Source: Eretmocerus hayati (lineage: Eukaryota; Arthropoda; Insecta; Hymenoptera; Aphelinidae). From it: a DNA stretch of 64,000 nt. The stretch is from contig CM056742.1 in NCBI GenBank assembly GCA_029851415.1, positions 77,862,748-77,926,747 of the forward strand. Direction: 5' to 3'. Each line of letters begins with the position of its first letter. The first letter of the stretch is position 1. Shown piece by piece: positions 1 to 64,000 of this stretch. Below the pieces are notes generated by a model. It searched no databases, was not told the DNA's origin, and saw nothing but the letters and a program-made list of their open reading frames with translations. The translations under genes and the position numbers were made by a program.

Positions 1-350
1 TCATAACATCCCAACTTTCTCTCCGAATAAGGAATGTCTAATATTGTTCAAGCATTGATGTTATGATTGTGATAAGGAAATTGTCTAAATTCTTTTAAAT
101 GAGGTAAGTTCTAGAATAAGATAAAGGGTAATGTCTCGTTCAAAAATATAGAATCAATTCTTGGGTGGAATGATATTGAAGAATTTCTCAAGTAAATCAA
201 AAGCCGCTCCAAGTCAACTTGATCAAAAAGATGATCTGAGTGAAATAATTGTTTATATTCTAGAGGGATATGTGATTAACAGATTCTCAAAAGCTGTGAT
301 TAGATAAGGAAGTTGATTCCTTCATTTCGATTCTCATGAGGAAGAAATTA
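1..350. other. Unassigned AT-rich DNA
   Basis: I see no convincing coding region, RNA gene or repeat here. It is AT-rich flanking DNA that ends where the left arm of the long hairpin begins. Confidence 0.5.
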
Positions 351-1336
351 GATCCTTCCCCCCTCCATTCACTTTTTTCAAAAGTATAATTTGGCGAGTA
401 TGAGTTTGTTCCTCAAAACTCATTGATTTTTATCAGGTTTTCACAGTAAAAATGATGATTGATTGAAATCAGCTGTATTACATAGTTTCAACTCTTGAAA
501 GAAATGAAATCAAAGGAACTATGTCGAGTATTTCTGTAAGTTTGAGAGACCAACCATTTTCCGGGCAAAATACTTATGGCATAGTTTCAACTCGTGAAAG
601 GAATGAAATAAATAAGAAACCATGTCAAGAGTTTTTCAAACAAGTTTGATTGTATAAGGTGACGGATCTCGGAAATTTTGCACGGTCTTTCTTATTCGCT
701 GTTTGTTAAATCCAAACCTTGAATTGGAAGAATTGAAGAAATCAGGTATAGTTGATTAAAGAATCACGCGAATTATTCTCGAAACTGTAGAATTCTCTTT
801 GAAAATGTGGAGCGAATCACTCGTCGCTCTTTTCGATAATTCTTATTATACATGAGAGAGCAACGAGTGATTCGCTCCACATTTTCAAAGAGAATTCTAC
901 AGTTTCGAGAATAATTCGCGTGATTCTTTAATCAATTATACCTGATTTCTTCAATTCTTCCAATTCAAGGTTTGGATTTAACAAACAGCGAATAAGAAAG
1001 ACCGTGCAAAATTTCCGAGATCCATCACCTTATACAATCAAACTTGTTTGAATAACTCTTGACATGGTTTCTTATTTATTTCATTCCTTTCACGAGTTGA
1101 AACTATGCCATAAGTATTTTGCCCGGAAAATGGTTGGTCTCTCAAACTTACAGAAATACTCGACATAGTTCCTTTGATTTCATTTCTTTCAAGAGTTGAA
1201 ACTATGTAATACAGCTGATTTCAATCAATCATCATTTTTACTGTGAAAACCTGATAAAAATCAATGAGTTTTGGGGAACAAACTCATACTCGCCAAATTA
1301 TACTTTTGAAAAAAGTGAATGGAGGGGGGAAGGATC
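351..1336. repeat. Long near-perfect inverted repeat (hairpin IR1)
   Basis: Positions 351-830 are the reverse complement of 857-1336 with only a few mismatches. Base n pairs with base 1687-n over the parts compared, including the outer GATCCTTCCCCCCTCC and its complement and the inner block near 811/876. The unpaired centre is about 26 bp. Symmetry stops sharply at 350/351 and 1336/1337. I see no open protein frame in it. It could be a foldback or MITE-like DNA element, or an inverted duplication; transcribed, it would form about 480 bp of dsRNA. Confidence 0.9.
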
Positions 1337-3602
1337 AATCTTACTCCGAACATTTTCCCCCAAAAGTCATCAAAATATCTCATTGTGGGGCATTGAAAAG
1401 TCTCATCTCAGATTCATTTTTGAGTGGTTTCAAGGATACGTAAAATCATATAACACTCGATACTACAGCAACTAATTTTTTGTTCCTTCACTCTAATGCC
1501 AGCAGAACGAAGGAACGGACGAACGAGGTGGGAGTCAAGATCCCCACCTCGCGCTCATCTATCGTCTCTCAGTCGGCCTCAACTCCTCTCAGACGCTCAA
1601 CTACGCGATGAGAAGAGTATATACGCAACAGCGTGCCAGTAGGAGCAGGGTGGGGAAACCCCATATAGTACGTGCTCGCATGATCATCTGCAGTCTCTCA
1701 TCAGTGTTCTTCGCAGGCGCACGAGCGCGCTGGAAGCCGAAACAACCTCATAGTGGCAACGAAGTGTCGAGGTGCCCGGCTGTACGCGCGCAGTCACAAC
1801 CAAGAACAAAGAATCTGCAGCGGAAGCGGGTAAGTCATAGCTCTTCCACTTAGATTTCTTGTATGAATCTATAAATAAACCGGTAGTTACATGACACGCA
1901 CAATTTGGATAATATGAAAACATTCAAAATCCTTCAAATCATCGGAAAATTCTGTTCGTGCATTCTTAGTAGAAATATAAAGTTTTTTGCGCGATTCCAG
2001 GAGAGAGGATAGAAAAAAAATTGAATATTCGAATTTTCTTCACGAATTCGGTAGAAAATGGAGGAAATGGGGATTGGATTTTTTCCGCGATTCCGGGAGA
2101 ACGACAAGGTAGATGATGGAAAAAAATTTTTTTTCGCGATTTTGTGAAAACCAGAATAAGAGAAATCAATCTTACTCCGAACATTTTTCCTCAAAAGTCA
2201 TAAAAATATCCCATTGTGGGGCATTGAAAAGTTTCATCTCAGATTAATATTTAAGTAGTTTCAAGGATACGTAAAATCATATAACACTCGATACAACAGC
2301 AACTAATTCTTTGTTCCTTCTCTCTAATGCCAGCAGAACGAAGGAACGGACGAACGAGGTGGGAGTCAAGATCCCCACCTCGCGCTCATCTATCGTCTCT
2401 CAGTCGGCCTCAACTCCTCTCAGACGCTCAACTACGCGATGAGAACAGTATATACGCAACAGCGTGCCAGTAGGAGCAGGGTGGGGAAACCCCATATAGT
2501 ACGTGCTCGCATGATCATCTGCAGTCTCTCATCAGTGTTCTTCGCAGGCGCACGAGCGCGCTGGAAGCCGAAACAACCTCATAGTGGCAACGAAGTGTCG
2601 AGATGCCCGGCTGTACGCGCGCAGTCACAACCAAGAACAAAGAATCTGCAGCGGGAGCGGGTAAGTCATAGCTCTTCCACTTAGATTTCTCGTTTGAATC
2701 TATGAATAAACCGGTAGTTACATGACACGCACAATTTGGATAATATAAAAACATTCAAAATCCCTCAAATCATCGGAAAATTCTGTTCGTGCATTCTTAG
2801 TAGAAATATAAAGTATTTTGCGCGATTCCAGCAGAGAGGATAGAAAAAAAATTGAATATTCGAATTTTCTTCACGAATTCGGTAGAAAATGGAGGGAATG
2901 GGGATTGGATTTTTCCCGCGATTCCGGGAGAACGACAAGATAGGAGATGGAAAAAAATTTTTTTTCGTGATTTTGTGAAAACCAAAATAAGAAAAATCAA
3001 TCTTACTCCGAACATTTTTCCTGAAAAGTCATAAAAATATCCCATTGTGGGGCATTGACAAGTCTCATCTCAGATTAATTTTTAAGTAGTTTCAAGGATA
3101 CGTAAAATCATATAACACTCGATACAACAGCAACTAATTTTTTGTTCCTTCTCTCTAATGCCAGCAGAACGAAGGAACGGACGAACGAGGTGAGAGTCAA
3201 GATCCCCACCCCGCGCTCATCAATTGTTCCTCAGTAGGCTTCAACTCCTGTCAGACGCACAACTACACGACGAGAAGAGTACATACGCAACCTCGTGCCA
3301 GTAGGAGCAGGGTAAAGAGACGCCATATAGTACGAGCTCGCATGATCATCTCGTCGCCCCCGACGATGAAAAACACGTCCTCATTTAAGAATGCATTGGG
3401 AGAACAATGGGAGGTGTTTTCCTTCTTCGGGGACGACGATCTGCAGTCTCTCGTCAGCGTTCTTCGCGGACGCACGGGTGCGCTGGAAGCCGAAACAACC
3501 TCATAGTGGTAACGAATTGTCGGGTTGCTTGGTTTTACACACGCAGTCACAACCAAGAGCAAGGAATCTGCAGCGGAAGCGGGTAAGTCATAGCTCTTCC
3601 TC
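1337..3602. repeat. Tandem array of an 831-bp unit (about 2.7 copies)
   Basis: AATCTTACTCCGAACATTTT recurs at 1337, 2168 and 2999, an exact 831-bp period. Copies 1 and 2 are nearly identical. Copy 3 (2999-3602) is more diverged, has about 90 extra bases at roughly 3347-3438, and stops matching near 3602. Each unit has a GC- and CpG-rich core, an initiator-like CTCAGT, and ends its core with a strong 5' splice-site match (GCGGGTAAGTCATAG near 1827, 2658 and 3578). The short open frames inside are not conserved as protein. It may be a duplicated promoter plus first exon or a satellite; the function is inferred. Confidence 0.85.
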
Positions 3603-4020
3603 TTATTCGTCGATATAAATTCATATATATAAATACGTGTATACAGCCGTTAAAGGATTTTTGAAGATTCACCATATATAGAGTTTTAATAACCTATTCA
3701 TGACTTCTCCCTCATATAAACATTCACCGAGTCACAAAATGGGTATATATGGCGTTTCCGTATCAAAATGTTGAAGTAATAACAGACGTATGCTTAAACT
3801 TCGTTTTGCGTTCAAACACTAAACCATCCCTCGTGGGAGATAAACGCCGAGGATATGACAATACTTCGCTAAAAACAATATTTCATACATAAGTGATTTT
3901 GGTAGATTTTTTCGTCCTTGATGGTTAATATACAAGTTGAATATTTGGTCTCGTCGATCTTGAAGGACGGTGGGAAACTAAATAAATTCCCAAAATTTCA
4001 TGATGGAAATTTTATTGCAA
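3603..4020. other. Unassigned DNA between the tandem array and the ribozyme-like motif
   Basis: No coding frame is convincing. The last ~60 bases adjoin the hammerhead-like motif and may belong to the same degraded Penelope-type fragment. Confidence 0.4.
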
Positions 4021-4062
4021 CGTTTCGCCCACTAGGTTTTGTGGACCTCATCAGGCTTCAGG
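4018..4062 (-). ncRNA. Hammerhead-ribozyme-like motif
   Basis: Read on the minus strand, CTGATGAG (about 4047-4054) is followed by a 6-bp stem GTCCAC/GTGGGC closing the loop AAAACCTA, then CGAAAC (4022-4027). This is the core arrangement of a hammerhead ribozyme: CUGAUGA, stem II, GAAA. Such ribozymes are known in Penelope-like retroelements, and a related but degraded motif follows the Penelope-like element at 18.6 kb. Stems I and III and the cleavage site were not resolved, so activity is not shown. Confidence 0.6.
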
Positions 4063-4379
4063 TTTGTTATTCTTTAGATCGTCATGATATTTTTTGAACG
4101 ATCTTGTAATAGAGCACAGACATAACGTCTAGCTCCTGTCAATACAAGTAAATAGAGTGAGTTTGACTCCAAGTCAAACTCGCGGGAGCGAAGAAAGCAT
4201 AGAAGAGCTTTTCAAGAGACACGATCGTCGAAACGTTTGAGAGACCGGTAACCAGCTCTTAATATCCGGAACCAGAAAAACATGCAAATCCTGATTACTC
4301 CTGATCTGATTTTTGATGTCGCCTCAAAAATATTGGTAGGTCAGAACGCAGAAACTGTAAGATCACTTCCAAGAATTAA
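4063..4379. other. Unassigned DNA
   Basis: No gene or repeat can be supported here. It may include remains of the element that carried the hammerhead-like motif. Confidence 0.35.
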
Positions 4380-4679
4380 GAACATGGAATCCTTCCAGGA
4401 CGCAATTCCGACATCTCAAAACCAGAATCTAGAGAATGGAAATCAGACACAATCTTAAAACCAGGCGAGAACGCAGCAATCCCAATCCAACGCGTCAGCG
4501 GGTACTATGGCAATTTCCGAGTACGCGACAACAGCGGCAGCTTAGTTGCGCAGGGCGACGGAGGTCCATTATTTATAGATGAAACTACAGGAACGACACA
4601 GAGAATACATAGCTACAAGATGCAGAATAGCGAGACGCAAGCAGAATGTAATCCGTCAAGCGACGGGCGAAATTCCGAC

Positions 4680-4690
<11 letters not shown>
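4380..4690 (+). pseudogene. Conserved coding fragment X, copy 1 (unrecognised)
   Basis: From just after a TAA at 4377 one frame stays open into the GA microsatellite, about 100 codons. It contains SGYYGNFRVRDNSG and QGDGGPLFIDETTG. The inner ~195 bp recur reversed at about 14600-14793 with no indels and several synonymous differences, which supports past selection as protein. Both copies share the edge CGACGAGAGAGAAAGAGAG, so this GA tract looks native to the sequence and may have served as a landing site for LINEs. GDGGPL faintly recalls the trypsin-type GDSGGPL but lacks the serine; I do not assign a family. Confidence 0.45.

Positions 4691-4727
<37 letters not shown>
4679..4727. repeat. 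(GA)n microsatellite at a LINE 3' junction
   Basis: A GA tract lies between fragment X and the 3' tail of the ORF1-only element, which reads CTAATCTAATC then (TC)n on the minus strand. Confidence 0.9.
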
Positions 4728-4730
<3 letters not shown>

Positions 4731-5162
4731 GATTAGATTAGTTTTTATTTGGTACCTTGGGGTATTACCCTATGTGGTACAGGTAGCAATATTCAGGGTA
4801 CATAATAATATAATATCATATAGATATGTATGGATAATTCAAAACAATAAGAATTCTTATGAATTGTATCGATATTCATATATAACAACGATATCGCAAA
4901 TGTAATAATCAACTGGAGTCAATTCGAGGAGTCAATCAGAATGAATTGGATTACAGAGATCGGAATGAATGAGTGAAATCACAGCGTAATTCACATACGA
5001 GGGCTATATTCGTGCGATAATTGACGTTCCTGGGATGTGAACTCTGGACGGTCTGACCGAGAAAAAATTGGGGATTGCAGAGCAAGCTGTTCAGTTGAAT
5101 GACAAAATCTAAATCAGAGAAATGACTGTAGTACAGAACGTATAATATAGAGGCTGAATTAT

Positions 5163-6005
5163 TCAGCAGTACATTCTATGCTGAGATTCAAAGTTCTCGA
5201 GATCAAGCTCTGAAAAAATTGGTACCAGTGGGTCAGTTTTAGAGGGTTTCATACATACAGTGAGATTTTTCACCACTGGTTTCTGAAATTTCAAACGAGC
5301 ACTCGCTGAGTAGGCTTTCTTGAGCAAATTGTGAACTTCTTTAGGCCACAATGGGCTACAAAACACTTTTGAATCATTGTCACAATCAAAAATATCTTTC
5401 GAAGTCTTCTTTTTCAATTTAGTTGAGCTCGATATAAGTTTATCGCGAACTATAGTTGACGATAATTTTACGACAATTGCTCGAGAATTAGAGTCATTGA
5501 TCTTAGGAGAATAAGGAGTTGAGGTCGGAGCAGATGGATGTGCATTTCGGAATCGAGGACCTTCCCATTCTCTCACATCCACTACAAAGTTTTGAAGTTC
5601 GGGCTCATCCATAGCATCAAAAACCTTAGCTACTATCTCGGTTCTTAAGAGATTTAAATCGCGAGGGATGTCGGATAGAATAATTTCAGCTGGATCTACT
5701 AGAGTTGTTTGATGTGAAATTTTAGACAGATCCTTACGAATTTGAGTAATATCATCCTCAATCGCGTTAATTCGATTCTCAATTCTAGATTCAAGCTCAT
5801 CCAACTTCGAAAAAATCCTTTCTTGACTAGCGTTGAAGTGAGAAATGAAGAGTTTAAAGTAATGTGGCATATCACTTGAATGATTGTCATTTTCTGACTT
5901 ATTCTTGGAATCACGCGATTCGAAAGAGGTCATCTGATGTTGTTGTGTGGAACTCACTGCGGAAGAATTTGGTGACATTGTAGAGCAATAGAATCGTAGA
6001 TGCAA
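5163..6005 (-). CDS. LINE ORF1-like protein of the ORF1-only element
   Basis: An intact 280-codon frame with a stop at 5163. An alternative start at codon 10 (MSPNSS) is equally plausible. Residues about 55-100 are rich in heptad-like E/K/L spacing (FSKLDELESRIENRINAIE), suggesting a coiled coil. The second half (VVKLSSTIVRDKLI, then EVHNLLKKA, then LKFQKPVVKNLTVCM) has the layout of the C-terminal RNA-binding/chaperone domain common in insect LINE ORF1 proteins. The inferred role is RNA binding in a retrotransposition particle. No PHD finger is visible, unlike the ORF1 of families A and B. Homology to a LINE ORF1 is judged from motifs, not from a search. Confidence 0.7.
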   Translation of the reverse strand: MHLRFYCSTMSPNSSAVSSTQQHQMTSFESRDSKNKSENDNHSSDMPHYFKLFISHFNASQERIFSKLDELESRIENRINAIEDDITQIRKDLSKISHQTTLVDPAEIILSDIPRDLNLLRTEIVAKVFDAMDEPELQNFVVDVREWEGPRFRNAHPSAPTSTPYSPKINDSNSRAIVVKLSSTIVRDKLISSSTKLKKKTSKDIFDCDNDSKVFCSPLWPKEVHNLLKKAYSASARLKFQKPVVKNLTVCMKPSKTDPLVPIFSELDLENFESQHRMYC

Positions 6006-6336
6006 TCTGTAGGTTCGAGTTTCGAGTCAGCTGTCAGGGGGCACGTACAATCGGCGGTCAGGCAGGTTACTTGACACTCGATAGGCAAAACGCTCTAAGT
6101 GGATCAACGTGTGAATCAGGCTTCAGGATCGGTATAGCAGGGATCTAGTCCAAATTGCTGCCATCTAGCTGCTGACGGCAGAAGTTTGAAGATCCAGCGG
6201 ATCGAATGGCTCTCAGCAACTTAACCTCGAAATCCACAACGTGCAGATCGGAAAACAGATGAAACTCTTGCAAAACGCACAGATCCACAGAGATTGATGA
6301 ATCTAGTGAATATTTGCAAGTTTGGCGTGCAATAAT

Positions 6337-6422
6337 CTGCAAAAGAAAGGCCCGGAGGCACTTTGAGGCAGAGAAAACTGACGAAATACAGAGGAGCACT
6401 GGATAAAACGTGTGATGAGACT

Positions 6423-6425
<3 letters not shown>
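6337..6425 (-). other. Intron-like 5' leader segment of the ORF1-only element
   Basis: On the minus strand GTGAGT begins at 6425 and TTTTGCAG ends at 6337, an 89-nt span directly after the TC tract. The same layout, 90 nt long, occurs in LINE B1 (27721-27810) and A2 (33181-33270). Whether it is ever spliced is unknown. Confidence 0.5.

Positions 6426-6426
<1 letters not shown>

Positions 6427-6488
<62 letters not shown>
6427..6488. repeat. (GA)n microsatellite between two minus-strand LINEs
   Basis: A GA tract lies between the 5' end of the ORF1-only element and the 3' tail of LINE A0, whose minus-strand end is AATAAACGGGCATCAATCAATC. Confidence 0.9.
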
Positions 6489-6491
<3 letters not shown>

Positions 6492-8993
6492 ATTGATGCC
6501 CGTTTATTCGTCCGAAGACAAAAAAAGAAAAATAATCAGTTACATATGGTAATATATATCACAGATCAATAGCGCGCATTAATAAAAATAATGATGTCAT
6601 TTGGTCAAGGACAAATCTTAAGTATATCACAATTTGTGACTAGTCGGGTAGCACTCAGAAGATTCACAAACTCCATAGAATAATATAAGAATACAAATAA
6701 AATGGCAGGGCTCACAGTCATATTACAGAAAAGTTCAGTCGATTGACGAAAGGTCACACGTATACTTATAATTATATTCTAGATGAACGAATCAAGCAAA
6801 AAGTCAGCCCAAGCCTTTCAAAGTTTAGAGATTGAAGTAATGCTTCTTCTCCACATCAATCCTCTGGGGAGACTGTGTGAGCAAAAAATCTTTCATAGCC
6901 TCTTCAAATAATGACATTTTCCCCAGCTGCCGAAAGCCCGGAGGGAGAAAGTTCCACAAATGAGCACATTGAACCTGGAAAGATCTTCTTCCATATTCAA
7001 GTCTCATATTGGGAACTTTGAGTACCCGCTCTTCTGCATCACCGCGTGCGGGGCGTTCAGATTGGTACCTGATGAACATCGCAGCGAGGTAGCCAGGCTC
7101 TCCTGAATGCATGATCTTGTGCATTAACAGAGCTGCGAAGTACATTCCCCGCGAATCAGTACGTAACCAACCCAAACGCTCCCTAAACGAGGTGATGTGC
7201 TCGTCTCTCCTAAGATCAAAAATATACCTCACACATGAATTGCTTAGTCGTTGTATCCGTTGCCGCTGTTCGTCCGTGACGTCGAGGTACACGACCGTGC
7301 AATAGTCTAGATGCGGTTGAACCAGGGACTCAACTAGGCGAACTCGGAGAGGTCCGGTGATACATGCCCTAAAAAACCGCAATCCATATAGGGCTCTGTT
7401 GACTTTCTAAGTTACTTGGTCGATGTGCGGTTCCCACGTCAGTTCACTGTCAAGTGTAACACCTAGGCTCACGACCGTATCACTGAACGGGATGAACTTT
7501 CCTTCCTGTATCTCAATCCCTGACAAGTCCATTCTCTTCAGATCTTTGATATTCCTCTCAGAACTGAAGTAGATTGCCTTGGTCTTGTCAGCGTTGATAC
7601 ACAGACCGGAACTACTGGCCCACTCAGCAACAAGTCGTCCTATTTCTCCCAGCTGAGCAATGCCCTCTCTGATCTTAGATTTTTCGACTTGGAGATAAAT
7701 TTGTAGGTCATCCGCATAAAAAAGATGATGTACTGACTTCCCGTCAAGCAAACCAGGTAAATCATTGACATATAAACTGAAGAGTAAAGGCCCAAGAACG
7801 GAACCCTGTGGAACACCCAGATTGGTTTTGAGCCAATCAGAACTACCAGATTTTGAAGTATCTTTTTGGGTGCGGCCTTGTAAGTATGATTTCATCCACA
7901 GGAGTGCCGATCTCGAGAAGCCCAGATTTCGAAGTTTGCTCAACAGCTTTGATGGTGATATTGTGTCAAAGGCTTTACTGAAGTCAAAAAGTAGGAGCAA
8001 GTAGATCTTTTTCTTGTCAATACCTACTCGGATGTCATCGGTCAACTTTAGTAAAGCTGTCTGGGTGCTATGATGTTGTCTGAAACCAGTCTGGAAGCGA
8101 TCTAATAATTTCTCAGACTTCAAAAACTCCGTGATTTGGTCGTGTGCGATTTTTTCCAAAACTTTGGCAAGGAAGCAAAGCAGCGCTATAGGACGGAAGT
8201 CCGAGACCGTTGATGGAGCGGTGGTCTTTTTTAATGCAATTAGCTGTGCCTGCTTCCGAGCCTCAGGAAAGGCTTGAACTTAAAACCCTCCTCTGAGGCC
8301 GAAATCATATCGTCCATTGCTTCGTCTAAATTTTTGTGGGGCGAAACGGAAACTCCCGCAAAGTGAGCGTTCAACTCATCCGGTGTGAAACGATGAAGTT
8401 CCTCCTCTTTGCTTTTAGGCAGGAGGCCGGGCATGCGCATTTCCTTCCAAATGTTCTTATGTTGATCAAGAGCATCTGAGAGTTGGTTTTGAAGGAAGGA
8501 GTTACGCTCTTGTTCCATGCGCAGGTCGACCTCTTCGCTTAGCCGGAAGTACTCACTTTGAAGCTCAGGACACTTTTGCTGGTTGCGTTGATTCCGCTCC
8601 CAGCGCCTGCGCGTCGCATCTCGCTTATTCATGAGTACCTTCAACTCAGGACCAATCCAAGGAGCATCATTTTTTCGCGGGTTGATAGTTTCTTCCGGCG
8701 CTAATTCATCTATAACAGTCTTCAAGTTCTCATTTAAGCAGTGAATTGCGTCTTCCAAACTGATCTCAGCATTTTCAAGAGCTGTCCAGGCGCAGCGAAG
8801 CAGACGGTCATTCAGCATCTCCGGAGTGATGTTACGAAAATCCCTATAAGTGAAGGTATTTTTTGGCGGAGTGGGAGTGAAGACGTTGATGGTGACGTCT
8901 ATGACCGAGTGCCTGCCGAAACTGGGCAGGAGTCTATTTTGTAAGTCAGTAATGATGTCATTGTCATCTACGTAAATATGATCAATCCATGTG

Positions 8994-8998
<5 letters not shown>
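6489..8998 (-). mobile_element. LINE A0, 5'-truncated family A copy
   Basis: A minus-strand family A LINE (CR1/Jockey supergroup) that starts inside the endonuclease region right after a GA/TC tract and ends with the family's 3' hairpin (6507-6522, TTTGTC-TTCG-GACGAA on the minus strand), AATAAA and an (ATCA) tail. The 3' untranslated region (6489-6824) keeps the block CTAGTCACAAATTGTGATA and TCCTTGACCAAA shared by families A and B. Confidence 0.85.
6825..8998 (-). pseudogene. LINE A0 ORF2 relic (endonuclease fragment and reverse transcriptase)
   Basis: Compared with family A copy A1, the frame starts within the endonuclease (IDHIYVDDND), passes the linker and then has an internal deletion of about 150 bp near 8270 that joins FKFKP to a shifted FPEA. 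The RT part (8159-7407) keeps LLFDFSKAFDT, GVPQGSVLGPLLFSLYVNDL and the catalytic FYADD. A TAG at about 7404-7406 replaces a lysine codon, and the C-terminal part continues in the same frame to 6825 (ending KKHYFNL). It cannot make a functional protein. Confidence 0.85.

Positions 8999-9028
<30 letters not shown>
8997..9028. repeat. (GA)n microsatellite between LINE A0 and R1-like copy a
   Basis: A short GA run forms both the 5' boundary of LINE A0 (minus strand) and the 5' boundary of an R1-like fragment (plus strand). Confidence 0.85.
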
Positions 9029-9032
<4 letters not shown>

Positions 9033-9490
9033 GAAGAGGCCCAAATGATTCCAGGAGGAATCTGATGCACTGAAGAGGGAAGAAAGAAGAAAGAAGAGAG
9101 AAGAAAGAAGAAAGAGAGGGAACAATGAAGAATGAAGATAGAAGATGCCGACAAGTGGCCGAAGAGAGAAGATGGAGGAGAGGAACGCTCGCAATCGAGC
9201 GCGAGACATGCCGCTCATCCTGAAGTAATGCTCACGCGGTTCCGGGATGAGATGGTAGATGCAGGTGGATCTCCTTCTTGATTGCCCGATGCTCTAGGTA
9301 TCGGACATCGAGGGGAGAGGGATATTACACGGCCGGGCCCACCCAAACCCGTGTCCCGCCTGGTATGGCCTGCGTGGGCTATGCGTAGTCCGCGTAAGCT
9401 GAACCAGTCCGGTGTCTGGGGACGGATCCGAGGGATCCTGAGGCAGATTTTGCCCTCTAACCACCTTAAAAAAAAAAAAAAAAAAAAAAG
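9028..9490 (+). mobile_element. R1-like LINE fragment a (3' untranslated region, plus strand)
   Basis: This matches the reverse complement of the 3' region of the larger R1-like copy at 38703-41022, from about 25 nt after the ORF2 stop, and ends GCCCTCTAACCACCTT followed by a poly(A) tail (9468-9489). Relative to other copies it lacks the GGGCCCACC hairpin repeat. The short open frames across it are not genes. Confidence 0.85.
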
Positions 9491-9519
9491 AGAGAGAGAG
9501 AGAGCGAGCCTACTCGCTC
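9490..9519. repeat. GA run and target-site duplication between two R1-like copies
   Basis: A GA run is followed by GAGCCTACTCGCTC (9506-9519), which recurs at 10235-10248 as the target-site duplication of R1-like copy b. Before insertion the site read (GA)n, this 14-mer, then (CT)n. Confidence 0.75.
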
Positions 9520-10234
9520 TCTTTTTTTTCTTTTTCTAAGGTGGTTAGAGGGCAAAATCTGCCTCAGGATCCCTCGGATCCGTCCCCAGACACCGGACTG
9601 GTTCAGCTTACGCGGACTACGCATAGCCCACGCAGGCCATACCAGGCGGGACACGGGTTTTCCCCTCGATGTCCGATACCTAGGGAATCGGGCAATCATG
9701 AAGGAGATTCACCTGCATCTACCATCTCATCCCGGAACCGCGTGAGCATTACTTCAGGATGAGCGGCATGTCTCGCGCTCGATTGCGAGCGTTCCTCTTC
9801 TCCATCTTCTCTCTTCGGCCACTTGTCGGCATCTTCTATCTCCATTCTTCATTGTTCCCTCTCTTTCTTCTTTCTTCTCTCTTCTTTCTTCTTTCTTCCC
9901 TCTTCAGTGCATCAGATTCCTCCTGGAATCATTTGAGCCTCATCTGTTTCAATCGGCAGAGTCACTGTAATTCGCCTGTTTCGAGGCGCCTTACTCCTCT
10001 TTCTTTCTCCTCTTTGCGGGTCATCACCAGCTTGATGTATCCGGTGAGTCTATCCCATGTCTCCTGGTTGCGGAGCAAGTACGGGACGAGATCCTCAGGT
10101 GTTAGTTGAGCACCCAGTCATTCATCCAGCTCGGTGCGCTCTCTCCGGGTGTCGCTGCACTTGAACAGGGCATGTTCGGCGTCATCCCATTCGTCCCCGC
10201 ATGACTGACATGCTGGGGTCGTCCTCTTCTTGAA
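9520..10234 (-). mobile_element. R1-like LINE fragment b (minus strand)
   Basis: A 5'-truncated copy in the minus direction: poly(T) at 9521-9536 (its poly(A) tail), the 3' untranslated region, and the last ~85 codons of ORF2 including the C-terminal CCHC finger ([10 protein letters not shown]). It is flanked by an exact 14-bp duplication (9506-9519 and 10235-10248), so its borders are secure. It lies tail to tail with fragment a. Confidence 0.85.
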
Positions 10235-10241
10235 GAGCCTA

Positions 10242-10352
<111 letters not shown>

Positions 10353-10808
10353 CACCAGTAGTAATTCTGGTTAGGGAGTACAACTCTCCAGTAGTATTCT
10401 GGTTAGGGAGGTGATTCAGGCTAAACGTTCACCAATTACTATTTCACGGCTAATAACATCCAGCCTGATTTACTTGACCCGGATACGAAAGCTCTCGTGC
10501 CAGATCGTAAGATCTATATGGATGAAATGCTCCCCCGTGAGAAATATAAAGAATATATACGCTTGAGGCCAGTTGCACACGGTTTAGGATTAAAATACGT
10601 CTGGCACAGTGGCGGACGTTTCTGGGTTAGACGGAAAAATGGTGAGCGAGCGCATACGTTTGAATCTCTTGCTGATCTGCAGGTCATTCAAACGGCCTGT
10701 CGAAGTGTTCCGAAACGTTCTCGTGCACCCTCTAACAACACCCAGAGCTGTGCCTCCGTTCCGGAGCAGAGTTGTGCTTCGGCAGCAGAAAAGGCGAGAA
10801 CTCCCTGA
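10353..10808 (+). pseudogene. LINE A1 ORF1, C-terminal fragment
   Basis: Only the last ~125 codons of family A ORF1 remain, including PDRKIYMDEMLPREKYKEYI, LKYVWHSGGRFWVRRKNGER and the end KARTP before TGA. A few bases are missing near 10430 relative to A2, which shifts the frame upstream. The domain matches the C-terminal nucleic-acid-binding-type domain common in insect LINE ORF1 proteins. There is no start codon, so this fragment cannot be expressed normally. Confidence 0.8.
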
Positions 10809-10811
10809 CTA
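10806..10811 (+). promoter_or_regulatory. UGA-CUA ORF1/ORF2 junction (LINE A1)
   Basis: ORF1 ends in TGA followed by CTA, and ORF2 continues in the same frame for 975 codons. UGA CUA is the best-known readthrough-prone stop context in animals. The same hexamer occupies this place in A2, B1 and B2. Confidence 0.65.
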
Positions 10812-13736
10812 AGTACGACTGCTGAGGAGAAACGAAGGAGTGGTAGTTCTTTGAAAGCGGGATTTATCAACCTTAACTCGCTGACAGATAAGATTGAGCA
10901 TATGCGCTTGCTCATTGCTAACGATCCCTCCTATCATCTATTTGGGGTCGCTGAGTCGAAGCTAGATGAGTATGTGGATGACAGTCTCGTTCAGATTCCT
11001 GGGTTTTCACTGTTGCGACAGGATCGCAACAGGGAGGGTGGTGGGGTTGCTTTGTATGTGCGCAATGATTTTAAAGTAGAGAAACTAGTTTCTTCTAATA
11101 CTTTCGGCCCAGGAAAACCTGGCGTGCCTGAATTTCTTTCCTGTAGCGTACAGCAAGGCAACTCTCCTCCAATATTAGCCGTGGTAGTCTATAGACCTCC
11201 AAAAATCGCCATGCAGAAGGGTGATGGGCTGTTTGGCTCATTACGCCGACTGTGTGGAGATTATAGTCACAAAATTATAATGGGAGATCTGAACGCTGAC
11301 TTGTTGGATACTACTCATCCTGACACCAAGACACTGACTGCACTGACAGGAGAACTAGCCCTACAGATAGTGCAGCATGGCCCGACTCACCAACACAACC
11401 CCAATGTTTCAAATACATTGATTGATCATATTTACGTAGATGACAATGACACCATTACTGATTTTCAAAACAGACTCCTGCCCAGTTTCGGCAGGCACTC
11501 GGTCATAGACGTCACCATCAACGTCTTCACTCCCACTCCGCCAAAAAATTCCTTCACTTATAGGAATTTTCGTAACATCACTCCGGAGATGCTGAATGAC
11601 CGTCTGCTTCGCTGCGACTGGACAGCTCTTGAAAATGCTGAAACCAGCTTGGAAGACGCAATTCACTGCTTGAATGAGAACTTGGAGACTGTTATAGATG
11701 AATTAGCGCCGGAAAAAACTATCAACCCACGAAAAAATGATGCTCCTTGGATTGGTCCTGAGTTGGAGGTACTCATGAATAAGCGAGATGCGACGCGCAG
11801 GCGCTGCGAGCGGAATCAACGCAACCAGCGAAAGTGTCCTGAGCTTCAAAGTGAGTACTTTCGGCTTAGCGAAGAGGTCGACTTGCGCATGGAACAAGAG
11901 CGTAACTCCTTCCTTCAAAACCATCTTTCAGACGCTCTTGATCACCATAAGAACATCTGGAAGGGAATGCGCAACCTCGGCCTCCTGCCTAAAAGCAAAG
12001 AGGAGGAACTTCATGGTTTTACACCGGATGAGTTGAACGCTCACTTTGCGGGAGTTTCAGTCTCGCCTCACGAAAATATAGATGAAGCAATGGACGACAT
12101 AAATTCGGCTTCAGAGGAGGGTTTTGAATTCAAGCCCACAAATTTCAACGACGTAGTCCTTGCTATCAAACATTTTTCCTCGCAAGCCCGTGGGTCAGAC
12201 GGGATGCCCCAAAGCGTGATCGCGAAGGCTCTCCCGGCTATTGATGATCTTATTGTACATATTTTCAACTCCTCTTTCGCTCATAGCACTTTTCCCGCGG
12301 CTTGGAAGCAAGCACAGCTGATTGCATTAAAAAAGACTACAGCTCCATCAACAGTCTCAGATTTTCGTCCTATAGCGCTGCTCTGCTTCCTTGCCAAGGT
12401 CCTGGAAAAAATCGCACACGACCAAATCACGGAGTACTTACAACAAGAGAAATTACAAGATCGCTTCCAGACTGGTTTTAGGCAATACCATAGCACCCAG
12501 ACAGCACTACTAAAGTTGACCGATGACATCAGAGTAGGTATTGACAAGAAGAAGATCACTTTGCGCCTGCTTTTTGACTTTAGTAAAGCCTTTGACACGA
12601 TATCACCATCAAAGCTGTTGAGCAAACTTCGAAATCTTGGCTTTTCGAGATCGGCACCTCTGTGGATAAAATCATACTTACAAGGTCGCACCCAAAAAGT
12701 CACTCCAAAATCTGGTAATTCTGATTGGTTCGAAACCAATCTGGGTGTTCCACAGGGTTCCGTTCTCAGGCCTTTACTCTTCAGCTTATATGTCAATGAC
12801 TTACCTGGTTTGCTAGACGGAAAGTCGGTACATCATCTATTTTATGCGGATGACCTGCAAATTTATCTCCAAGTCGAGAAAACTAAGATCAGAGAGGGCA
12901 TCGCTCGGCTGGGTGAAATAGGACGACTAGTAGCTGAATGGGCCAAGAGTTCCGGCCTGTGTCTCAACGCTGGCAAGACCAAGGCAATCTACCTCAGCTC
13001 TCAGAGGAATATCAAAGACCTGAAGGGAATGGACTTGCCAGGAGTTGAAATACAGGATGGGAAGTTCATCCCGTTCAGTGACACGGTCGTGAGTCTTGGT
13101 GTTACACTTGACAGGGAACTGACGTGGAGACCGCACATTGACCAACTACCTAAGAAAGTCAACAGAGCCCTATACGGACTGCGGTTTTTTAGGGCGTGTA
13201 TCACCAGACCTCTCCGAATTCGCCTAGTCGAGTCCTTGGTTCAACCGCACTTTGATTATTGCACGGTCGTGTACCTCGACGCCACGGACGAACAACGGCA
13301 ACGGATACAGCGACTAAGCAATTCATGTGTGAGGTACATTTTTGATCTTAGGAGAGACGAGCACATCACCCCGTTAAGGGAACGTTTGGGTTGGTTACGT
13401 ACTGATTCGCGGAGAATGTACTTCGCAGCTCTGTTAATGCACAAGATCATGCATTTAGGAGAGCCTGGCTACCTAGCTGCGATGTTGACCAGGTACCAAT
13501 CCGAACGCCCCGCACGCGGTGATACAGAAGAGCGGGTACTCAAAATTCCCAATATGAGACTTGAGTACGGAAGAAGATCATTCCAGGTTCAGTGTGCTCA
13601 TTTGTGGAACTTTCTCCCTCCGGGCTTTCGGCAGCTGCGGAAAACATCACAATTCAAGGAATCCCTGAAAGATTTTTTACTAACCCAGTCTCCGCAGAAG
13701 ATTGATGTGGAGAAGAGGCATTACTTCAATCTGTGA
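10809..13736 (+). CDS. LINE A1 ORF2: endonuclease and reverse transcriptase
   Basis: An open 975-codon frame from the codon after ORF1's UGA to TGA at 13734-13736. Order: a linker of ~17 codons; apurinic-type endonuclease with NLNSL, the catalytic glutamate in VAESKLDE, GDLNADLLD and the SFGRHSVID histidine region; RT with FRPIALL, LRLLFDFSKAFDT, VPQGSVLRPLLFSLYVNDL and the catalytic FYADD; and a conserved C-terminal domain ending EKRHYFNL. No ATG precedes the start of the endonuclease domain; the first in-frame ATG (10902) falls inside it. RT motif 5 has arginine where other copies have glycine (VLGP), a possible damaging change. It nicks DNA and copies the element RNA at the target. Confidence 0.85.
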   Translation, partial: LSTTAEEKRRSGSSLKAGFINLNSLTDKIEHMRLLIANDPSYHLFGVAESKLDEYVDDSLVQIPGFSLLRQDRNREGGGVALYVRNDFKVEKLVSSNTFGPGKPGVPEFLSCSVQQGNSPPILAVVVYRPPKIAMQKGDGLFGSLRRLCGDYSHKIIMGDLNADLLDTTHPDTKTLTALTGELALQIVQHGPTHQHNPNVSNTLIDHIYVDDNDTITDFQNRLLPSFGRHSVIDVTINVFTPTPPKNSFTYRNFRNITPEMLNDRLLRCDWTALENAETSLEDAIHCLNENLETVIDELAPEKTINPRKNDAPWIGPELEVLMNKRDATRRRCERNQRNQRKCPELQSEYFRLSEEVDLRMEQERNSFLQNHLSDALDHHKNIWKGMRNLGLLPKSKEEELHGFTPDELNAHFAGVSVSPHENIDEAMDDINSASEEGFEFKPTNFNDVVLAIKHFSSQARGSDGMPQSVIAKALPAIDDLIVHIFNSSFAHSTFPAAWKQAQLIALKKTTAPSTVSDFRPIALLCFLAKVLEKIAHDQITEYLQQEKLQDRFQTGFRQYHSTQTALLKLTDDIRVGIDKKKITLRLLFDFSKAFDTISPSKLLSKLRNLGFSRSAPLWIKSYLQGRTQKVTPKSGNSDWFETNLGVPQGSVLRPLLFSLYVNDLPGLLDGKSVHHLFYADDLQIYLQVEKTKIREGIARLGEIGRLVAEWAKSSGLCLNAGKTKAIYLSSQRNIKDLKGMDLPGVEIQDGKFIPFSDTVVSLGVTLDRELTWRPHIDQLPKKVNRALYGLRFFRACITRPLRIRLVESLVQPHFDYCTVVYLDATDEQRQRIQRLSNSCVRYIFDLRRDEHITPLRERLGWLRTDSRRMYFAALLMHKIMHLGEPGYLAAMLTRYQSERPARGDTEERVLKIPNMRLEYGRRSFQVQCAHLWNFLPPGFRQLRKTSQFKESLKDFLLTQSPQKIDVEKRHYFNL

Positions 13737-14048
13737 TGGGGAGGACTCTTCCTTAATTTAGTATTTTTTACATGTGACCTCAGTCACCCAATTGGTGATC
13801 TATAGCTGTGATATTAGTGCGAGCCCTTACCCCTCTTTTTATACTTCTAAGTATGCACCCTGACTAGTCACGAATTGTGATAATTATTGTCCTTGACCAA
13901 ACCAGTAATTGACTGAAACTATCATCATTATTTTTGTTGTACATATATTATATTCATTCTTATACGTGTTATTACATTTTAACGGGCATATGTAGGTGTA
14001 TGCAATCGTATTTTTTGTCTTCGGACGAATAAAGGACATCTATCTATC

Positions 14049-14572
14049 TTTTTTTTTTTTTTTTTTTTTTAAGGTGGTTAGAGGGCAAAATCTGCCTCAG
14101 GATCCCTCGGATCCATCCGTCCCCAGACACCGGACTGGTTCAGCTTACGCGGACTACGCATAGCCCACGCAGGCCATACCAGGCGGGACACGGGTTTGGG
14201 TGGGGCCCACCGAGAGGTGTCAGGTAATGTCCCTCTCCCCTCGATGTCCGATACCTAGGGCATCGGGCAATCAAGAAGGAGATCCACCTGCATCTACCAT
14301 CTCATCCCGGAACCGCGTGAGCATTACTTCAGGATGAGCGGCATGTCTCGCGCTCGATTGCGAGCGTTCCTCTTCTCCATCTTCTCTCTTCGGACACTTG
14401 TCGGCATCTTCTATCTTCACTCTTCATTGTTCCCTCTCTTTCTTCTTTCTTCTCTCTTCTTCCTTCTTTCTTCCCTCTTCAGTGCATCAGATTCCTCCTG
14501 GAATCATTTGGGCCTCTTCTGTTTCAATCGGCAGAGTCACTGTAATTCGCCTGCTTCGAGGCGCCTTACTTC
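14049..14572 (-). mobile_element. R1-like LINE fragment c, inserted in the tail of LINE A1
   Basis: Poly(T) at 14049-14070 (poly(A) on the sense strand) is followed by the R1-like 3' untranslated region, truncated just inside the end of ORF2. TATCTATC stands on both sides (14041-14048 and 14573-14580), so it inserted into the TATC tail of LINE A1, although the repeat makes the exact duplication length ambiguous. The GC hairpin seen in copies f and g is altered here. Confidence 0.8.
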
Positions 14573-14610
14573 TATCTATCTATCTATCTCTCTCTCTCTC
14601 TTTCTCTCTC
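14573..14610. repeat. TATC/TC microsatellite after R1-like copy c
   Basis: The remainder of the LINE A1 tail (TATC)n passes into TC repeats and then into CTCTCTTTCTCTCTCGTCGG, the native edge of fragment X. Confidence 0.8.
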
Positions 14611-14793
14611 GTCGGAATTTGGCCCATCGCTTGACGGATTGCATTCTGCTTGCGTCTCGCTATTCAGCATCTTGTAGCTATGTATTCTTTGTGTCGTTTC
14701 TGTAGTTTCATCTATAAATAATGGTCCTCCGTCGCCCTGCGCAACTAAGCTGCTGCTAGCGTCGCGTACTCGGAAATTGCCATAGTACCCGCC
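14600..14793 (-). pseudogene. Conserved coding fragment X, copy 2 (unrecognised)
   Basis: The reverse complement aligns without indels to 4496-4690. Differences include several synonymous changes, and both copies keep the frame containing FRVRD and GGPLFIDETT. As in copy 1, the GA tract sits at the same edge. Beyond 14793 the two copies diverge. The protein family is not recognised. Confidence 0.5.
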
Positions 14794-15010
14794 ACTGGAC
14801 TCACAACCAACAACTCAACCAGCTCGGGATGAACTCCCAACCCTCCCGACTCTCATAACATCTCGTAGAGAGAAGGCGAGTCATGAATTTTATCGCACCT
14901 CGTGAGATCGTCGATGAGAATGAATCAGCGACAGAAGTTGAAATGCTCACACGATATCTCTCGTCGCAACAGACCGCTCAGACCCACCATACTGTATAGT
15001 TGCTCTCTCC

Positions 15011-15744
15011 TTTTTTCTCCTTTTTTTCCTTTGAGGTGGTTATAGAGCGAATACGCTGAGACGTACATTAGAGAAGCACCGAACAGACAAGCACGGCTGG
15101 CTAGTACCTCCCCCCCCCCGTTCCGGGCTGATCCGAATCGATACGGCCATCCGAACCGAATAAACGCTCTCTCCCTCTCCTTTCGAGGGGAAGCTCCACC
15201 GACTCACCAATCCGGTCCCGGAACCGCGTGAGCATTACTCCAGGATCGGTGGCGTCTCGCGCTCGATTGCGAGCGTTCCTCTTCTCTCTCTTCTCATTTC
15301 GGCTTTTCATCGGCATCTTCTATTTTCATTCTTCTTTCTCCTCTCTCTTTTTGCTTTCTTCTCTTTTATTCCGTCCTCCCCTCTTCAGGCCATCATGCTC
15401 CTCCGGGAGGAGTCATTGGCCTTTTCTGTCGGAACTGAATGGTTCACTGTGATGCGCCTGTTTCAAGGCGCCTGACTTCCCGCTCCTCCTCCTCCTTCCG
15501 GGTCATCACCAGCTCGATGTATCCGGTGACTCTATCCCATGTCTCCTGATTGCGGAGCGAGTACGGGACGAGGTTCATAGGTGTTAGTTGATGACCTAGA
15601 CATTCATCCAACTCGGCGCGCTCTCTTCGGGTGTCGTTGCATGTTAACAGGGCGTGTTCACTGTCATCCCAGTTGTCTCCGCATGACTGACATGCTGGGG
15701 ATGTCCTCTTCTTGAACCGGGTCAGATAGGCACCAAAGCAAGTT
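15011..15744 (-). mobile_element. R1-like LINE fragment d (subfamily 2)
   Basis: A minus-strand 5'-truncated copy. The 3' end GAGGTGGTTATAGAGCG, the T-rich tail before it and the 3' untranslated region match copy h at 44.1 kb rather than copies a-c, so there are at least two R1-like subfamilies. The ORF2 end (stop at 15444) is kept with [19 protein letters not shown] and HALLTC, the C-terminal CCHC finger. It is joined upstream to the tail of copy e. Confidence 0.8.
15444..15744 (-). pseudogene. R1-like ORF2 C-terminal fragment (copy d)
   Basis: About 100 codons of the R1-type ORF2 C-terminus: LTRFKKRT, the finger CQSCG-(8)-H-(4)-C, then LVPYSLRNQETWDR and a basic, glutamate-rich end. No RT motif is present because the copy is 5'-truncated. 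The frame appears to run on into the neighbouring copy's tail by chance. Confidence 0.7.
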
Positions 15745-16077
15745 GTCTTTTTTTTCCTTTCAAGGTGGTTAGAGGGCGAAATCTGCCTCAAGATCCTCCG
15801 GATCCGTCCCCAGACACCGGACTAGTTCAGTTTACGCGGACTACGCATAGCCCACGCAGGCCATACCAGGCGCGACACGGGTTTGGGTGGGGCCCACCGA
15901 GAGGTGGGCCCGGCCGTGTAATATCCCTCTCCCCTCGATGTCCGATACCTAGGGCATCGGGCAATCAAGAAGGAGATCCCCCTGCATCTACCATCTCAGC
16001 CCGGAACGGCGTGAGCATTACTCCAGAATGAGCGGCATATCTCGCGCTCGATTGCGAGCGTTCCTCTTCTCCATCTG
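15745..16077 (-). mobile_element. R1-like LINE fragment e
   Basis: A T-rich tail (15748-15769) and AAGGTGGTTAGAGGGCGAAATC mark the 3' end of a minus-strand copy of subfamily 1; it is truncated near 16077 within the 3' untranslated region. It keeps the hairpin GGGCCCACC-GAGA-GGTGGGCCC (plus-strand reading). It abuts copy d, apparently inserted at or near that copy's 5' end. Confidence 0.75.
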
Positions 16078-16509
16078 ATAAACGAAAAAATATCCCTGTA
16101 AAATATCGATTAAGCACACAGTTTTTGAGTTTTTGGCAAAAAATCGTCATTTTACCCCCTTTTCAACAAAAATCGAATTTTTACCCCCGAATTTTCCTAT
16201 TTTGAACAGACCTAGAATGCCCACCTCAACGTTTTTTCAATCTACGCTGAAGGAGCTTCCAAATGAACATATGGTGGGGACTGGAGCACGACGGACATAT
16301 ACGACCTCAAAATTAATTATTTAAAAAATTTATAGCTCCGGTTTGAACAAATGCACAATGCCCACCTAGGGTGGAAAATTTTTAGGAAAATGCCCTCTAC
16401 ACATTGGTGTAGTCACCTCGCTGGAGCCCTACGGACCAACAAAAGGTCCACCGGAGACCGGACTATATGAGGTTGCAATCGCTCATATCGTCTTGGAAAC
16501 AGATCTGCA
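16078..16509. other. Unassigned DNA upstream of the Penelope-like element
   Basis: No coding frame or RNA is convincing. AATGCCCACCT occurs twice (about 16215 and 16360). This may be the degraded 5' part of the Penelope-like element. Confidence 0.35.
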
Positions 16510-18318
16510 ATGCTGAGGGGGACAATGTTCGTCTCAAAATTTTGCAACATCTTACAGCTTGAGAAGAAGAAAAAGGTGCATATCTCAGCAGAAGATCGAC
16601 TGTTTGCGAAAAAATTGAGTGCCACAAAATCTTTTCTCAAGTCCAATAACGATATCTTTTTCACTCGAGCTGATAAAGGTACTTTCACAGTATGTATGAG
16701 AAAATCTGAGTACAATACGAAAATGAATGAGCTTTTATCAGACAGAAAAGTATATAGACCGGTGAAAACAAATCCTCTCAAAAAAATTCAAGAGACAGTC
16801 TCACCACTCTTGAAAAATTGGAATACTCGAGGCTACCTGGGAAAAAAATTTCATCCTTACTCTCTCACTTTATCGAATACCACTCTAGCAAAAGAATACG
16901 GTTTACCAAAAATTCATAAACAAAATGTGCCACTCCGACCAATAGTTTCCACGATTAACAGTCCCACTCATTACCTATCTTCTATCCTTCACAAAGAATT
17001 AAAGCACTGTTTGGAGGTTTCTGAATCATACGTCAAGAACAGTCAAGAACTTAAGAAAAAATTAGAAGGTCTTAATATACCGCAAGAATATGTTCTTATC
17101 TCTCTAGATGTCAGCTCACTGTCCACCAATATCCCTTGTCGCTTAGTTCTTGAAAGTCTGGACAGAAGGTTCAACCAAATCCATAGTCAATGTGAAATTC
17201 CGTTTGATGAAGTGAGAGAAGCCGTGAAAGTCATCTGTGATAATACTCATTTCCAGTTCAGTTCTAAATACTATAAGCAACTCGAGGGTAATCCTATGGG
17301 CTCACCCATCTCACCTCTGTTTGCTGGCTTGGTTATGGCCGACCTTGAAAATGAGTGTTTGAAACGACTAAAAAATGTTCATAATATATGCCCATTATTT
17401 TATTATCGATATGTAGACGATACACTCTTGTGTATCAGAAGACAACATGTTGACTTAGTCATCGATATTTTCAACTCATATCACCCAAAACTTCAGTTTA
17501 CACATGAACTTGAGCGAAATAACAGGATAAATTTCCTCGATTTTACACATATGAAAAACGACAATAAAATTATTACTGACTAGTACCAAAAACCCACATC
17601 TTCCGGAGAAATTTCGAATTTCAATTCTAACCACTCCTCACAACAGAAAAAGAATATAATTCATAACCTTACAGATCGAGCAATCACCCTATCTCACAAA
17701 AAATTTCATAAAAAGAATCTGGACATTATAGAAAATCTACTTAGAAATAATAATTATCCTGATATTTTGGTCAGCAAGTGCATCAACAATAGACTCCATT
17801 CTTTAAAAGAACAGAGACCTCACTCAGATGACCAAACTAAACGATTTTATGCACTGTCACAAAAAGTATGCATTCCATATTCCAAAGGTTTCTACCAAAA
17901 ATGTTCCAACGTACTAAAAAAGTACAATATTCACACTCTACCTAAGCTCAGTCAAAATCTCCAAAACATCATAAAACTCGGAAAAGATCCGTTCAACAAA
18001 TTCGAGGCAACTGAATTAATTTATAAGTTCTCGTGTAAAAACTGTCCAGCTTCATATGTGGGAGAGACAAAAAGATCTTTGTCGACTAGACTCAATGAGC
18101 ACATCAAAATGAAAAACCCAAATACAGTCGTTTCACTACACATGAAAGAACTTGGTCATGAATTTGATTGGCCGAATGTGAAAGTATTGGACCGAGAACC
18201 TCATTTTCACAAGAGATTACTCAGTGAAATGATTTTCATCAATTCAGATGATAACAACATCAATCTTAAGACTGATACGCGTAATCTCAACAGACTGTAC
18301 AGTTCCATTCTAAAATAG
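16510..18318 (+). pseudogene. Penelope-like element polyprotein (RT plus GIY-YIG-type endonuclease), one stop
   Basis: A single frame from 16510 to TAG at 18316-18318, broken only by an in-frame TAG at 17581-17583. The N-terminal part (FFTRADKGTFTVCM) and RT motifs fit Penelope-like elements: RPIVSTINSPTHYLS, LISLDVSSLSTNIP (catalytic Asp), NPMGSPISPLFAGL and the catalytic FYYRYVDDTLL. After the stop the frame goes on with QKPTSSG, a known Penelope-type feature, and the endonuclease segment CKNCPASYVGETKRSLSTRL with EH. The stop lies at an aromatic position and looks like a nonsense change of TGG. ATG 16510 is only the first in frame; the true N-terminus may be lost. Confidence 0.9.
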
Positions 18319-18700
18319 CATGGAAGCAGTACAATGTACCTTTCCTAGTCTCTCGTTCTTTCTGTCTCTCTCTACACAGTCATTCTCCCACCTCTGTATT
18401 ATATATAAAGGTACACGGAAGCTTGATCATCGATCTAGCTCGTTGTCTCACTCACTGTTCAAACACCTGACGTGATGGTGGAACGATTTTCTACCTATTG
18501 ATCATTAAACATGTGATCTTTTAAAAGAACTTGTCTTTTATGGTATGTATTCTAATTTTATATCGTAGGACCTTCTATGAAATATTTGTCATTATTATCG
18601 TGAATTTTTTATATTATATGTTCCCAGCCTGAAGAGGTCAGTGAATTTCACTGCACGAAACGTCGCAAATATAAGAAAAAATTTGCAAAATATTGTGTAT
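18319..18700 (+). other. 3' flank of the Penelope-like element with a degenerate hammerhead-like motif
   Basis: After the ORF comes TA-rich DNA. At 18629-18663 CTGAAGAG is followed by a stem CAGTG/CACTG around AATTT and then CACGAAACG. This is the hammerhead arrangement with one core change (CUGAAGA for CUGAUGA), so probably inactive. Its position next to a Penelope-like ORF fits the known association. Confidence 0.5.
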
Positions 18701-19033
18701 TTCCATCCACACAAACCTAGTCCTCCAAGATCGATTGAAGATAATTACAATTTTATGTTGGAAACAGATAAATCACACCAGAAAATCCATTTTACCTCCA
18801 AATGCCATCGTAGACTTGATTCAAAAAAGATTCAATTGAAGAATTACGGACGAGGCGCCAGACCTCGAGCAGCAGGAATTCGAGAGCTCGCGCTTGTCGT
18901 ACAGGCTCATCAAACATAGACACAGGCATTACGCTGTAGATGTGTATGTTTGTGCTAATTGGTAAACATTGGATAGAATTTTGGAGGTCTGTGTACGGAA
19001 GGGACGAGGGGGGGGGGGGGCTTGTAGATATTT
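18701..19033. other. Unassigned DNA with a G homopolymer
   Basis: No supported gene. A run of about ten Gs lies near 19011-19020, just before the large inverted repeat. Confidence 0.4.
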
Positions 19034-21057
19034 GCGCAACTACTATCGGTTTAAAAAAGATTGACACCTAGAGAATTTTGACTATTCTGGCTCCAAAAAA
19101 CTTTGGTAATTTTATTGACTAGGATAATATTGAAGCGCATTTAGTTGCGGACATGATACAATGTTTTCGAAGTTGATCGGATCATAACTGCGGCTATAGC
19201 TGTTATCAGCATGTGAAAAAACGCAGGTATAAGGCCTATTTCAGAGGTAACTCGACTTTCGGATGCTGTAGTTCTGCCAAAAGAATTTTCAGCGCACTGC
19301 AAATAATTTAGGTGCTAGATATTTCATTTATCAATAACCTCCAACGGAGATCAGCCGGAAAAGTTTATGACTTTTGGAGATAATCCACATTTTGTTATCT
19401 CGCGATCCACTGGAGGTAGAGAGTTGATTCAAAAACAGAAAAATCATGAAAAAATTCTGGATATCAGAAATGATAACGCAATATCAGATTTTGGAAAAAA
19501 CAAACGAGTGGCAAGGTCGCAAAGTTCCAAAAAGATCAAGTTTGCGCTTATTGTGAGGCCTTTATTGTCCTTTATGGCCAGGGCCCTTCAACTTGTCGAT
19601 GGGCGGGACTACCTGACCGCAGATCATAAAAGTCATATACTTGCGGTCCCGGAGTCAATTGAGGTACCACCAGTCTGCTGCAATGAGTCTGAATTTTCGA
19701 CAAAGGGGACGATAAAAATATTTCGGGCGCAAATTCGACCTGGCGTTGCTAGGAAATGTCTTCGGTTCATTAGTACAAGGGTTATCAGCAATAGATAAGA
19801 TTGATGATAAGATAATCCAGTTATCTTTTGCATAACCAGAGTTTCACGATCACTACTTATTATTATGAGTATTTTCTTCTAGGTTCCCCATAAATAATTG
19901 ATAACATACGACCAATTCCTTATCCTTGTCATTTCATCGTGCTACAATTGGATGTCATTCAGATTGATGAAATAACAATCAACGGTTATATGATTGATCT
20001 ATTATCTTCTTCGATCAATTCGTCGATAAAGCGCTATCATACGGAGATACATTCATGTTCATGATGTTATCAACGATCGCTTGAGCAAGATGATAGATTC
20101 ACCGTATACACAAATTGATTGTTATCTTATCAATCTGATTGATATCCAACTGAAGCACATTGGAATGATAAGATGAGGAATTGGTCGTATGTTATCAACT
20201 ATCTACGGGGAACCTCGAAGAAAATACCCATAAGTAGTGATCGTGGAACTCTGATGTTGCGAAAGACAACTGTGGATTATCTTATCATCAATCTTATCTA
20301 TAGCAGATAACCCTTGTACTAATGAACCAAAGACATTTGCTAGCAACGCCAGGTCGAATTCGCGCCCAAAATACTTTTATTGTCCCCTTTGTCGAAAATT
20401 CAGACTCATTGCAGCAGACTGATGGTACCTTAATTGACTCCGGGACCGCAAGTATATGACTTTTATGATCTGCGGTCAGGTAGTCCCGCCCATCGACAAT
20501 TTGAAGGGCCCCGGCCATAAAGAACAATAAAGGCCTCACAATAAGCGAATACTTTATCTTTTTGAGACTTTGCGACCTTGCCACTCGTTTGTTTTTTCCA
20601 AAATCTGATATTGCGTTATCATTTCTGATATCCAGAATTTTTCATGATTTTTCTGTTTTTGAATTAAGTCTCTACCTCCAGTGGATCGCGAGATAACAAA
20701 CTGTGGTTTATCTCCAAAAGTTATCAACTTTTTCGGCTGATCTTTATTGGAGGTTATTGATAAATGAGATATCTATCACCTAAATTTTTTGCAGTGCGCT
20801 GAAAATTTTTTTGGCAGAACTACAGCATCCGAAAGTCGAGTTACCTCTGAAATAGGTCTCATACCTGCGTTTTTTCACATGCTGATAACAGCTATAGCCG
20901 CAGTTGTGATCCGATCAACTTCGAAAAAATTTTATCATGTCCGCAACTGAATGCGCTTCAATATTATCCTAGTCAGGAAAATTACCGAATTTTTTTGGAG
21001 CTAGAATAGTCAAAAATCTCTAGGTGTCAATCTTTTTTCAACCGATAGTAGTAGTTG
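19034..21057. repeat. Large inverted repeat IR2 (about 0.95-kb arms)
   Basis: Roughly 19034-20000 is the reverse complement of about 20095-21057, with the pairing sum close to 40091. Examples are GATTGACACCTAG with its complement at 21020-21032, and the blocks around 19860-19920 and 20180-20240. Arms differ by scattered substitutions, more than IR1, and the central ~90 bp do not pair. Open frames inside (for example 19367-19798 and its mirror) are incidental. It is likely a foldback-type DNA element or an old inverted duplication. Confidence 0.85.
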
Positions 21058-21527
21058 CCCGATTCTAAGCTCTGCTATCAATATCGGTTTCGGGCATTAA
21101 CGACAGTCCTGTGCAAATCGAGCATTAAACCAATTTTGAAAGGATTCTAGGTTAGATACATGAAATAGCTTGCGTGGTGCTGGATCGTCGATTGTGATAG
21201 GATATTCAATATTATTAATCCATGGACAATAGTGAAAACAATGCTCGAGTTGATAGGGGGAAATCGAGACTTAAACGAGAGAAGCAATTGGAGAAGAAAA
21301 AAGTCGAAGAAGGAAGGCTGAGAGATTTCAATCAATCTAAGAGGAGTTTGGCTGGAAGGTAGGTGTATGACGCTTTGAATTTGAAGCTTCGGAGGGGAAA
21401 AAATTGTAGAACATACCTTTCATATTGAAAAAGGAAATATTTTCGTCTATCCTTCTCTTTCATCTGACGAGACAAAATATGGAGCTCTACCTTGTGGTTA
21501 TCACTACTCTCGCCATCAGCACCACCC
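21058..21527. other. Unassigned DNA between two inverted repeats
   Basis: I see no coding frame, RNA gene or repeat match here. Confidence 0.4.
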
Positions 21528-22932
21528 TTATATGGGGCAAAACACGTCAACTGTCCTGTGTTGTTTTTTGGAGGGTAAAACATGTAGTTTTGTGCCATCT
21601 GTAGAGACCGTAAATCCCACGTACGAAAAAATCAATGACATCATTTCCGTTTTACTTTTGCCTCAGCTTTCCAATGGCCGGGTTTGTTTTTCGGTTTTAT
21701 GCCAGTATAACCTCATAAATTAGCAATCAAGTTTTGAAATAGCAGTAACTCGAAATTACCCCTTTTTCAGCTTTTTGACATTTCCAATCGGATTATTAGC
21801 AAATTCTACTTCGAAATCGGTCTTGATAAACGAGGGTTTTTCGATTTTCACTAGGAATGAAGCAACGATGAAAGACGAGTGGTCATTCACGTGCTGTTTA
21901 CCTTTCGCGGGCATTCTGGGCCCTTCAATTTGACGCAGGGAAATAATCAATCGAGGCATCTTCGACGTATTCTTATCTCATCTTTCCGATGGAGAGCTCC
22001 GTTTATATATTTTGATTCAACATAACCTCAAAAACGGGAATCATGTATGTAAAGGATCTTAACTCAATTCAACCTACTTATTCGTCTTTTTGATGACAAT
22101 ATTTGGGGAATTAATTCATGTTTATGATGGAATAGTGTCTTATAATCGGTTTTCTGACTATTCCCATGGGAAATGATATTATGAAGAAGAGAATCATTCC
22201 TAATGTCACGCGTACGCCGAGAATTAAGTTATCCACTACTTCGTTCCTCGTAGGAGCAGGAATCTAGTCATCCGGTCTCTATTTCATCACTAAAGATTGT
22301 GAATTACACAAAGGATCGTCAATTACATCGAGAATTGTCCATTCTCCCGAATCAGGCTATCGAAGACGAGAAAATAGGTTAGTTTGAGTTCGAACATTTT
22401 AGACTTACAATTTCCTTTTTTTTTTTGAGGTTATGTTGAACTAAATTAGAAAAAACGGAGCTTTCCATCGGGAAGATGAGTCGAAAATACGTCGAAGATG
22501 CCTCAATTGATTATTCCCCTGCGTCAAGTTGAACGGACTAGAACACCCGCGAAACGTGAACAGCACGTGAATGGCCACTCGTAATTTCATCGTTGCTTCA
22601 CTCCTAGTGAAAACCGAAGAACCCCCATTCCTTCGAGAGCTAGTTCGGTGTAAAATTCCCTGATCTTTCTATTGAAGATGTCAAAATAGCCGAAAAAGAG
22701 ATAATTTTGAGTTATTGCCATTTCAAAACTCGATTACTAATTCTTGAGGTTAAGGTGGCACAAAACCGAAGAACAAACCCCGCCACCGGGAAGCTGAGGC
22801 AAAAATACGTCGGAAATGATGTCATTGATTTTTTTCCACGTGGGGTCTACGGCTTCCACAGATGGCTCAAAACTACACGTTTCACCCTCCAAAAAGCAAC
22901 CCAGGACAGTTGACGTGTTTTGCCCCAAATCG
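21528..22932. repeat. Inverted repeat IR3 (about 0.5-kb arms)
   Basis: 21528-22033 pairs with 22423-22932 (sum near 44458). GGGGCAAAACACGTCAACTG at 21534 matches its complement near 22926, and CATAACCTCAAAA at 22021 matches its complement at 22423-22435. The unpaired middle (22034-22422) is about 390 bp. Arms are clearly diverged. It has the form of an aged foldback element; no transposase is visible. Confidence 0.8.
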
Positions 22933-24640
22933 TCGATCGAAAAACACTCTGGGACCTTAGTATTCGAGTATATATTATCACGACCCGATTCATAGAAAGA
23001 CGCTGTGATGTCGGAGCCATCTCTCTAACTTGAATTTTTTTCATTTCCTTTCCTGATACATTCACGTTCTTTTCGTATGCACACGACACTCTTTCTTGAC
23101 TCTCGAGTCACTCAAATTGAATTTTTTTATTTGTCAGGTTACATAGAACTATACAAATATGTGTATACCGTAGAGATGCTTTATATTGCACCTGTGCACG
23201 GCTGACTTATATTATAGTAACTAACTAATACTAAAAAAGAAGAAAAAATTTTAAAAAACTAGTACTAACTTAGAGAGAATATCTAAAGTCCTTTGACAAT
23301 CAAAATCATTAATTTGGGATATAAATGAAGAAAATATAAGATAATAAGTGATCTCAGAGTGATGGAAATTTGTGAGAGTGAGAGTGAGAGTGAATTACGA
23401 CATAGGATTTAAATACGACAACTTGTGGAAGCTTCCTCTCCCTCCCCGCAGCTATAGAGATGCGTTTCCCAACCTTCTCCATGAGTATACGATGACGCGA
23501 TTGTATTACAGATAAACGAGTGCGCCTCTAGTACGCAAGCGTGGAATGTATTGGAGTGTTTAAGTCCGTAAGTTTAGATAATCTAGCGGGCATAGACCCG
23601 AATGAGCAGCCAATCAGAAGGCGCCACATACTTTTTGTATCTGGGACGCAGAGTATTCTTTCTTCGTCACCCAAAATCAGTATAGCCATGGAAACTCTGT
23701 ACGTTTTTCCAGGCAGTAGTATTTGACACGGCATCAAGCCGTTCAGTTGTGCTCGCCCTTGTGGGCGAGTCTCATAATTTTTTTCTTCATCTCAATTTCG
23801 ACTTTAGTGTTACTTCTAAAACTGTCACTTTTTTGTAGAGTTAAACTACACGAATAAATCTATTTAATTTCTAGTGATCTTTGGAGTACCTTCTCCTAAA
23901 TTTTATAATAATCTACAAGCGATCAAAGTACGAGTATTTCTTTTCCATATTAATTAAAATTCATTAAAACAAGCGACAGCTCACCACTTGGTAGTCTCTC
24001 TGTCACGGATAAATGTGAGACGAGGTACCCACAAGTATGAGTAGTTATAAATGCTTGTGAAGAGGGTGTAATTCGCATTTCACTTGGGCGAATGCATGCC
24101 CTTTTTCACTGAGCAATCTGTGAAGTTTCGTGGAGTGATTACCAAATTTTCAAACAAAAATCACTCTCCTGCTAGACTGGACCCCGAGCTTTTCGTGGAA
24201 ACACGAGGCTCAAAAATCAGTCAATATCACCGGATTTGTAATATCCGACGTGACAACGCGTTAAAATGATTTTAGTTTCATGAGAGATATTTTCCATGAA
24301 TACTCCTCGTGGTGTAAGGAAGAGCTGGTGAGAGGTAAAACATCGTTGATTTTCAGTCAAAATTACTCAAAAATCTGACCGATAACCACATATAGCAGTG
24401 CGTGAATGATCCGATGGGTTTACATTCGACTGGGAGTATCTAAAAATCCTTTGGACATCTGAGATCGTTCTTGGTTGGTACAAAAAAAACAACCTTCCAA
24501 ATCAGTGGGCACGCACTTTCCCACTCATTTTTGAGGTTACAGTTACCACTAAAATTGATTCCAGATGCGTGCCATGAAAAAAAAATTTCATTTTGCAGTA
24601 GCCGAAATGTCAAAAATTCTGTAGAACCTCTCATATATGT
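22933..24640. other. Unassigned DNA
   Basis: No gene is supported over this 1.7 kb. Minor features are a GAGAGT-type run near 23370-23395 and a perfect short hairpin CTCGCCC-TTGT-GGGCGAG at 23752-23769 of unknown meaning. Confidence 0.4.
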
Positions 24641-24675
24641 ATCTTCAACTTTTGTTCACGGACAAATGAAGGACC

Positions 24676-24676
<1 letters not shown>
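24641..24676 (+). mobile_element. 3' end of a decayed LINE (family E)
   Basis: The hairpin TTTGTT-CACG-GACAAA (24651-24666) is followed by TGAAGGACC and an (AATC)n tail, the same 3'-terminal layout as families A and B. Upstream sequence is too diverged to assign. Confidence 0.55.
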
Positions 24677-24714
<38 letters not shown>

Positions 24715-24743
24715 TCTCTCTTCCTCTCTCTCTTTCTCTCTCT
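24677..24743. repeat. (AATC)n then (TC)n microsatellite
   Basis: A tetranucleotide LINE tail passes into an imperfect TC tract, directly followed by LINE B5. Confidence 0.85.
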
Positions 24744-25097
24744 GATACTGTGATAGGTTTGGGCTCTTTTCAAACGGCGTTTCCTTTTTTAAAAGAGTTA
24801 TACGTGGCTACTTCGCCACTGAATTGTAATTCCTGTGATATTTCTGCTGGCCCTAGCCTTTATATGCCTTTCTACATGAAAATGTCCTCTCTCCTCGATC
24901 GTTCTTGTGAACACTGATATATATATATATATATATATATATGGAAATGTATTTTATCATTCTCTTCCTGACTTTTATGCATCTCTCGATGCCTTAAAAT
25001 GACTAGTCACTTTCTGTGATGATTCTAATATTCCTTGACCAAAAAGACAATTATTTATACTTTTTATATATTTATTATGTAGGTGTAGCATTTTTCT

Positions 25098-26882
25098 GAT
25101 TATTCTGGTTCTGTTTATAAAGACTCCAATTTGAGCTGTGATTTGAAAGATCCCACTGAGATTGATGTGGATTTACATATTCCTGAAAATGATGTTATTA
25201 GAGCCATTAGTCATATGAAAGACTCTTTATCTGTTGGTTATGATGGTATTCCAATGCAATTTCTGAAAAAATGTAGAGCCAACTTAGTGGACCCTTTACA
25301 GTATATCTCTTCAACAAATCTGTCATGGATGGAGTTTTCCCTTCATCGTGGAAATACTCGTATGTCACACCAATACATAAAGGTGGAGCTATGACTCCAG
25401 CTCCTAATTATCGTCCTATTTCCATAACTGGAGCTATTGCTAAGCTTTTTGACTATATCATGGCTGATAAACTTTATTCTGCTATTTGTGATCGATTGAT
25501 TTCGAATCAGCATGGCTTTATTAAGGGTAAATCTACGATCACTAACTTATTGAATTTCTACGATTACACGATTAATAACCTAGAGTGCCATTTTCAAACT
25601 GATGTGCTGTATCTAGATTTCTCAAAAGCATTTGACAGGGTCGATCACAAGTTATTACTATGTAAATTGTATAATTTAGGCGTGCCGAAGTTGCTTGTTA
25701 AATGGATTGAATCGTACCTGACGGATAGGTACCAAATTGTGAAACTCTGTGGAGCTTTTTCTGATCCAGTACATGTCAAATCTGGAGTTCCTCAGGGGTC
25801 CCATCTTGGCCCTCTCTTGTTCAACGTTTTTGTAAATGACATTATCGAAGTTGTCAGAAACTCTAAGTGCCTACTTTATGCTGATGACATCAAACTCTTC
25901 ATGAGAATTAGTTCTCCACTTGACTGTAAACTCCTTCAAGATGATTTGTCTAGTATTGTTGAGTGGTCGATACACAATGGGTTAAACTTGAACATTGAGA
26001 AATGTAAAGCTATGTCAATAAGCCGTAACCTTTTCCCAAATCACTATGTCTACTCAATCTTATCGCAAAAGCTGGAGAGAGTCATCAACTTTGAAGATCT
26101 CGGGGTTATTTTTGACAGTGAGCTTGATTTCGGTAGCCATATTAGTGAATCGGTCTCTAAAGCTTTCAGAAACCTTGGCTTCATCAATCGGAATACGCAA
26201 GATTTTAGCAATCCAAAATCATATCTTAACTTATACAAAAGTATCGTTGTTCCATCTCTTACTTGTGCGTCCATCATATGGAGTCCTCACTTGGAATCTA
26301 GAACTTCAGAATTAGAGTCCGTACAAAGGAGATTCCTTCGGAGTCTGTCTTATCGCCTAGGCTCACCTTTGAATAGATTGAACCACGATTTTACTGATAT
26401 TTCTAGGAATCATAAAATATGCACTGCTAAATCCCTACATCATTTCAAAGACACAGCATTTGTTTGGAATATTCTTAAAGGAAAGATAAATTGCTCATTC
26501 GTTGTCTCACTCTTTCAATCTAGGAGTAATCCGTACCCAACTATAGATCCAAGATCATTATCGGTTGATCCTTTCAGCAGCAATTTGAGCTTTAATTCGG
26601 TAGTTGCTAGATTTAGGCGAAGATGGAATGATCTACCAAGTTATATTAGAAATCATGATTCGTATTTGCCTTTCAAACATGATGCTATGCAAAATGTGTG
26701 CAAGTACTACTAAGTCTCTCAATTATTTATATTTGCTTAACTGCATATTATTTATTTTATGATACATTATCTTGATTTCTCATATTGTTGTTTTCTGATG
26801 ATATTTATGTCGCTCTTGGATATTTTTATACTTATGTAAAGAGCATATTGCCCGTATATTGTTTAAAATAAAATAAAATAAA
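25098..26882 (+). mobile_element. LINE J, 5'-truncated, nested in LINE B5
   Basis: This LINE, from a different family than A, B and C, has an RT ORF and an AT-rich tail (AAATA)n at about 26866-26882. It interrupts the LINE B5 3' untranslated region. No clear target-site duplication is visible. The protein places it in the Jockey group. Confidence 0.75.
25131..26713 (+). pseudogene. LINE J reverse transcriptase (Jockey-group), frameshifted
   Basis: Two overlapping frames: 25131-25394 encodes the RT start (PTEIDVDLHIPENDVIRAI, then SVGYDGIPMQFLKKC) and 25325-26713 the rest. A frameshift in the 25.3-kb region divides them. The second frame has the RT motifs PNYRPISI, QHGFIKGKSTITNLL, LYLDFSKAFDRVDH, GVPQGSHLGPLLFNVFVNDI and the catalytic LLYADDIKLF, then the C-terminal domain to CKYY and TAA. 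There is no endonuclease because of 5' truncation. The Jockey-group assignment rests on motif style; the clade was not tested. Confidence 0.8.
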
Positions 26883-26942
26883 TGAAATATGTGACATATG
26901 CCACTGTATTTTTCAATTTCGCCCCCGGGCGAATAAAGGTTA

Positions 26943-26945
<3 letters not shown>

Positions 26946-26999
<54 letters not shown>
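26946..26999. repeat. (TC)n microsatellite between LINE B5 and R1-like copy f
   Basis: Pure TC continues from the TATC tail of LINE B5 and is followed by the poly(T) of a minus-strand R1-like copy. Confidence 0.9.
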
Positions 27000-27007
<8 letters not shown>

Positions 27008-27660
27008 TTTTTTTTTCTTTTAAGGTGGTTAGAGGGCAAAATCTGCCTCAGGATCCCTCGGATCCGTCCCCAGACACCGGACTGGTTCAGCTTACGCGGA
27101 CTACGCATAGCCCACGCAGGCCATACCAGGCGGGACACGGGTTTGGGTGGGGCCCACCGAGAGGTGGGCCCGGCCGTGTAATATCCCTCTCCCCTCGATG
27201 TCCGATACCTAGGGCATCGGGCAATCAAGAAGGAGATCCACCTGCACCTACCATCTCATCCCGGAACCGCGTGAGCATCACTTCAGGATGAGCGGCATGT
27301 CTCGCGCTCGATTGCGAGAGTTCCTCTTCTCCATCTTCTCTCTTCGGCCACTTGTCGGCATCTTCTGTCTTCATTCTCCATTGTTCCCTCTCTTTCTTCT
27401 TTCTTCTCTCTTCTTTCTTCTTTCTTCCCTCTTCAGTGCATCAGATTCCTCCTGGAATCATTTGGGCCTCTTCTGTTTCAATCGGCAGAGTCACTGTGAT
27501 TCGCCTACTTCGAGGCGCCTTACTTCCCTCTCTTTCTCCTCTTTGCGGGTCATCACCATCTTGATGTATCCGGTGAGTCTATCCCATGTCTCCTGGTTGC
27601 GGAGCAAGTACGGGACGAGATTCTCGGGTGTTAGTTGAGCACCCAGCCATTCATCCAGCT

Positions 27661-27664
<4 letters not shown>
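27000..27664 (-). mobile_element. R1-like LINE fragment f
   Basis: A minus-strand copy inserted within a TC tract: poly(T) at 27000-27016, the 3' untranslated region with the hairpin GGGCCCACC-GAGA-GGTGGGCCC near 27150, and the last ~55 codons of ORF2 (RNQETWDRLTGYIK, stop at 27491). It is truncated near 27664 and TC repeats resume at once. Confidence 0.85.

Positions 27665-27716
<52 letters not shown>
27665..27716. repeat. (TC)n microsatellite upstream of full-length LINE B1
   Basis: The TC tract ends exactly at the inferred 5' end of LINE B1 (GCCGGTGAGT). Confidence 0.9.
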
Positions 27717-27720
27717 GCCG

Positions 27721-27810
27721 GTGAGTACAACCACACGCTCTCTACATTGCTCCGTCTTGAATGTCTTTTCTCACCGACAAAACATCGTCCCGAGGGGCAT
27801 ATTTTTGCAG
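27721..27810 (+). other. Intron-like 90-nt segment in the LINE B1 leader
   Basis: GTGAGT opens it and ATTTTTGCAG closes it, both good matches to splice-site consensus. The same 90-nt span with the same ends occurs in A2 (33181-33270). It may be a spliced intron, a promoter element or an RNA structure. Confidence 0.5.
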
Positions 27811-28022
27811 ATTGGACTTCCTCTCGCAGGCTCATACCTTTGGAGCAACACTGCATGGCTCCAATCAGAGCCTGAGAGGAATTATTCCAAATTCTGCAAT
27901 TCGACAATAACATTCAGTCAGCAGTTCTTGGCGCCGAAACCAACCATCCTGCGCATGCCCGGCGATCGTCGTCTGCTCCACGCTAACTATACACCTGTAC
28001 TGCTGCTGTCTGCTGTCACGCG

Positions 28023-29816
28023 ATGGGCGACACCACCTGCCACATATGCAACACCAACCTGCGTCATGGCAGCAAGCAATGCAGCACCTGCAAACGGTTC
28101 GTCCACACAAAATGTTCAAAAACATCGAACAACAAGTGGTTTTGCATAGCGTGTCAAGAGGTGAGCAGAAAATCTTACAAAATAGCGTCGCCGGGCGCCA
28201 TTAAGCAGACGGCTTCGTCTGCTCGGCGCAGCACTACGAAGCACGTCAGAGAGAGAGAGATGGAGAATACCGGCTTGCGCACTAGTGTGAGTGGCTTGTC
28301 TACCACTACACAGACTCGGCTCAGCTCTCGCAGCAAGGTGGGGACATCTCCCCTTGCCCCGCACACCATTACCACCGGCCGCGGCGAGAAGCCCCCTACC
28401 ACCAGTGGCTCTACTCCCGTCGGGAGGACCGATGAACAGCGAATGTCGTCTGCTGCACCACCAACTCGCAGCGGTGGCAGCACCTCAGCGCTTACCGCTC
28501 GTGGCGCGCAAATTCAAACAGAGGCCATCGGCGCATCCCAGCCATTACTCTTATCAACATCTTCTGAGGATGGTCGTGGGATATCCCAAGACGGGAACGA
28601 CAGAACACCAGTCCAGCCAACCACTCCAGCAACAACGCCAGCACCGGGAATTCCTAGAGATAAGTGGGTTTTGATTTCGCAGAGTACTCTGGATCTCTTT
28701 CTTCAACAAAATGACTTAACTCAGAACCGGCTCGACGAAATAATGTCCCTCTTAAACCGACGTGAGGCTGCCATCTCCTCTCCGCCACCCACACCAGCAG
28801 TGAGTGCGGAGAGTGCTCAACTGTTAGCGCGCATGTCGTCTCTGGAGGAACTCATAGAGAAGCAAAACTCCAAGCTGGAGGAGTTTCGCCTAGATCGTGA
28901 GCTGCTTCTTGAGGAAAATACTTTGATGAAAAGCCAGATCTCACATCTGACTGATCTTTTGAAAGACGACCAGGGCACTCTGCGAAAATCTAATGTTAGT
29001 AATGAAATCAAGTCTTCCATTTCTGAGCTTCCACATCAATCCTCCGGGCCAGATCCTCAAGTTCGAACGGATTTTTCTAACAATTCACGTGCTGGGCGGC
29101 GGAGCACTGAACTCAGGGGTGAAGGTCTTGAGTGCAGCCAACTAATTATCACTGGTGCTTTGAAAAAAGACTCTACTGCCTCGGAGGATGAGGTACGTAA
29201 TATTTCCTTCGCAGTACTCAAGTCCATTCTTCCCTCGCTGGAGAGGGAGAACATTTCTGATGTTCGTGTTCTGCAGCCCGGGCACGTGTCTGGAAGGACG
29301 AATCCGAAACGTAACTACAAATCACCCGATTCATCGCCCCGAGCCTCGGTCATCCGCTCACGTTCTGTTCCATCCTGCGTAGTCCAACTCTCGTGCAGTC
29401 GTCTAGTCAGGGAGGTGATTAGAGCCAAGCGCTCGATTGCCAACAATTATTTCACAACTCATAACATCGAGCCCACATTGCTTGACCCTGAAGCGAAAGC
29501 CCATGTGCCGGACCGAAAGATTTACATCAATGAAATGCTACCTCGTGACAAATACAAGGAATATATTCAGCTGAGGCCACTTGCACGAGGTCTAGGCTTC
29601 AAATATGTTTGGCACAGCGGTGGACGCTTTTGGGTCAGGCGTAGAAATGGCGAGAGAGCGCATGCGTTCGAGTCCCTCACTGAACTGCATGTCATTCAAA
29701 CGGCGTGTCGAACAGCCCCAAGACCAAATCATGAGTCATCGGACAGTAGCCCGAACAGTCCAACCGTTCCAGACCAGGCTACAGATTCTACAGCAGCATC
29801 AGCGGGGACTCCCTGA
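28023..29816 (+). CDS. LINE B1 ORF1: PHD finger and nucleic-acid-binding protein
   Basis: 597 codons from ATG 28023. Residues 6-44 form a complete C4HC3 PHD-type finger (C6, C9, C20, C23, H28, C31, C41, C44, with W39). A Ser/Thr/Pro-rich low-complexity stretch follows (about 60-210), then a likely coiled coil (about 265-320, LLARMSSLEELIEKQNSKLE), and a C-terminal domain (about 400-575) with VPDRKIYINEMLPRDKYKEY and YVWHSGGRFWVRRRNGER, typical of insect LINE ORF1 RNA-binding/chaperone domains. PHD-like fingers are known in ORF1 of CR1-type LINEs. The inferred role is packaging the element RNA. It ends in TGA followed by CTA. Confidence 0.85.
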   Translation: MGDTTCHICNTNLRHGSKQCSTCKRFVHTKCSKTSNNKWFCIACQEVSRKSYKIASPGAIKQTASSARRSTTKHVREREMENTGLRTSVSGLSTTTQTRLSSRSKVGTSPLAPHTITTGRGEKPPTTSGSTPVGRTDEQRMSSAAPPTRSGGSTSALTARGAQIQTEAIGASQPLLLSTSSEDGRGISQDGNDRTPVQPTTPATTPAPGIPRDKWVLISQSTLDLFLQQNDLTQNRLDEIMSLLNRREAAISSPPPTPAVSAESAQLLARMSSLEELIEKQNSKLEEFRLDRELLLEENTLMKSQISHLTDLLKDDQGTLRKSNVSNEIKSSISELPHQSSGPDPQVRTDFSNNSRAGRRSTELRGEGLECSQLIITGALKKDSTASEDEVRNISFAVLKSILPSLERENISDVRVLQPGHVSGRTNPKRNYKSPDSSPRASVIRSRSVPSCVVQLSCSRLVREVIRAKRSIANNYFTTHNIEPTLLDPEAKAHVPDRKIYINEMLPRDKYKEYIQLRPLARGLGFKYVWHSGGRFWVRRRNGERAHAFESLTELHVIQTACRTAPRPNHESSDSSPNSPTVPDQATDSTAASAGTP

Positions 29817-29819
29817 CTA
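29814..29819 (+). promoter_or_regulatory. UGA-CUA ORF1/ORF2 junction (LINE B1)
   Basis: TGA CTA separates two intact frames in the same phase. No in-frame ATG occurs before 30066, which is codon 84 of ORF2 and lies beyond the catalytic glutamate of the endonuclease (codon 49). Normal AUG initiation therefore cannot yield a complete endonuclease. Confidence 0.7.
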
Positions 29820-32744
29820 AATACGGCTGCCGGAGAGTCAAAAGGGAGTGGTAGTTCCTTAAAGGCGGGGTTTATCAATCTTAACTCCTTAACAGATAAG
29901 ATTGAGCACCTGCGCCTGCTCGTCGCTGCCGACCCCTCCTACCATCTTTTCGGGGTAGCTGAGTCGTGGCTCGATGAGTTTGTAGATGACAGTCTTGTTC
30001 AGGTCCCAGGTTATTCGCTGTTACGGCAAGATCGTAACAGAAACGGTGGCGGGGTTGCTCTGTATGTGCGTAATGATTTCAAAGTGGAGAGGCTTGCCTC
30101 GTCTAATACTTCTGGTCCGGGGTGTCCTGGCATCCCCGAGTATTTGTTTTGCAGCGTACAGCAGGGTAACTCGCCATCGATTCTAGTAGGTGTGATTTAT
30201 AGACCTCCAAAGGTTGCCATGCAGAAGGATGATGGGCTTTTCGGCTCATTACGCCGACTGTGTGGAGATTTTAGCCACAAAGTTATTATGGGGGATCTGA
30301 ACGCAGACTTGTTGGACACGGCTCATTCTGACACAAAGACATTGACCGCACTGACCGAAGAACTGTCCCTTCAGATTGTGCAACACGGTGCGACTCATCA
30401 ACACAACCCCAATGTGTCTCATAAATGGATCGACCATATGTACGTAGATGAAAATGATACCGTCACCGACTTACAAAACAGACTACTGCCCAGTTTCGGC
30501 AAGCACGCGGTCATCGACGTCACCATCAACGTCTTCACTCCTGCTCCGCCTAAAAATTCCTTCACATACAGGGATTTCCGTAACATCACTCCGGAGCAGT
30601 TGAATGATCGCCTGCTTCGCTGTGACTGGACAGCGCTCAACAATGCTGAAACTAGTTTGGAAGATGCGATTAATTGCCTCAATGAAAACTTGAAAGTTGT
30701 ATTAGATGAACTAGCGCCTGAAAAAACGATTTGCCCTCGTAAAGGCGACGCTCCTTGGATTGGTCCCGAGCTGAAAGGACTCATTAAGAAGCGTGATGCA
30801 ACACGTAGGCGCTGGGAGCGAAACCAATGCAACCAGCGCAAGTGTTCTGGTCTTCAGAATGAGTTCTTCCGGCTCAGTGAAGAGGTTGACGTGCGTATTG
30901 AGAAAGAGCGAATTTCCTTCATTCAAAGTCACCTTTCCGACGCTCTTGATCAACATAAAAACATTTGGAAGGAAATGCGTAACCTCGGCCTCTTGCCTAA
31001 GAGCAAAGAGGAGGAGCTTCACGGCTTCACCCCGGACGAGTTGAACGCTCACTTTGCAGGAGTCTCTGTCTCACCTCGCGAGAATATAGAAGAAGCAATG
31101 GACGATGTAATGGTGGCTCCAGAGGAGGGTTTCGAATTCAAGCCAACCAATTTGAATGAAGTAGTCCTTGCCATAAAACATTTCTCCTCACAGGCTCGCG
31201 GGGTAGATGGAATCCCTCAAAGCGTGATCGCGAAAGCTCTCCCGGCGATTGGTGATCTTATTGTACATATTTTCAACTCCTCTTTCGCTCACAGCATCTT
31301 TCCTGAGACTTGGAAGCAAGCACAGCTGATTGCGCTAAAAAAGACTGTAGCTCCATCATCAGTCTCGGACTTCCGTCCTATTGCGATCTTGTGCTTCCTC
31401 TCCAAGGTTCTCGAAAAGATTGCACACGACCAAATCACGGAGTACTTGAAGAAAGAAAAATTATTAGATGGCTTCCAGGCTGGTTTCAGACAACACCACA
31501 GTACCCAGACAGCTTTGCTGAAATTGACTGATGACATAAGACTAGGTATAGATAGGAAGAAGATCACCCTTTTACTACTCTTCGACTTCAGCAAAGCCTT
31601 TGACACGATATCACCAACAAAACTTCTGAGTAAACTGCGACAACTTGGTTTCTCGCGTTCGGCACTCCTGTGGATCAAATCATATTTACAAGGTCGCACC
31701 CAGCTAGTCACCTCCAAGAATGGTAAATCTGATTGGCTCGCAACCAATCTGGGTGTTCCGCAGGGTTCTGTTCTCGGGCCCTTACTCTTTAGTTTGTACG
31801 TCAATGACTTGCCTGGGCTATTGAATGGAAAGTCGGTAGATCATCTCTTTTACGCTGATGACCTCCAAATTTATCTCCAAATCGAGAAAAATAAGATCAG
31901 GGAGGGCATCGCTCGACTGGGAGAAATCGGACGACTGGTTGCTGATTGGGCTATGGGCTCCGGCCTGCGTCTCAACGCTGGTAAAACCAAAGCAATCTTT
32001 TTCTCTTCCGAGAGGAATATCAAGGATCTGAAAAGGATGGATCTGCCAGGTGTTGAGATACAGGATGGAGTTTTCGTTCCTTTCAGTGACACAGTCGTGA
32101 GTCTTGGTGTTGTATTAGACAGCGAATTATCGTGGAAACCGCAAATAAATCAAGTGACGAAGAAAGTCAACAGGGCCCTGTACGGTTTGCGGTTTTTCAG
32201 GGCATGCATCACCGGGACTCTCCGAGTTCGACTGGTCGAGGCGTTAGTACAACCCCATCTAGACTATTGTACGGTCGTGTATCTTGACGCCACGGACGAA
32301 CAGCGGCAACGGCTACAAAGACTAAACAACTCATTTGTGAGATACATTTTTGATCTTAGGAGAGACGAGCACATCACTCCGTTCAGGGAAAACTTGGATT
32401 GGCTGCGTACTGATTCGCGGCGAATGTACTTTGCAGGCATTATCATGTATAAGATCATGCACATGAGGGAACCTGGTTACCTGTCTGCAATGTTTACCAG
32501 GCACCGATCCGAGCGCCCCGTGCGGGGAGATGCACAAGAGCAGGAACTCAAAGTCCCCAAGGTGAGACTTGAATATGGAAGAAGATCTTTCCAAGTTCAA
32601 TGCGCTCACTTCTGGAACTTTCTCCCTTCAGGCATCCGGCAAATTCAGAAGATCTCATTTTTCAAAGAAGCTTTGAAAGAGTTTCTCTTATCACAACCAT
32701 CCCAGAGGATTGATGTGGATAACAAACAATACTTTAACCTCTGA
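29817..32744 (+). CDS. LINE B1 ORF2: endonuclease and reverse transcriptase, intact
   Basis: 975 codons counted from the codon after UGA. The linker ends GSGSSLKAG. Endonuclease: NLNSL (about 21-25), catalytic Glu in VAESWLDE (49), GDLNADLLD, KWIDHMYVDEND and GKHAVID. RT: FRPIAIL, LLFDFSKAFDT (about 588-598), VPQGSVLGPLLFSLYVNDL and FYADD (catalytic Asp about 681-682). The C-terminal domain ends QYFNL. Length equals that of A1 and A2 exactly. I begin the feature after UGA because homology to the other copies and to LINE endonucleases runs to there; ATG 30066 would cut off the active site. No stops or frameshifts are present. Confidence 0.9.
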   Translation, partial: LNTAAGESKGSGSSLKAGFINLNSLTDKIEHLRLLVAADPSYHLFGVAESWLDEFVDDSLVQVPGYSLLRQDRNRNGGGVALYVRNDFKVERLASSNTSGPGCPGIPEYLFCSVQQGNSPSILVGVIYRPPKVAMQKDDGLFGSLRRLCGDFSHKVIMGDLNADLLDTAHSDTKTLTALTEELSLQIVQHGATHQHNPNVSHKWIDHMYVDENDTVTDLQNRLLPSFGKHAVIDVTINVFTPAPPKNSFTYRDFRNITPEQLNDRLLRCDWTALNNAETSLEDAINCLNENLKVVLDELAPEKTICPRKGDAPWIGPELKGLIKKRDATRRRWERNQCNQRKCSGLQNEFFRLSEEVDVRIEKERISFIQSHLSDALDQHKNIWKEMRNLGLLPKSKEEELHGFTPDELNAHFAGVSVSPRENIEEAMDDVMVAPEEGFEFKPTNLNEVVLAIKHFSSQARGVDGIPQSVIAKALPAIGDLIVHIFNSSFAHSIFPETWKQAQLIALKKTVAPSSVSDFRPIAILCFLSKVLEKIAHDQITEYLKKEKLLDGFQAGFRQHHSTQTALLKLTDDIRLGIDRKKITLLLLFDFSKAFDTISPTKLLSKLRQLGFSRSALLWIKSYLQGRTQLVTSKNGKSDWLATNLGVPQGSVLGPLLFSLYVNDLPGLLNGKSVDHLFYADDLQIYLQIEKNKIREGIARLGEIGRLVADWAMGSGLRLNAGKTKAIFFSSERNIKDLKRMDLPGVEIQDGVFVPFSDTVVSLGVVLDSELSWKPQINQVTKKVNRALYGLRFFRACITGTLRVRLVEALVQPHLDYCTVVYLDATDEQRQRLQRLNNSFVRYIFDLRRDEHITPFRENLDWLRTDSRRMYFAGIIMYKIMHMREPGYLSAMFTRHRSERPVRGDAQEQELKVPKVRLEYGRRSFQVQCAHFWNFLPSGIRQIQKISFFKEALKEFLLSQPSQRIDVDNKQYFNL

Positions 32745-33072
32745 TAGGCTTGGGCTCTTTCCGATTAGGCTTTTAATTATAACTTAGTTATGCGTGGCCT
32801 TCCCGCCATTGACTGAAACATCTGTGATAATTTTCCGAGCCCACTATCCTTTATATGTACAAAAATGTTTTATATTTTCTTGCTCCTTTTTCCTATCTTT
32901 ATCTGTATAATAAATAGTGTAATTTGACTTTCTACGCACCTTGCAGTGCTTCAAAATGACTAGTCACTTGATGTGATAATACAATGTCCTTGACCAAAAC
33001 GACAAATTTCATGAATGTGATATATATTTATTATGAGTGACATATGTATCATATGTAACAGAATTTTTAACT

Positions 33073-33088
33073 TTTGCCTCTGAGCAAA
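33073..33088 (+). promoter_or_regulatory. 3'-terminal RNA hairpin of LINE B1
   Basis: TTTGC-CTCTGA-GCAAA, immediately before TAAAGG and the tail. Equivalent hairpins with different but pairing stems end the A, B and E copies. In CR1/L2-type elements such 3' hairpins are recognised by the RT. Confidence 0.6.
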
Positions 33089-33114
33089 TAAAGGATATCA
33101 ATCAATCAATCAAT

Positions 33115-33117
<3 letters not shown>

Positions 33118-33177
<60 letters not shown>
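33118..33177. repeat. (TC)n microsatellite between LINE B1 and LINE A2
   Basis: Sixty bases of TC lie between the AATC tail of B1 and the 5' end of A2 (GGCGGTAAGT). Two full-length elements of different families are thus joined head to tail. Confidence 0.95.
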
Positions 33178-33178
<1 letters not shown>

Positions 33179-33180
33179 CG

Positions 33181-33270
33181 GTAAGTGTTTCCACACGCAT
33201 CTAACATCGCTCCGTGCTTGAACATCTCTTTAACCATCAAAACGTCGTCCCGAGTGGCACTTTTTTGCAG
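33181..33270 (+). other. Intron-like 90-nt segment in the LINE A2 leader
   Basis: GTAAGT at the start and TTTTTTGCAG at the end, the same length as in B1. CCACACGC after the donor, CGTCCCGAG in the middle and GCAGATTGGACTTCCTC at the acceptor are shared with B1. Confidence 0.5.
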
Positions 33271-33472
33271 ATTGGACTTCCTCCTGCAGGCTCATACCAC
33301 TAGAGCATCACTGCATGGCTCCTGCTCGAGCCTAGGAGGAATAATTCCAATTCTGCAATTCCAACAACAACATCGAGTTGGCAGTGCCTGGCGCCAAAAG
33401 TGAGCTTTGTGCGCATGCTCGGAGGTCGTCTGCTACGCTGGCCTGCTTCGCTGTCTTGCTGTCTGCTGCACG

Positions 33473-35346
33473 ATGAGCGACAACACCTGCTGCGTCTGCA
33501 ACAACACCTTACGCGCGGGCAGCAGAGAATGCGGCACTTGCAAAAGATCAGCACATGTCAAGTGCTCGAAATCATCTCAAGAACAGTGACATGCGAAAAA
33601 TGTCTGCAGGTGAGCAAAATTCCAGCCGCGCAATTATCATCAAGTGCATCGAAGCAGACGACTTCGACTTCTCGCCTCAGCACGCAAACAGCCAGAGAGA
33701 GAAAGAAGGAGAATACTACCTCTCATAGACGTGTGAGTAATCAGCCCATCTCACACACACGGCTCAGCTCGCATGCTGCATCAGCACTTTCTTCCCTCGC
33801 TCCGCATACCACCGCCGCGGGCCGCAGCGCAAAGCCCCCTACCACCAATGCCTCTCTATCCAACTCCGGGAGTCTACAGCTTGCGCTAGCGGGGGGTACT
33901 CTATCGCCTGCTGCTTCGTCTCCGTCATGTGGTGCCACCTCCCGCCAGTCCACCGGTTTAGAGCCCGCGAACATTCAAAAGCAGCAAACAGATGCGCGGC
34001 CCACCACTATCACCCAGTCGCTGCTCACTACACCTCCTCTTGGCCACGCTGTCGGGCGGATGGAGAGCAACAGCCCCATCTCGAAAACTACACCACCTCT
34101 TGGCCACGTTGTAGGGTCGACGGAGAGCAACAGCCTCAACGTCTCGGAACGACCTGCAACATCACCAACTTCGACGGCGACGGATTCGCCTGACACCAAA
34201 TGGGTACTCATAGCGCAGACTACTCTCGACCTCTTTTACGATCAATATGCGCTACTCCAGAACGAGCTTGACGAAATAAAATCTCTCGTGAGGCGACAAA
34301 ACGTTGCCGTTCCCTCTCCACCTCTCACGCCAGCAGTGAATGAGGTGGATGATCACCTATTGGCACGTGTATCCTCTCTCGAGAGACTCATAGAGAAGCA
34401 AAGCTCCCAGCTGGAGGAGCTCCGCGTGGATCGCCAGCTTCTTCTGGGGCAGAACTCTACCATGAAAAGCCGGTTTTCCACTCTGACTGAGCTATTAATA
34501 GGTCGTGAGAGTAGTCAGCGAGATAGCGAATGTAGTAGAGTAGAGAATAGTAATGTCGAATCGACACATCAATCTTCGATTCCTATTATTACACCTAGGA
34601 TGGACAAGTTCCCTCATTCACACGCTGGGGAGCAAGGACGGGGACACGGCAGTGACGGTCTTGAGTGCTGTAAATTAATTATTAATGGTATTTTAAAAGA
34701 AAATTCTAAGGCCTCGCCGGTACAGGTATCTGATATTGCCTACGCAGTGCTCAAGTCCGTACTCCCCTCACTGAAGAGGGTAGACATTGCTGATGTCCGG
34801 GTCCTGCAAACTGGGCGTGCGTCTGGGGAGAAGCCTCCAACAGGTATTTGCGACTCGGTCCCATCTCCTCGAGCCCCAGCTGCCACCCCGCGCACTCTAC
34901 CATCGTGCATAGTCCATTTCTCCAGTAGTCGACTAGTCGGGAAAGTGATTCGGGCTAAACGTTCAATCACCAATAATTATTTCACGGCTAACAATATCCA
35001 GCCTGACTTACTCGACCCAGATACGAAAGCTCATGTGCCAGACCGTAAAATCTTTATAAATGAGATGCTCCCCCGTGAGAAATGCAAAGAATACATACGC
35101 TTGAGGTCAATTGCACGCGGTTTGGGTTTAAAATACGTCTGGCACAGTGGCGGTCGTTTCTGGGTTAGACGGAAAAATGGTGAGCGAGCGCATACGTTCG
35201 AATCTCTCGCTGATCTGCAGGTCATTCAAACGGCCTGTCGAAGTGCTCCAGAACGTGCTTGTGCGTCCTTTAATAACACCCAGAGCTGTACTACCGTTCC
35301 GGAGCAGAGTAGAGTTTCGGCAGCAGAATCAGCGGAGACTCCTTGA
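33473..35346 (+). pseudogene. LINE A2 ORF1 (PHD finger protein), frameshifted
   Basis: The natural start by alignment to B1 is ATG 33473 (MSDNTCCVCNNTL). The first part of the PHD finger (two CxxC pairs, H, C) reads in that frame and meets TGA at 33587. One base appears to be missing within the finger's tryptophan codon; the rest, from CEKCLQVSK, reads in the frame of 33400-35346. Downstream are a Ser/Thr/Pro-rich region containing a duplicated PPLGH(A/V)VG(R/S) segment, a coiled coil (VSSLERLIEKQSSQLEE) and the C-terminal domain with VPDRKIFINEMLPRE. The intact protein would be about 624 residues. Confidence 0.85.
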
Positions 35347-35350
35347 CTAG
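35344..35350 (+). promoter_or_regulatory. UGA-CUAG ORF1/ORF2 junction (LINE A2)
   Basis: TGACTAG, the extended form of the readthrough context known from animal genes, at the same place as in A1, B1 and B2 and again in phase with ORF2. Confidence 0.65.
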
Positions 35351-38274
35351 ATACGGCTGCTGAAGAGCGACGAGGGATAGGCAGTTCCTTGGATGCGGGA
35401 TTTATCAACCTTAACTCTCTGACAGATAAGATTGAGCATCTACGCTTGCTCGTTGCTAACGATCCCTCCTACCATCTATTTGGGGTCGCTGAGTCGAAGC
35501 TAGATGAGTATGTGGATGACAGTCTCGTTCAGATTCCTGGGTTTTCACTGTTGCGACAGGATCGCAACAGGGAGGGTGGTGGGGTTGCCTTGTATGTGCG
35601 CAATGACTTCAAAGTTAAGAAGTTGATTTCGTCAAATACTTTTGGGCCAGGGAAACCTGGCGTGCCTGAATTCCTCTTTTGTAGCATACAACAGGGTAAC
35701 TCCCCGCCAATATTGGTGGTAGTAATCTACAGACCCCCTAAAATCGCCATGCAGAAGGATGACGGGCTGTTTGGCTCATTACGCCGGCTGTGTGGTGACT
35801 ACAGTCATAAAATTATAATGGGTGATCTGAACGCGGATTTGTTAGACACTGCTCATCCCGACACCAAGACACTGACTGCACTGACAGAAGAACTTGCCTT
35901 GCAGATAGTGCAGCATGGCCCGACTCACCAACACACCCCCAATACATCTCATACATGGATTGATCACATTTATGTAGATGACAATGACATCATTACTGAC
36001 TTTCAAAACAGACTCCTGCCCAGTTTCGGCAGGCAGTCGGTCATTGACGTCACCATCAACGTCTTCACTCCTACTCCGCCAAGAAATTCCTTTACCTACA
36101 GGGATTTTCGAAACATCACTCCGGAGATATTAAATGACCGATTGCTTCGCTGTGACTGGACAGCTCTCGAGAATGCTGAAACGAGTTTGGAAGATGCAAT
36201 TCACTGCTTGAATGAAAATTTACAGTCCGTTATTGATGAATTAGCACCCGAAAAAACTATTAATCCGCGTAAAAATGACGCTCCTTGGATTGGTCCTGAG
36301 CTGAGGGTACTCATTAATAAGCGAGACGCGACGCGCAGGCGCTGGGAACGGATTCAACGTAACCAGCGCAAGTGTCCTGAGCTTCAAAATGAATACTTTC
36401 GGCTTAGCGAAGAGGTCGACTTGTGTATTGAACAAGAGCATAACTCCTTCATTCAAACCCATTTGTCAGATGCTCTTGATCAGAAGAAGAACATTTGGAA
36501 GGAGATGCGCAATCTCGGCCTCTTGCCTAAGAGCAAAGAGGAGGAACTTCATGGCTTCACACCGGGTGAGTTGAACGCACACTTTGCGGGATTTTCCGTT
36601 TCGCCCCACGAAAATATTAATGAAGCAATGGACGATATTGACTAGGCACCGGAGGAGAGGTTTAAATTTAAGCCCACAAATTTTAGTGATGTAGTCCTTG
36701 CTATTAAACATTTCCCCTCACAGGCCCGTGGAGCGGATGGAATACCCCAAAGCGTGATCGCAGAAGCTCTTCCGGCCATTGGTGATCTTATTGTACATAT
36801 TTTCAACTCCTCTTTCGCTCGTGGCATTTTTCCTGAGGCTTGGAAGCAAGCGCAGCTGATCGCACTAAAGAAGACTGCTGCTCCATCAACGGTCTCGGAC
36901 TTCCGTCCTACAGCACTGCTGTGCTTTCTCTCCAAGGTTCTGGAAAAAATCGCACATGACCAAATCACGGAGTATTCAAAAACCGAGAAGATACTTGATC
37001 GCTTCCAGACTGGTTTTAGGCAACACCATAGCACCCAGACAGCTTTGTTGAAATTGACTGATGACATCAGAGTAGGTATAGACAGAAAGAAGATCACTCT
37101 GCTCCTACTATTCGATTTTAGCAAGGCTTTTGACACCATCTCACCATCCAAGCTGTTGAGGAAGCTACGACATCTTTGCTTCTCAAGATCGGCGCTCCTG
37201 TGGATAAAATCATATTTACAGGGTCGCACCCAACAAATCACTTCTAAAGTAGGCAAATCTGATTGGCTCGAAACCAATCTGGGTGTTCCACAGGGGTCCG
37301 TCCTTGGGCCTCTCCTCTTCAGCTTGTATGTGAATGACCTGGCTGGCTTGCTAGACGGAAAGTCGGTACATCATCTATTTTATGGGGATGATCTCCAAAT
37401 TTATCTCCAAATCGAGAAAAATAAGATTAGGGAAGGTATTGCTCGGTTGGGCGAAATAGGACGACTAGTTGCCGAGTGGGCCAGAAGTTCCGGCCTGTGT
37501 CTCAACGCTGGCAAGACCAAGGCAATCTACTTCAGCTCGGAGAGAAATATCAAAGATCTGAAGAGAATGGACTTGCCAGGGGTTGAGATACAGGAAGGAA
37601 AGTTCATCCCGTTCAGTGATACGGTCGTGAGTCTCGGTGTTACACTTGACAATGAATTGACATGGAAACCGCACATCGACCAAGTAACTAAGAAAGTCAA
37701 CAGAGCCCTATACGGTCTGCGGTTTTTTAGGGCATGTATCACCAGACCTCTCCGAATTCGCCTAGTCGAGTCATTGGTTCAACCGCACCTAGATTATTGC
37801 GCGGTCGTGTATCTCGACGCCACGGACGAACAGCGGCAACGGGTACAGGGACTAAGCAATTCATGTGTGAGATATATTTTTGATCTTAGGAGAGATGAGC
37901 ACATCGCCCCGTTTAGGGAGCGCTTGGGTTGGTTACGTACTGATTCGCGGAGAATGTACTTCGCAGCTCTCTTGATGCATAAGACCATGCACTTAGGAGA
38001 ACCTGGCTACCTAGCTGCGATGTTTACCAGGTACCAATCCGAACGCCCCGCACGGGGTGATCTAGAAGAGCGGGTACTCAAAGTTCCCAACATGAGACTT
38101 GAATATGGAAGAAGATCTTTCCAGGTTCAGTGTGCTCATTTGTGGAACTTTCTCCCTCCGGGCTTTCGGCAGCTTGGGAAGATATCATTATTTAAAGAGT
38201 CCTTGAAAGACTTCCTGTTAACACTATCCTCCCAGAGGATTGATGTGGAGAAGAGGCATTATTTCAATCTGTAA
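35347..38274 (+). pseudogene. LINE A2 ORF2: endonuclease and reverse transcriptase, one stop
   Basis: The full 975-codon length, in one frame with one TAG at 36643-36645 (between MDDID and APEE). The endonuclease has FINLNSL, VAESKLDE, GDLNADLLD and HTWIDHIYVDDND. RT has LLFDFSKAFDT, VPQGSVLGPLLFSLYVNDL and FYGDD, where other copies have FYADD; both aspartates remain. The C-terminus ends EKRHYFNL. No ATG precedes the endonuclease domain; the frame 35389 begins with TTG. The stop separates the endonuclease from the RT. Confidence 0.9.
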
Positions 38275-38599
38275 TGGGAAGGGCTCTTCTTTAATTTAGT
38301 ATTCATACATGTGACCTCAGTCACCCAATTGGTGATCTATAGCTGTGATATTAGTGCGAGCCCTTACCCCTCTTTTTATACTTCTAAGTATGCACCCTGA
38401 CTAGTCACGAATTGTGATACTTATTGTCCTTGACCAAACCAGTAATTGACTGAAATTATCATCATTATCTTGTTGTACATATATTATATTCATTCTTATA
38501 CGTGTTATTACATCTTAACGGGCATACGTAGGTGTATGCAAATGTATTTTTTGTCTTCGGACGAATAAAGGACATCTATCTATCTATCTATATATCTAC

Positions 38600-38600
<1 letters not shown>

Positions 38601-38656
<56 letters not shown>
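38601..38656. repeat. (TC)n microsatellite between LINE A2 and LINE C
   Basis: TC repeats continue from the TATC tail of A2 and end where the truncated LINE C begins. Confidence 0.9.
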
Positions 38657-38659
<3 letters not shown>

Positions 38660-38688
38660 AAGCTTTTCTCTGTGATAATTCTTTTGAT

Positions 38689-38703
38689 GTCTTTGCTATA
38701 ACT
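38689..38703. repeat. Target-site duplication of R1-like copy g (left)
   Basis: GTCTTTGCTATAACT, repeated exactly at 41023-41037 on the other side of the insert. Confidence 0.9.
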
Positions 38704-41022
38704 TTTTTTTTTTTTTTTTTTTTTTTTTTAAGGTGGTTAGAGGGCAAAATCTGCCTCAGGATCCCTCGGATCCGTCCCCAGACACCGGACTGGTTCAGCT
38801 TACGCGGACTACGCATAGCCCACGCAGGCCATACCAGGCGGGACACGGGTTTGGGTGGGGCCCACCGAGAGGTGGGCCCGGCCGTGTAATATCCCTCTCC
38901 CCTCGATGTCCGATACCTAGGGCATCGGGCAATCAAGAAGGAGATCCACCTGCATCTACCATCTCATCCCGGAACCGCGTGAGCATTACTTCAGGATGAG
39001 CGGCATGTCTCGCGCTCGATTGCGAGAGTTCCTCTTCTCCATCTTCTCTCTTCGGCCACTTGTCGGCATCTTCTATCTTCACTCTTCATTGTTCCCTCTC
39101 TTTCTTCTTTCTTCTCTCTTCTTTCTTCTTTCTTCCCTCTTCAGTGCATCAGATTCCTCCTGGAATCATTTGGGCCTCTTCTGTTTCAATCGGCAGAGTC
39201 ACTGTAATTCGCCTGCTTCGAGGCGCCTTACTTCCCTCTCTTTCTCCTCTTTGTGGGTCATCACCAGCTTGATGTATCCGGTGAGTCTATCCCATGTCTC
39301 CTGGTTGCGGAGTAAGTACGGGACGAGATTCTCATGTGTTAGTTGAGCACCCAGCCATTCATCCAGCTCGGCGCTCTCTCTCCGGGTGTCGCTGCACTTG
39401 AACAGGGCATGTTCGGCGTCATCCCATTCGTCCCCGCATGACTGACATGCTGGGGTCGTCCTCTTCTTGAACCTGGTTAGATAGGAACCGAAGCAACCAT
39501 GATCGCTCAGTGCCTGCGTCGTCCAGTAGTCCATCTCTCCGTGGGTGCGTTCCGCCCACTTGGCTACGTCACGGATCAGCCGGTGCGTCCATCTGCCGTT
39601 CGCAAATGGCGAATCCCACTCAGTTTGCCAATGCTCAAGGGTGGTTTCCTTCTCGTTGTCGCGGATGATCTCCTTCATCGTCGGAGTGAGTACTCGTTCG
39701 GCTCCGATCACTTTCTGGCGGTCCCAGATCCTCACTCGCTCCGCGACGAGCAAGTGGATGGGCGGAGTACTCGCCAATACGTAAGCCGCATCTCCTGACA
39801 CAGTGCGGTAGGCACGGATACTCCTCAGGGCCGCTCTTCGGTGGACAGGCCCCATTCTCTTCTCGATGATGGTCTTCTCTACCCTCTTCCCCCACACGGG
39901 TGCACCGTACAGCATGATGGAGGTAGTGACGGTGTTGAGAAGTGCGCGCCTCTTTTCCTTGGGTCCTCCGATATTCGGCATAAGCCGCTGGAGCGCCGCA
40001 CCGACCTTGCTCGCCTTCTGGGCGGCTTCCTGGATGTGCTTCTTGAACGACCACTTGTCGTCGAGCCATACACCGAGGTATTTCAGCTCTGTCTTCCGTG
40101 GAATCTCTTGCCCGTTGATATAAAACCGGGGTAAGTCAAACTTCCTACGCCTTGTGACCACGATTGCTTCGCACTTCTTGACAGCGAGCTCCAGAAGCCT
40201 GCTAATCATCCACTCGTAGACTCGGGCTAGCGCTTCGTTCGCGCGTCTACCCAAGAGTTCCTCGTTGTCAGCCCATACTATGAGTCCCGCGTCGTCCGCG
40301 AAAGCCACTATTATCACTCCTTCTGGCAGTTCGATAGACAGTAAGCTGTCATACTGGGTGTTCCAGTTGAACGGCCCGGAGACCGATCCCTGTCCGATTC
40401 CGGCGGACAGTACCCGAATCTCTTGTCCCTCGTCGGTGTCGTACACGAGGGTCCTGTTCCGCAGGTAGTCACTCGTGACGGCTAGTAGATAGGGGGGCAC
40501 TTTACCTGCTTGGGATTGATAGACTCGCTCCCAGCTCGCGCAGTTGAATGCGTTCTTTATGTCCAACGCAATGATGGCACAGAATCCACCTCTTCCTTGG
40601 TATGGGTTCCCTACCGACGCTTGAACCCGTTCTTGGACCGCCTCGATCGCGTGCACAGTGCTCCGTCCCTCCCGGAACCCGAACTGCATTGGTGATAGCC
40701 CACCGCCTTCTTCGTAGGCTTTTTCCACCCTGTTGAGCACCATCCTCTCGTACATTTTCCCGATATTGTCGAGCATGCTGAGAGGGCGTTGACCTCCTTG
40801 ACCCTTAGGTATCAGGACCAGCTTCTGGCGTTTCCACTTGTCCGGGAAAGTTCCCGCGCTCAGACAGATGTTGAAGAGGTCGAGGAGTAGATCTGGCTTG
40901 TATTTGAAGACCAGTTTCAGAGCCTCGTTTGGGATGCCATCCAGGCCAGGGGCCTTGCCGTTCGGCATTCTCTTCGCCGCTATGAGTAGCTCTTGCATAG
41001 TGAAGTAGCTCTTGCATAGTGA
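38703..41022 (-). mobile_element. R1-like LINE copy g, longest copy, inside LINE C
   Basis: A minus-strand insertion of about 2.3 kb: poly(T) at 38703-38729, a 3' untranslated region with the GGGCCCACC hairpin (near 38860), and an open ORF2 fragment. It is flanked by a 15-bp target-site duplication. At its 5' end AGTAGCTCTTGCATAGTGA is directly duplicated (about 40986-41023), a typical irregular 5' junction of target-primed reverse transcription. It is the reference for the shorter copies a-f. Confidence 0.9.
39199..41022 (-). CDS. R1-type ORF2 fragment: reverse transcriptase with C-terminal finger
   Basis: An uninterrupted frame of about 605 codons, lacking the endonuclease because of 5' truncation. 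RT motifs in order: NGKAPGLDGIPNEALK, RPLSMLDNIGKMYER, GFREGRSTVHAI, ALDIKNAFNCASW, GIGQGSVSGPFNW, the catalytic FADDAGLIVWA and LKYLGVWLDDKWSF. Near the end is [18 protein letters not shown], the CCHC finger typical of the R1 clade. The reading frame is clean, so the copy is young. The R1-clade assignment is from motif style and the finger; R1 proper targets rDNA, and no rDNA is present here. Confidence 0.85.
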   Translation of the reverse strand, partial: SLCKSYFTMQELLIAAKRMPNGKAPGLDGIPNEALKLVFKYKPDLLLDLFNICLSAGTFPDKWKRQKLVLIPKGQGGQRPLSMLDNIGKMYERMVLNRVEKAYEEGGGLSPMQFGFREGRSTVHAIEAVQERVQASVGNPYQGRGGFCAIIALDIKNAFNCASWERVYQSQAGKVPPYLLAVTSDYLRNRTLVYDTDEGQEIRVLSAGIGQGSVSGPFNWNTQYDSLLSIELPEGVIIVAFADDAGLIVWADNEELLGRRANEALARVYEWMISRLLELAVKKCEAIVVTRRRKFDLPRFYINGQEIPRKTELKYLGVWLDDKWSFKKHIQEAAQKASKVGAALQRLMPNIGGPKEKRRALLNTVTTSIMLYGAPVWGKRVEKTIIEKRMGPVHRRAALRSIRAYRTVSGDAAYVLASTPPIHLLVAERVRIWDRQKVIGAERVLTPTMKEIIRDNEKETTLEHWQTEWDSPFANGRWTHRLIRDVAKWAERTHGEMDYWTTQALSDHGCFGSYLTRFKKRTTPACQSCGDEWDDAEHALFKCSDTRRESAELDEWLGAQLTHENLVPYLLRNQETWDRLTGYIKLVMTHKEEKEREVRRLEAGELQ

Positions 41023-41037
41023 GTCTTTGCTATAACT

Positions 41038-43784
41038 GAGAGTCACCTTAACGAACTCGATACTGATACAAGTGTTGGAGTAGACAATTTTACAATCGTC
41101 CGGAACGACAGAGTGGGCCGCTCGGGTGGTAGAATAGAGCTATCTATTTTGCTGAAACAATCAATTTTAAAGTTCTTGTAAAATCGGACTCCTCGCGCAA
41201 GAATTTCCCTGAATTTATGATCTGTGAGATCCAAGACCGCAACGATACCTTACTTTTTTCCGTTATTTACAGGCCCCCTGATGCGCGTCTCCCTAATGAA
41301 TTTTTCGAGGTCTTGTCTACTTTACTTCCTAAATATCCTAAAGTTGTCATTACAGGTGATCTAAACTGTAACATGGCCATAAACGATTTCAAACCTGAAT
41401 ACGTCCATAAAGCCTTACGTGATTACTCACTTCACTTGGTTCCATCTGATCCCACGCATCACACTTTGAATGCTGAGACACAGTCCTCTCACACATGGAT
41501 CGACTTATTCATTGTTAGCTCGCTTGATGTTGTTGTTGACTATTCTAAGTCAGATGCACCTTTTTCAATCGGACATGACCGGATTGATCTCAAATTCCAA
41601 TTCACGAAGACCACGAGAGAGCCAAAACTTGTAACTAGGAGGAACTTTGAAACTTTCAGTCTGGAACGTTATCTCGATGATTTGTCACTCAACTTTGCTT
41701 CTTTCCCATCAAATGCAAGTCTTTACGACAAAGTAGCCATTTTCAACCAGTCAATCACTTCTGCCCTCGACCAATCAGCTCCTTTTAAAACATATACCAT
41801 TACCGCTCGAAATAAACCTTGGGTTAACAACGATATTCGTACTTTAATGAAAGAACGTGACTCCCTTTATAAGAAGGCGCGTAATACTGAGTGTCCTGTA
41901 CTGAAACAACGATACCGAGCACTCAGATCCCAAGTCCAGAAACTACTACGAAAGGCCAAGAACCAATATTACTCGTCCCAAATTGCCATTTCTCAGAGCT
42001 CCAACAGGCTATGGAGTACCCTCAACGGACTAGGCATAGTCAACTCCCGTTCCCTCTCTCCTTTCCGAACCTTCTCTCCTGAAGCAATTAATGCCCATTT
42101 CGCCTCTATTTCCAACCCTTCTCCCACGCCCCTAAATCACTATCATTACCATCAACTCAGTCACCAACCTCATATCAACATTCCCTTATTTTCACTGTCA
42201 CCAACCAACCAAAACGAGGTCCTGAGTATCATTCGCTCGCTAAAATCAAAAAGTTCTGGCATTGATCATTTCACGGTCCGAAATCTGCTCACGTCCTGTC
42301 CAATCATTCTTGAACCCCTCACTGATATTTTCAATTCAAGTATTGAGGATGCATCTTTTCCTGAACTCTGGAAGCGCACACTTATTACTCCTATTCCTAA
42401 AACGAATTATCTCATAGACTTATCGGACCTGAGACCCATATCAAAGCTTTCTGAGTGCTCAAAAATTCTTGAAAAGGTAGTCTCAGACCAGCTGAAACAA
42501 TTTATCGAAGATTATGAACTTCTTGACCCTTGTCAAGCTGGTTTCCGAGGGGGTCACAGCACTCAGACTGCTTTGCTAGGAGTCCTAGATGATGTGCGCA
42601 AGGGAATAGACCAGCCAATGTACACGATTCTCGTGCTTTTCGACTTTTCCAAAGCTTTCGACAAAATTCCGCATCAAATTTTAATCCAAAAACTCCGTTT
42701 CTTCAATGTGAGTGATCATACTACACGGTGGTTCCTGTCGTACCTTGCAGACCGCTGCCAAGCAGTCATTGATGATGGTGGGACGGTATCAGACTGGCTG
42801 AATACAACTGCAGGAGTCCCCCAAGGCTCAGTCCTGGGTCCCCTCTTGTTCTCCATCTTCATCAATGACCTGCCAAAAGTTCTGTGCTATACGCGGTACA
42901 TGATTCACGCCGATGATACCCAGATTTACAGAAGTTGCCACCGGTACGAGCTCAAGGAAGCTCTCAAATTGGTTGAGAAAGATTCTAACGCGATCCAGGC
43001 ATGGGCCATCATGAATGGACTTAGCTTGAATCTCAAGGAGACAAAAGTTATGATCCTCGGTAGCAATGAAAACCTCCGTCTCTTGAATATAGATGACCTA
43101 TCACCCATTACAATTGGTGGCACTTCAATTGACTTTGTGACCGAAACTAAGAACCTTGGAACTTGGCTTACTTCCGATCTTAACTGGCAGAAACAAGTAT
43201 CATCTATTTGTCAGCGCGTCTTTGGCACTCTCCGTCAACTGCGTCCCCATCAACATGCCCTCTCATTTTCTCTCCGCATATCGCTCGTTCAATGACTCAT
43301 CCTCCCTTACTTTGACTATGCCTGCCTTGTTTATCATGATCTAACCGAGGGACAAAACCTCAGGCTCCAGCGGGCCCAAAACGCGTGTACTCGCTTCGTG
43401 TTTGGAAATATCCCTTGTAGAGATCATGTTACCCCCTATCGCAAGCGCCTAGGGTGGCTCACGGTAAAAGCTCGACGAGAGTACTTTCTAGCTAGCTCTC
43501 TGTATCAGATCCTTCAAACCCATAAACCTTTGTATCTGGCTAAAAACATCGTTGAAGTATGCAATACAAGTCTTCAGAGATCCGTTCGCCTCCAGACTGG
43601 AGACCTCATAGTTCCCAAATATCACACATCGTCTTTGCAAAACGCTTTTTACGTGAACGCCTCGCATTATTGGAATAAATTACCGCGTGCTATTTCCACC
43701 ATGCCTCGCTCAACGTCCCTGAAGAATTTTAAAAAATGCCTACTCCTATACCTTCTCGATCTTGATACGAATAGTGACGTATAA
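41038..43784 (+). pseudogene. LINE C ORF2: endonuclease and reverse transcriptase, frameshift and stop
   Basis: The main 692-codon frame (41217-43295) begins within the endonuclease. Upstream, SVGVDNFTIVRNDRVGRSGG (from about 41050) is in another frame, so a small indel lies near 41130. Endonuclease: GDLNCNMA, HTWIDLF, GHDRIDL. RT: LRPISKL, CQAGFRGGHSTQTALL, VLFDFSKAFDKI, AGVPQGSVLGPLLFSIFINDL and the catalytic HADDTQIY. TGA at 43293-43295 interrupts the C-terminal domain, which continues in frame to 43784 (YRKRLGWL, HYWNKLPRAI). It cannot make full-length protein. Confidence 0.85.
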
Positions 43785-44061
43785 CATCTTGTATCGTCTG
43801 CATGCTTAAACCAAATGTTGAATATTTTTAACCTGTTTTCGGAGTAAGGATCAAAACTATCACATGCCCATATCATGTTACGTCACGACGTGATCCTCAC
43901 ATATGTATTATATTTTTATCTGTTTTTATATTTTAAATCTTATATTTTTGAATTTTATATCTATATGAATCCTATATATCTTATATACTTTATGTACCAT
44001 TCATGTGCCCCATGGGACCCATTGTCCCCGGGTGAATAAACCAAATCAATCAATCAATCAA

Positions 44062-44078
44062 TCTCTCTCTCTCTCTCT
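44062..44078. repeat. (TC)n microsatellite between LINE C and R1-like copy h
   Basis: A short TC run lies between the AATC tail of LINE C and the poly(T) of a minus-strand R1-like copy. Confidence 0.85.
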
Positions 44079-44488
44079 TTTTTTTTTTTTTTTAAGGTGG
44101 TTGTAGGGCAAATACGCTGCGACGTACGAAGGAGAGGCACCGGTCAGCCAAACACGGCTGGCCAGCACCTCCCCAACAGTCCCGGGCTGGAATCCGCATC
44201 GATACGGCCATCCGAACCGGGTAAACCCTCTCTTCCTTCTCCGTTGGCGCCGGCCATTGGACAAGGGAGAGATCCACCAACTTACCAATCCGGCCCCGGC
44301 ACCGCGCGAGCATTACTTCAGGGCCGGCGGCGTCTCGCGCTCAGGATCGAGCGTCTCTCTTCTCACGACTCGCAGGTGTTGTTTCCCTTTCTTCGATCTT
44401 CTTCCATCTCTTCATTCTTCATCTTCTTTCTTCTCTCTTCCCTCTTCAGTGTATCAGATTCCTCGTGGAACCATTTGGACCTCTTCTG

Positions 44489-44490
<2 letters not shown>
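44079..44490 (-). mobile_element. R1-like LINE fragment h (subfamily 2)
   Basis: Poly(T) at 44079-44093 and AAGGTGGTTGTAGGGCAAATACG mark its 3' end; the 3' untranslated region matches copy d. No ORF2 coding remains. It lies in the middle of a TC tract, with TC on both sides. Confidence 0.8.

Positions 44491-44538
<48 letters not shown>
44491..44538. repeat. (TC)n microsatellite upstream of LINE B3
   Basis: A TC run separates R1-like copy h from the 5'-truncated LINE B3. Confidence 0.9.
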
Positions 44539-44539
<1 letters not shown>

Positions 44540-46053
44540 GCCAGAGGAGAGAGGCAGTTCATTGAAAGCGGGATTTATCAATCTTAACTCCCTGACAGAT
44601 AAGATCGAGCATCTTCGCCTGCTCCTTGCTAACGATCCCTCCTAGCATCTCTTTGGGGTGGCTGAGTCGTGGCTGGATGAATTCGTGGACGATAAACTCG
44701 TACAGATCCCAGGATTTTCACTGCTCCGGCAGGATCGAAATAGGAATGGTGGTGGTGTTGCTCTGTACGTGCGCAATATTTTCAAGGTGGAAAGATTGGT
44801 TTCATCCAATACTTCTGGCCCGGGATGTCCTGGCATTCCGGAGTATCTTTTTTGTAGTGTACAGCAGGGCAACTCACCCCCAATACTTGTGGGAGTAATC
44901 TATAGACCTCCCAAGATAGCCATGCAGAAGGACGATGGGCTGTTTGGCTCACTGCGCCGACTGTATGGAGATTTTAGTCACAAGATTATTATGGGGGATC
45001 TAAACGCAGACCTTTTGGGCACAGCTCATCCTGACTCGAAGACTCTGACTGCACTGACGGAAGAACTGTCCCTACGGATTGAGCAGCACGGCGCGACTCA
45101 CCAGCATAACCCCGATGTATCTCACAAATGGATTGATCACATGTACGTGGATGAAAACGACAATATAACCGACTCACGGAACAGGCTGATGACCAGTTTT
45201 GGCAAGCATGCGGTCATTGACGTCACCATCGATGTCTTTACCCCCGCTCCGCCGAAAAATTCCTTTACTTACAGGGATTTCCGTAACATCACTCCGGAGC
45301 AATTAAATGACCGTCTGCTACGCTGCGACTGGACATCGCTTGAAAATGCAGGAACCAATCTGGAAGACGCAATTAAATGTCTCAATGACAATTTAAAAGT
45401 GGTATTAGATGAGCTAGCGCCTGAAAAAACGATATGCCCTCGTAAAGGCGATGCTCCTTGGATTGGTCCTGAGCTGAAGGCGCTCATGAAGAAGCGAGAT
45501 GCGACACGTAGGCGCTGGGAGCGGAATCAATGCAACCAACGCAAGCGTACAGAGCTTCAGAATGAGTACTTTCGACTCAGTGAAGAGGTCGACGAGCGCA
45601 TAGAGCAAGAGCGAAATTCTTTCCTTCAGAGTCATCTCTCAGACGCTCTTGATCGAAACAAGAACATTCAGAAGGGAATGCGCAACCTCGGCCTCTTGCC
45701 CAAGAGCAAAGAGGAGGAACTTCATGGTTCCACCCCGGATGAGCCGAACGCTCACTTTGCGGGGGTCTCCGTCTCGGCCCATGAGAATATGGAAGAAGCA
45801 GAGGGTGACATCATGTCGGCTTCAGAAGACGGTTTTGAATTCAAACCCACGAATCTTAACGAAGTAGTTCTTGCCATCAAACATTCCTCATCACAGGCCC
45901 GTGGGACAGACGGAGTCCCTCGAAGCGTGATCGCAAAAGCTCTCCCGACGTTAGGTGATCTTATTGTACATATTTTCAACTCCTCTTTTGCTCACAGCAT
46001 CTTTCCCGAGGCCTGGAAGAAAGCACAGCTGATTGCATTGAAAAAGACGGCAG
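44539..46053 (+). mobile_element. LINE B3, truncated at both ends
   Basis: It starts just downstream of the ORF1/ORF2 junction (GGCAGTTCATTGAAAGCGGG) after (TC)n and stops abruptly at about 46053 within the RT region, in non-LINE sequence. Loss of the 3' half cannot come from ordinary target-primed integration and needs a later deletion or rearrangement. Confidence 0.8.
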
Positions 46054-46154
46054 CAAGATTCACTTTTCTTGCGTCCACAGAGTTGACGGAGGCGTATGCA
46101 ATTTTTGCTTTCTCAAAGCTTTCCCACTTGAATTATGATAAGCTTGAAGTGTGA
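44539..46154 (+). pseudogene. LINE B3 ORF2 fragment (endonuclease and start of RT)
   Basis: In the family B frame it has NLNSLTDKIEHL, then an in-frame TAG at 44643-44645 where other copies have a tyrosine codon, then VAESWLDEFVDD, GDLNADLLG, HKWIDHMYVDEND and the linker up to LIALKKTAA. After that point the frame runs about 30 codons into unrelated sequence. The RT catalytic motifs are missing. Confidence 0.8.
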
Positions 46155-48520
46155 AAATGATGTGAGAATTACATAAAAAGTCGACAGCTATAATTCAGAC
46201 CTCCCACACAGCATGAGAATCTTTCAGAAATCTTCCTGCAAGCTTTCAGGAAAACCCGGGAATCTTTCAAAAAGATTTCACTGAAAGCTTCCCTCAATAA
46301 AGATATGTCCCACTTCAGACACCTTTCTGCAAGATCTCATGAAATATTGCCGGGAATATTTCGGGAAGCTTTCAGAAACATTTCATTGAAATATTTCAGT
46401 GAAATGTTCCTGCAAGATTTCATGAAATCTCCCAAAAATATATGCGTTAATGTTCTGTCTGTGGAATCCATATTTTGCTTGATAAGTTTCTTGGTCATTC
46501 TAATGCATGACTTTATCATTCTTACTCGTACTTCAACTCCATTGTGACGTTGAATCCAAAGCTTCACGTTAGATTCATCCAGGTTTTATGAACTCTTCGA
46601 TGTATGCGACACCTAACCGATAAGCCGTCCTCCTGTCTTATATACTAACCAGTGTCTATTGTGAACGCTTGCGAGAAAGCCTTGACGCATCTTCAAATAA
46701 TCTTCTTGTGTCATTTATAGACCATTATGCATAGCTGGTCCTGGGTATATTATCACACATGACAGATCATCTGATACTACCACCAAATTTCCTGATAGAT
46801 AGTTTCCCAAAAACCATATAATTCCTGAGAACGAAATTTGAGAACTAAAGTGTGTTACGCGACATCTATCGGGAATAGAATCTTCCAATGAAATATTCCT
46901 ACAATCTTTCACTGCAATGTTTCTGGAAGATTCCTACAATCTTTCACTGCAATGTTACTGAAAGATTCCCAGAATGTTCCACCGCAATATTTATGTGTCA
47001 TATCCCACAGATTCAAGTCGTTAAGAATTACTCCTCGCAATACTTTAACAGTATAATATGTTCTTACCTCGGTTGTAACGGTTTTCGGTATTAATATGCA
47101 GTACCCCGTCACATAGTTTTACCCTGAAAGATTTTAGGAAGCTTGCGAGAACCTATCAACAATATCTCAGTGCAAGATTCCTGGGAGAGTACCTGTGGAA
47201 TGTTCCCAAGAAATATGTACGGAATCAGTCAGAGAGCTTCCACAAACCTATTATTATGATGGCTTTATTTATATGCGACGACTCGTGATTAGCCTAGATT
47301 CAAAAGAGATTCGAACAAGTTGGGGAATCAATGAGCCTATATCACAGCGAAGGCTTGTAAATCTTCCAGAAATATTTCAGTGAATTGTTCCAAGAAATCT
47401 TCCAGAGAGCTTTCGTGAATCTTTTAGAAAAATTTCAGTGCAAGGTTTCCGAAAGATTGCGTGTAAGATTCTTTGAAATATTTACGGGAGCTTCCGGAAA
47501 GCTTCCTCTGAAAAAATGCCACGGAACATTTTGAAATATCACCTGCAATATCCCTGCAGGATTCCTGGGAGATTGCAAAGAAATATTTCATTGATCTCAA
47601 TATCGTACAAAAATTTCGCGGAAACTCTTCCTAAGAATATTGTATTGAAATCTTCCAGAAAGCTTTCGTAAAGATTTCAACAATATTTCAGTGCAACGTT
47701 TCTGAAAGATTACCGGTGAAATAATTGCTAGAAATATTTTCGGAACCTTTTAGAAGGTATTCAGAAATTTTTCGATTTCATTAGGTGCAATTGAGTGGCA
47801 GAGAGGTTACTTATAGAGGAATTCCTTGAAATGTTCCCGAAATCTATTGATTTAATGGAAACCAGAATCAAATTGATTTTCCCAGCTCAATCCAAAGTGG
47901 TACGTTGCATATCGTGAGTTAGAAGGATAACTCACAGCCACAAAGTGCTCCATCTAGAGTATCAGAACGCGGTGAGTTTTGAAAATCCATCATAGAATTT
48001 TTGAAGATTTCCCAGCCTAAAAGAACTGCAAGCACGATGTTATTTGAAACTGGTCTGAAAATGTAGCCCTCCGTAGAAGCTGGCAAACCCTCCAGAAAAT
48101 TTTGGGGCCTCGTCATGATATAATATTATACTCAATATCGGTGAAACATTTCCAGGAGATTCTCCCCATAGCAGTGAAACTTCACAAGAGGCTTTCGTAA
48201 CTCTTCCAAAACTTCTCCCCAAAATATTGCACTTACATCTTTCAGAAAGCTTTCGACAATCTTTCAGAAATATTTCAGTGAATTGTTTCAAGGAATCTTT
48301 CAAAAAGCTCTCGTGAATCTTTCAGAAATATTTCAGTGCAAGGTTACTGAAAGATTGAGTGTAAGATTCTTTGAAATATTCACGGGAGCTTCCGGGAAGC
48401 TTTCTCTGAAATATTGCCACGGAACATTTTGAAATATCTCCTGCAATATCCCCGCAAGCTTCCCGGGAGATTGCAATGAAATATTTCCCTGAATCGTTCT
48501 TTGAAATATTTCCATGCTGT
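46054..48520. repeat. Degenerate short-period repeats with a duplicated ~210-bp block
   Basis: Variants of TTTCAGAAATATTTCAGTG and GAAAGATTCC recur irregularly. A longer block at about 47390-47598 recurs at about 48288-48498 with high similarity, including GTAAGATTCTTTGAAATATT and CCACGGAACATTTTGAAATA. It looks like an old satellite or minisatellite cluster. I find no gene; short frames here are incidental. Confidence 0.6.
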
Positions 48521-49179
48521 GTGGACTGTTACGTGAATCATTACCCACCAAAAAAATCAGCTTTCAGGGGCTGAACAAGTTTCCCGAGCTCCTCCCTCGA
48601 ATAACAACCGTTATAGCCACCTCACCTGCAGTGCATAGTAATTCATCATACGTCAAAGTATGGGCAATAGGATTTGGGAGCGACATCTGCTCATTGTTTG
48701 AGTAACAGAGATTTATGTCCTTTTTTGAAGTGATGGGCGCGACCAATTTCGCAAGTTCAACGTCACAGATCTTCGACCAGAATAATGTGTCGCTGCCAAA
48801 TGAAGAAGCATTTTGATCGTCTATTCTTACTCTTCAATTTCCCATCACCCGATTCATCCTAGCTCGGATGTTATTTTTTTTGATTTACGAAACAGTGGAG
48901 GAAGTGAGTATTTTCCAAAAAGTGAGTTACACTTTTCATGGAAGCCCTGTGTCGACCACGGACCTGAGTCGCTATTAGGACAAATGCCTTATGATTATAT
49001 CAGGTTTGAAGAGTCAGCTCGAATTTTTTCAAATTTTTTGGGACAGTGTTATTCCCTCCAGAGGCCGAACAGTTCCGAAAGACGCGCCAGTTACACTGAA
49101 AAAGTACGTTTATCGACGATTCTTGAATTTATATCAAGAGCACTACGCACGGGTCATGAAAAATCGATAGAGTACCATC
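48521..49179. other. Unassigned DNA
   Basis: No convincing gene or repeat. An open frame at 48813-49247 has no recognisable domain and overlaps the next inverted repeat, so I do not call it. Confidence 0.35.
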
Positions 49180-49670
49180 CTGCCCTGTACCACGTATCCT
49201 GTTTTGCTGCTCGGATATCCTTCTTGACATTGAAAAGCCTATGCTGAGAACTTTGCCCTCCTAACCCACTCGTCTCTGAGATCGCTGTGATTCTTCGTGG
49301 CTCCTTTCAGAGCTGAAAAATCATCATGATACATCATTTTCACGTGAAATTCTACGAGAAACACGATGGAACTGTCAGTTAGGAGTTTCAGAGTGACCCC
49401 GGCTTGATATTAGCGGTTCTTCCAAAAAATCACTGATGTCTCACCGGGGTCACTTTGGAAGTCAAAACTGACAATTTCATCGTGTTTTTCGTGGAATTTC
49501 ACGTGGAAATCGTGTATTTGAATAATTTTTCGGCTTCAAAAGAAGCTATAAAAAATCACAGCGATCTCAGAGACACGAAAGGTTGGGAGGGCAAACTTCT
49601 CAGAATAGGCTTCTCAATGTTGATTGAAATAATGTTCGAGTGGCAAAACAGGATACGTCGTATACAGGGA
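49180..49670. repeat. Inverted repeat IR4 (about 220-bp arms)
   Basis: About 49180-49402 pairs with 49444-49670 (sum near 98850). CGTATCCTGTTTTGC at 49193 matches its complement ending near 49658, and GAGTGACCCCGG matches CCGGGGTCACT across a 41-bp loop. Arms are diverged. A small foldback element is the likely explanation. Confidence 0.75.
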
Positions 49671-50990
49671 GCGGCAAAAGTTTTTGCCTTTTTTTTATAT
49701 CAAAGATAGTAAATCCACGATGGTATCGTGGAAAATCGAGAGTTGGGATGTAACGCACACCCTACTCTTCATTATCTTTTAGGGGGGCTGTAAGTGTACC
49801 CAACTTGCCCCCATATGTCGATCTCAAGAATGGGCACAAGTTAACCTTAGTTCAAATTCTTCTCACATTCGTTATGTTGAAATATGACGAAATAAGTAGT
49901 CTAGATCGACCCCGAATCATTTCTGTGTTTCCCAGAAAAGTTAAAGTGATTTTTCCATTTTTCGTATTTCTAAAAGAAATTGCGTTCAGTGCCATCATTC
50001 TCAACGTACCTCAGCGCATTAGATTTCTCTTTCGGGAACCTTCAATAATTCTCCTCTCGAAAATGCAAAACTCGGATTTGGGGAGGATTCATGAGGAAAA
50101 TACCGAAATGATTTGTAGAACAAGAAAGCCGAAATCGGAGGTATCCAACATGCCCTCGTATGGTGATCACAAGAGGGCACGCTGTAAGACTCTTTTTATC
50201 ACGCAGAACGTATTTGTCACGTCAAAATAGGAAGAAAATATATTTTTGGTCAAGCACAAGTAAAGCCCCAAATGTAGTCGCACGCCGATGAGAACAATTT
50301 CATGCACTTTATCGACGACTTACATCGTTTTTGGGGACAAAATTAAGACAGCTCGTCTCTAATTGATTGAAACTAGACGTACTGTAGCTCAATTTTAAGG
50401 TCTTAAAATAAGCTTCATAATGAACCAAAGTACATTAAAAAATGTTGAGGTAGACCAGAGCTGTTGAGGAAATTGCTAATGGGGGCACGTTGGGTACACC
50501 CTTTTGCAAACTCGCAAAAAAACATTTCTTGGCAAAATTGTGATGGCTCAGCTCGAGTCGGTCGAGATTGAACCTACCTTAGCTCGTTTTGAAGGCCTTG
50601 GAACAAGCTTCAAAGTAAGCTAAGGGACGTTGGAAAATATTCGAGTGGACAAAAACTATGGGCAAAACGGCTTAGAGGGGATATTAGGTACACTGACCTT
50701 ATATATACGTGGCCGTAAAAGCAACAAGAGAGAAAAGAGAAGGCTCAATCGGCCGAAAGTTGGTTTTCTCCTCCCAACAGAAGAAAACCGAAAGCTATAT
50801 GGATGATTTCCCCCTTCCACCTGTTCCATTAATTTTGGAGTAATTTTTCCTCTGGATCATTCATAGAATTAAATATAAAGTACGAAAATAGCAGTACTTC
50901 AAGTCAAGCGAGTTAGCAAATATTATAACAGTTATTTTATTACACTCTGAACCTCATCCAGGACAGACCGAAATCCTGATATACCTGTTC
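49671..50990. other. Unassigned AT-rich DNA, possible small MITE-like unit
   Basis: GTGTACCCAACTTGCCCCCA (49794-49813) and its complement at about 50480-50499 (one mismatch) could be terminal inverted repeats of a ~700-bp unit. The interior shows nothing coding that I trust, and no target-site duplication is clear. Confidence 0.35.
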
Positions 50991-51009
50991 TGTATCCCCC
51001 ACTGACACA

Positions 51010-51095
51010 TCCTCGATGGCGCAGTCGGCTAAGTGTCGTGGCTAGTGAGTTGCTGTAAGGTGAAGGGCCCAGGTTCAAATCCCCGTAAGTGCAAA
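51010..51095 (+). other. tRNA-like / SINE-head segment
   Basis: TGGCGCAGTCGG (51017-51028) matches the RNA polymerase III A box and GGTTCAAATCC (51072-51082) the B box, spaced as in tRNA genes. The would-be acceptor ends do not pair, so this is more likely a tRNA-derived SINE head or tRNA pseudogene than a working tRNA. Confidence 0.5.
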
Positions 51096-51220
51096 TTTTT
51101 GATGATTTAATTACGTTTTTTCTTAATCTAGTTGCGACACTTAACCACCTAGAACATGAAAAATTAGCCTAGAAAGCTTGGAGAAGAATTTATTTTTAAT
51201 AAATAAATTTTAAAATATCA

Positions 51221-51347
51221 GCTGAGATCACAGCTGAGAATTCAGCTGTGAATTTGGCATGAGAAATCAGCTGTGATCTCAGCTGAGATCTCAGCTGTGA
51301 ATTCACCTGTGATCTCAGCTGATTTCTCAGCTGAGAAATCAGCTGGT
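51221..51347. repeat. CAGCTG-centred 12-bp minisatellite
   Basis: About eleven units of roughly 12 bp, mostly CAGCTG followed by WGA and WWY-type bases (for example CAGCTGAGATCT), alternate along the tract and end next to LINE A3. The CAGCTG core is palindromic and is a classical E-box. Confidence 0.8.
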
Positions 51348-51357
51348 TTTTTTCGGC

Positions 51358-53072
51358 AGGGTCTTCACCCCTACTCCGCCAAAAAATTCCTTCAAGTATA
51401 GGGATTTTCGTAACATCACTCCGGAGATACTGAATGACCGTCTGCTTCGCTGTGACTGGACAGCTCTCGAAAATCCCGACACCTGTTTGGAAGACGCAAT
51501 TTACTGCTTGAATGAAAATTTGAAGATAACTTTAGATGAATTAGCACCGGAAAAAACTATAAACCCGCGTAAGGATGATGCTCCTTGGATTGGTCCTGAG
51601 TTGAGGGTGCTCATGAATAAGCTCGACGCGACGCGCAGGCGCTGGGAGCGCATGCAACGCAACCAGCACGAGTGTCCTGAGCTTCAAAATGAGTACTTCC
51701 GGCTTAGCGAAGAGGTCGATCTGTGCATTGAGCAAGATCGTAATTCCTTCCTTCAAAACCATCTTTCAGACGCTCTTGATCAGAACCGGAACATCTGGAA
51801 GGAGATACGCAACCTCGGCTTCTTGCCCAAGAGCAAAGAGGAGGAACTTCACGGTTTCACACCGGATGAGTTGAACGCTCACTTCGCGGGGGTCTCCGTT
51901 CCGCCTCACGAAAATATCAATGAAGCAATGGACGATATTAACTCTGCACCGGAGGAGGGGTTTAAATTTAAGTCCACAGATTTCAATGATGTAGTCCTTG
52001 CTATTAAACATTTCTCCTCGCAGGCCCGTGGGGTGGATGGGATCCCCCAGAGCGTGATCGCGAAAGCTCTTCCGGCAATTGGTGATCTTATAGTACATAT
52101 TTTCAATCCCTCTTTCGCTCATAGCGTTTTTCCTGAGGCTTGGAAGCAAGCGCAGCTGATTGCATTGAAGAAAACTGCAGCTCCATCAACGGTTTCGGAC
52201 TTCCGTCCCATAGCGCTGCCGTGCTTCCTTTCCAAGGTTCTGGAAAAAATTGCACATGACCAAATTACGGAGTATTTAAGAATAGAGAAACTTCTTGATC
52301 GCTTCCAGACTGGTTTCAGGCAATACCATAGCACCCAGACAGCCTTACTAAAGTTGACGGATGACATCAGAGTAGTCATTGATAGGAAGAAGATCACCTT
52401 ACTCTTACTATTCGACTTTATCAAAGCTTTCGACACAATAACACCTTCAAAGCTGTTGAGGAAGCTCCGAAACCTTGGTTTTTCAAGATCGGCACTCCTG
52501 TGGATAAAATCATACTTACAAGGCCGCACCCAAATAGTCACTTCAAAATCCGGTAGTTCTGATTGGCTCGAAACCAATCTGGGTGTTCCACAGGGATCTA
52601 TTCTCGGGCCTTTACTCTTCAGCTTATATGTTAATGACTTACCTGGTTTTCTAGACGAAGAGTCGGTATATCATCTATTCTATGCGGATGATCTTCAAAT
52701 TTATCTCCAAGTCGAGAAAACTAAGATCAAGGAAGGCATCACTCGCCTGGGAGAAGTAGGACGACTCATTGCTGAATGGGCCAGAAGTTCCGGCCTGCGT
52801 CTCAACGCTGGCAAGACCAAGGCAATCTTTTCCAGCTCCGAGAGGAATACCAAAGATCTGAAGAGAATGGACTTGCCAGGAGTTGAGATACAAGAAGGAA
52901 CGTTCATTCCGTTCAGCGATACGGTCGTGAGTCTTGGTGTTACACTTGATAGTGAACTGACGTGGAAACCGCACATTGACCAAGTAACTAAGAAAGTGAA
53001 CAGAGCCCTATACGGATTGCGGTTTTTTAGGGCGTGTATCACCAGACCTCTCCGAATTCGCCTAGTCGAGGA
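51358..53072 (+). mobile_element. LINE A3, truncated at both ends and joined to LINE D
   Basis: A family A piece from the endonuclease (FTPTPPKNSF) to the start of the C-terminal domain (RIRLVE). It does not start after a TC tract. At 53072 it changes sharply to the 3' part of a different LINE. Confidence 0.8.
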
Positions 53073-53103
53073 GTCCAACCTCAAGTTGACTTTGGCAAGA
53101 TAG
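51362..53103 (+). pseudogene. LINE A3 ORF2 fragment (endonuclease end and RT)
   Basis: An open frame with the linker region (APEKTINPRKDDAPWIGPEL) and RT motifs FRPIALP, LLFDFIKAFDT, VPQGSILGPLLFSLYVNDL and the catalytic FYADD. The frame runs from FTPTPPKNSF to a stop at 53101 just past the junction with LINE D. The first third of the endonuclease and the whole C-terminal domain are absent. FIKAFD (usual FSKAFD) is one of several private changes. Confidence 0.8.
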
Positions 53104-53800
53104 ATGCAGGTCAGCGCGGGTTGACGGTAACGATGCAGCTTTGCAACCTCTTCATGACCGCCTTCAGTGGTTAACCTTGAGTCGTCATCGTGAGTACTTC
53201 TTAAGCGTGCAGACTTACGTTGTTCTCACGACTGCAACCCCACGTTATCGGAATGATTCGTTCAAACCTTTAGACGACGGATTCCGTCAGTCCGAGAGGA
53301 ATCAATCCACTCGGATCCAAGTCCCTCCGACACGTACGGCGGCTTACGCGAACGCATTCTCAATTCAAGCCACTCAATCATGGGAAACCTTCCCCGTTGA
53401 TATCCGATTGAAAGTTCCTTTCGAGACATTTAAAAGTGAAGTCCCTAAATATTTCCACGAGAAGGGAGCCTAGTCGATTGTATGCTGTGTGTGAAAGTGA
53501 TTTATACCAGAGTTTGTGTTGCTTGTTTGTCCAGAATGTCCAATGTGGTGTGCCTAGTTTACGAGAACTATGCAAGTTTCCTGCGTGTGTGAGCGACATC
53601 AACCTCATTGTTTGTGATTGAGATTTGTATACATTAGTCTTGTGAGCCTTGAATTTTATATCTTATTAGTCTTCTATTCCATACCTTTATTTTTATCTTC
53701 TGTGAAAGACCTGTGAGAGCAGAGATTTATTTCATAGGAATTATTGTATTTACCTTCTTGCTATACGATCCGCAGTGACCACGGCATAATAAAACCGTTA
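53073..53800 (+). mobile_element. LINE D, 3' part only
   Basis: The C-terminal end of an ORF2 unrelated in detail to A-C, then a ~330-bp 3' untranslated region ending CATAATAAAACCGTTAGTCAATCAATC and a short TC run. It begins at a position equivalent to where A3 ends, so A3-D is colinear. Confidence 0.65.
53120..53473 (+). pseudogene. LINE D ORF2 C-terminal fragment
   Basis: LQPLHDRLQWLTLSRHREYF is the segment equivalent to ITPFRERLGWLRTDSRRMYF in family A, followed by NAFSIQATQSWETFPVDIR and a stop at 53471-53473. This is the conserved C-terminal domain of CR1/Jockey-group ORF2. It lies in a different frame from A3, so no fusion protein is made. Confidence 0.65.
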
Positions 53801-53818
53801 GTCAATCAATCTCTCTCT
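53801..53818. repeat. AATC/TC tail between LINE D and LINE B6
   Basis: Short (AATC)2(TC)4 junction sequence. Confidence 0.7.
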
Positions 53819-54548
53819 TAGGGAGCGTTTGGGTTAGTTGGGTACTGATCCGCGGAGAATGTACTCCGCAGCTCGCTTGATCATGCACTGAGGAGAACCT
53901 AGCTACCTAGCTGCGATGTTTACCAGGTATCAATCCGAACACCCCGCGACTTGAATATGGAAGAAGATCTTCCCAGGTCCAATGTGCTCATTTGTGAAAC
54001 TTCCTCCCTGGAAGCTTTCGGAAGCTTGGGAAAATATCATTATTTGAAGAGCCCTTAAGAGACTCCCTGTTAACACAGTCTTCCCAGAGGATGAATGTGA
54101 AGGAAAAGCATTATTTCAATTTTTAAACTGTGATAGGCATGAGCCAGTCCCAATTGATGGTTTCTACTCCGGAAGAGTTATGCGTGGCTCTCTCGCTACC
54201 GAACTGAGACTCCTGTGATATTACTGTGGGCCCATGTCTTCCTCATATGTCTTCCCAAACGTGAGGATGTTTCTTTTTCCTTAATCTCTCTTGTGAAGAC
54301 TGATATATGTATATGAAAATGTGACTTCTTCTTTCTCCTCTTTTTCAAGTCTTTTATGCATCTTACGATGCCTCAAAATGACTAGTCACTTTCTGTGATA
54401 ATCCCAATAGCCTCGACCAAAATGACAAATTCTTATACATTTTATGTATTTATTATGTAAGAGTGACATACGTTTCATATGCTACTGTATTTTTGTATTT
54501 CACCCTTGGGCGAATGAAGGTTATCATTCATTCATTCATTCATTCATT
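53819..54548 (+). mobile_element. LINE B6, decayed 3' remnant
   Basis: The end of ORF2 (GGGAGCGTTTGGGTT onward, with stops and small deletions, to KHYFNF near 54125) and a family B-type 3' untranslated region with AAATGACTAGTCACTTTCTGTG, the hairpin TTCACC-CTTG-GGCGAA (54499-54514, one mismatched pair) and an (ATTC)n tail. The ORF2 part is too damaged to code. Confidence 0.75.
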
Positions 54549-54566
54549 CTCTCTCTCTCTCTCTCT
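54549..54566. repeat. (TC)n microsatellite between LINE B6 and LINE B4
   Basis: A short TC run joins the ATTC tail of B6 to B4. Confidence 0.85.
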
Positions 54567-55164
54567 CGCAGGCATTATCATGTATGAGATCATGCACATG
54601 AGGGAACCTGGTTACCTGTCTGCAATGTTCACCAGGCACCAATCCGAGCGCCCTGGGCGTGGGAATGCACAAGAGCAGGAACTCAAAGTACCCAGAATGA
54701 GACTCGAGTACGGGAGACGATCTTTCCAAGTCCAGTGTGCTCATTTCTGGAACTTTCTCCCTTCGGGTTTTCGGCAGATCGCAAAAATTTCGATTTTTAA
54801 GGATGCTTTGAAAGAATTCCTTCGTTCACAGCCTCCCCAGATAATCGATGTGGACAAGAAGCATTACTTCAATCTTTGAAGGTCATTGGGCTCTTCTCTT
54901 TTTATATGGACTGTGATTATACTCACAACCTGTTACATGACTGATTAGAAGATAACTGCGATATTTTGTTGAGCCTTCGTCCTATTCATTAAATGTTTTT
55001 TAAGCAGCCTTTGTTGCTGCAATCTTGGCTAGTCACAACTTGTGATAACCTACCTGTCCTTGACCAAAAGATTTATTTATATTAATTGATAATTTCTATT
55101 TATACGACATATGTATCCCACATGTGATATTTGATTTTTGCCTCCGGGCGAATAAAGGGCGTCT
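54567..55164 (+). mobile_element. LINE B4, 5'-truncated near the ORF2 end
   Basis: It contains the last ~103 codons of a family B ORF2 (54568-54879: IIMYEIMHMREPGYLSAMF to KHYFNL) and a 3' untranslated region with CTAGTCACAACTTGTGATAA, the hairpin TTTGCC-TCCG-GGCGAA (55137-55152), AATAAAGG and a (TATC)n tail. The coding part has no stop but lacks all catalytic motifs. Confidence 0.8.
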
Positions 55165-55169
55165 ATCTA

Positions 55170-55254
<85 letters not shown>
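55165..55254. repeat. (TC)n microsatellite between LINE B4 and LINE B2
   Basis: About 90 bp of pure TC, among the longest such tracts in the window, ending exactly where identity between B2 and B1 begins (CCGGCC at 55255 and 28375). Confidence 0.95.
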
Positions 55255-55257
<3 letters not shown>

Positions 55258-56696
55258 GCCGCGGCGAGAAGCCCCCTACCACCAGTGGCTCTACTCCCGT
55301 CGGGAGGACCGATGAACAGCGAATGTCGTCTGCTGCACCACCAACTCGCAGCGGTGGCAGCACCTCAGCGCTTACCGCTCGTGGCGCGCAAATTCAAACA
55401 GAGGCCATCGGCGCATCCCAGCCATTACTCTTATCAACATCTTCTGAGGATGGTCGTGGGATATCCCAAGACGGGAACGACAGAACACCAGTCCAGCCAA
55501 CCACTCCAGCAACAACGCCAGCACCGGGAATTCCTAGAGATAAGTGGGTTTTGATTTCGCAGAGTACTCTGGATCTCTTTTTTCAACAAAATGACTTAAC
55601 TCAGAACCGGCTCGACGAAATAATGTCCCTCTTAAACCGACGTGAGGCTGCCATCTCCTCTCTGCCACCCACACCAGCAGTGAGTGCGGAGAGTGCTCAA
55701 CTGTTAGCGCGCATGTCGTCTCTGGAGGAACTCATAGAGAAGCAAAACTCCAAGCTGGAGGAGTTTCGCCTAGATCGTGAGCTGCTTCTTGAGGAAAATA
55801 CTTCGATGAAAAGCCAGATCTCACATCTGACTGATCTTTTGAAAGACGACCAGGGCACTCTGCGAAAATCTAATGTTAGTAATGAAATCAAGTCTTCCAT
55901 TTCTGAGCTTCCACATCAATCCTCCGGGCCAGATCCTCAAGTTCGAACGGATTTTTCTAACAATTCACGTGCTGGGCGGCGGAGCACTGAACTCAGGAGT
56001 GAAGGTCTTGAGTGCAGCCAACTCATTATCACTGGTGCTTTGAAAAAAGACTCTACTGCCTCGGAGGATGAGGTACGTAATATTTCCTTCGCAGTACTCA
56101 AGTCCATTCTTCCCTCGCTGGAGAGGGAGAACATTTCTGATGTTCGTGTTCTGCAGCCCGGGCACGTGTCTGGAAGGACGAATCCGAAACGTAACTACAA
56201 ATCACCCGATTCATCGCCCCGAGCCTCGGTCATCCGCCCACGTTCTGTTCCATCCTGCGTAGTCCAACTCTCGTGCAGTCGTCTAGTCAGGGAGGTGATT
56301 AGAGCCAAGCGCTCGATTGCCAACAATTATTTCACAACTCATAACATCGAGCCCACATTGCTTGACCCTGAAGCGAAAGCCCATGTGCCGGACCGAAAGA
56401 TTTACATCAATGAAATGCTACCTCGTGACAAATACAAGGAATATATTCAGCTGAGGCCACTTGCACGAGGTCTAGGCTTCAAATATGTTTGGCACAGCGG
56501 TGGACGCTTTTGGGTCAGGCGTAGAAATGGCGAGAGAGCGCATGCGTTCGAGTCCCTCACTGAACTGCATGTCATTCAAACGGCGTGTCGAACAGCCCCA
56601 AGACCAAATCATGAGTCATCGGACAGTAGCCCGAACAGTCCAACCGTTCCAGACCAGGCTACAGATTCTACAGCAGCATCAGCGGGGACTCCCTGA
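55255..56696 (+). pseudogene. LINE B2 ORF1, N-terminally truncated
   Basis: Codons equivalent to B1 ORF1 residues 119 to the end, with coiled coil (MSSLEELIEKQNSKLEEF) and C-terminal domain (PDRKIYINEMLPRDK) unbroken. The PHD finger and start codon are lost; TC repeat sequence precedes it, so the open SLSLSL run upstream is microsatellite and not protein. Confidence 0.85.
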
Positions 56697-56699
56697 CTA
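56694..56699 (+). promoter_or_regulatory. UGA-CUA ORF1/ORF2 junction (LINE B2)
   Basis: The same TGA CTA hexamer in phase with ORF2 as in B1, without any ATG before 56946. Confidence 0.65.
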
Positions 56700-59624
56700 A
56701 ATACGGCTGCCGGAGAGTCAAAAGGGAGTGGTAGTTCCTTAAAGGCGGGGTTTATCAATCTTAACTCCTTAACAGATAAGATTGAGCACCTGCGCCTGCT
56801 CGTCGCTGCCGACCCCTCCTACCATCTTTTCGGGGTAGCTGAGTCGTGGCTCGATGAGTTTGTAGATGACAGTCTTGTTCAGGTCCCAGGTTATTCGCTG
56901 TTACGGCAAGATCGTAACAGAAACGGTGGCGGGGTTGCTCTGTATGTGCGTAATGATTTCAAAGTGGAGAGGCTTGCCCCGTCTAATACTTCTGGTCCGG
57001 GGTGTCCTGGCATCCCCGAGTATTTGTTCTGCAGCGTACAGCAGGGTAACTCGCCATCGATTCTAGTAGGTGTGATTTATAGACCTCCAAAGGTTGCCAT
57101 GCAGAAGGATGATGGGCTTTTCGGCTCATTACGCCGACTGTGTGGAGATTTTAGCCACAAAGTTATTATGGGGGATCTGAACGCAGACTTGTTGGACACG
57201 GCTCATTCTGACACAAAGACATTGACCGCACTGACCGAAGAACTGTCCCTTCAGATTGTGCAACACGGTGCGACTCATCAACACAACCCCAATGTGTCTC
57301 ATAAATGGATCGACCATATGTACGTAGATGAAAATGATACCGTCACCGACTTACAAAACAGACTACTGCCCAGTTTCGGCAAGCACGCGGTCATCGACGT
57401 CACCATCAACGTCTTCACTCCTGCTCCGCCTAAAAATTCCTTCACATACAGGGATTTCCGTAACATCACTCCGGAGCAGTTGAATGATCGCCTGCTTCGC
57501 TGTGACTGGACAGCGCTCAACAATGCTGAAACTAGTTTGGAAGATGCGATTAATTGCCTCAATGAAAACTTGAAAGTTGTATTAGATGAACTAGCGCCTG
57601 AAAAAACGATTTGCCCTCGTAAAGGCGACGCTCCTTGGATTGGTCCCGAGCTGAAAGGACTCATTAAGAAGCGTGATGCAACACGTAGGCGCTGGGAGCG
57701 AAACCAATGCAACCAGCGCAAGTGTTCTGGTCTTCAGAATGAGTTCTTCCGGCTCAGTGAAGAGGTCGACGTGCGTATTGAGAAAGAGCGAAATTCCTTC
57801 ATTCAAAGTCACCTTTCCGACGCTCTTGATCAACATAAAAACATTTGGAAGGAAATGCGTAACCTCGGCCTCTTGCCTAAGAGCAAAGAGGAGGAGCTTC
57901 ACGGCTTCACCCCGGACGAGTTGAACGCTCACTTTGCAGGAGTCTCTGTCTCACCTCGCGAGAATATAGAAGAAGCAATGGACGATGTAATGGTGGCTCC
58001 AGAGGAGGGTTCCGAATTCAAGCCAACCAATTTGAATGAAGTAGTCCTTGCCATAAAACATTTCTCCTCACAGGCTCGCGGGGTAGATGGAATCCCTCAA
58101 AGCGTGATCGCGAAAGCTCTCCCGGTGATTGGTGATCTTATTGTACATATTTTCAACTCCTCTTTCGCTCACAGCATCTTTCCTGAGACTTGGAAGCAAG
58201 CACAGCTGATTGCGCTAAAAAAGACTGGAGCTCCATCATCAGTCTCGGACTTCCGTCCTATTGCGATCTTGTGCTTCCTCTCCAAGGTTCTCGAAAAGAT
58301 TGCACACGACCAAATCACGGAGTACTTGAAGAAAGAAAAATTATTAGATGGCTTCCAGGCTGGTTTCAGACAACACCACAGTACCCAGACAGCTTTGCTG
58401 AAATTGACTGATGACATAAGACTAGGTATAGATAGGAAGAAGATCACCCTTTTACTACTCTTCGACTTCAGCAAAGCCTTTGACACGATATCACCAACAA
58501 AACTTCTGAGTAAACTGCGACAACTTGGTTTCTCGCGTTCGGCACTCCTGTGGATCAAATCATATTTACAAGGTCGCACCCAGCTAGTCACCTCCAAGAA
58601 TGGTAAATCTGATTGGCTCGCAACCAACCTGGGTGTTCCGCAGGGTTCTGTTCTCGGGCCCTTACTCTTTAGTTTGTACGTCAATGACTTGCCTGAGCTA
58701 TTGAATGGAAAGTCGGTAGATCATCTCTTTTACGCTGATGACCTCCAAATTTATCTCCAAATCGAGAAAAATAAGATCAGGGAGGGCATCGCTCGACTGG
58801 GAGAAATCGGACGACTGGTTGCTGATTGGGCTATGGGCTCCGGCCTGCGTCTCAACGCTGGTAAAACCAAAGCAATCTTTTTCTCTTCCGAGAGGAATAT
58901 CAAGGATCTGAAAAGGATGGATCTGCCAGGTGTTGAGATACAGGATGGAGTTTTCGTTCCTTTCAGTGACACAGTCGTGAGTCTTGGTGTTGTATTAGAC
59001 AGCGAATTATCGTGGAAACCGCAAATGAATCAAGTGACGAAGAAAGTCAACAGGGCCCTGTACGGTTTGCGGTTTTTCAGGGCATGCATCACCGGGACTC
59101 TCCGAGTTCGACTGGTCGAGGCGTTAGTACAACCCCATCTAGACTATTGTACGGTCGTGTATCTTGACGCCACGGACGAACAGCGGCAACGGCTACAAAG
59201 ACTAAACAACTCATTTGTGAGATACATTTTTGATCTTAGGAGAGACGAGCACATCACTCCGTTCAGGGAAAACTTGGATTGGCTGCGTACTGATTCGCGG
59301 CGAATGTACTTTGCAGGCATTATCATGTATAAGATCATGCACATGAGGCAACCTGGTTACCTGTCTGCAATGTTTACCAGGCACCGATCCGAGCGCCCCG
59401 TGCGGGGAGATGCACAAGAGCAGGAACTCAAAGTCCCCAAGGTGAGACTTGAATATGGAAGAAGATCTTTCCAAGTTCAATGCGCTCACTTCTGGAACTT
59501 TCTCCCTTCAGGCATCCGGCAAATTCAGAAGATCTCATTTTTCAAAGAAGCTTTGAAAGAGTTTCTCTTATCACAACCATCCCAGAGGATTGATGTGGAT
59601 AACAAACAATACTTTAACCTCTGA
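56697..59624 (+). CDS. LINE B2 ORF2: endonuclease and reverse transcriptase, intact
   Basis: 975 codons after UGA, all motifs as in B1: VAESWLDE, GDLNADLLD, LLFDFSKAFDT, VPQGSVLGPLLFSLYVNDL, FYADD and the end QYFNL. Differences from B1 are scattered single substitutions (for example PE for PG in NDLPELL, and RQP for REP in the C-terminal domain). Since the copy lacks the leader and the PHD finger it is unlikely to be mobile by itself, but its ORF2 looks functional. Confidence 0.9.
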   Translation, partial: LNTAAGESKGSGSSLKAGFINLNSLTDKIEHLRLLVAADPSYHLFGVAESWLDEFVDDSLVQVPGYSLLRQDRNRNGGGVALYVRNDFKVERLAPSNTSGPGCPGIPEYLFCSVQQGNSPSILVGVIYRPPKVAMQKDDGLFGSLRRLCGDFSHKVIMGDLNADLLDTAHSDTKTLTALTEELSLQIVQHGATHQHNPNVSHKWIDHMYVDENDTVTDLQNRLLPSFGKHAVIDVTINVFTPAPPKNSFTYRDFRNITPEQLNDRLLRCDWTALNNAETSLEDAINCLNENLKVVLDELAPEKTICPRKGDAPWIGPELKGLIKKRDATRRRWERNQCNQRKCSGLQNEFFRLSEEVDVRIEKERNSFIQSHLSDALDQHKNIWKEMRNLGLLPKSKEEELHGFTPDELNAHFAGVSVSPRENIEEAMDDVMVAPEEGSEFKPTNLNEVVLAIKHFSSQARGVDGIPQSVIAKALPVIGDLIVHIFNSSFAHSIFPETWKQAQLIALKKTGAPSSVSDFRPIAILCFLSKVLEKIAHDQITEYLKKEKLLDGFQAGFRQHHSTQTALLKLTDDIRLGIDRKKITLLLLFDFSKAFDTISPTKLLSKLRQLGFSRSALLWIKSYLQGRTQLVTSKNGKSDWLATNLGVPQGSVLGPLLFSLYVNDLPELLNGKSVDHLFYADDLQIYLQIEKNKIREGIARLGEIGRLVADWAMGSGLRLNAGKTKAIFFSSERNIKDLKRMDLPGVEIQDGVFVPFSDTVVSLGVVLDSELSWKPQMNQVTKKVNRALYGLRFFRACITGTLRVRLVEALVQPHLDYCTVVYLDATDEQRQRLQRLNNSFVRYIFDLRRDEHITPFRENLDWLRTDSRRMYFAGIIMYKIMHMRQPGYLSAMFTRHRSERPVRGDAQEQELKVPKVRLEYGRRSFQVQCAHFWNFLPSGIRQIQKISFFKEALKEFLLSQPSQRIDVDNKQYFNL

Positions 59625-59985
59625 TAGGCTTGGGCTCTTTCCGATTAGGCTTTTAATTATAACTCAGTTATGCGTGGCCTTCCCGCCATTGACTGAAACA
59701 TCTGTGATAATTTTCCGAGCCCACTATCCTTTATATGTACAAAAATGTTTTATATTTTCTTGCTCCTTTTTCCTATCTTTATCTGTATAATAAATAGTGT
59801 AATTTGACTTTCTACGCACCTTGCAGTGCTTCAAAATGACTAGTCACTTGATGTGATAATACAATGTCCTTGACCAAAACGAAAAATTTCATGAATGTGA
59901 TATATATTTATTATGAGTGACATATGTATCATATGTAACAGAATTTTTAACTTTTGCCTCTGAGCAAATAAAGGATATTAATCAA

Positions 59986-59995
59986 TCAATCTCTC
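59986..59995. repeat. Short AATC/TC junction between LINE B2 and LINE A4
   Basis: The tail of B2 (AATCAATCAATC) ends with only a few TC units before A4 begins. Confidence 0.7.
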
Positions 59996-62306
59996 AGCAT
60001 GGCCCGACTCACCAACACAACTCCAATGTTTCTCGTACATGGATTGATCATATTTACATAGATGATAATGACACCACTACTGACTTTCAAAATAGACTCC
60101 TGCCAAGTTTCGGCAGGCACTTGGTCATAGACGTCACCATCAACGTCTTCACTCCCGCTTCGTCTGAGAATTCCTTTACTCATAGGAATTTTCGTAACAT
60201 CACTCCGGAGATGCTGAATGACCTGCTGCTTTGCTACCACTGAACAGCTTGTGAAAATGTCGAAACCAGCTTGGAAGACGCAATTCATCGCTTGAATGAG
60301 AATTTGAAGACTTTTATAGATGAATTAGCGCCTGGAAAGACTATCACCCCGCGGAAAAATGATGCTCCTTGGATTGGTCCTGAGTTGAGGGTACTCATAA
60401 ATAAGCGAGATGCGACGCGCAGGCGTTGGGAACGGAATCAACGTAACCAGTGCAAGTGTCCTGAGCTTCAAAATGAGTACTCTCGGCTTAGCGAAGAGGT
60501 TGATTCGCGCTTGGAACAAGAGCGGAACTGTCTTCTCCAAAACCATCTTCCAAACGCCCTTGATCAACATAAGAATATCTGGGAGGAAACGCGCAACCTC
60601 GGCCTCCTGAGTTGAACGCTCACTTTGCGGGAGTTTCCGTTTCGGCTCACGGAAATAGAGATGAAGCAATGGACGATATAAATTCGGCTTCAGAGGAGGG
60701 TTTTGGATTCAAGTCCACAAATTTCAATGACGTAGTCCTCGCTGTCAAACATTTTTCCTCACAAGGCCGTGGGTCACACGGGATGCCCCAAAGCGTGATC
60801 GCAAAGACTCTTCCGGGTATTGGTGATCTTATTGTGCATATTTTCAACTCCTCTTTCACTCATAGTACTTTTCCCGGATCTTGGAAGCGAGCACAGCTGA
60901 TTGCATTAAAAAAGACTACAGTTCCATCAACAGTCTCAGAGTTTCGTCCTATAGCGCTACTCTGCTTCCTTGCCAAGGTCCTGGAAAATATCGCACACGA
61001 CCAAATCACAGAGTATCTAAAATAAGGAAAATTATAAGATCGCTTCCAGACTCGTTTCAGGCAATACCATAGCACCCAGACAGCTCCACTGAAGTTGACA
61101 GATGACATCAGAGTAGGTATTGGCAAGAAGAAGATCACCTTACTCCTGCTCTTCGACTTTAGTGGAGCATTCGACACAATATCACCATCGAAGCTGTTGA
61201 GCAAACTTCGAAATCTCGGCTTTTTGAGGTCGGCACTTCTGTTTATGAAATCATACTTACTAGGTCGCACCCAAAAAGTCACTCAAAGATCTGGTAATTC
61301 GATTGCCTCGGAAGCAATGTCGGTGATCCACACGGTTCCGTTCCCGGGCCCTCACTCTTCAGCTTGAATGTCAATGACTTACCTGATTTGCTAGACGGGA
61401 AGTCGGTGCATTATCTACTTCATGCGGATGATCTCCAAATTGACCTCCAGGTCGAGAAGACTAAGATCAGGGAGGGCATCGCTCGACTAGGTGAAATAGG
61501 ACGACTAGTCGCTGAATGGGCCGAGAATTCCGGCCTGTGCCTCAACGCTGGCAAGACCAAGGCAATCTCCTTCAACTCTGAGAGGAATATCAGAGATCTG
61601 AAGAGGATTAACTTCCCAGGGGTTGAAATACAGGATGGAAATTCCATCCCGTTCAGTGACGCGGTCGTGAGTCTCGGTGTTACACTTGACAGTGAACTGA
61701 CGTGGAAACCGCACATTAATCAAGTAACAAAGTAAGTAAACAGAGCCCTGTACGGATTGCGGTTTTTAGGGAGTGTATCGCCAGACCCCTCCGAATTCGC
61801 CTAGTCGAGTCCTTAGTTCAACCGCATTTAGATTACTGCATGGTCGTGTACCTCGACGCCACGGATGAACAGCGGCAACGGATACATCGACTAAGAAATT
61901 CATGTGTGAGGTACATTTTTGATCTTAGGAAAGACGAGCACATCACTCCGTTTAGGGAAAGTTTGGATTGGTCACGGACTGATTTGCGGAGAATGTACTT
62001 CGTGTTAATGCACAAGATCATGCATTCAGGAGAGCCTGGCTACCTAGCTGCAATGTTCACCAGGTCCCAATCCAAACGCCCCGCACGCGGTGATGCAGAA
62101 GAGCGGGTACTCAAGGTTCCCAACATGAGACTTGAATATGGAAGAAGATCTTTCCAGGTTCAATGTGCTCATTTGTGGAACTGTCTCCCTCCGAGCTCTT
62201 GGCAGCTGGGGAAAACATAACTATTCAAAGAATCTCTGAAAGATTTTTCACTACTCCAGTCTCCGCAAAAGATTGATTTGAAGACGCGGCATTATTTCAA
62301 TCTGTA
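59996..62306 (+). pseudogene. LINE A4 ORF2 relic
   Basis: Broken into at least five frame pieces (about 59997-60243, 60271-60615, 60612-61025, 61095-61367 and 61364-61735, plus 61840-62220). The LF.DFS.AFDT motif reads LLFDFSGAFDT and the RT active site reads LHADD. Indels and stops lie near 60243, 60610, 61022, 61300, 61733 and 62218. It follows the family A order of endonuclease, RT and C-terminal domain but cannot code. Confidence 0.85.
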
Positions 62307-62612
62307 ATGGGAAGGGTTCTTCTCTAGCTTAGTACTTTTTACATGTGACCTCAGTCACCCAGTTGGTGATCTATATCTGTGATATTAGTGCGACCCCTCC
62401 CTCCTTTTCTTCATCAATTCATATCTAGTTTCATGAGTGTTTGAATAGATTTTGAGTATACCCCCTGACTAGTCACGAATTGTGATGCTTGAATTTATCA
62501 TTATTTTGTGTATATATATCTCATTCATTCCTCATACGTGTTATTACATCGTAATGGACATATGTAAGCGTATGTAATGATATTCTTGTCTTCGGACGAA
62601 TAAAGGACATTT
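59996..62612 (+). mobile_element. LINE A4, 5'-truncated and decayed family A copy
   Basis: It starts in the endonuclease (AGCATGGCCCGACTCACCAAC) and ends with the family A hairpin (about 62586-62599, TTGTC-TTCG-GACGA) and GAATAAAGGACAT. It is older than the other A copies, with many private changes. Confidence 0.85.
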
Positions 62613-62626
62613 CTCTATCTATCTCA

Positions 62627-63480
62627 GCTGAAATGATTGTAACGGACATTCCTCGTGATTTGAATCTCTTGAGAACTGAGATAGTGAGTGAAGTTCTTCA
62701 TGCTATGGATGTACCAGAATTGCAAAATTGTGTAGTAAACACTAGAGAATGGGAAGGTCCTCGTTTTTGCAACGTGGATTCATCAGTTTCAACTCTTACC
62801 TCGAGTTCCCAAAAAATTAGCGATTCAAATTTTCAATCAATTGTGATACAGCTGTCATCCAGTATCATCCGATATAAAGTCATTTTACACCCATCCGAAT
62901 GAGTGTAATTGACTTTATCTCCACTGTGGTCGAAAGAAGTACACAATTTACTCAAACGAGCTGATTTAGTGAGCGTCAGATTGGAAATTCAGAAGCCAGT
63001 GGTTAAGAATCTTATTGTATGTATGAGACCTTCAGGGAATGGGCCTCTCATCCTAATTCTCTCAGAATCTGATCTTACGCAGTTCCAAACCTGACGAATT
63101 CTCATAATGATGAGTTCGTTACTGTAATCTCATGTTTATTCCTGTCCGCGGAGTAATATCCACTGCATACTCAATTTTTCTCTCATACCACTCCATTATA
63201 ACTGTATAGTGTCGATATTTCCCCTCTAGTTTCACTCGAATTATTAGTTAGGATTCTCAAATGCGTAATTTTATCATTTCTAACGTGTAAGTCAACACTT
63301 CTATGTTTTCTGAATATTCATACACATTTTCTCTTGATCAAATAAGCAAATTAGCACTCTGAATCACTCAGTATTTATCATCGATCATATTCATTCATAC
63401 TCTCTATAATATTTTATGTATCATGTAATTTGACTTTGCCACCTGTACCAGATAGGGTAATCCCTCAAGGTACCAATAAA
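62627..63480 (+). mobile_element. ORF1-only LINE derivative, copy 2 (5'-truncated)
   Basis: It begins within ORF1 (AGCTGAAATGATTGTAACGG) right after the TATC/TC tail of A4. The ORF1 relic matches copy 1, and the 3' end TACCAGATAGGGTAATCCCTCAAGGTACCAATAAA-type sequence matches the minus strand at about 4741-4790. The distance from ORF1 to the 3' end (about 390 bp) resembles copy 1 (about 430 bp), again without any RT. Confidence 0.7.
62633..63094 (+). pseudogene. ORF1 relic of the ORF1-only element, copy 2
   Basis: DIPRDLNLLRTEIVSEVLHAMD and EWEGPRF are shared with copy 1 (5163-6005). The frame breaks near 62900 (HPSE then stop) and the rest, SPLWSKEVHNLLKRA to SESDL, lies in the frame of 62909-63094. 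Part of the middle of the domain is lost. Confidence 0.75.
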
Positions 63481-63528
63481 TGAACCAATCTACAATCTCT
63501 TCAGTCCACTTCACATCAAAGTCATTCA

Positions 63529-63566
<38 letters not shown>
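63529..63566. repeat. (TA)n microsatellite
   Basis: About 38 bp of TA dinucleotides, shortly after the end of the ORF1-only copy 2. Confidence 0.9.
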
Positions 63567-63568
<2 letters not shown>

Positions 63569-64000
63569 TTGTGTCCCTCCTGGAAGCGCCTACCCACGTC
63601 ACACCTTCCTCCTACGATATTTCAAGCCAGACTCTAGAATGAGGGTTGAAGCACTCCTCGATTGTCAATTGGAAGCGAGGATGAGGTGGGAAAATCAAAT
63701 TGACGACGGGGGAGGAATTGAGCTCTCATATCCCGGGTGCCTGGTTCTCGCCTCCATCCTGGCTTGTTGACAACGGGGAAGTAGTGGGTTGGTTTCCAGT
63801 CAGAACAATTCACAGGCTCGATCTACGTTTGGTATTTGTCGTTTATCTTGCTTCCACTAGAATCGGCGCGGGCGGGTGGATGACTCACAAGGGGAGCACC
63901 AATCTTGCGGGTCCTGGATCTTGACGAACCTTCGGGAATCATCTCCTTTTGGTGAGGAATGAAGAGTAGATAGAGCTATGCCGATTCTACGCCAGACACC
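63567..64000. other. Unassigned, more GC-rich DNA at the window end
   Basis: Short open frames exist (for example up to 63770 and 63700-63924) but show no recognisable domain, so none is called. Confidence 0.35.

Follow-up and report, generated by a model that had tools for sequence, protein, structure and literature searches.

LINE copies in the window

The window (the whole 64,000-nucleotide stretch of Eretmocerus hayati DNA analyzed here) contains four LINE copies, A1, B1, A2, and B2, all on the + strand, in which ORF1 ends in TGA followed by CTA and ORF2 continues in the same frame. The junctions start at 10806 (A1), 29814 (B1), 35344 (A2), and 56694 (B2), exactly where an earlier note on this DNA had placed them. 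B1 is the sole copy of the four with both ORFs intact; in A2, ORF1 changes frame and ORF2 stops prematurely after 432 codons. The features of these copies, all on the + strand, are:

27665..27716, +, (TC)n microsatellite abutting the 5′ end of B1, a full-length copy
27717 to about 33117, +, whole B1 element, apparently full length and intact
27717..28022, +, B1 5′ leader; in A2 a similar start, G[CG]CGGT[GA]AGT, comes after (TC)n at 33177
28023..29816, +, B1 ORF1, 597 aa, with an ATG start at 28023
29814..29819, +, B1 junction, TGA CTA
29817..29855, +, B1 linker, codons 1-13 past the stop; codons 1-12 are predicted with pLDDT <50
29823..29825, +, ACG, in-frame codon 3 past the B1 stop, with a purine at -3; candidate non-AUG start in a rival reading
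29817..32744, +, B1 ORF2, 975 codons, first ATG at codon 135
29856..30530, +, endonuclease domain of B1 ORF2; first predicted strand at codons 14-22, end at codon 238 as read off the model
31362..32000, +, reverse transcriptase domain of B1 ORF2 (RVT_1, residues 516-728)
10806..10811, +, A1 junction, TGA CTA; only the end of a 5′-truncated ORF1 precedes it, and ORF2 is open for 975 codons
35344..35349, +, A2 junction, TGA CTA, then G; early ORF2 stop at 36643
56694..56699, +, B2 junction, TGA CTA; near-copy of B1 with a 5′-truncated ORF1 and an ORF2 of 975 codons
44549..46054, +, fifth related copy, D, 5′-truncated beside (TC)n at about codon 12 of ORF2 and thus without a junction

The earlier note counted four supporting copies. 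All four show the junction, but because B1 and B2 are near-identical (99.6% over ORF2 codons 19-975), only three junctions, those of A1, A2, and B1, are independent. A1 and A2 are two further, more diverged members, and A1, A2, and B1 differ pairwise at 24-39% of four-fold sites.

By its matches to RVT_1, to an endonuclease, and to the LINE-1 ORF2p profile, the element is classed as an APE-type LINE. The B1 ORF2 matched RVT_1 with E 8.2e-35, and the LINE-1 ORF2p profile matched with 5.8e-24 over profile positions 13-697. The Exo_endo_phos match was below the Pfam cut-off in B1 (7.9e-05) and above it in A2 (4.6e-08). As in other LINEs, 5′ truncation occurs: A1, B2, and D start inside the element, adjoining (TC)n. 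The B1 ORF1 has a putative PHD-like zinc finger (PHD matched the N-terminal piece with E 0.011 and the whole ORF1 with 0.63, below the Pfam cut-off), a coiled coil, as judged by eye, and a C-terminal domain resembling Baculo_FP_2nd (0.00076 to 0.0031, also below the cut-off). CR1/L2-lineage LINEs with a PHD in ORF1 resemble the element in their ORF2, with endonuclease and reverse transcriptase, and may resemble it in ORF1, given the putative PHD-like finger (PMC4120745); the main text of that paper does not mention "stop codon," "in-frame," or "readthrough."

Relatives named by organism came from Ampulex and Nasonia, which by themselves make an insect, perhaps hymenopteran, host likely. For ORF1, no homologue was found at E 0.001 among 7994 candidates scored, perhaps because low-complexity ORF1 words fill the candidate list. 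Two scans of viral contigs revealed no related DNA, and two genome contigs (L001 and L002) matched the element DNA. Sixteen plasmid records matched, all at <60% identity; the five listed comprise three annotated group II intron RTs and two without annotation.

Several more distant sequences were recovered. P0027, a relative of 1320 aa with 26% identity, carries PHD, endonuclease, and RT in one polypeptide, a single-ORF arrangement. Within the window, other distant RT-bearing stretches lie at 41139-43724, 25289-26713, 39964-41001 (- strand), and 16510-17583. The first of these is 33% identical to the B1 ORF2, and its junction is unreadable because its frame breaks at the 5′ end.

Constraint on ORF2 and the sequence around the stop codon

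To describe selection past the stop codon, we compared ORF2 codons 19-975 between copies, using counts that skip stop codons. Between A and B copies, dN was 0.093-0.099 and dS 0.93-1.0 (dN/dS about 0.1); between A1 and A2, dN was 0.053 and dS 0.51. Coding constraint is strong from codon 19 and weak in codons 1-14. Since ORF2, endonuclease included, has been under purifying selection across lineages that share the in-frame stop, it was translated in elements of this build, and this selection is the strongest argument that something takes ribosomes past the stop codon.

No AUG that could provide this protein lies upstream of the endonuclease. Past the stop codon, the first in-frame ATG comes at codon 32 in A1 and only at codon 135 in the other three copies, in agreement with the earlier note that no conserved ATG precedes the endonuclease. 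That note had placed the first ATG of B1 at codon 84; this codon is GTG, at the ORF start at 30066. The Glu of the VAES motif, which we take to be the catalytic residue, is codon 49 in all four copies, as the note had it. In the predicted structure of the B1 ORF2 (mean pLDDT 76), codons 1-12 have pLDDT <50 and the first strand spans codons 14-22. Since the endonuclease fold is predicted from codon 14, no ATG can begin a complete ORF2: initiation at codon 32 would remove the first strand, and at codon 135 about half of the endonuclease. Moreover, in all four copies no ATG begins in any of the three frames between 82 nt upstream and 48 nt downstream of the T of TGA, and thus there is no AUG overlapping or near the stop of the kind used by SART1.

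The results from relatives tell against readthrough. In L001, a relative with 31% identity on a record labelled as a bacterial MAG, the ORF2-like frame begins with its own ATG (1435) in a frame different from that of the preceding 306-aa ORF, taken as its ORF1. Among 42 related proteins compared, the 20 with at least 45% identity were scored for the position of the first Met. In 7 of the 20, it stands at or up to ~15 residues before the first endonuclease residues, so that ORF2 may start separately there. Another 11 begin within the endonuclease domain or later, one has no Met and is cut by a contig edge, and one is a Nasonia gene model with a different N-terminus joined at residue 102. Since a predicted Met may stand for GTG or TTG, the 7 are only possible separate starts and the 11 are not countable as support.

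Up to the endonuclease, the sequences past the stop codons of A1, A2, and B1 can be aligned without a single indel. At four-fold sites, 170 of 318 (53%) are identical in the three copies; at this rate, complete retention of TGACTA, which all three show, has a chance of 0.023. The core from -6 to +12 is identical in 15 of 18 columns (P 0.009 against the four-fold rate) at a site picked after inspection, and shuffling of the surrounding columns yielded an equally conserved 18-nt window somewhere in 73% of cases and at the exact place of the core in 3%. Under neutrality, the chance of indel-free linkers in three lineages is 0.24, 0.06, or 0.01, assuming indel/substitution ratios of 0.05, 0.10, or 0.15, respectively. 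Of the features that the earlier note proposed to check for conservation, TGACTA and phase are thus kept in the three copies, and linker codons 1-14 are identical at 27 of 42 sites versus 53% of four-fold sites, which is not clearly more (P 0.10). Overall, conservation of the junction itself is moderate and suggestive only.

The linker looks like a fast-evolving spacer, with dN/dS values of 0.67 and 0.85 in comparisons of A with B copies. On the other side of the stop, the final 40 ORF1 codons are similarly loose (dN 0.37-0.42, dS 0.50-0.74). The earlier note had drawn on the constant length of the linker and on synonymous differences in its GSS codons. Both are real, and copy D adds a fourth form of these codons, GGCAGTTCA, but given the dN/dS values the argument carries weight only from about codon 12, and the GSS changes are a mark of the endonuclease border, not of the linker as a whole.

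Among all 5907 stop trinucleotides in the window (both strands, all frames, the four junctions included), 49 (0.8%) are TGA followed by CTA. Since the junction is one event by descent, the four copies do not multiply this figure.

RNA structure was rejected as a shared feature of the junction, a point against readthrough, by the absence of compensation and a folding signal confined to B1. No conserved 3′ structure was found, as none of 43 consensus pairs showed a compensatory change. For the 120 nt from the first base past CTA, folding z was -2.36 in B1, -0.16 in A1, and -0.36 in A2; for 80 nt starting 4 nt further on, values in the three copies were 0.53, -0.39, and 0.34. As no Rfam family matched at its gathering score in the window, or at E 1 in 27700-33130, there was no sign of a SECIS element. 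A search for proteins that span the junction, another point against, returned nothing at E 0.001 among 2623 candidates; this search was weak because its query held only ~52 ORF2 residues, and known ORF2 relatives were not returned either.

Readthrough and its rivals as possible routes to ORF2

Since the ORF1 stop is a UGA in a CUA context, ORF2 continues in the same frame as an open extension, no AUG is usable, and ORF2 is under selection, UGA-CUA readthrough is probably how ORF2 is produced and, judged from these features, is its best explanation. In this model, ribosomes end ORF1 at UGA-CUA, where the majority would terminate to give the ORF1 protein. A small fraction would decode UGA as sense and go on in frame, yielding an ORF1-ORF2 fusion of 1573 residues in B1, close to the rare fusion of about 1570 residues anticipated in the earlier note. 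Readthrough itself, its level, and the role of the fusion as the active protein, with the enzyme tethered to ORF1 multimers much as in retroviral Gag-Pol, are inferred from this arrangement.

UGA-CUA is a weak stop documented in animals and on its own gave 1.5% readthrough in a study in HEK-293T cells (PMC4132726). A G after CTA belongs to the stronger mammalian readthrough motif (PMC4132726); that only A2 has this G tells against readthrough. The mammalian UGA-CUA(G) readthrough genes share the context of the LINEs, but there readthrough adds C-terminal extensions to cellular proteins, whereas in the LINEs it would supply an obligatory enzyme (PMC4132726). Like the LINEs, gammaretroviruses have an in-frame stop between structural and enzyme ORFs and make short and fused products (PMC5009743). 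They differ in using UAG with a stimulatory pseudoknot, where the LINEs have UGA-CUA and no conserved structure was found (PMC5009743).

The readthrough interpretation, which the earlier note had put forward, stands as the best supported on account of context, frame, missing AUG, and selection, but it has a rival that is as well conserved as the UGA-CUA junction. After termination, the small subunit could move 6 nt past the UGA and start ORF2 at the ACG of codon 3, giving a separate ORF2 protein. In every one of the four copies, ACG is the sole near-cognate codon in frame ahead of codon 10. The base at -3 is a purine, G in A2 and A in the other three copies, and B1, B2, and A2 have G at +4. 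The further near-cognates before codon 14, AGG at codon 10 in A1 and ATA at codon 11 in A2, are not shared. As ACG is the only shared near-cognate before the endonuclease, the choice is between readthrough and initiation, most likely at this ACG.

ACG restart would amount to SART1-type stop-start coupling without an AUG. LINE-1 and SART1 use, or are proposed to use, termination-reinitiation, and viral reinitiation with non-canonical start codons is reported (PMC5972666). According to the same review, restart sites after long ORFs lie at or very near the stop, which a distance of 6 nt would fit. In SART1, ORF2 translation is coupled to ORF1 termination, as it would be in the window LINEs, but SART1 restarts at an overlapping stop-start site, and the window LINEs have no ATG at the stop (PMC5972666). 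ACG restart also leaves the identity of the stop, UGA then CUA, unexplained. Moreover, by our estimate chance alone often places some near-cognate codon in a stretch of twelve codons, whereas TGA-CTA makes up 0.8% of stops in the window. The absence of a UGGGA motif up to 250 nt upstream in all four copies is a weak point against restart, as some reinitiating RNAs (among them those of pneumoviruses) also lack it (PMC5972666). We regard ACG restart as the serious rival, yet as unlikely. The same ACG occupies +10 to +12 (counting the U of the stop as +1), a stretch whose bases may influence readthrough; effects of +11 and +12 have been reported, in a numbering that may differ from ours (PMC12233894).

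We consider it very improbable that the stop is a defect of dead copies, with live elements carrying a sense codon or a separate AUG. A1, A2, and B2 are indeed damaged, and the copies are few and all from one 64-kb window. However, A1, A2, and B1 have the junction in common although their ORF2s diverged under selection, and in B1 both ORFs are open, with B2 as its near-identical sister in the window. Least probable of all is that the stop is spliced out or that ORF2 has an internal promoter or entry site: a donor-like GGT[GA]AGT does lie at the extreme 5′ end of both full-length copies (27717-27727 and 33177-33187), and spliced LINE-1 RNAs exist (PMC5860796), but the linker is purine-rich with, by eye, no pyrimidine tract ahead of its AGs, and internal entry without an AUG faces the same start problem.

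Ciliates reassign stop codons. The earlier note knew of no readthrough in such LINEs, yet readthrough of the ORF1 stop has been suggested for group 3 non-LTR retrotransposons (LINEs) of Paramecium, in which, as here, ORF1 and ORF2 share one frame (PMC5405496). Those are ciliate elements in a clade of their own, and the likeness lies in the frame and the proposed mode, stop context aside (PMC5405496). For animal LINEs, no report of readthrough was found among the literature matches listed, which were judged mostly by title and the start of the abstract, with subscription papers and Repbase reports outside this scope. Zorro3 was ruled out as prior art, as its ORF2 depends on its first ATG (PMC1965478).

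Returning to readthrough, we lean toward the view that the copies represent an animal LINE lineage without a free ORF2 protein, in which endonuclease and reverse transcriptase would be made only as a readthrough ORF1-ORF2 fusion, an arrangement like Gag-Pol reached independently of retroviruses. How leaky UGA-CUA is would then determine enzyme dosage, and the enzyme would be tethered to ORF1 complexes. To our knowledge, there are few LINEs for which it is known how the scarce ORF2 protein is made from a bicistronic RNA. An obligatory fusion, if true, would offer an easy way to achieve cis preference and to fix how much ORF1 protein is made per enzyme. It would also expose LINE activity to any change in termination fidelity.

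TC microsatellites and a neighboring repeat

By eye, 11 of 12 (TC)n/(GA)n tracts of at least 10 units lie at, or up to ~25 nt from, a LINE end or 3′ tail (a tract at 4690 was left out). The LINE-end tracts are:

6427-6488, (TC)n/(GA)n
8997-9028, (TC)n/(GA)n
10251-10318, (TC)n/(GA)n
10327-10352, (TC)n/(GA)n
26947-26998, (TC)n/(GA)n
27665-27702, (TC)n/(GA)n, beside B1
33118-33175, (TC)n/(GA)n
38603-38656, (TC)n/(GA)n
44492-44537, (TC)n/(GA)n
54548-54567, (TC)n/(GA)n
55174-55255, (TC)n/(GA)n

Both full-length copies, B1 and A2, begin with their shared 5′ motif right after (TC)n, and LINE 3′ tails, consisting of AATAAAGG plus (AATC)n or (ATCT)n, lead into (TC)n. It looks as though the LINEs target TC microsatellites, which would give rise to head-to-tail clusters.

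A repeat of ~670 bp is also present, at about 27000-27664, 9027-9508 (- strand), 9513-10145, 14039-14572, 15216-15614, 15748-16076, 38611-39382, and 44269-44491. Its copies at 27000 and 38660 start close to a run of T that follows (TC)n, which would suit a minus-strand poly(A) retroposon that also entered TC microsatellites.
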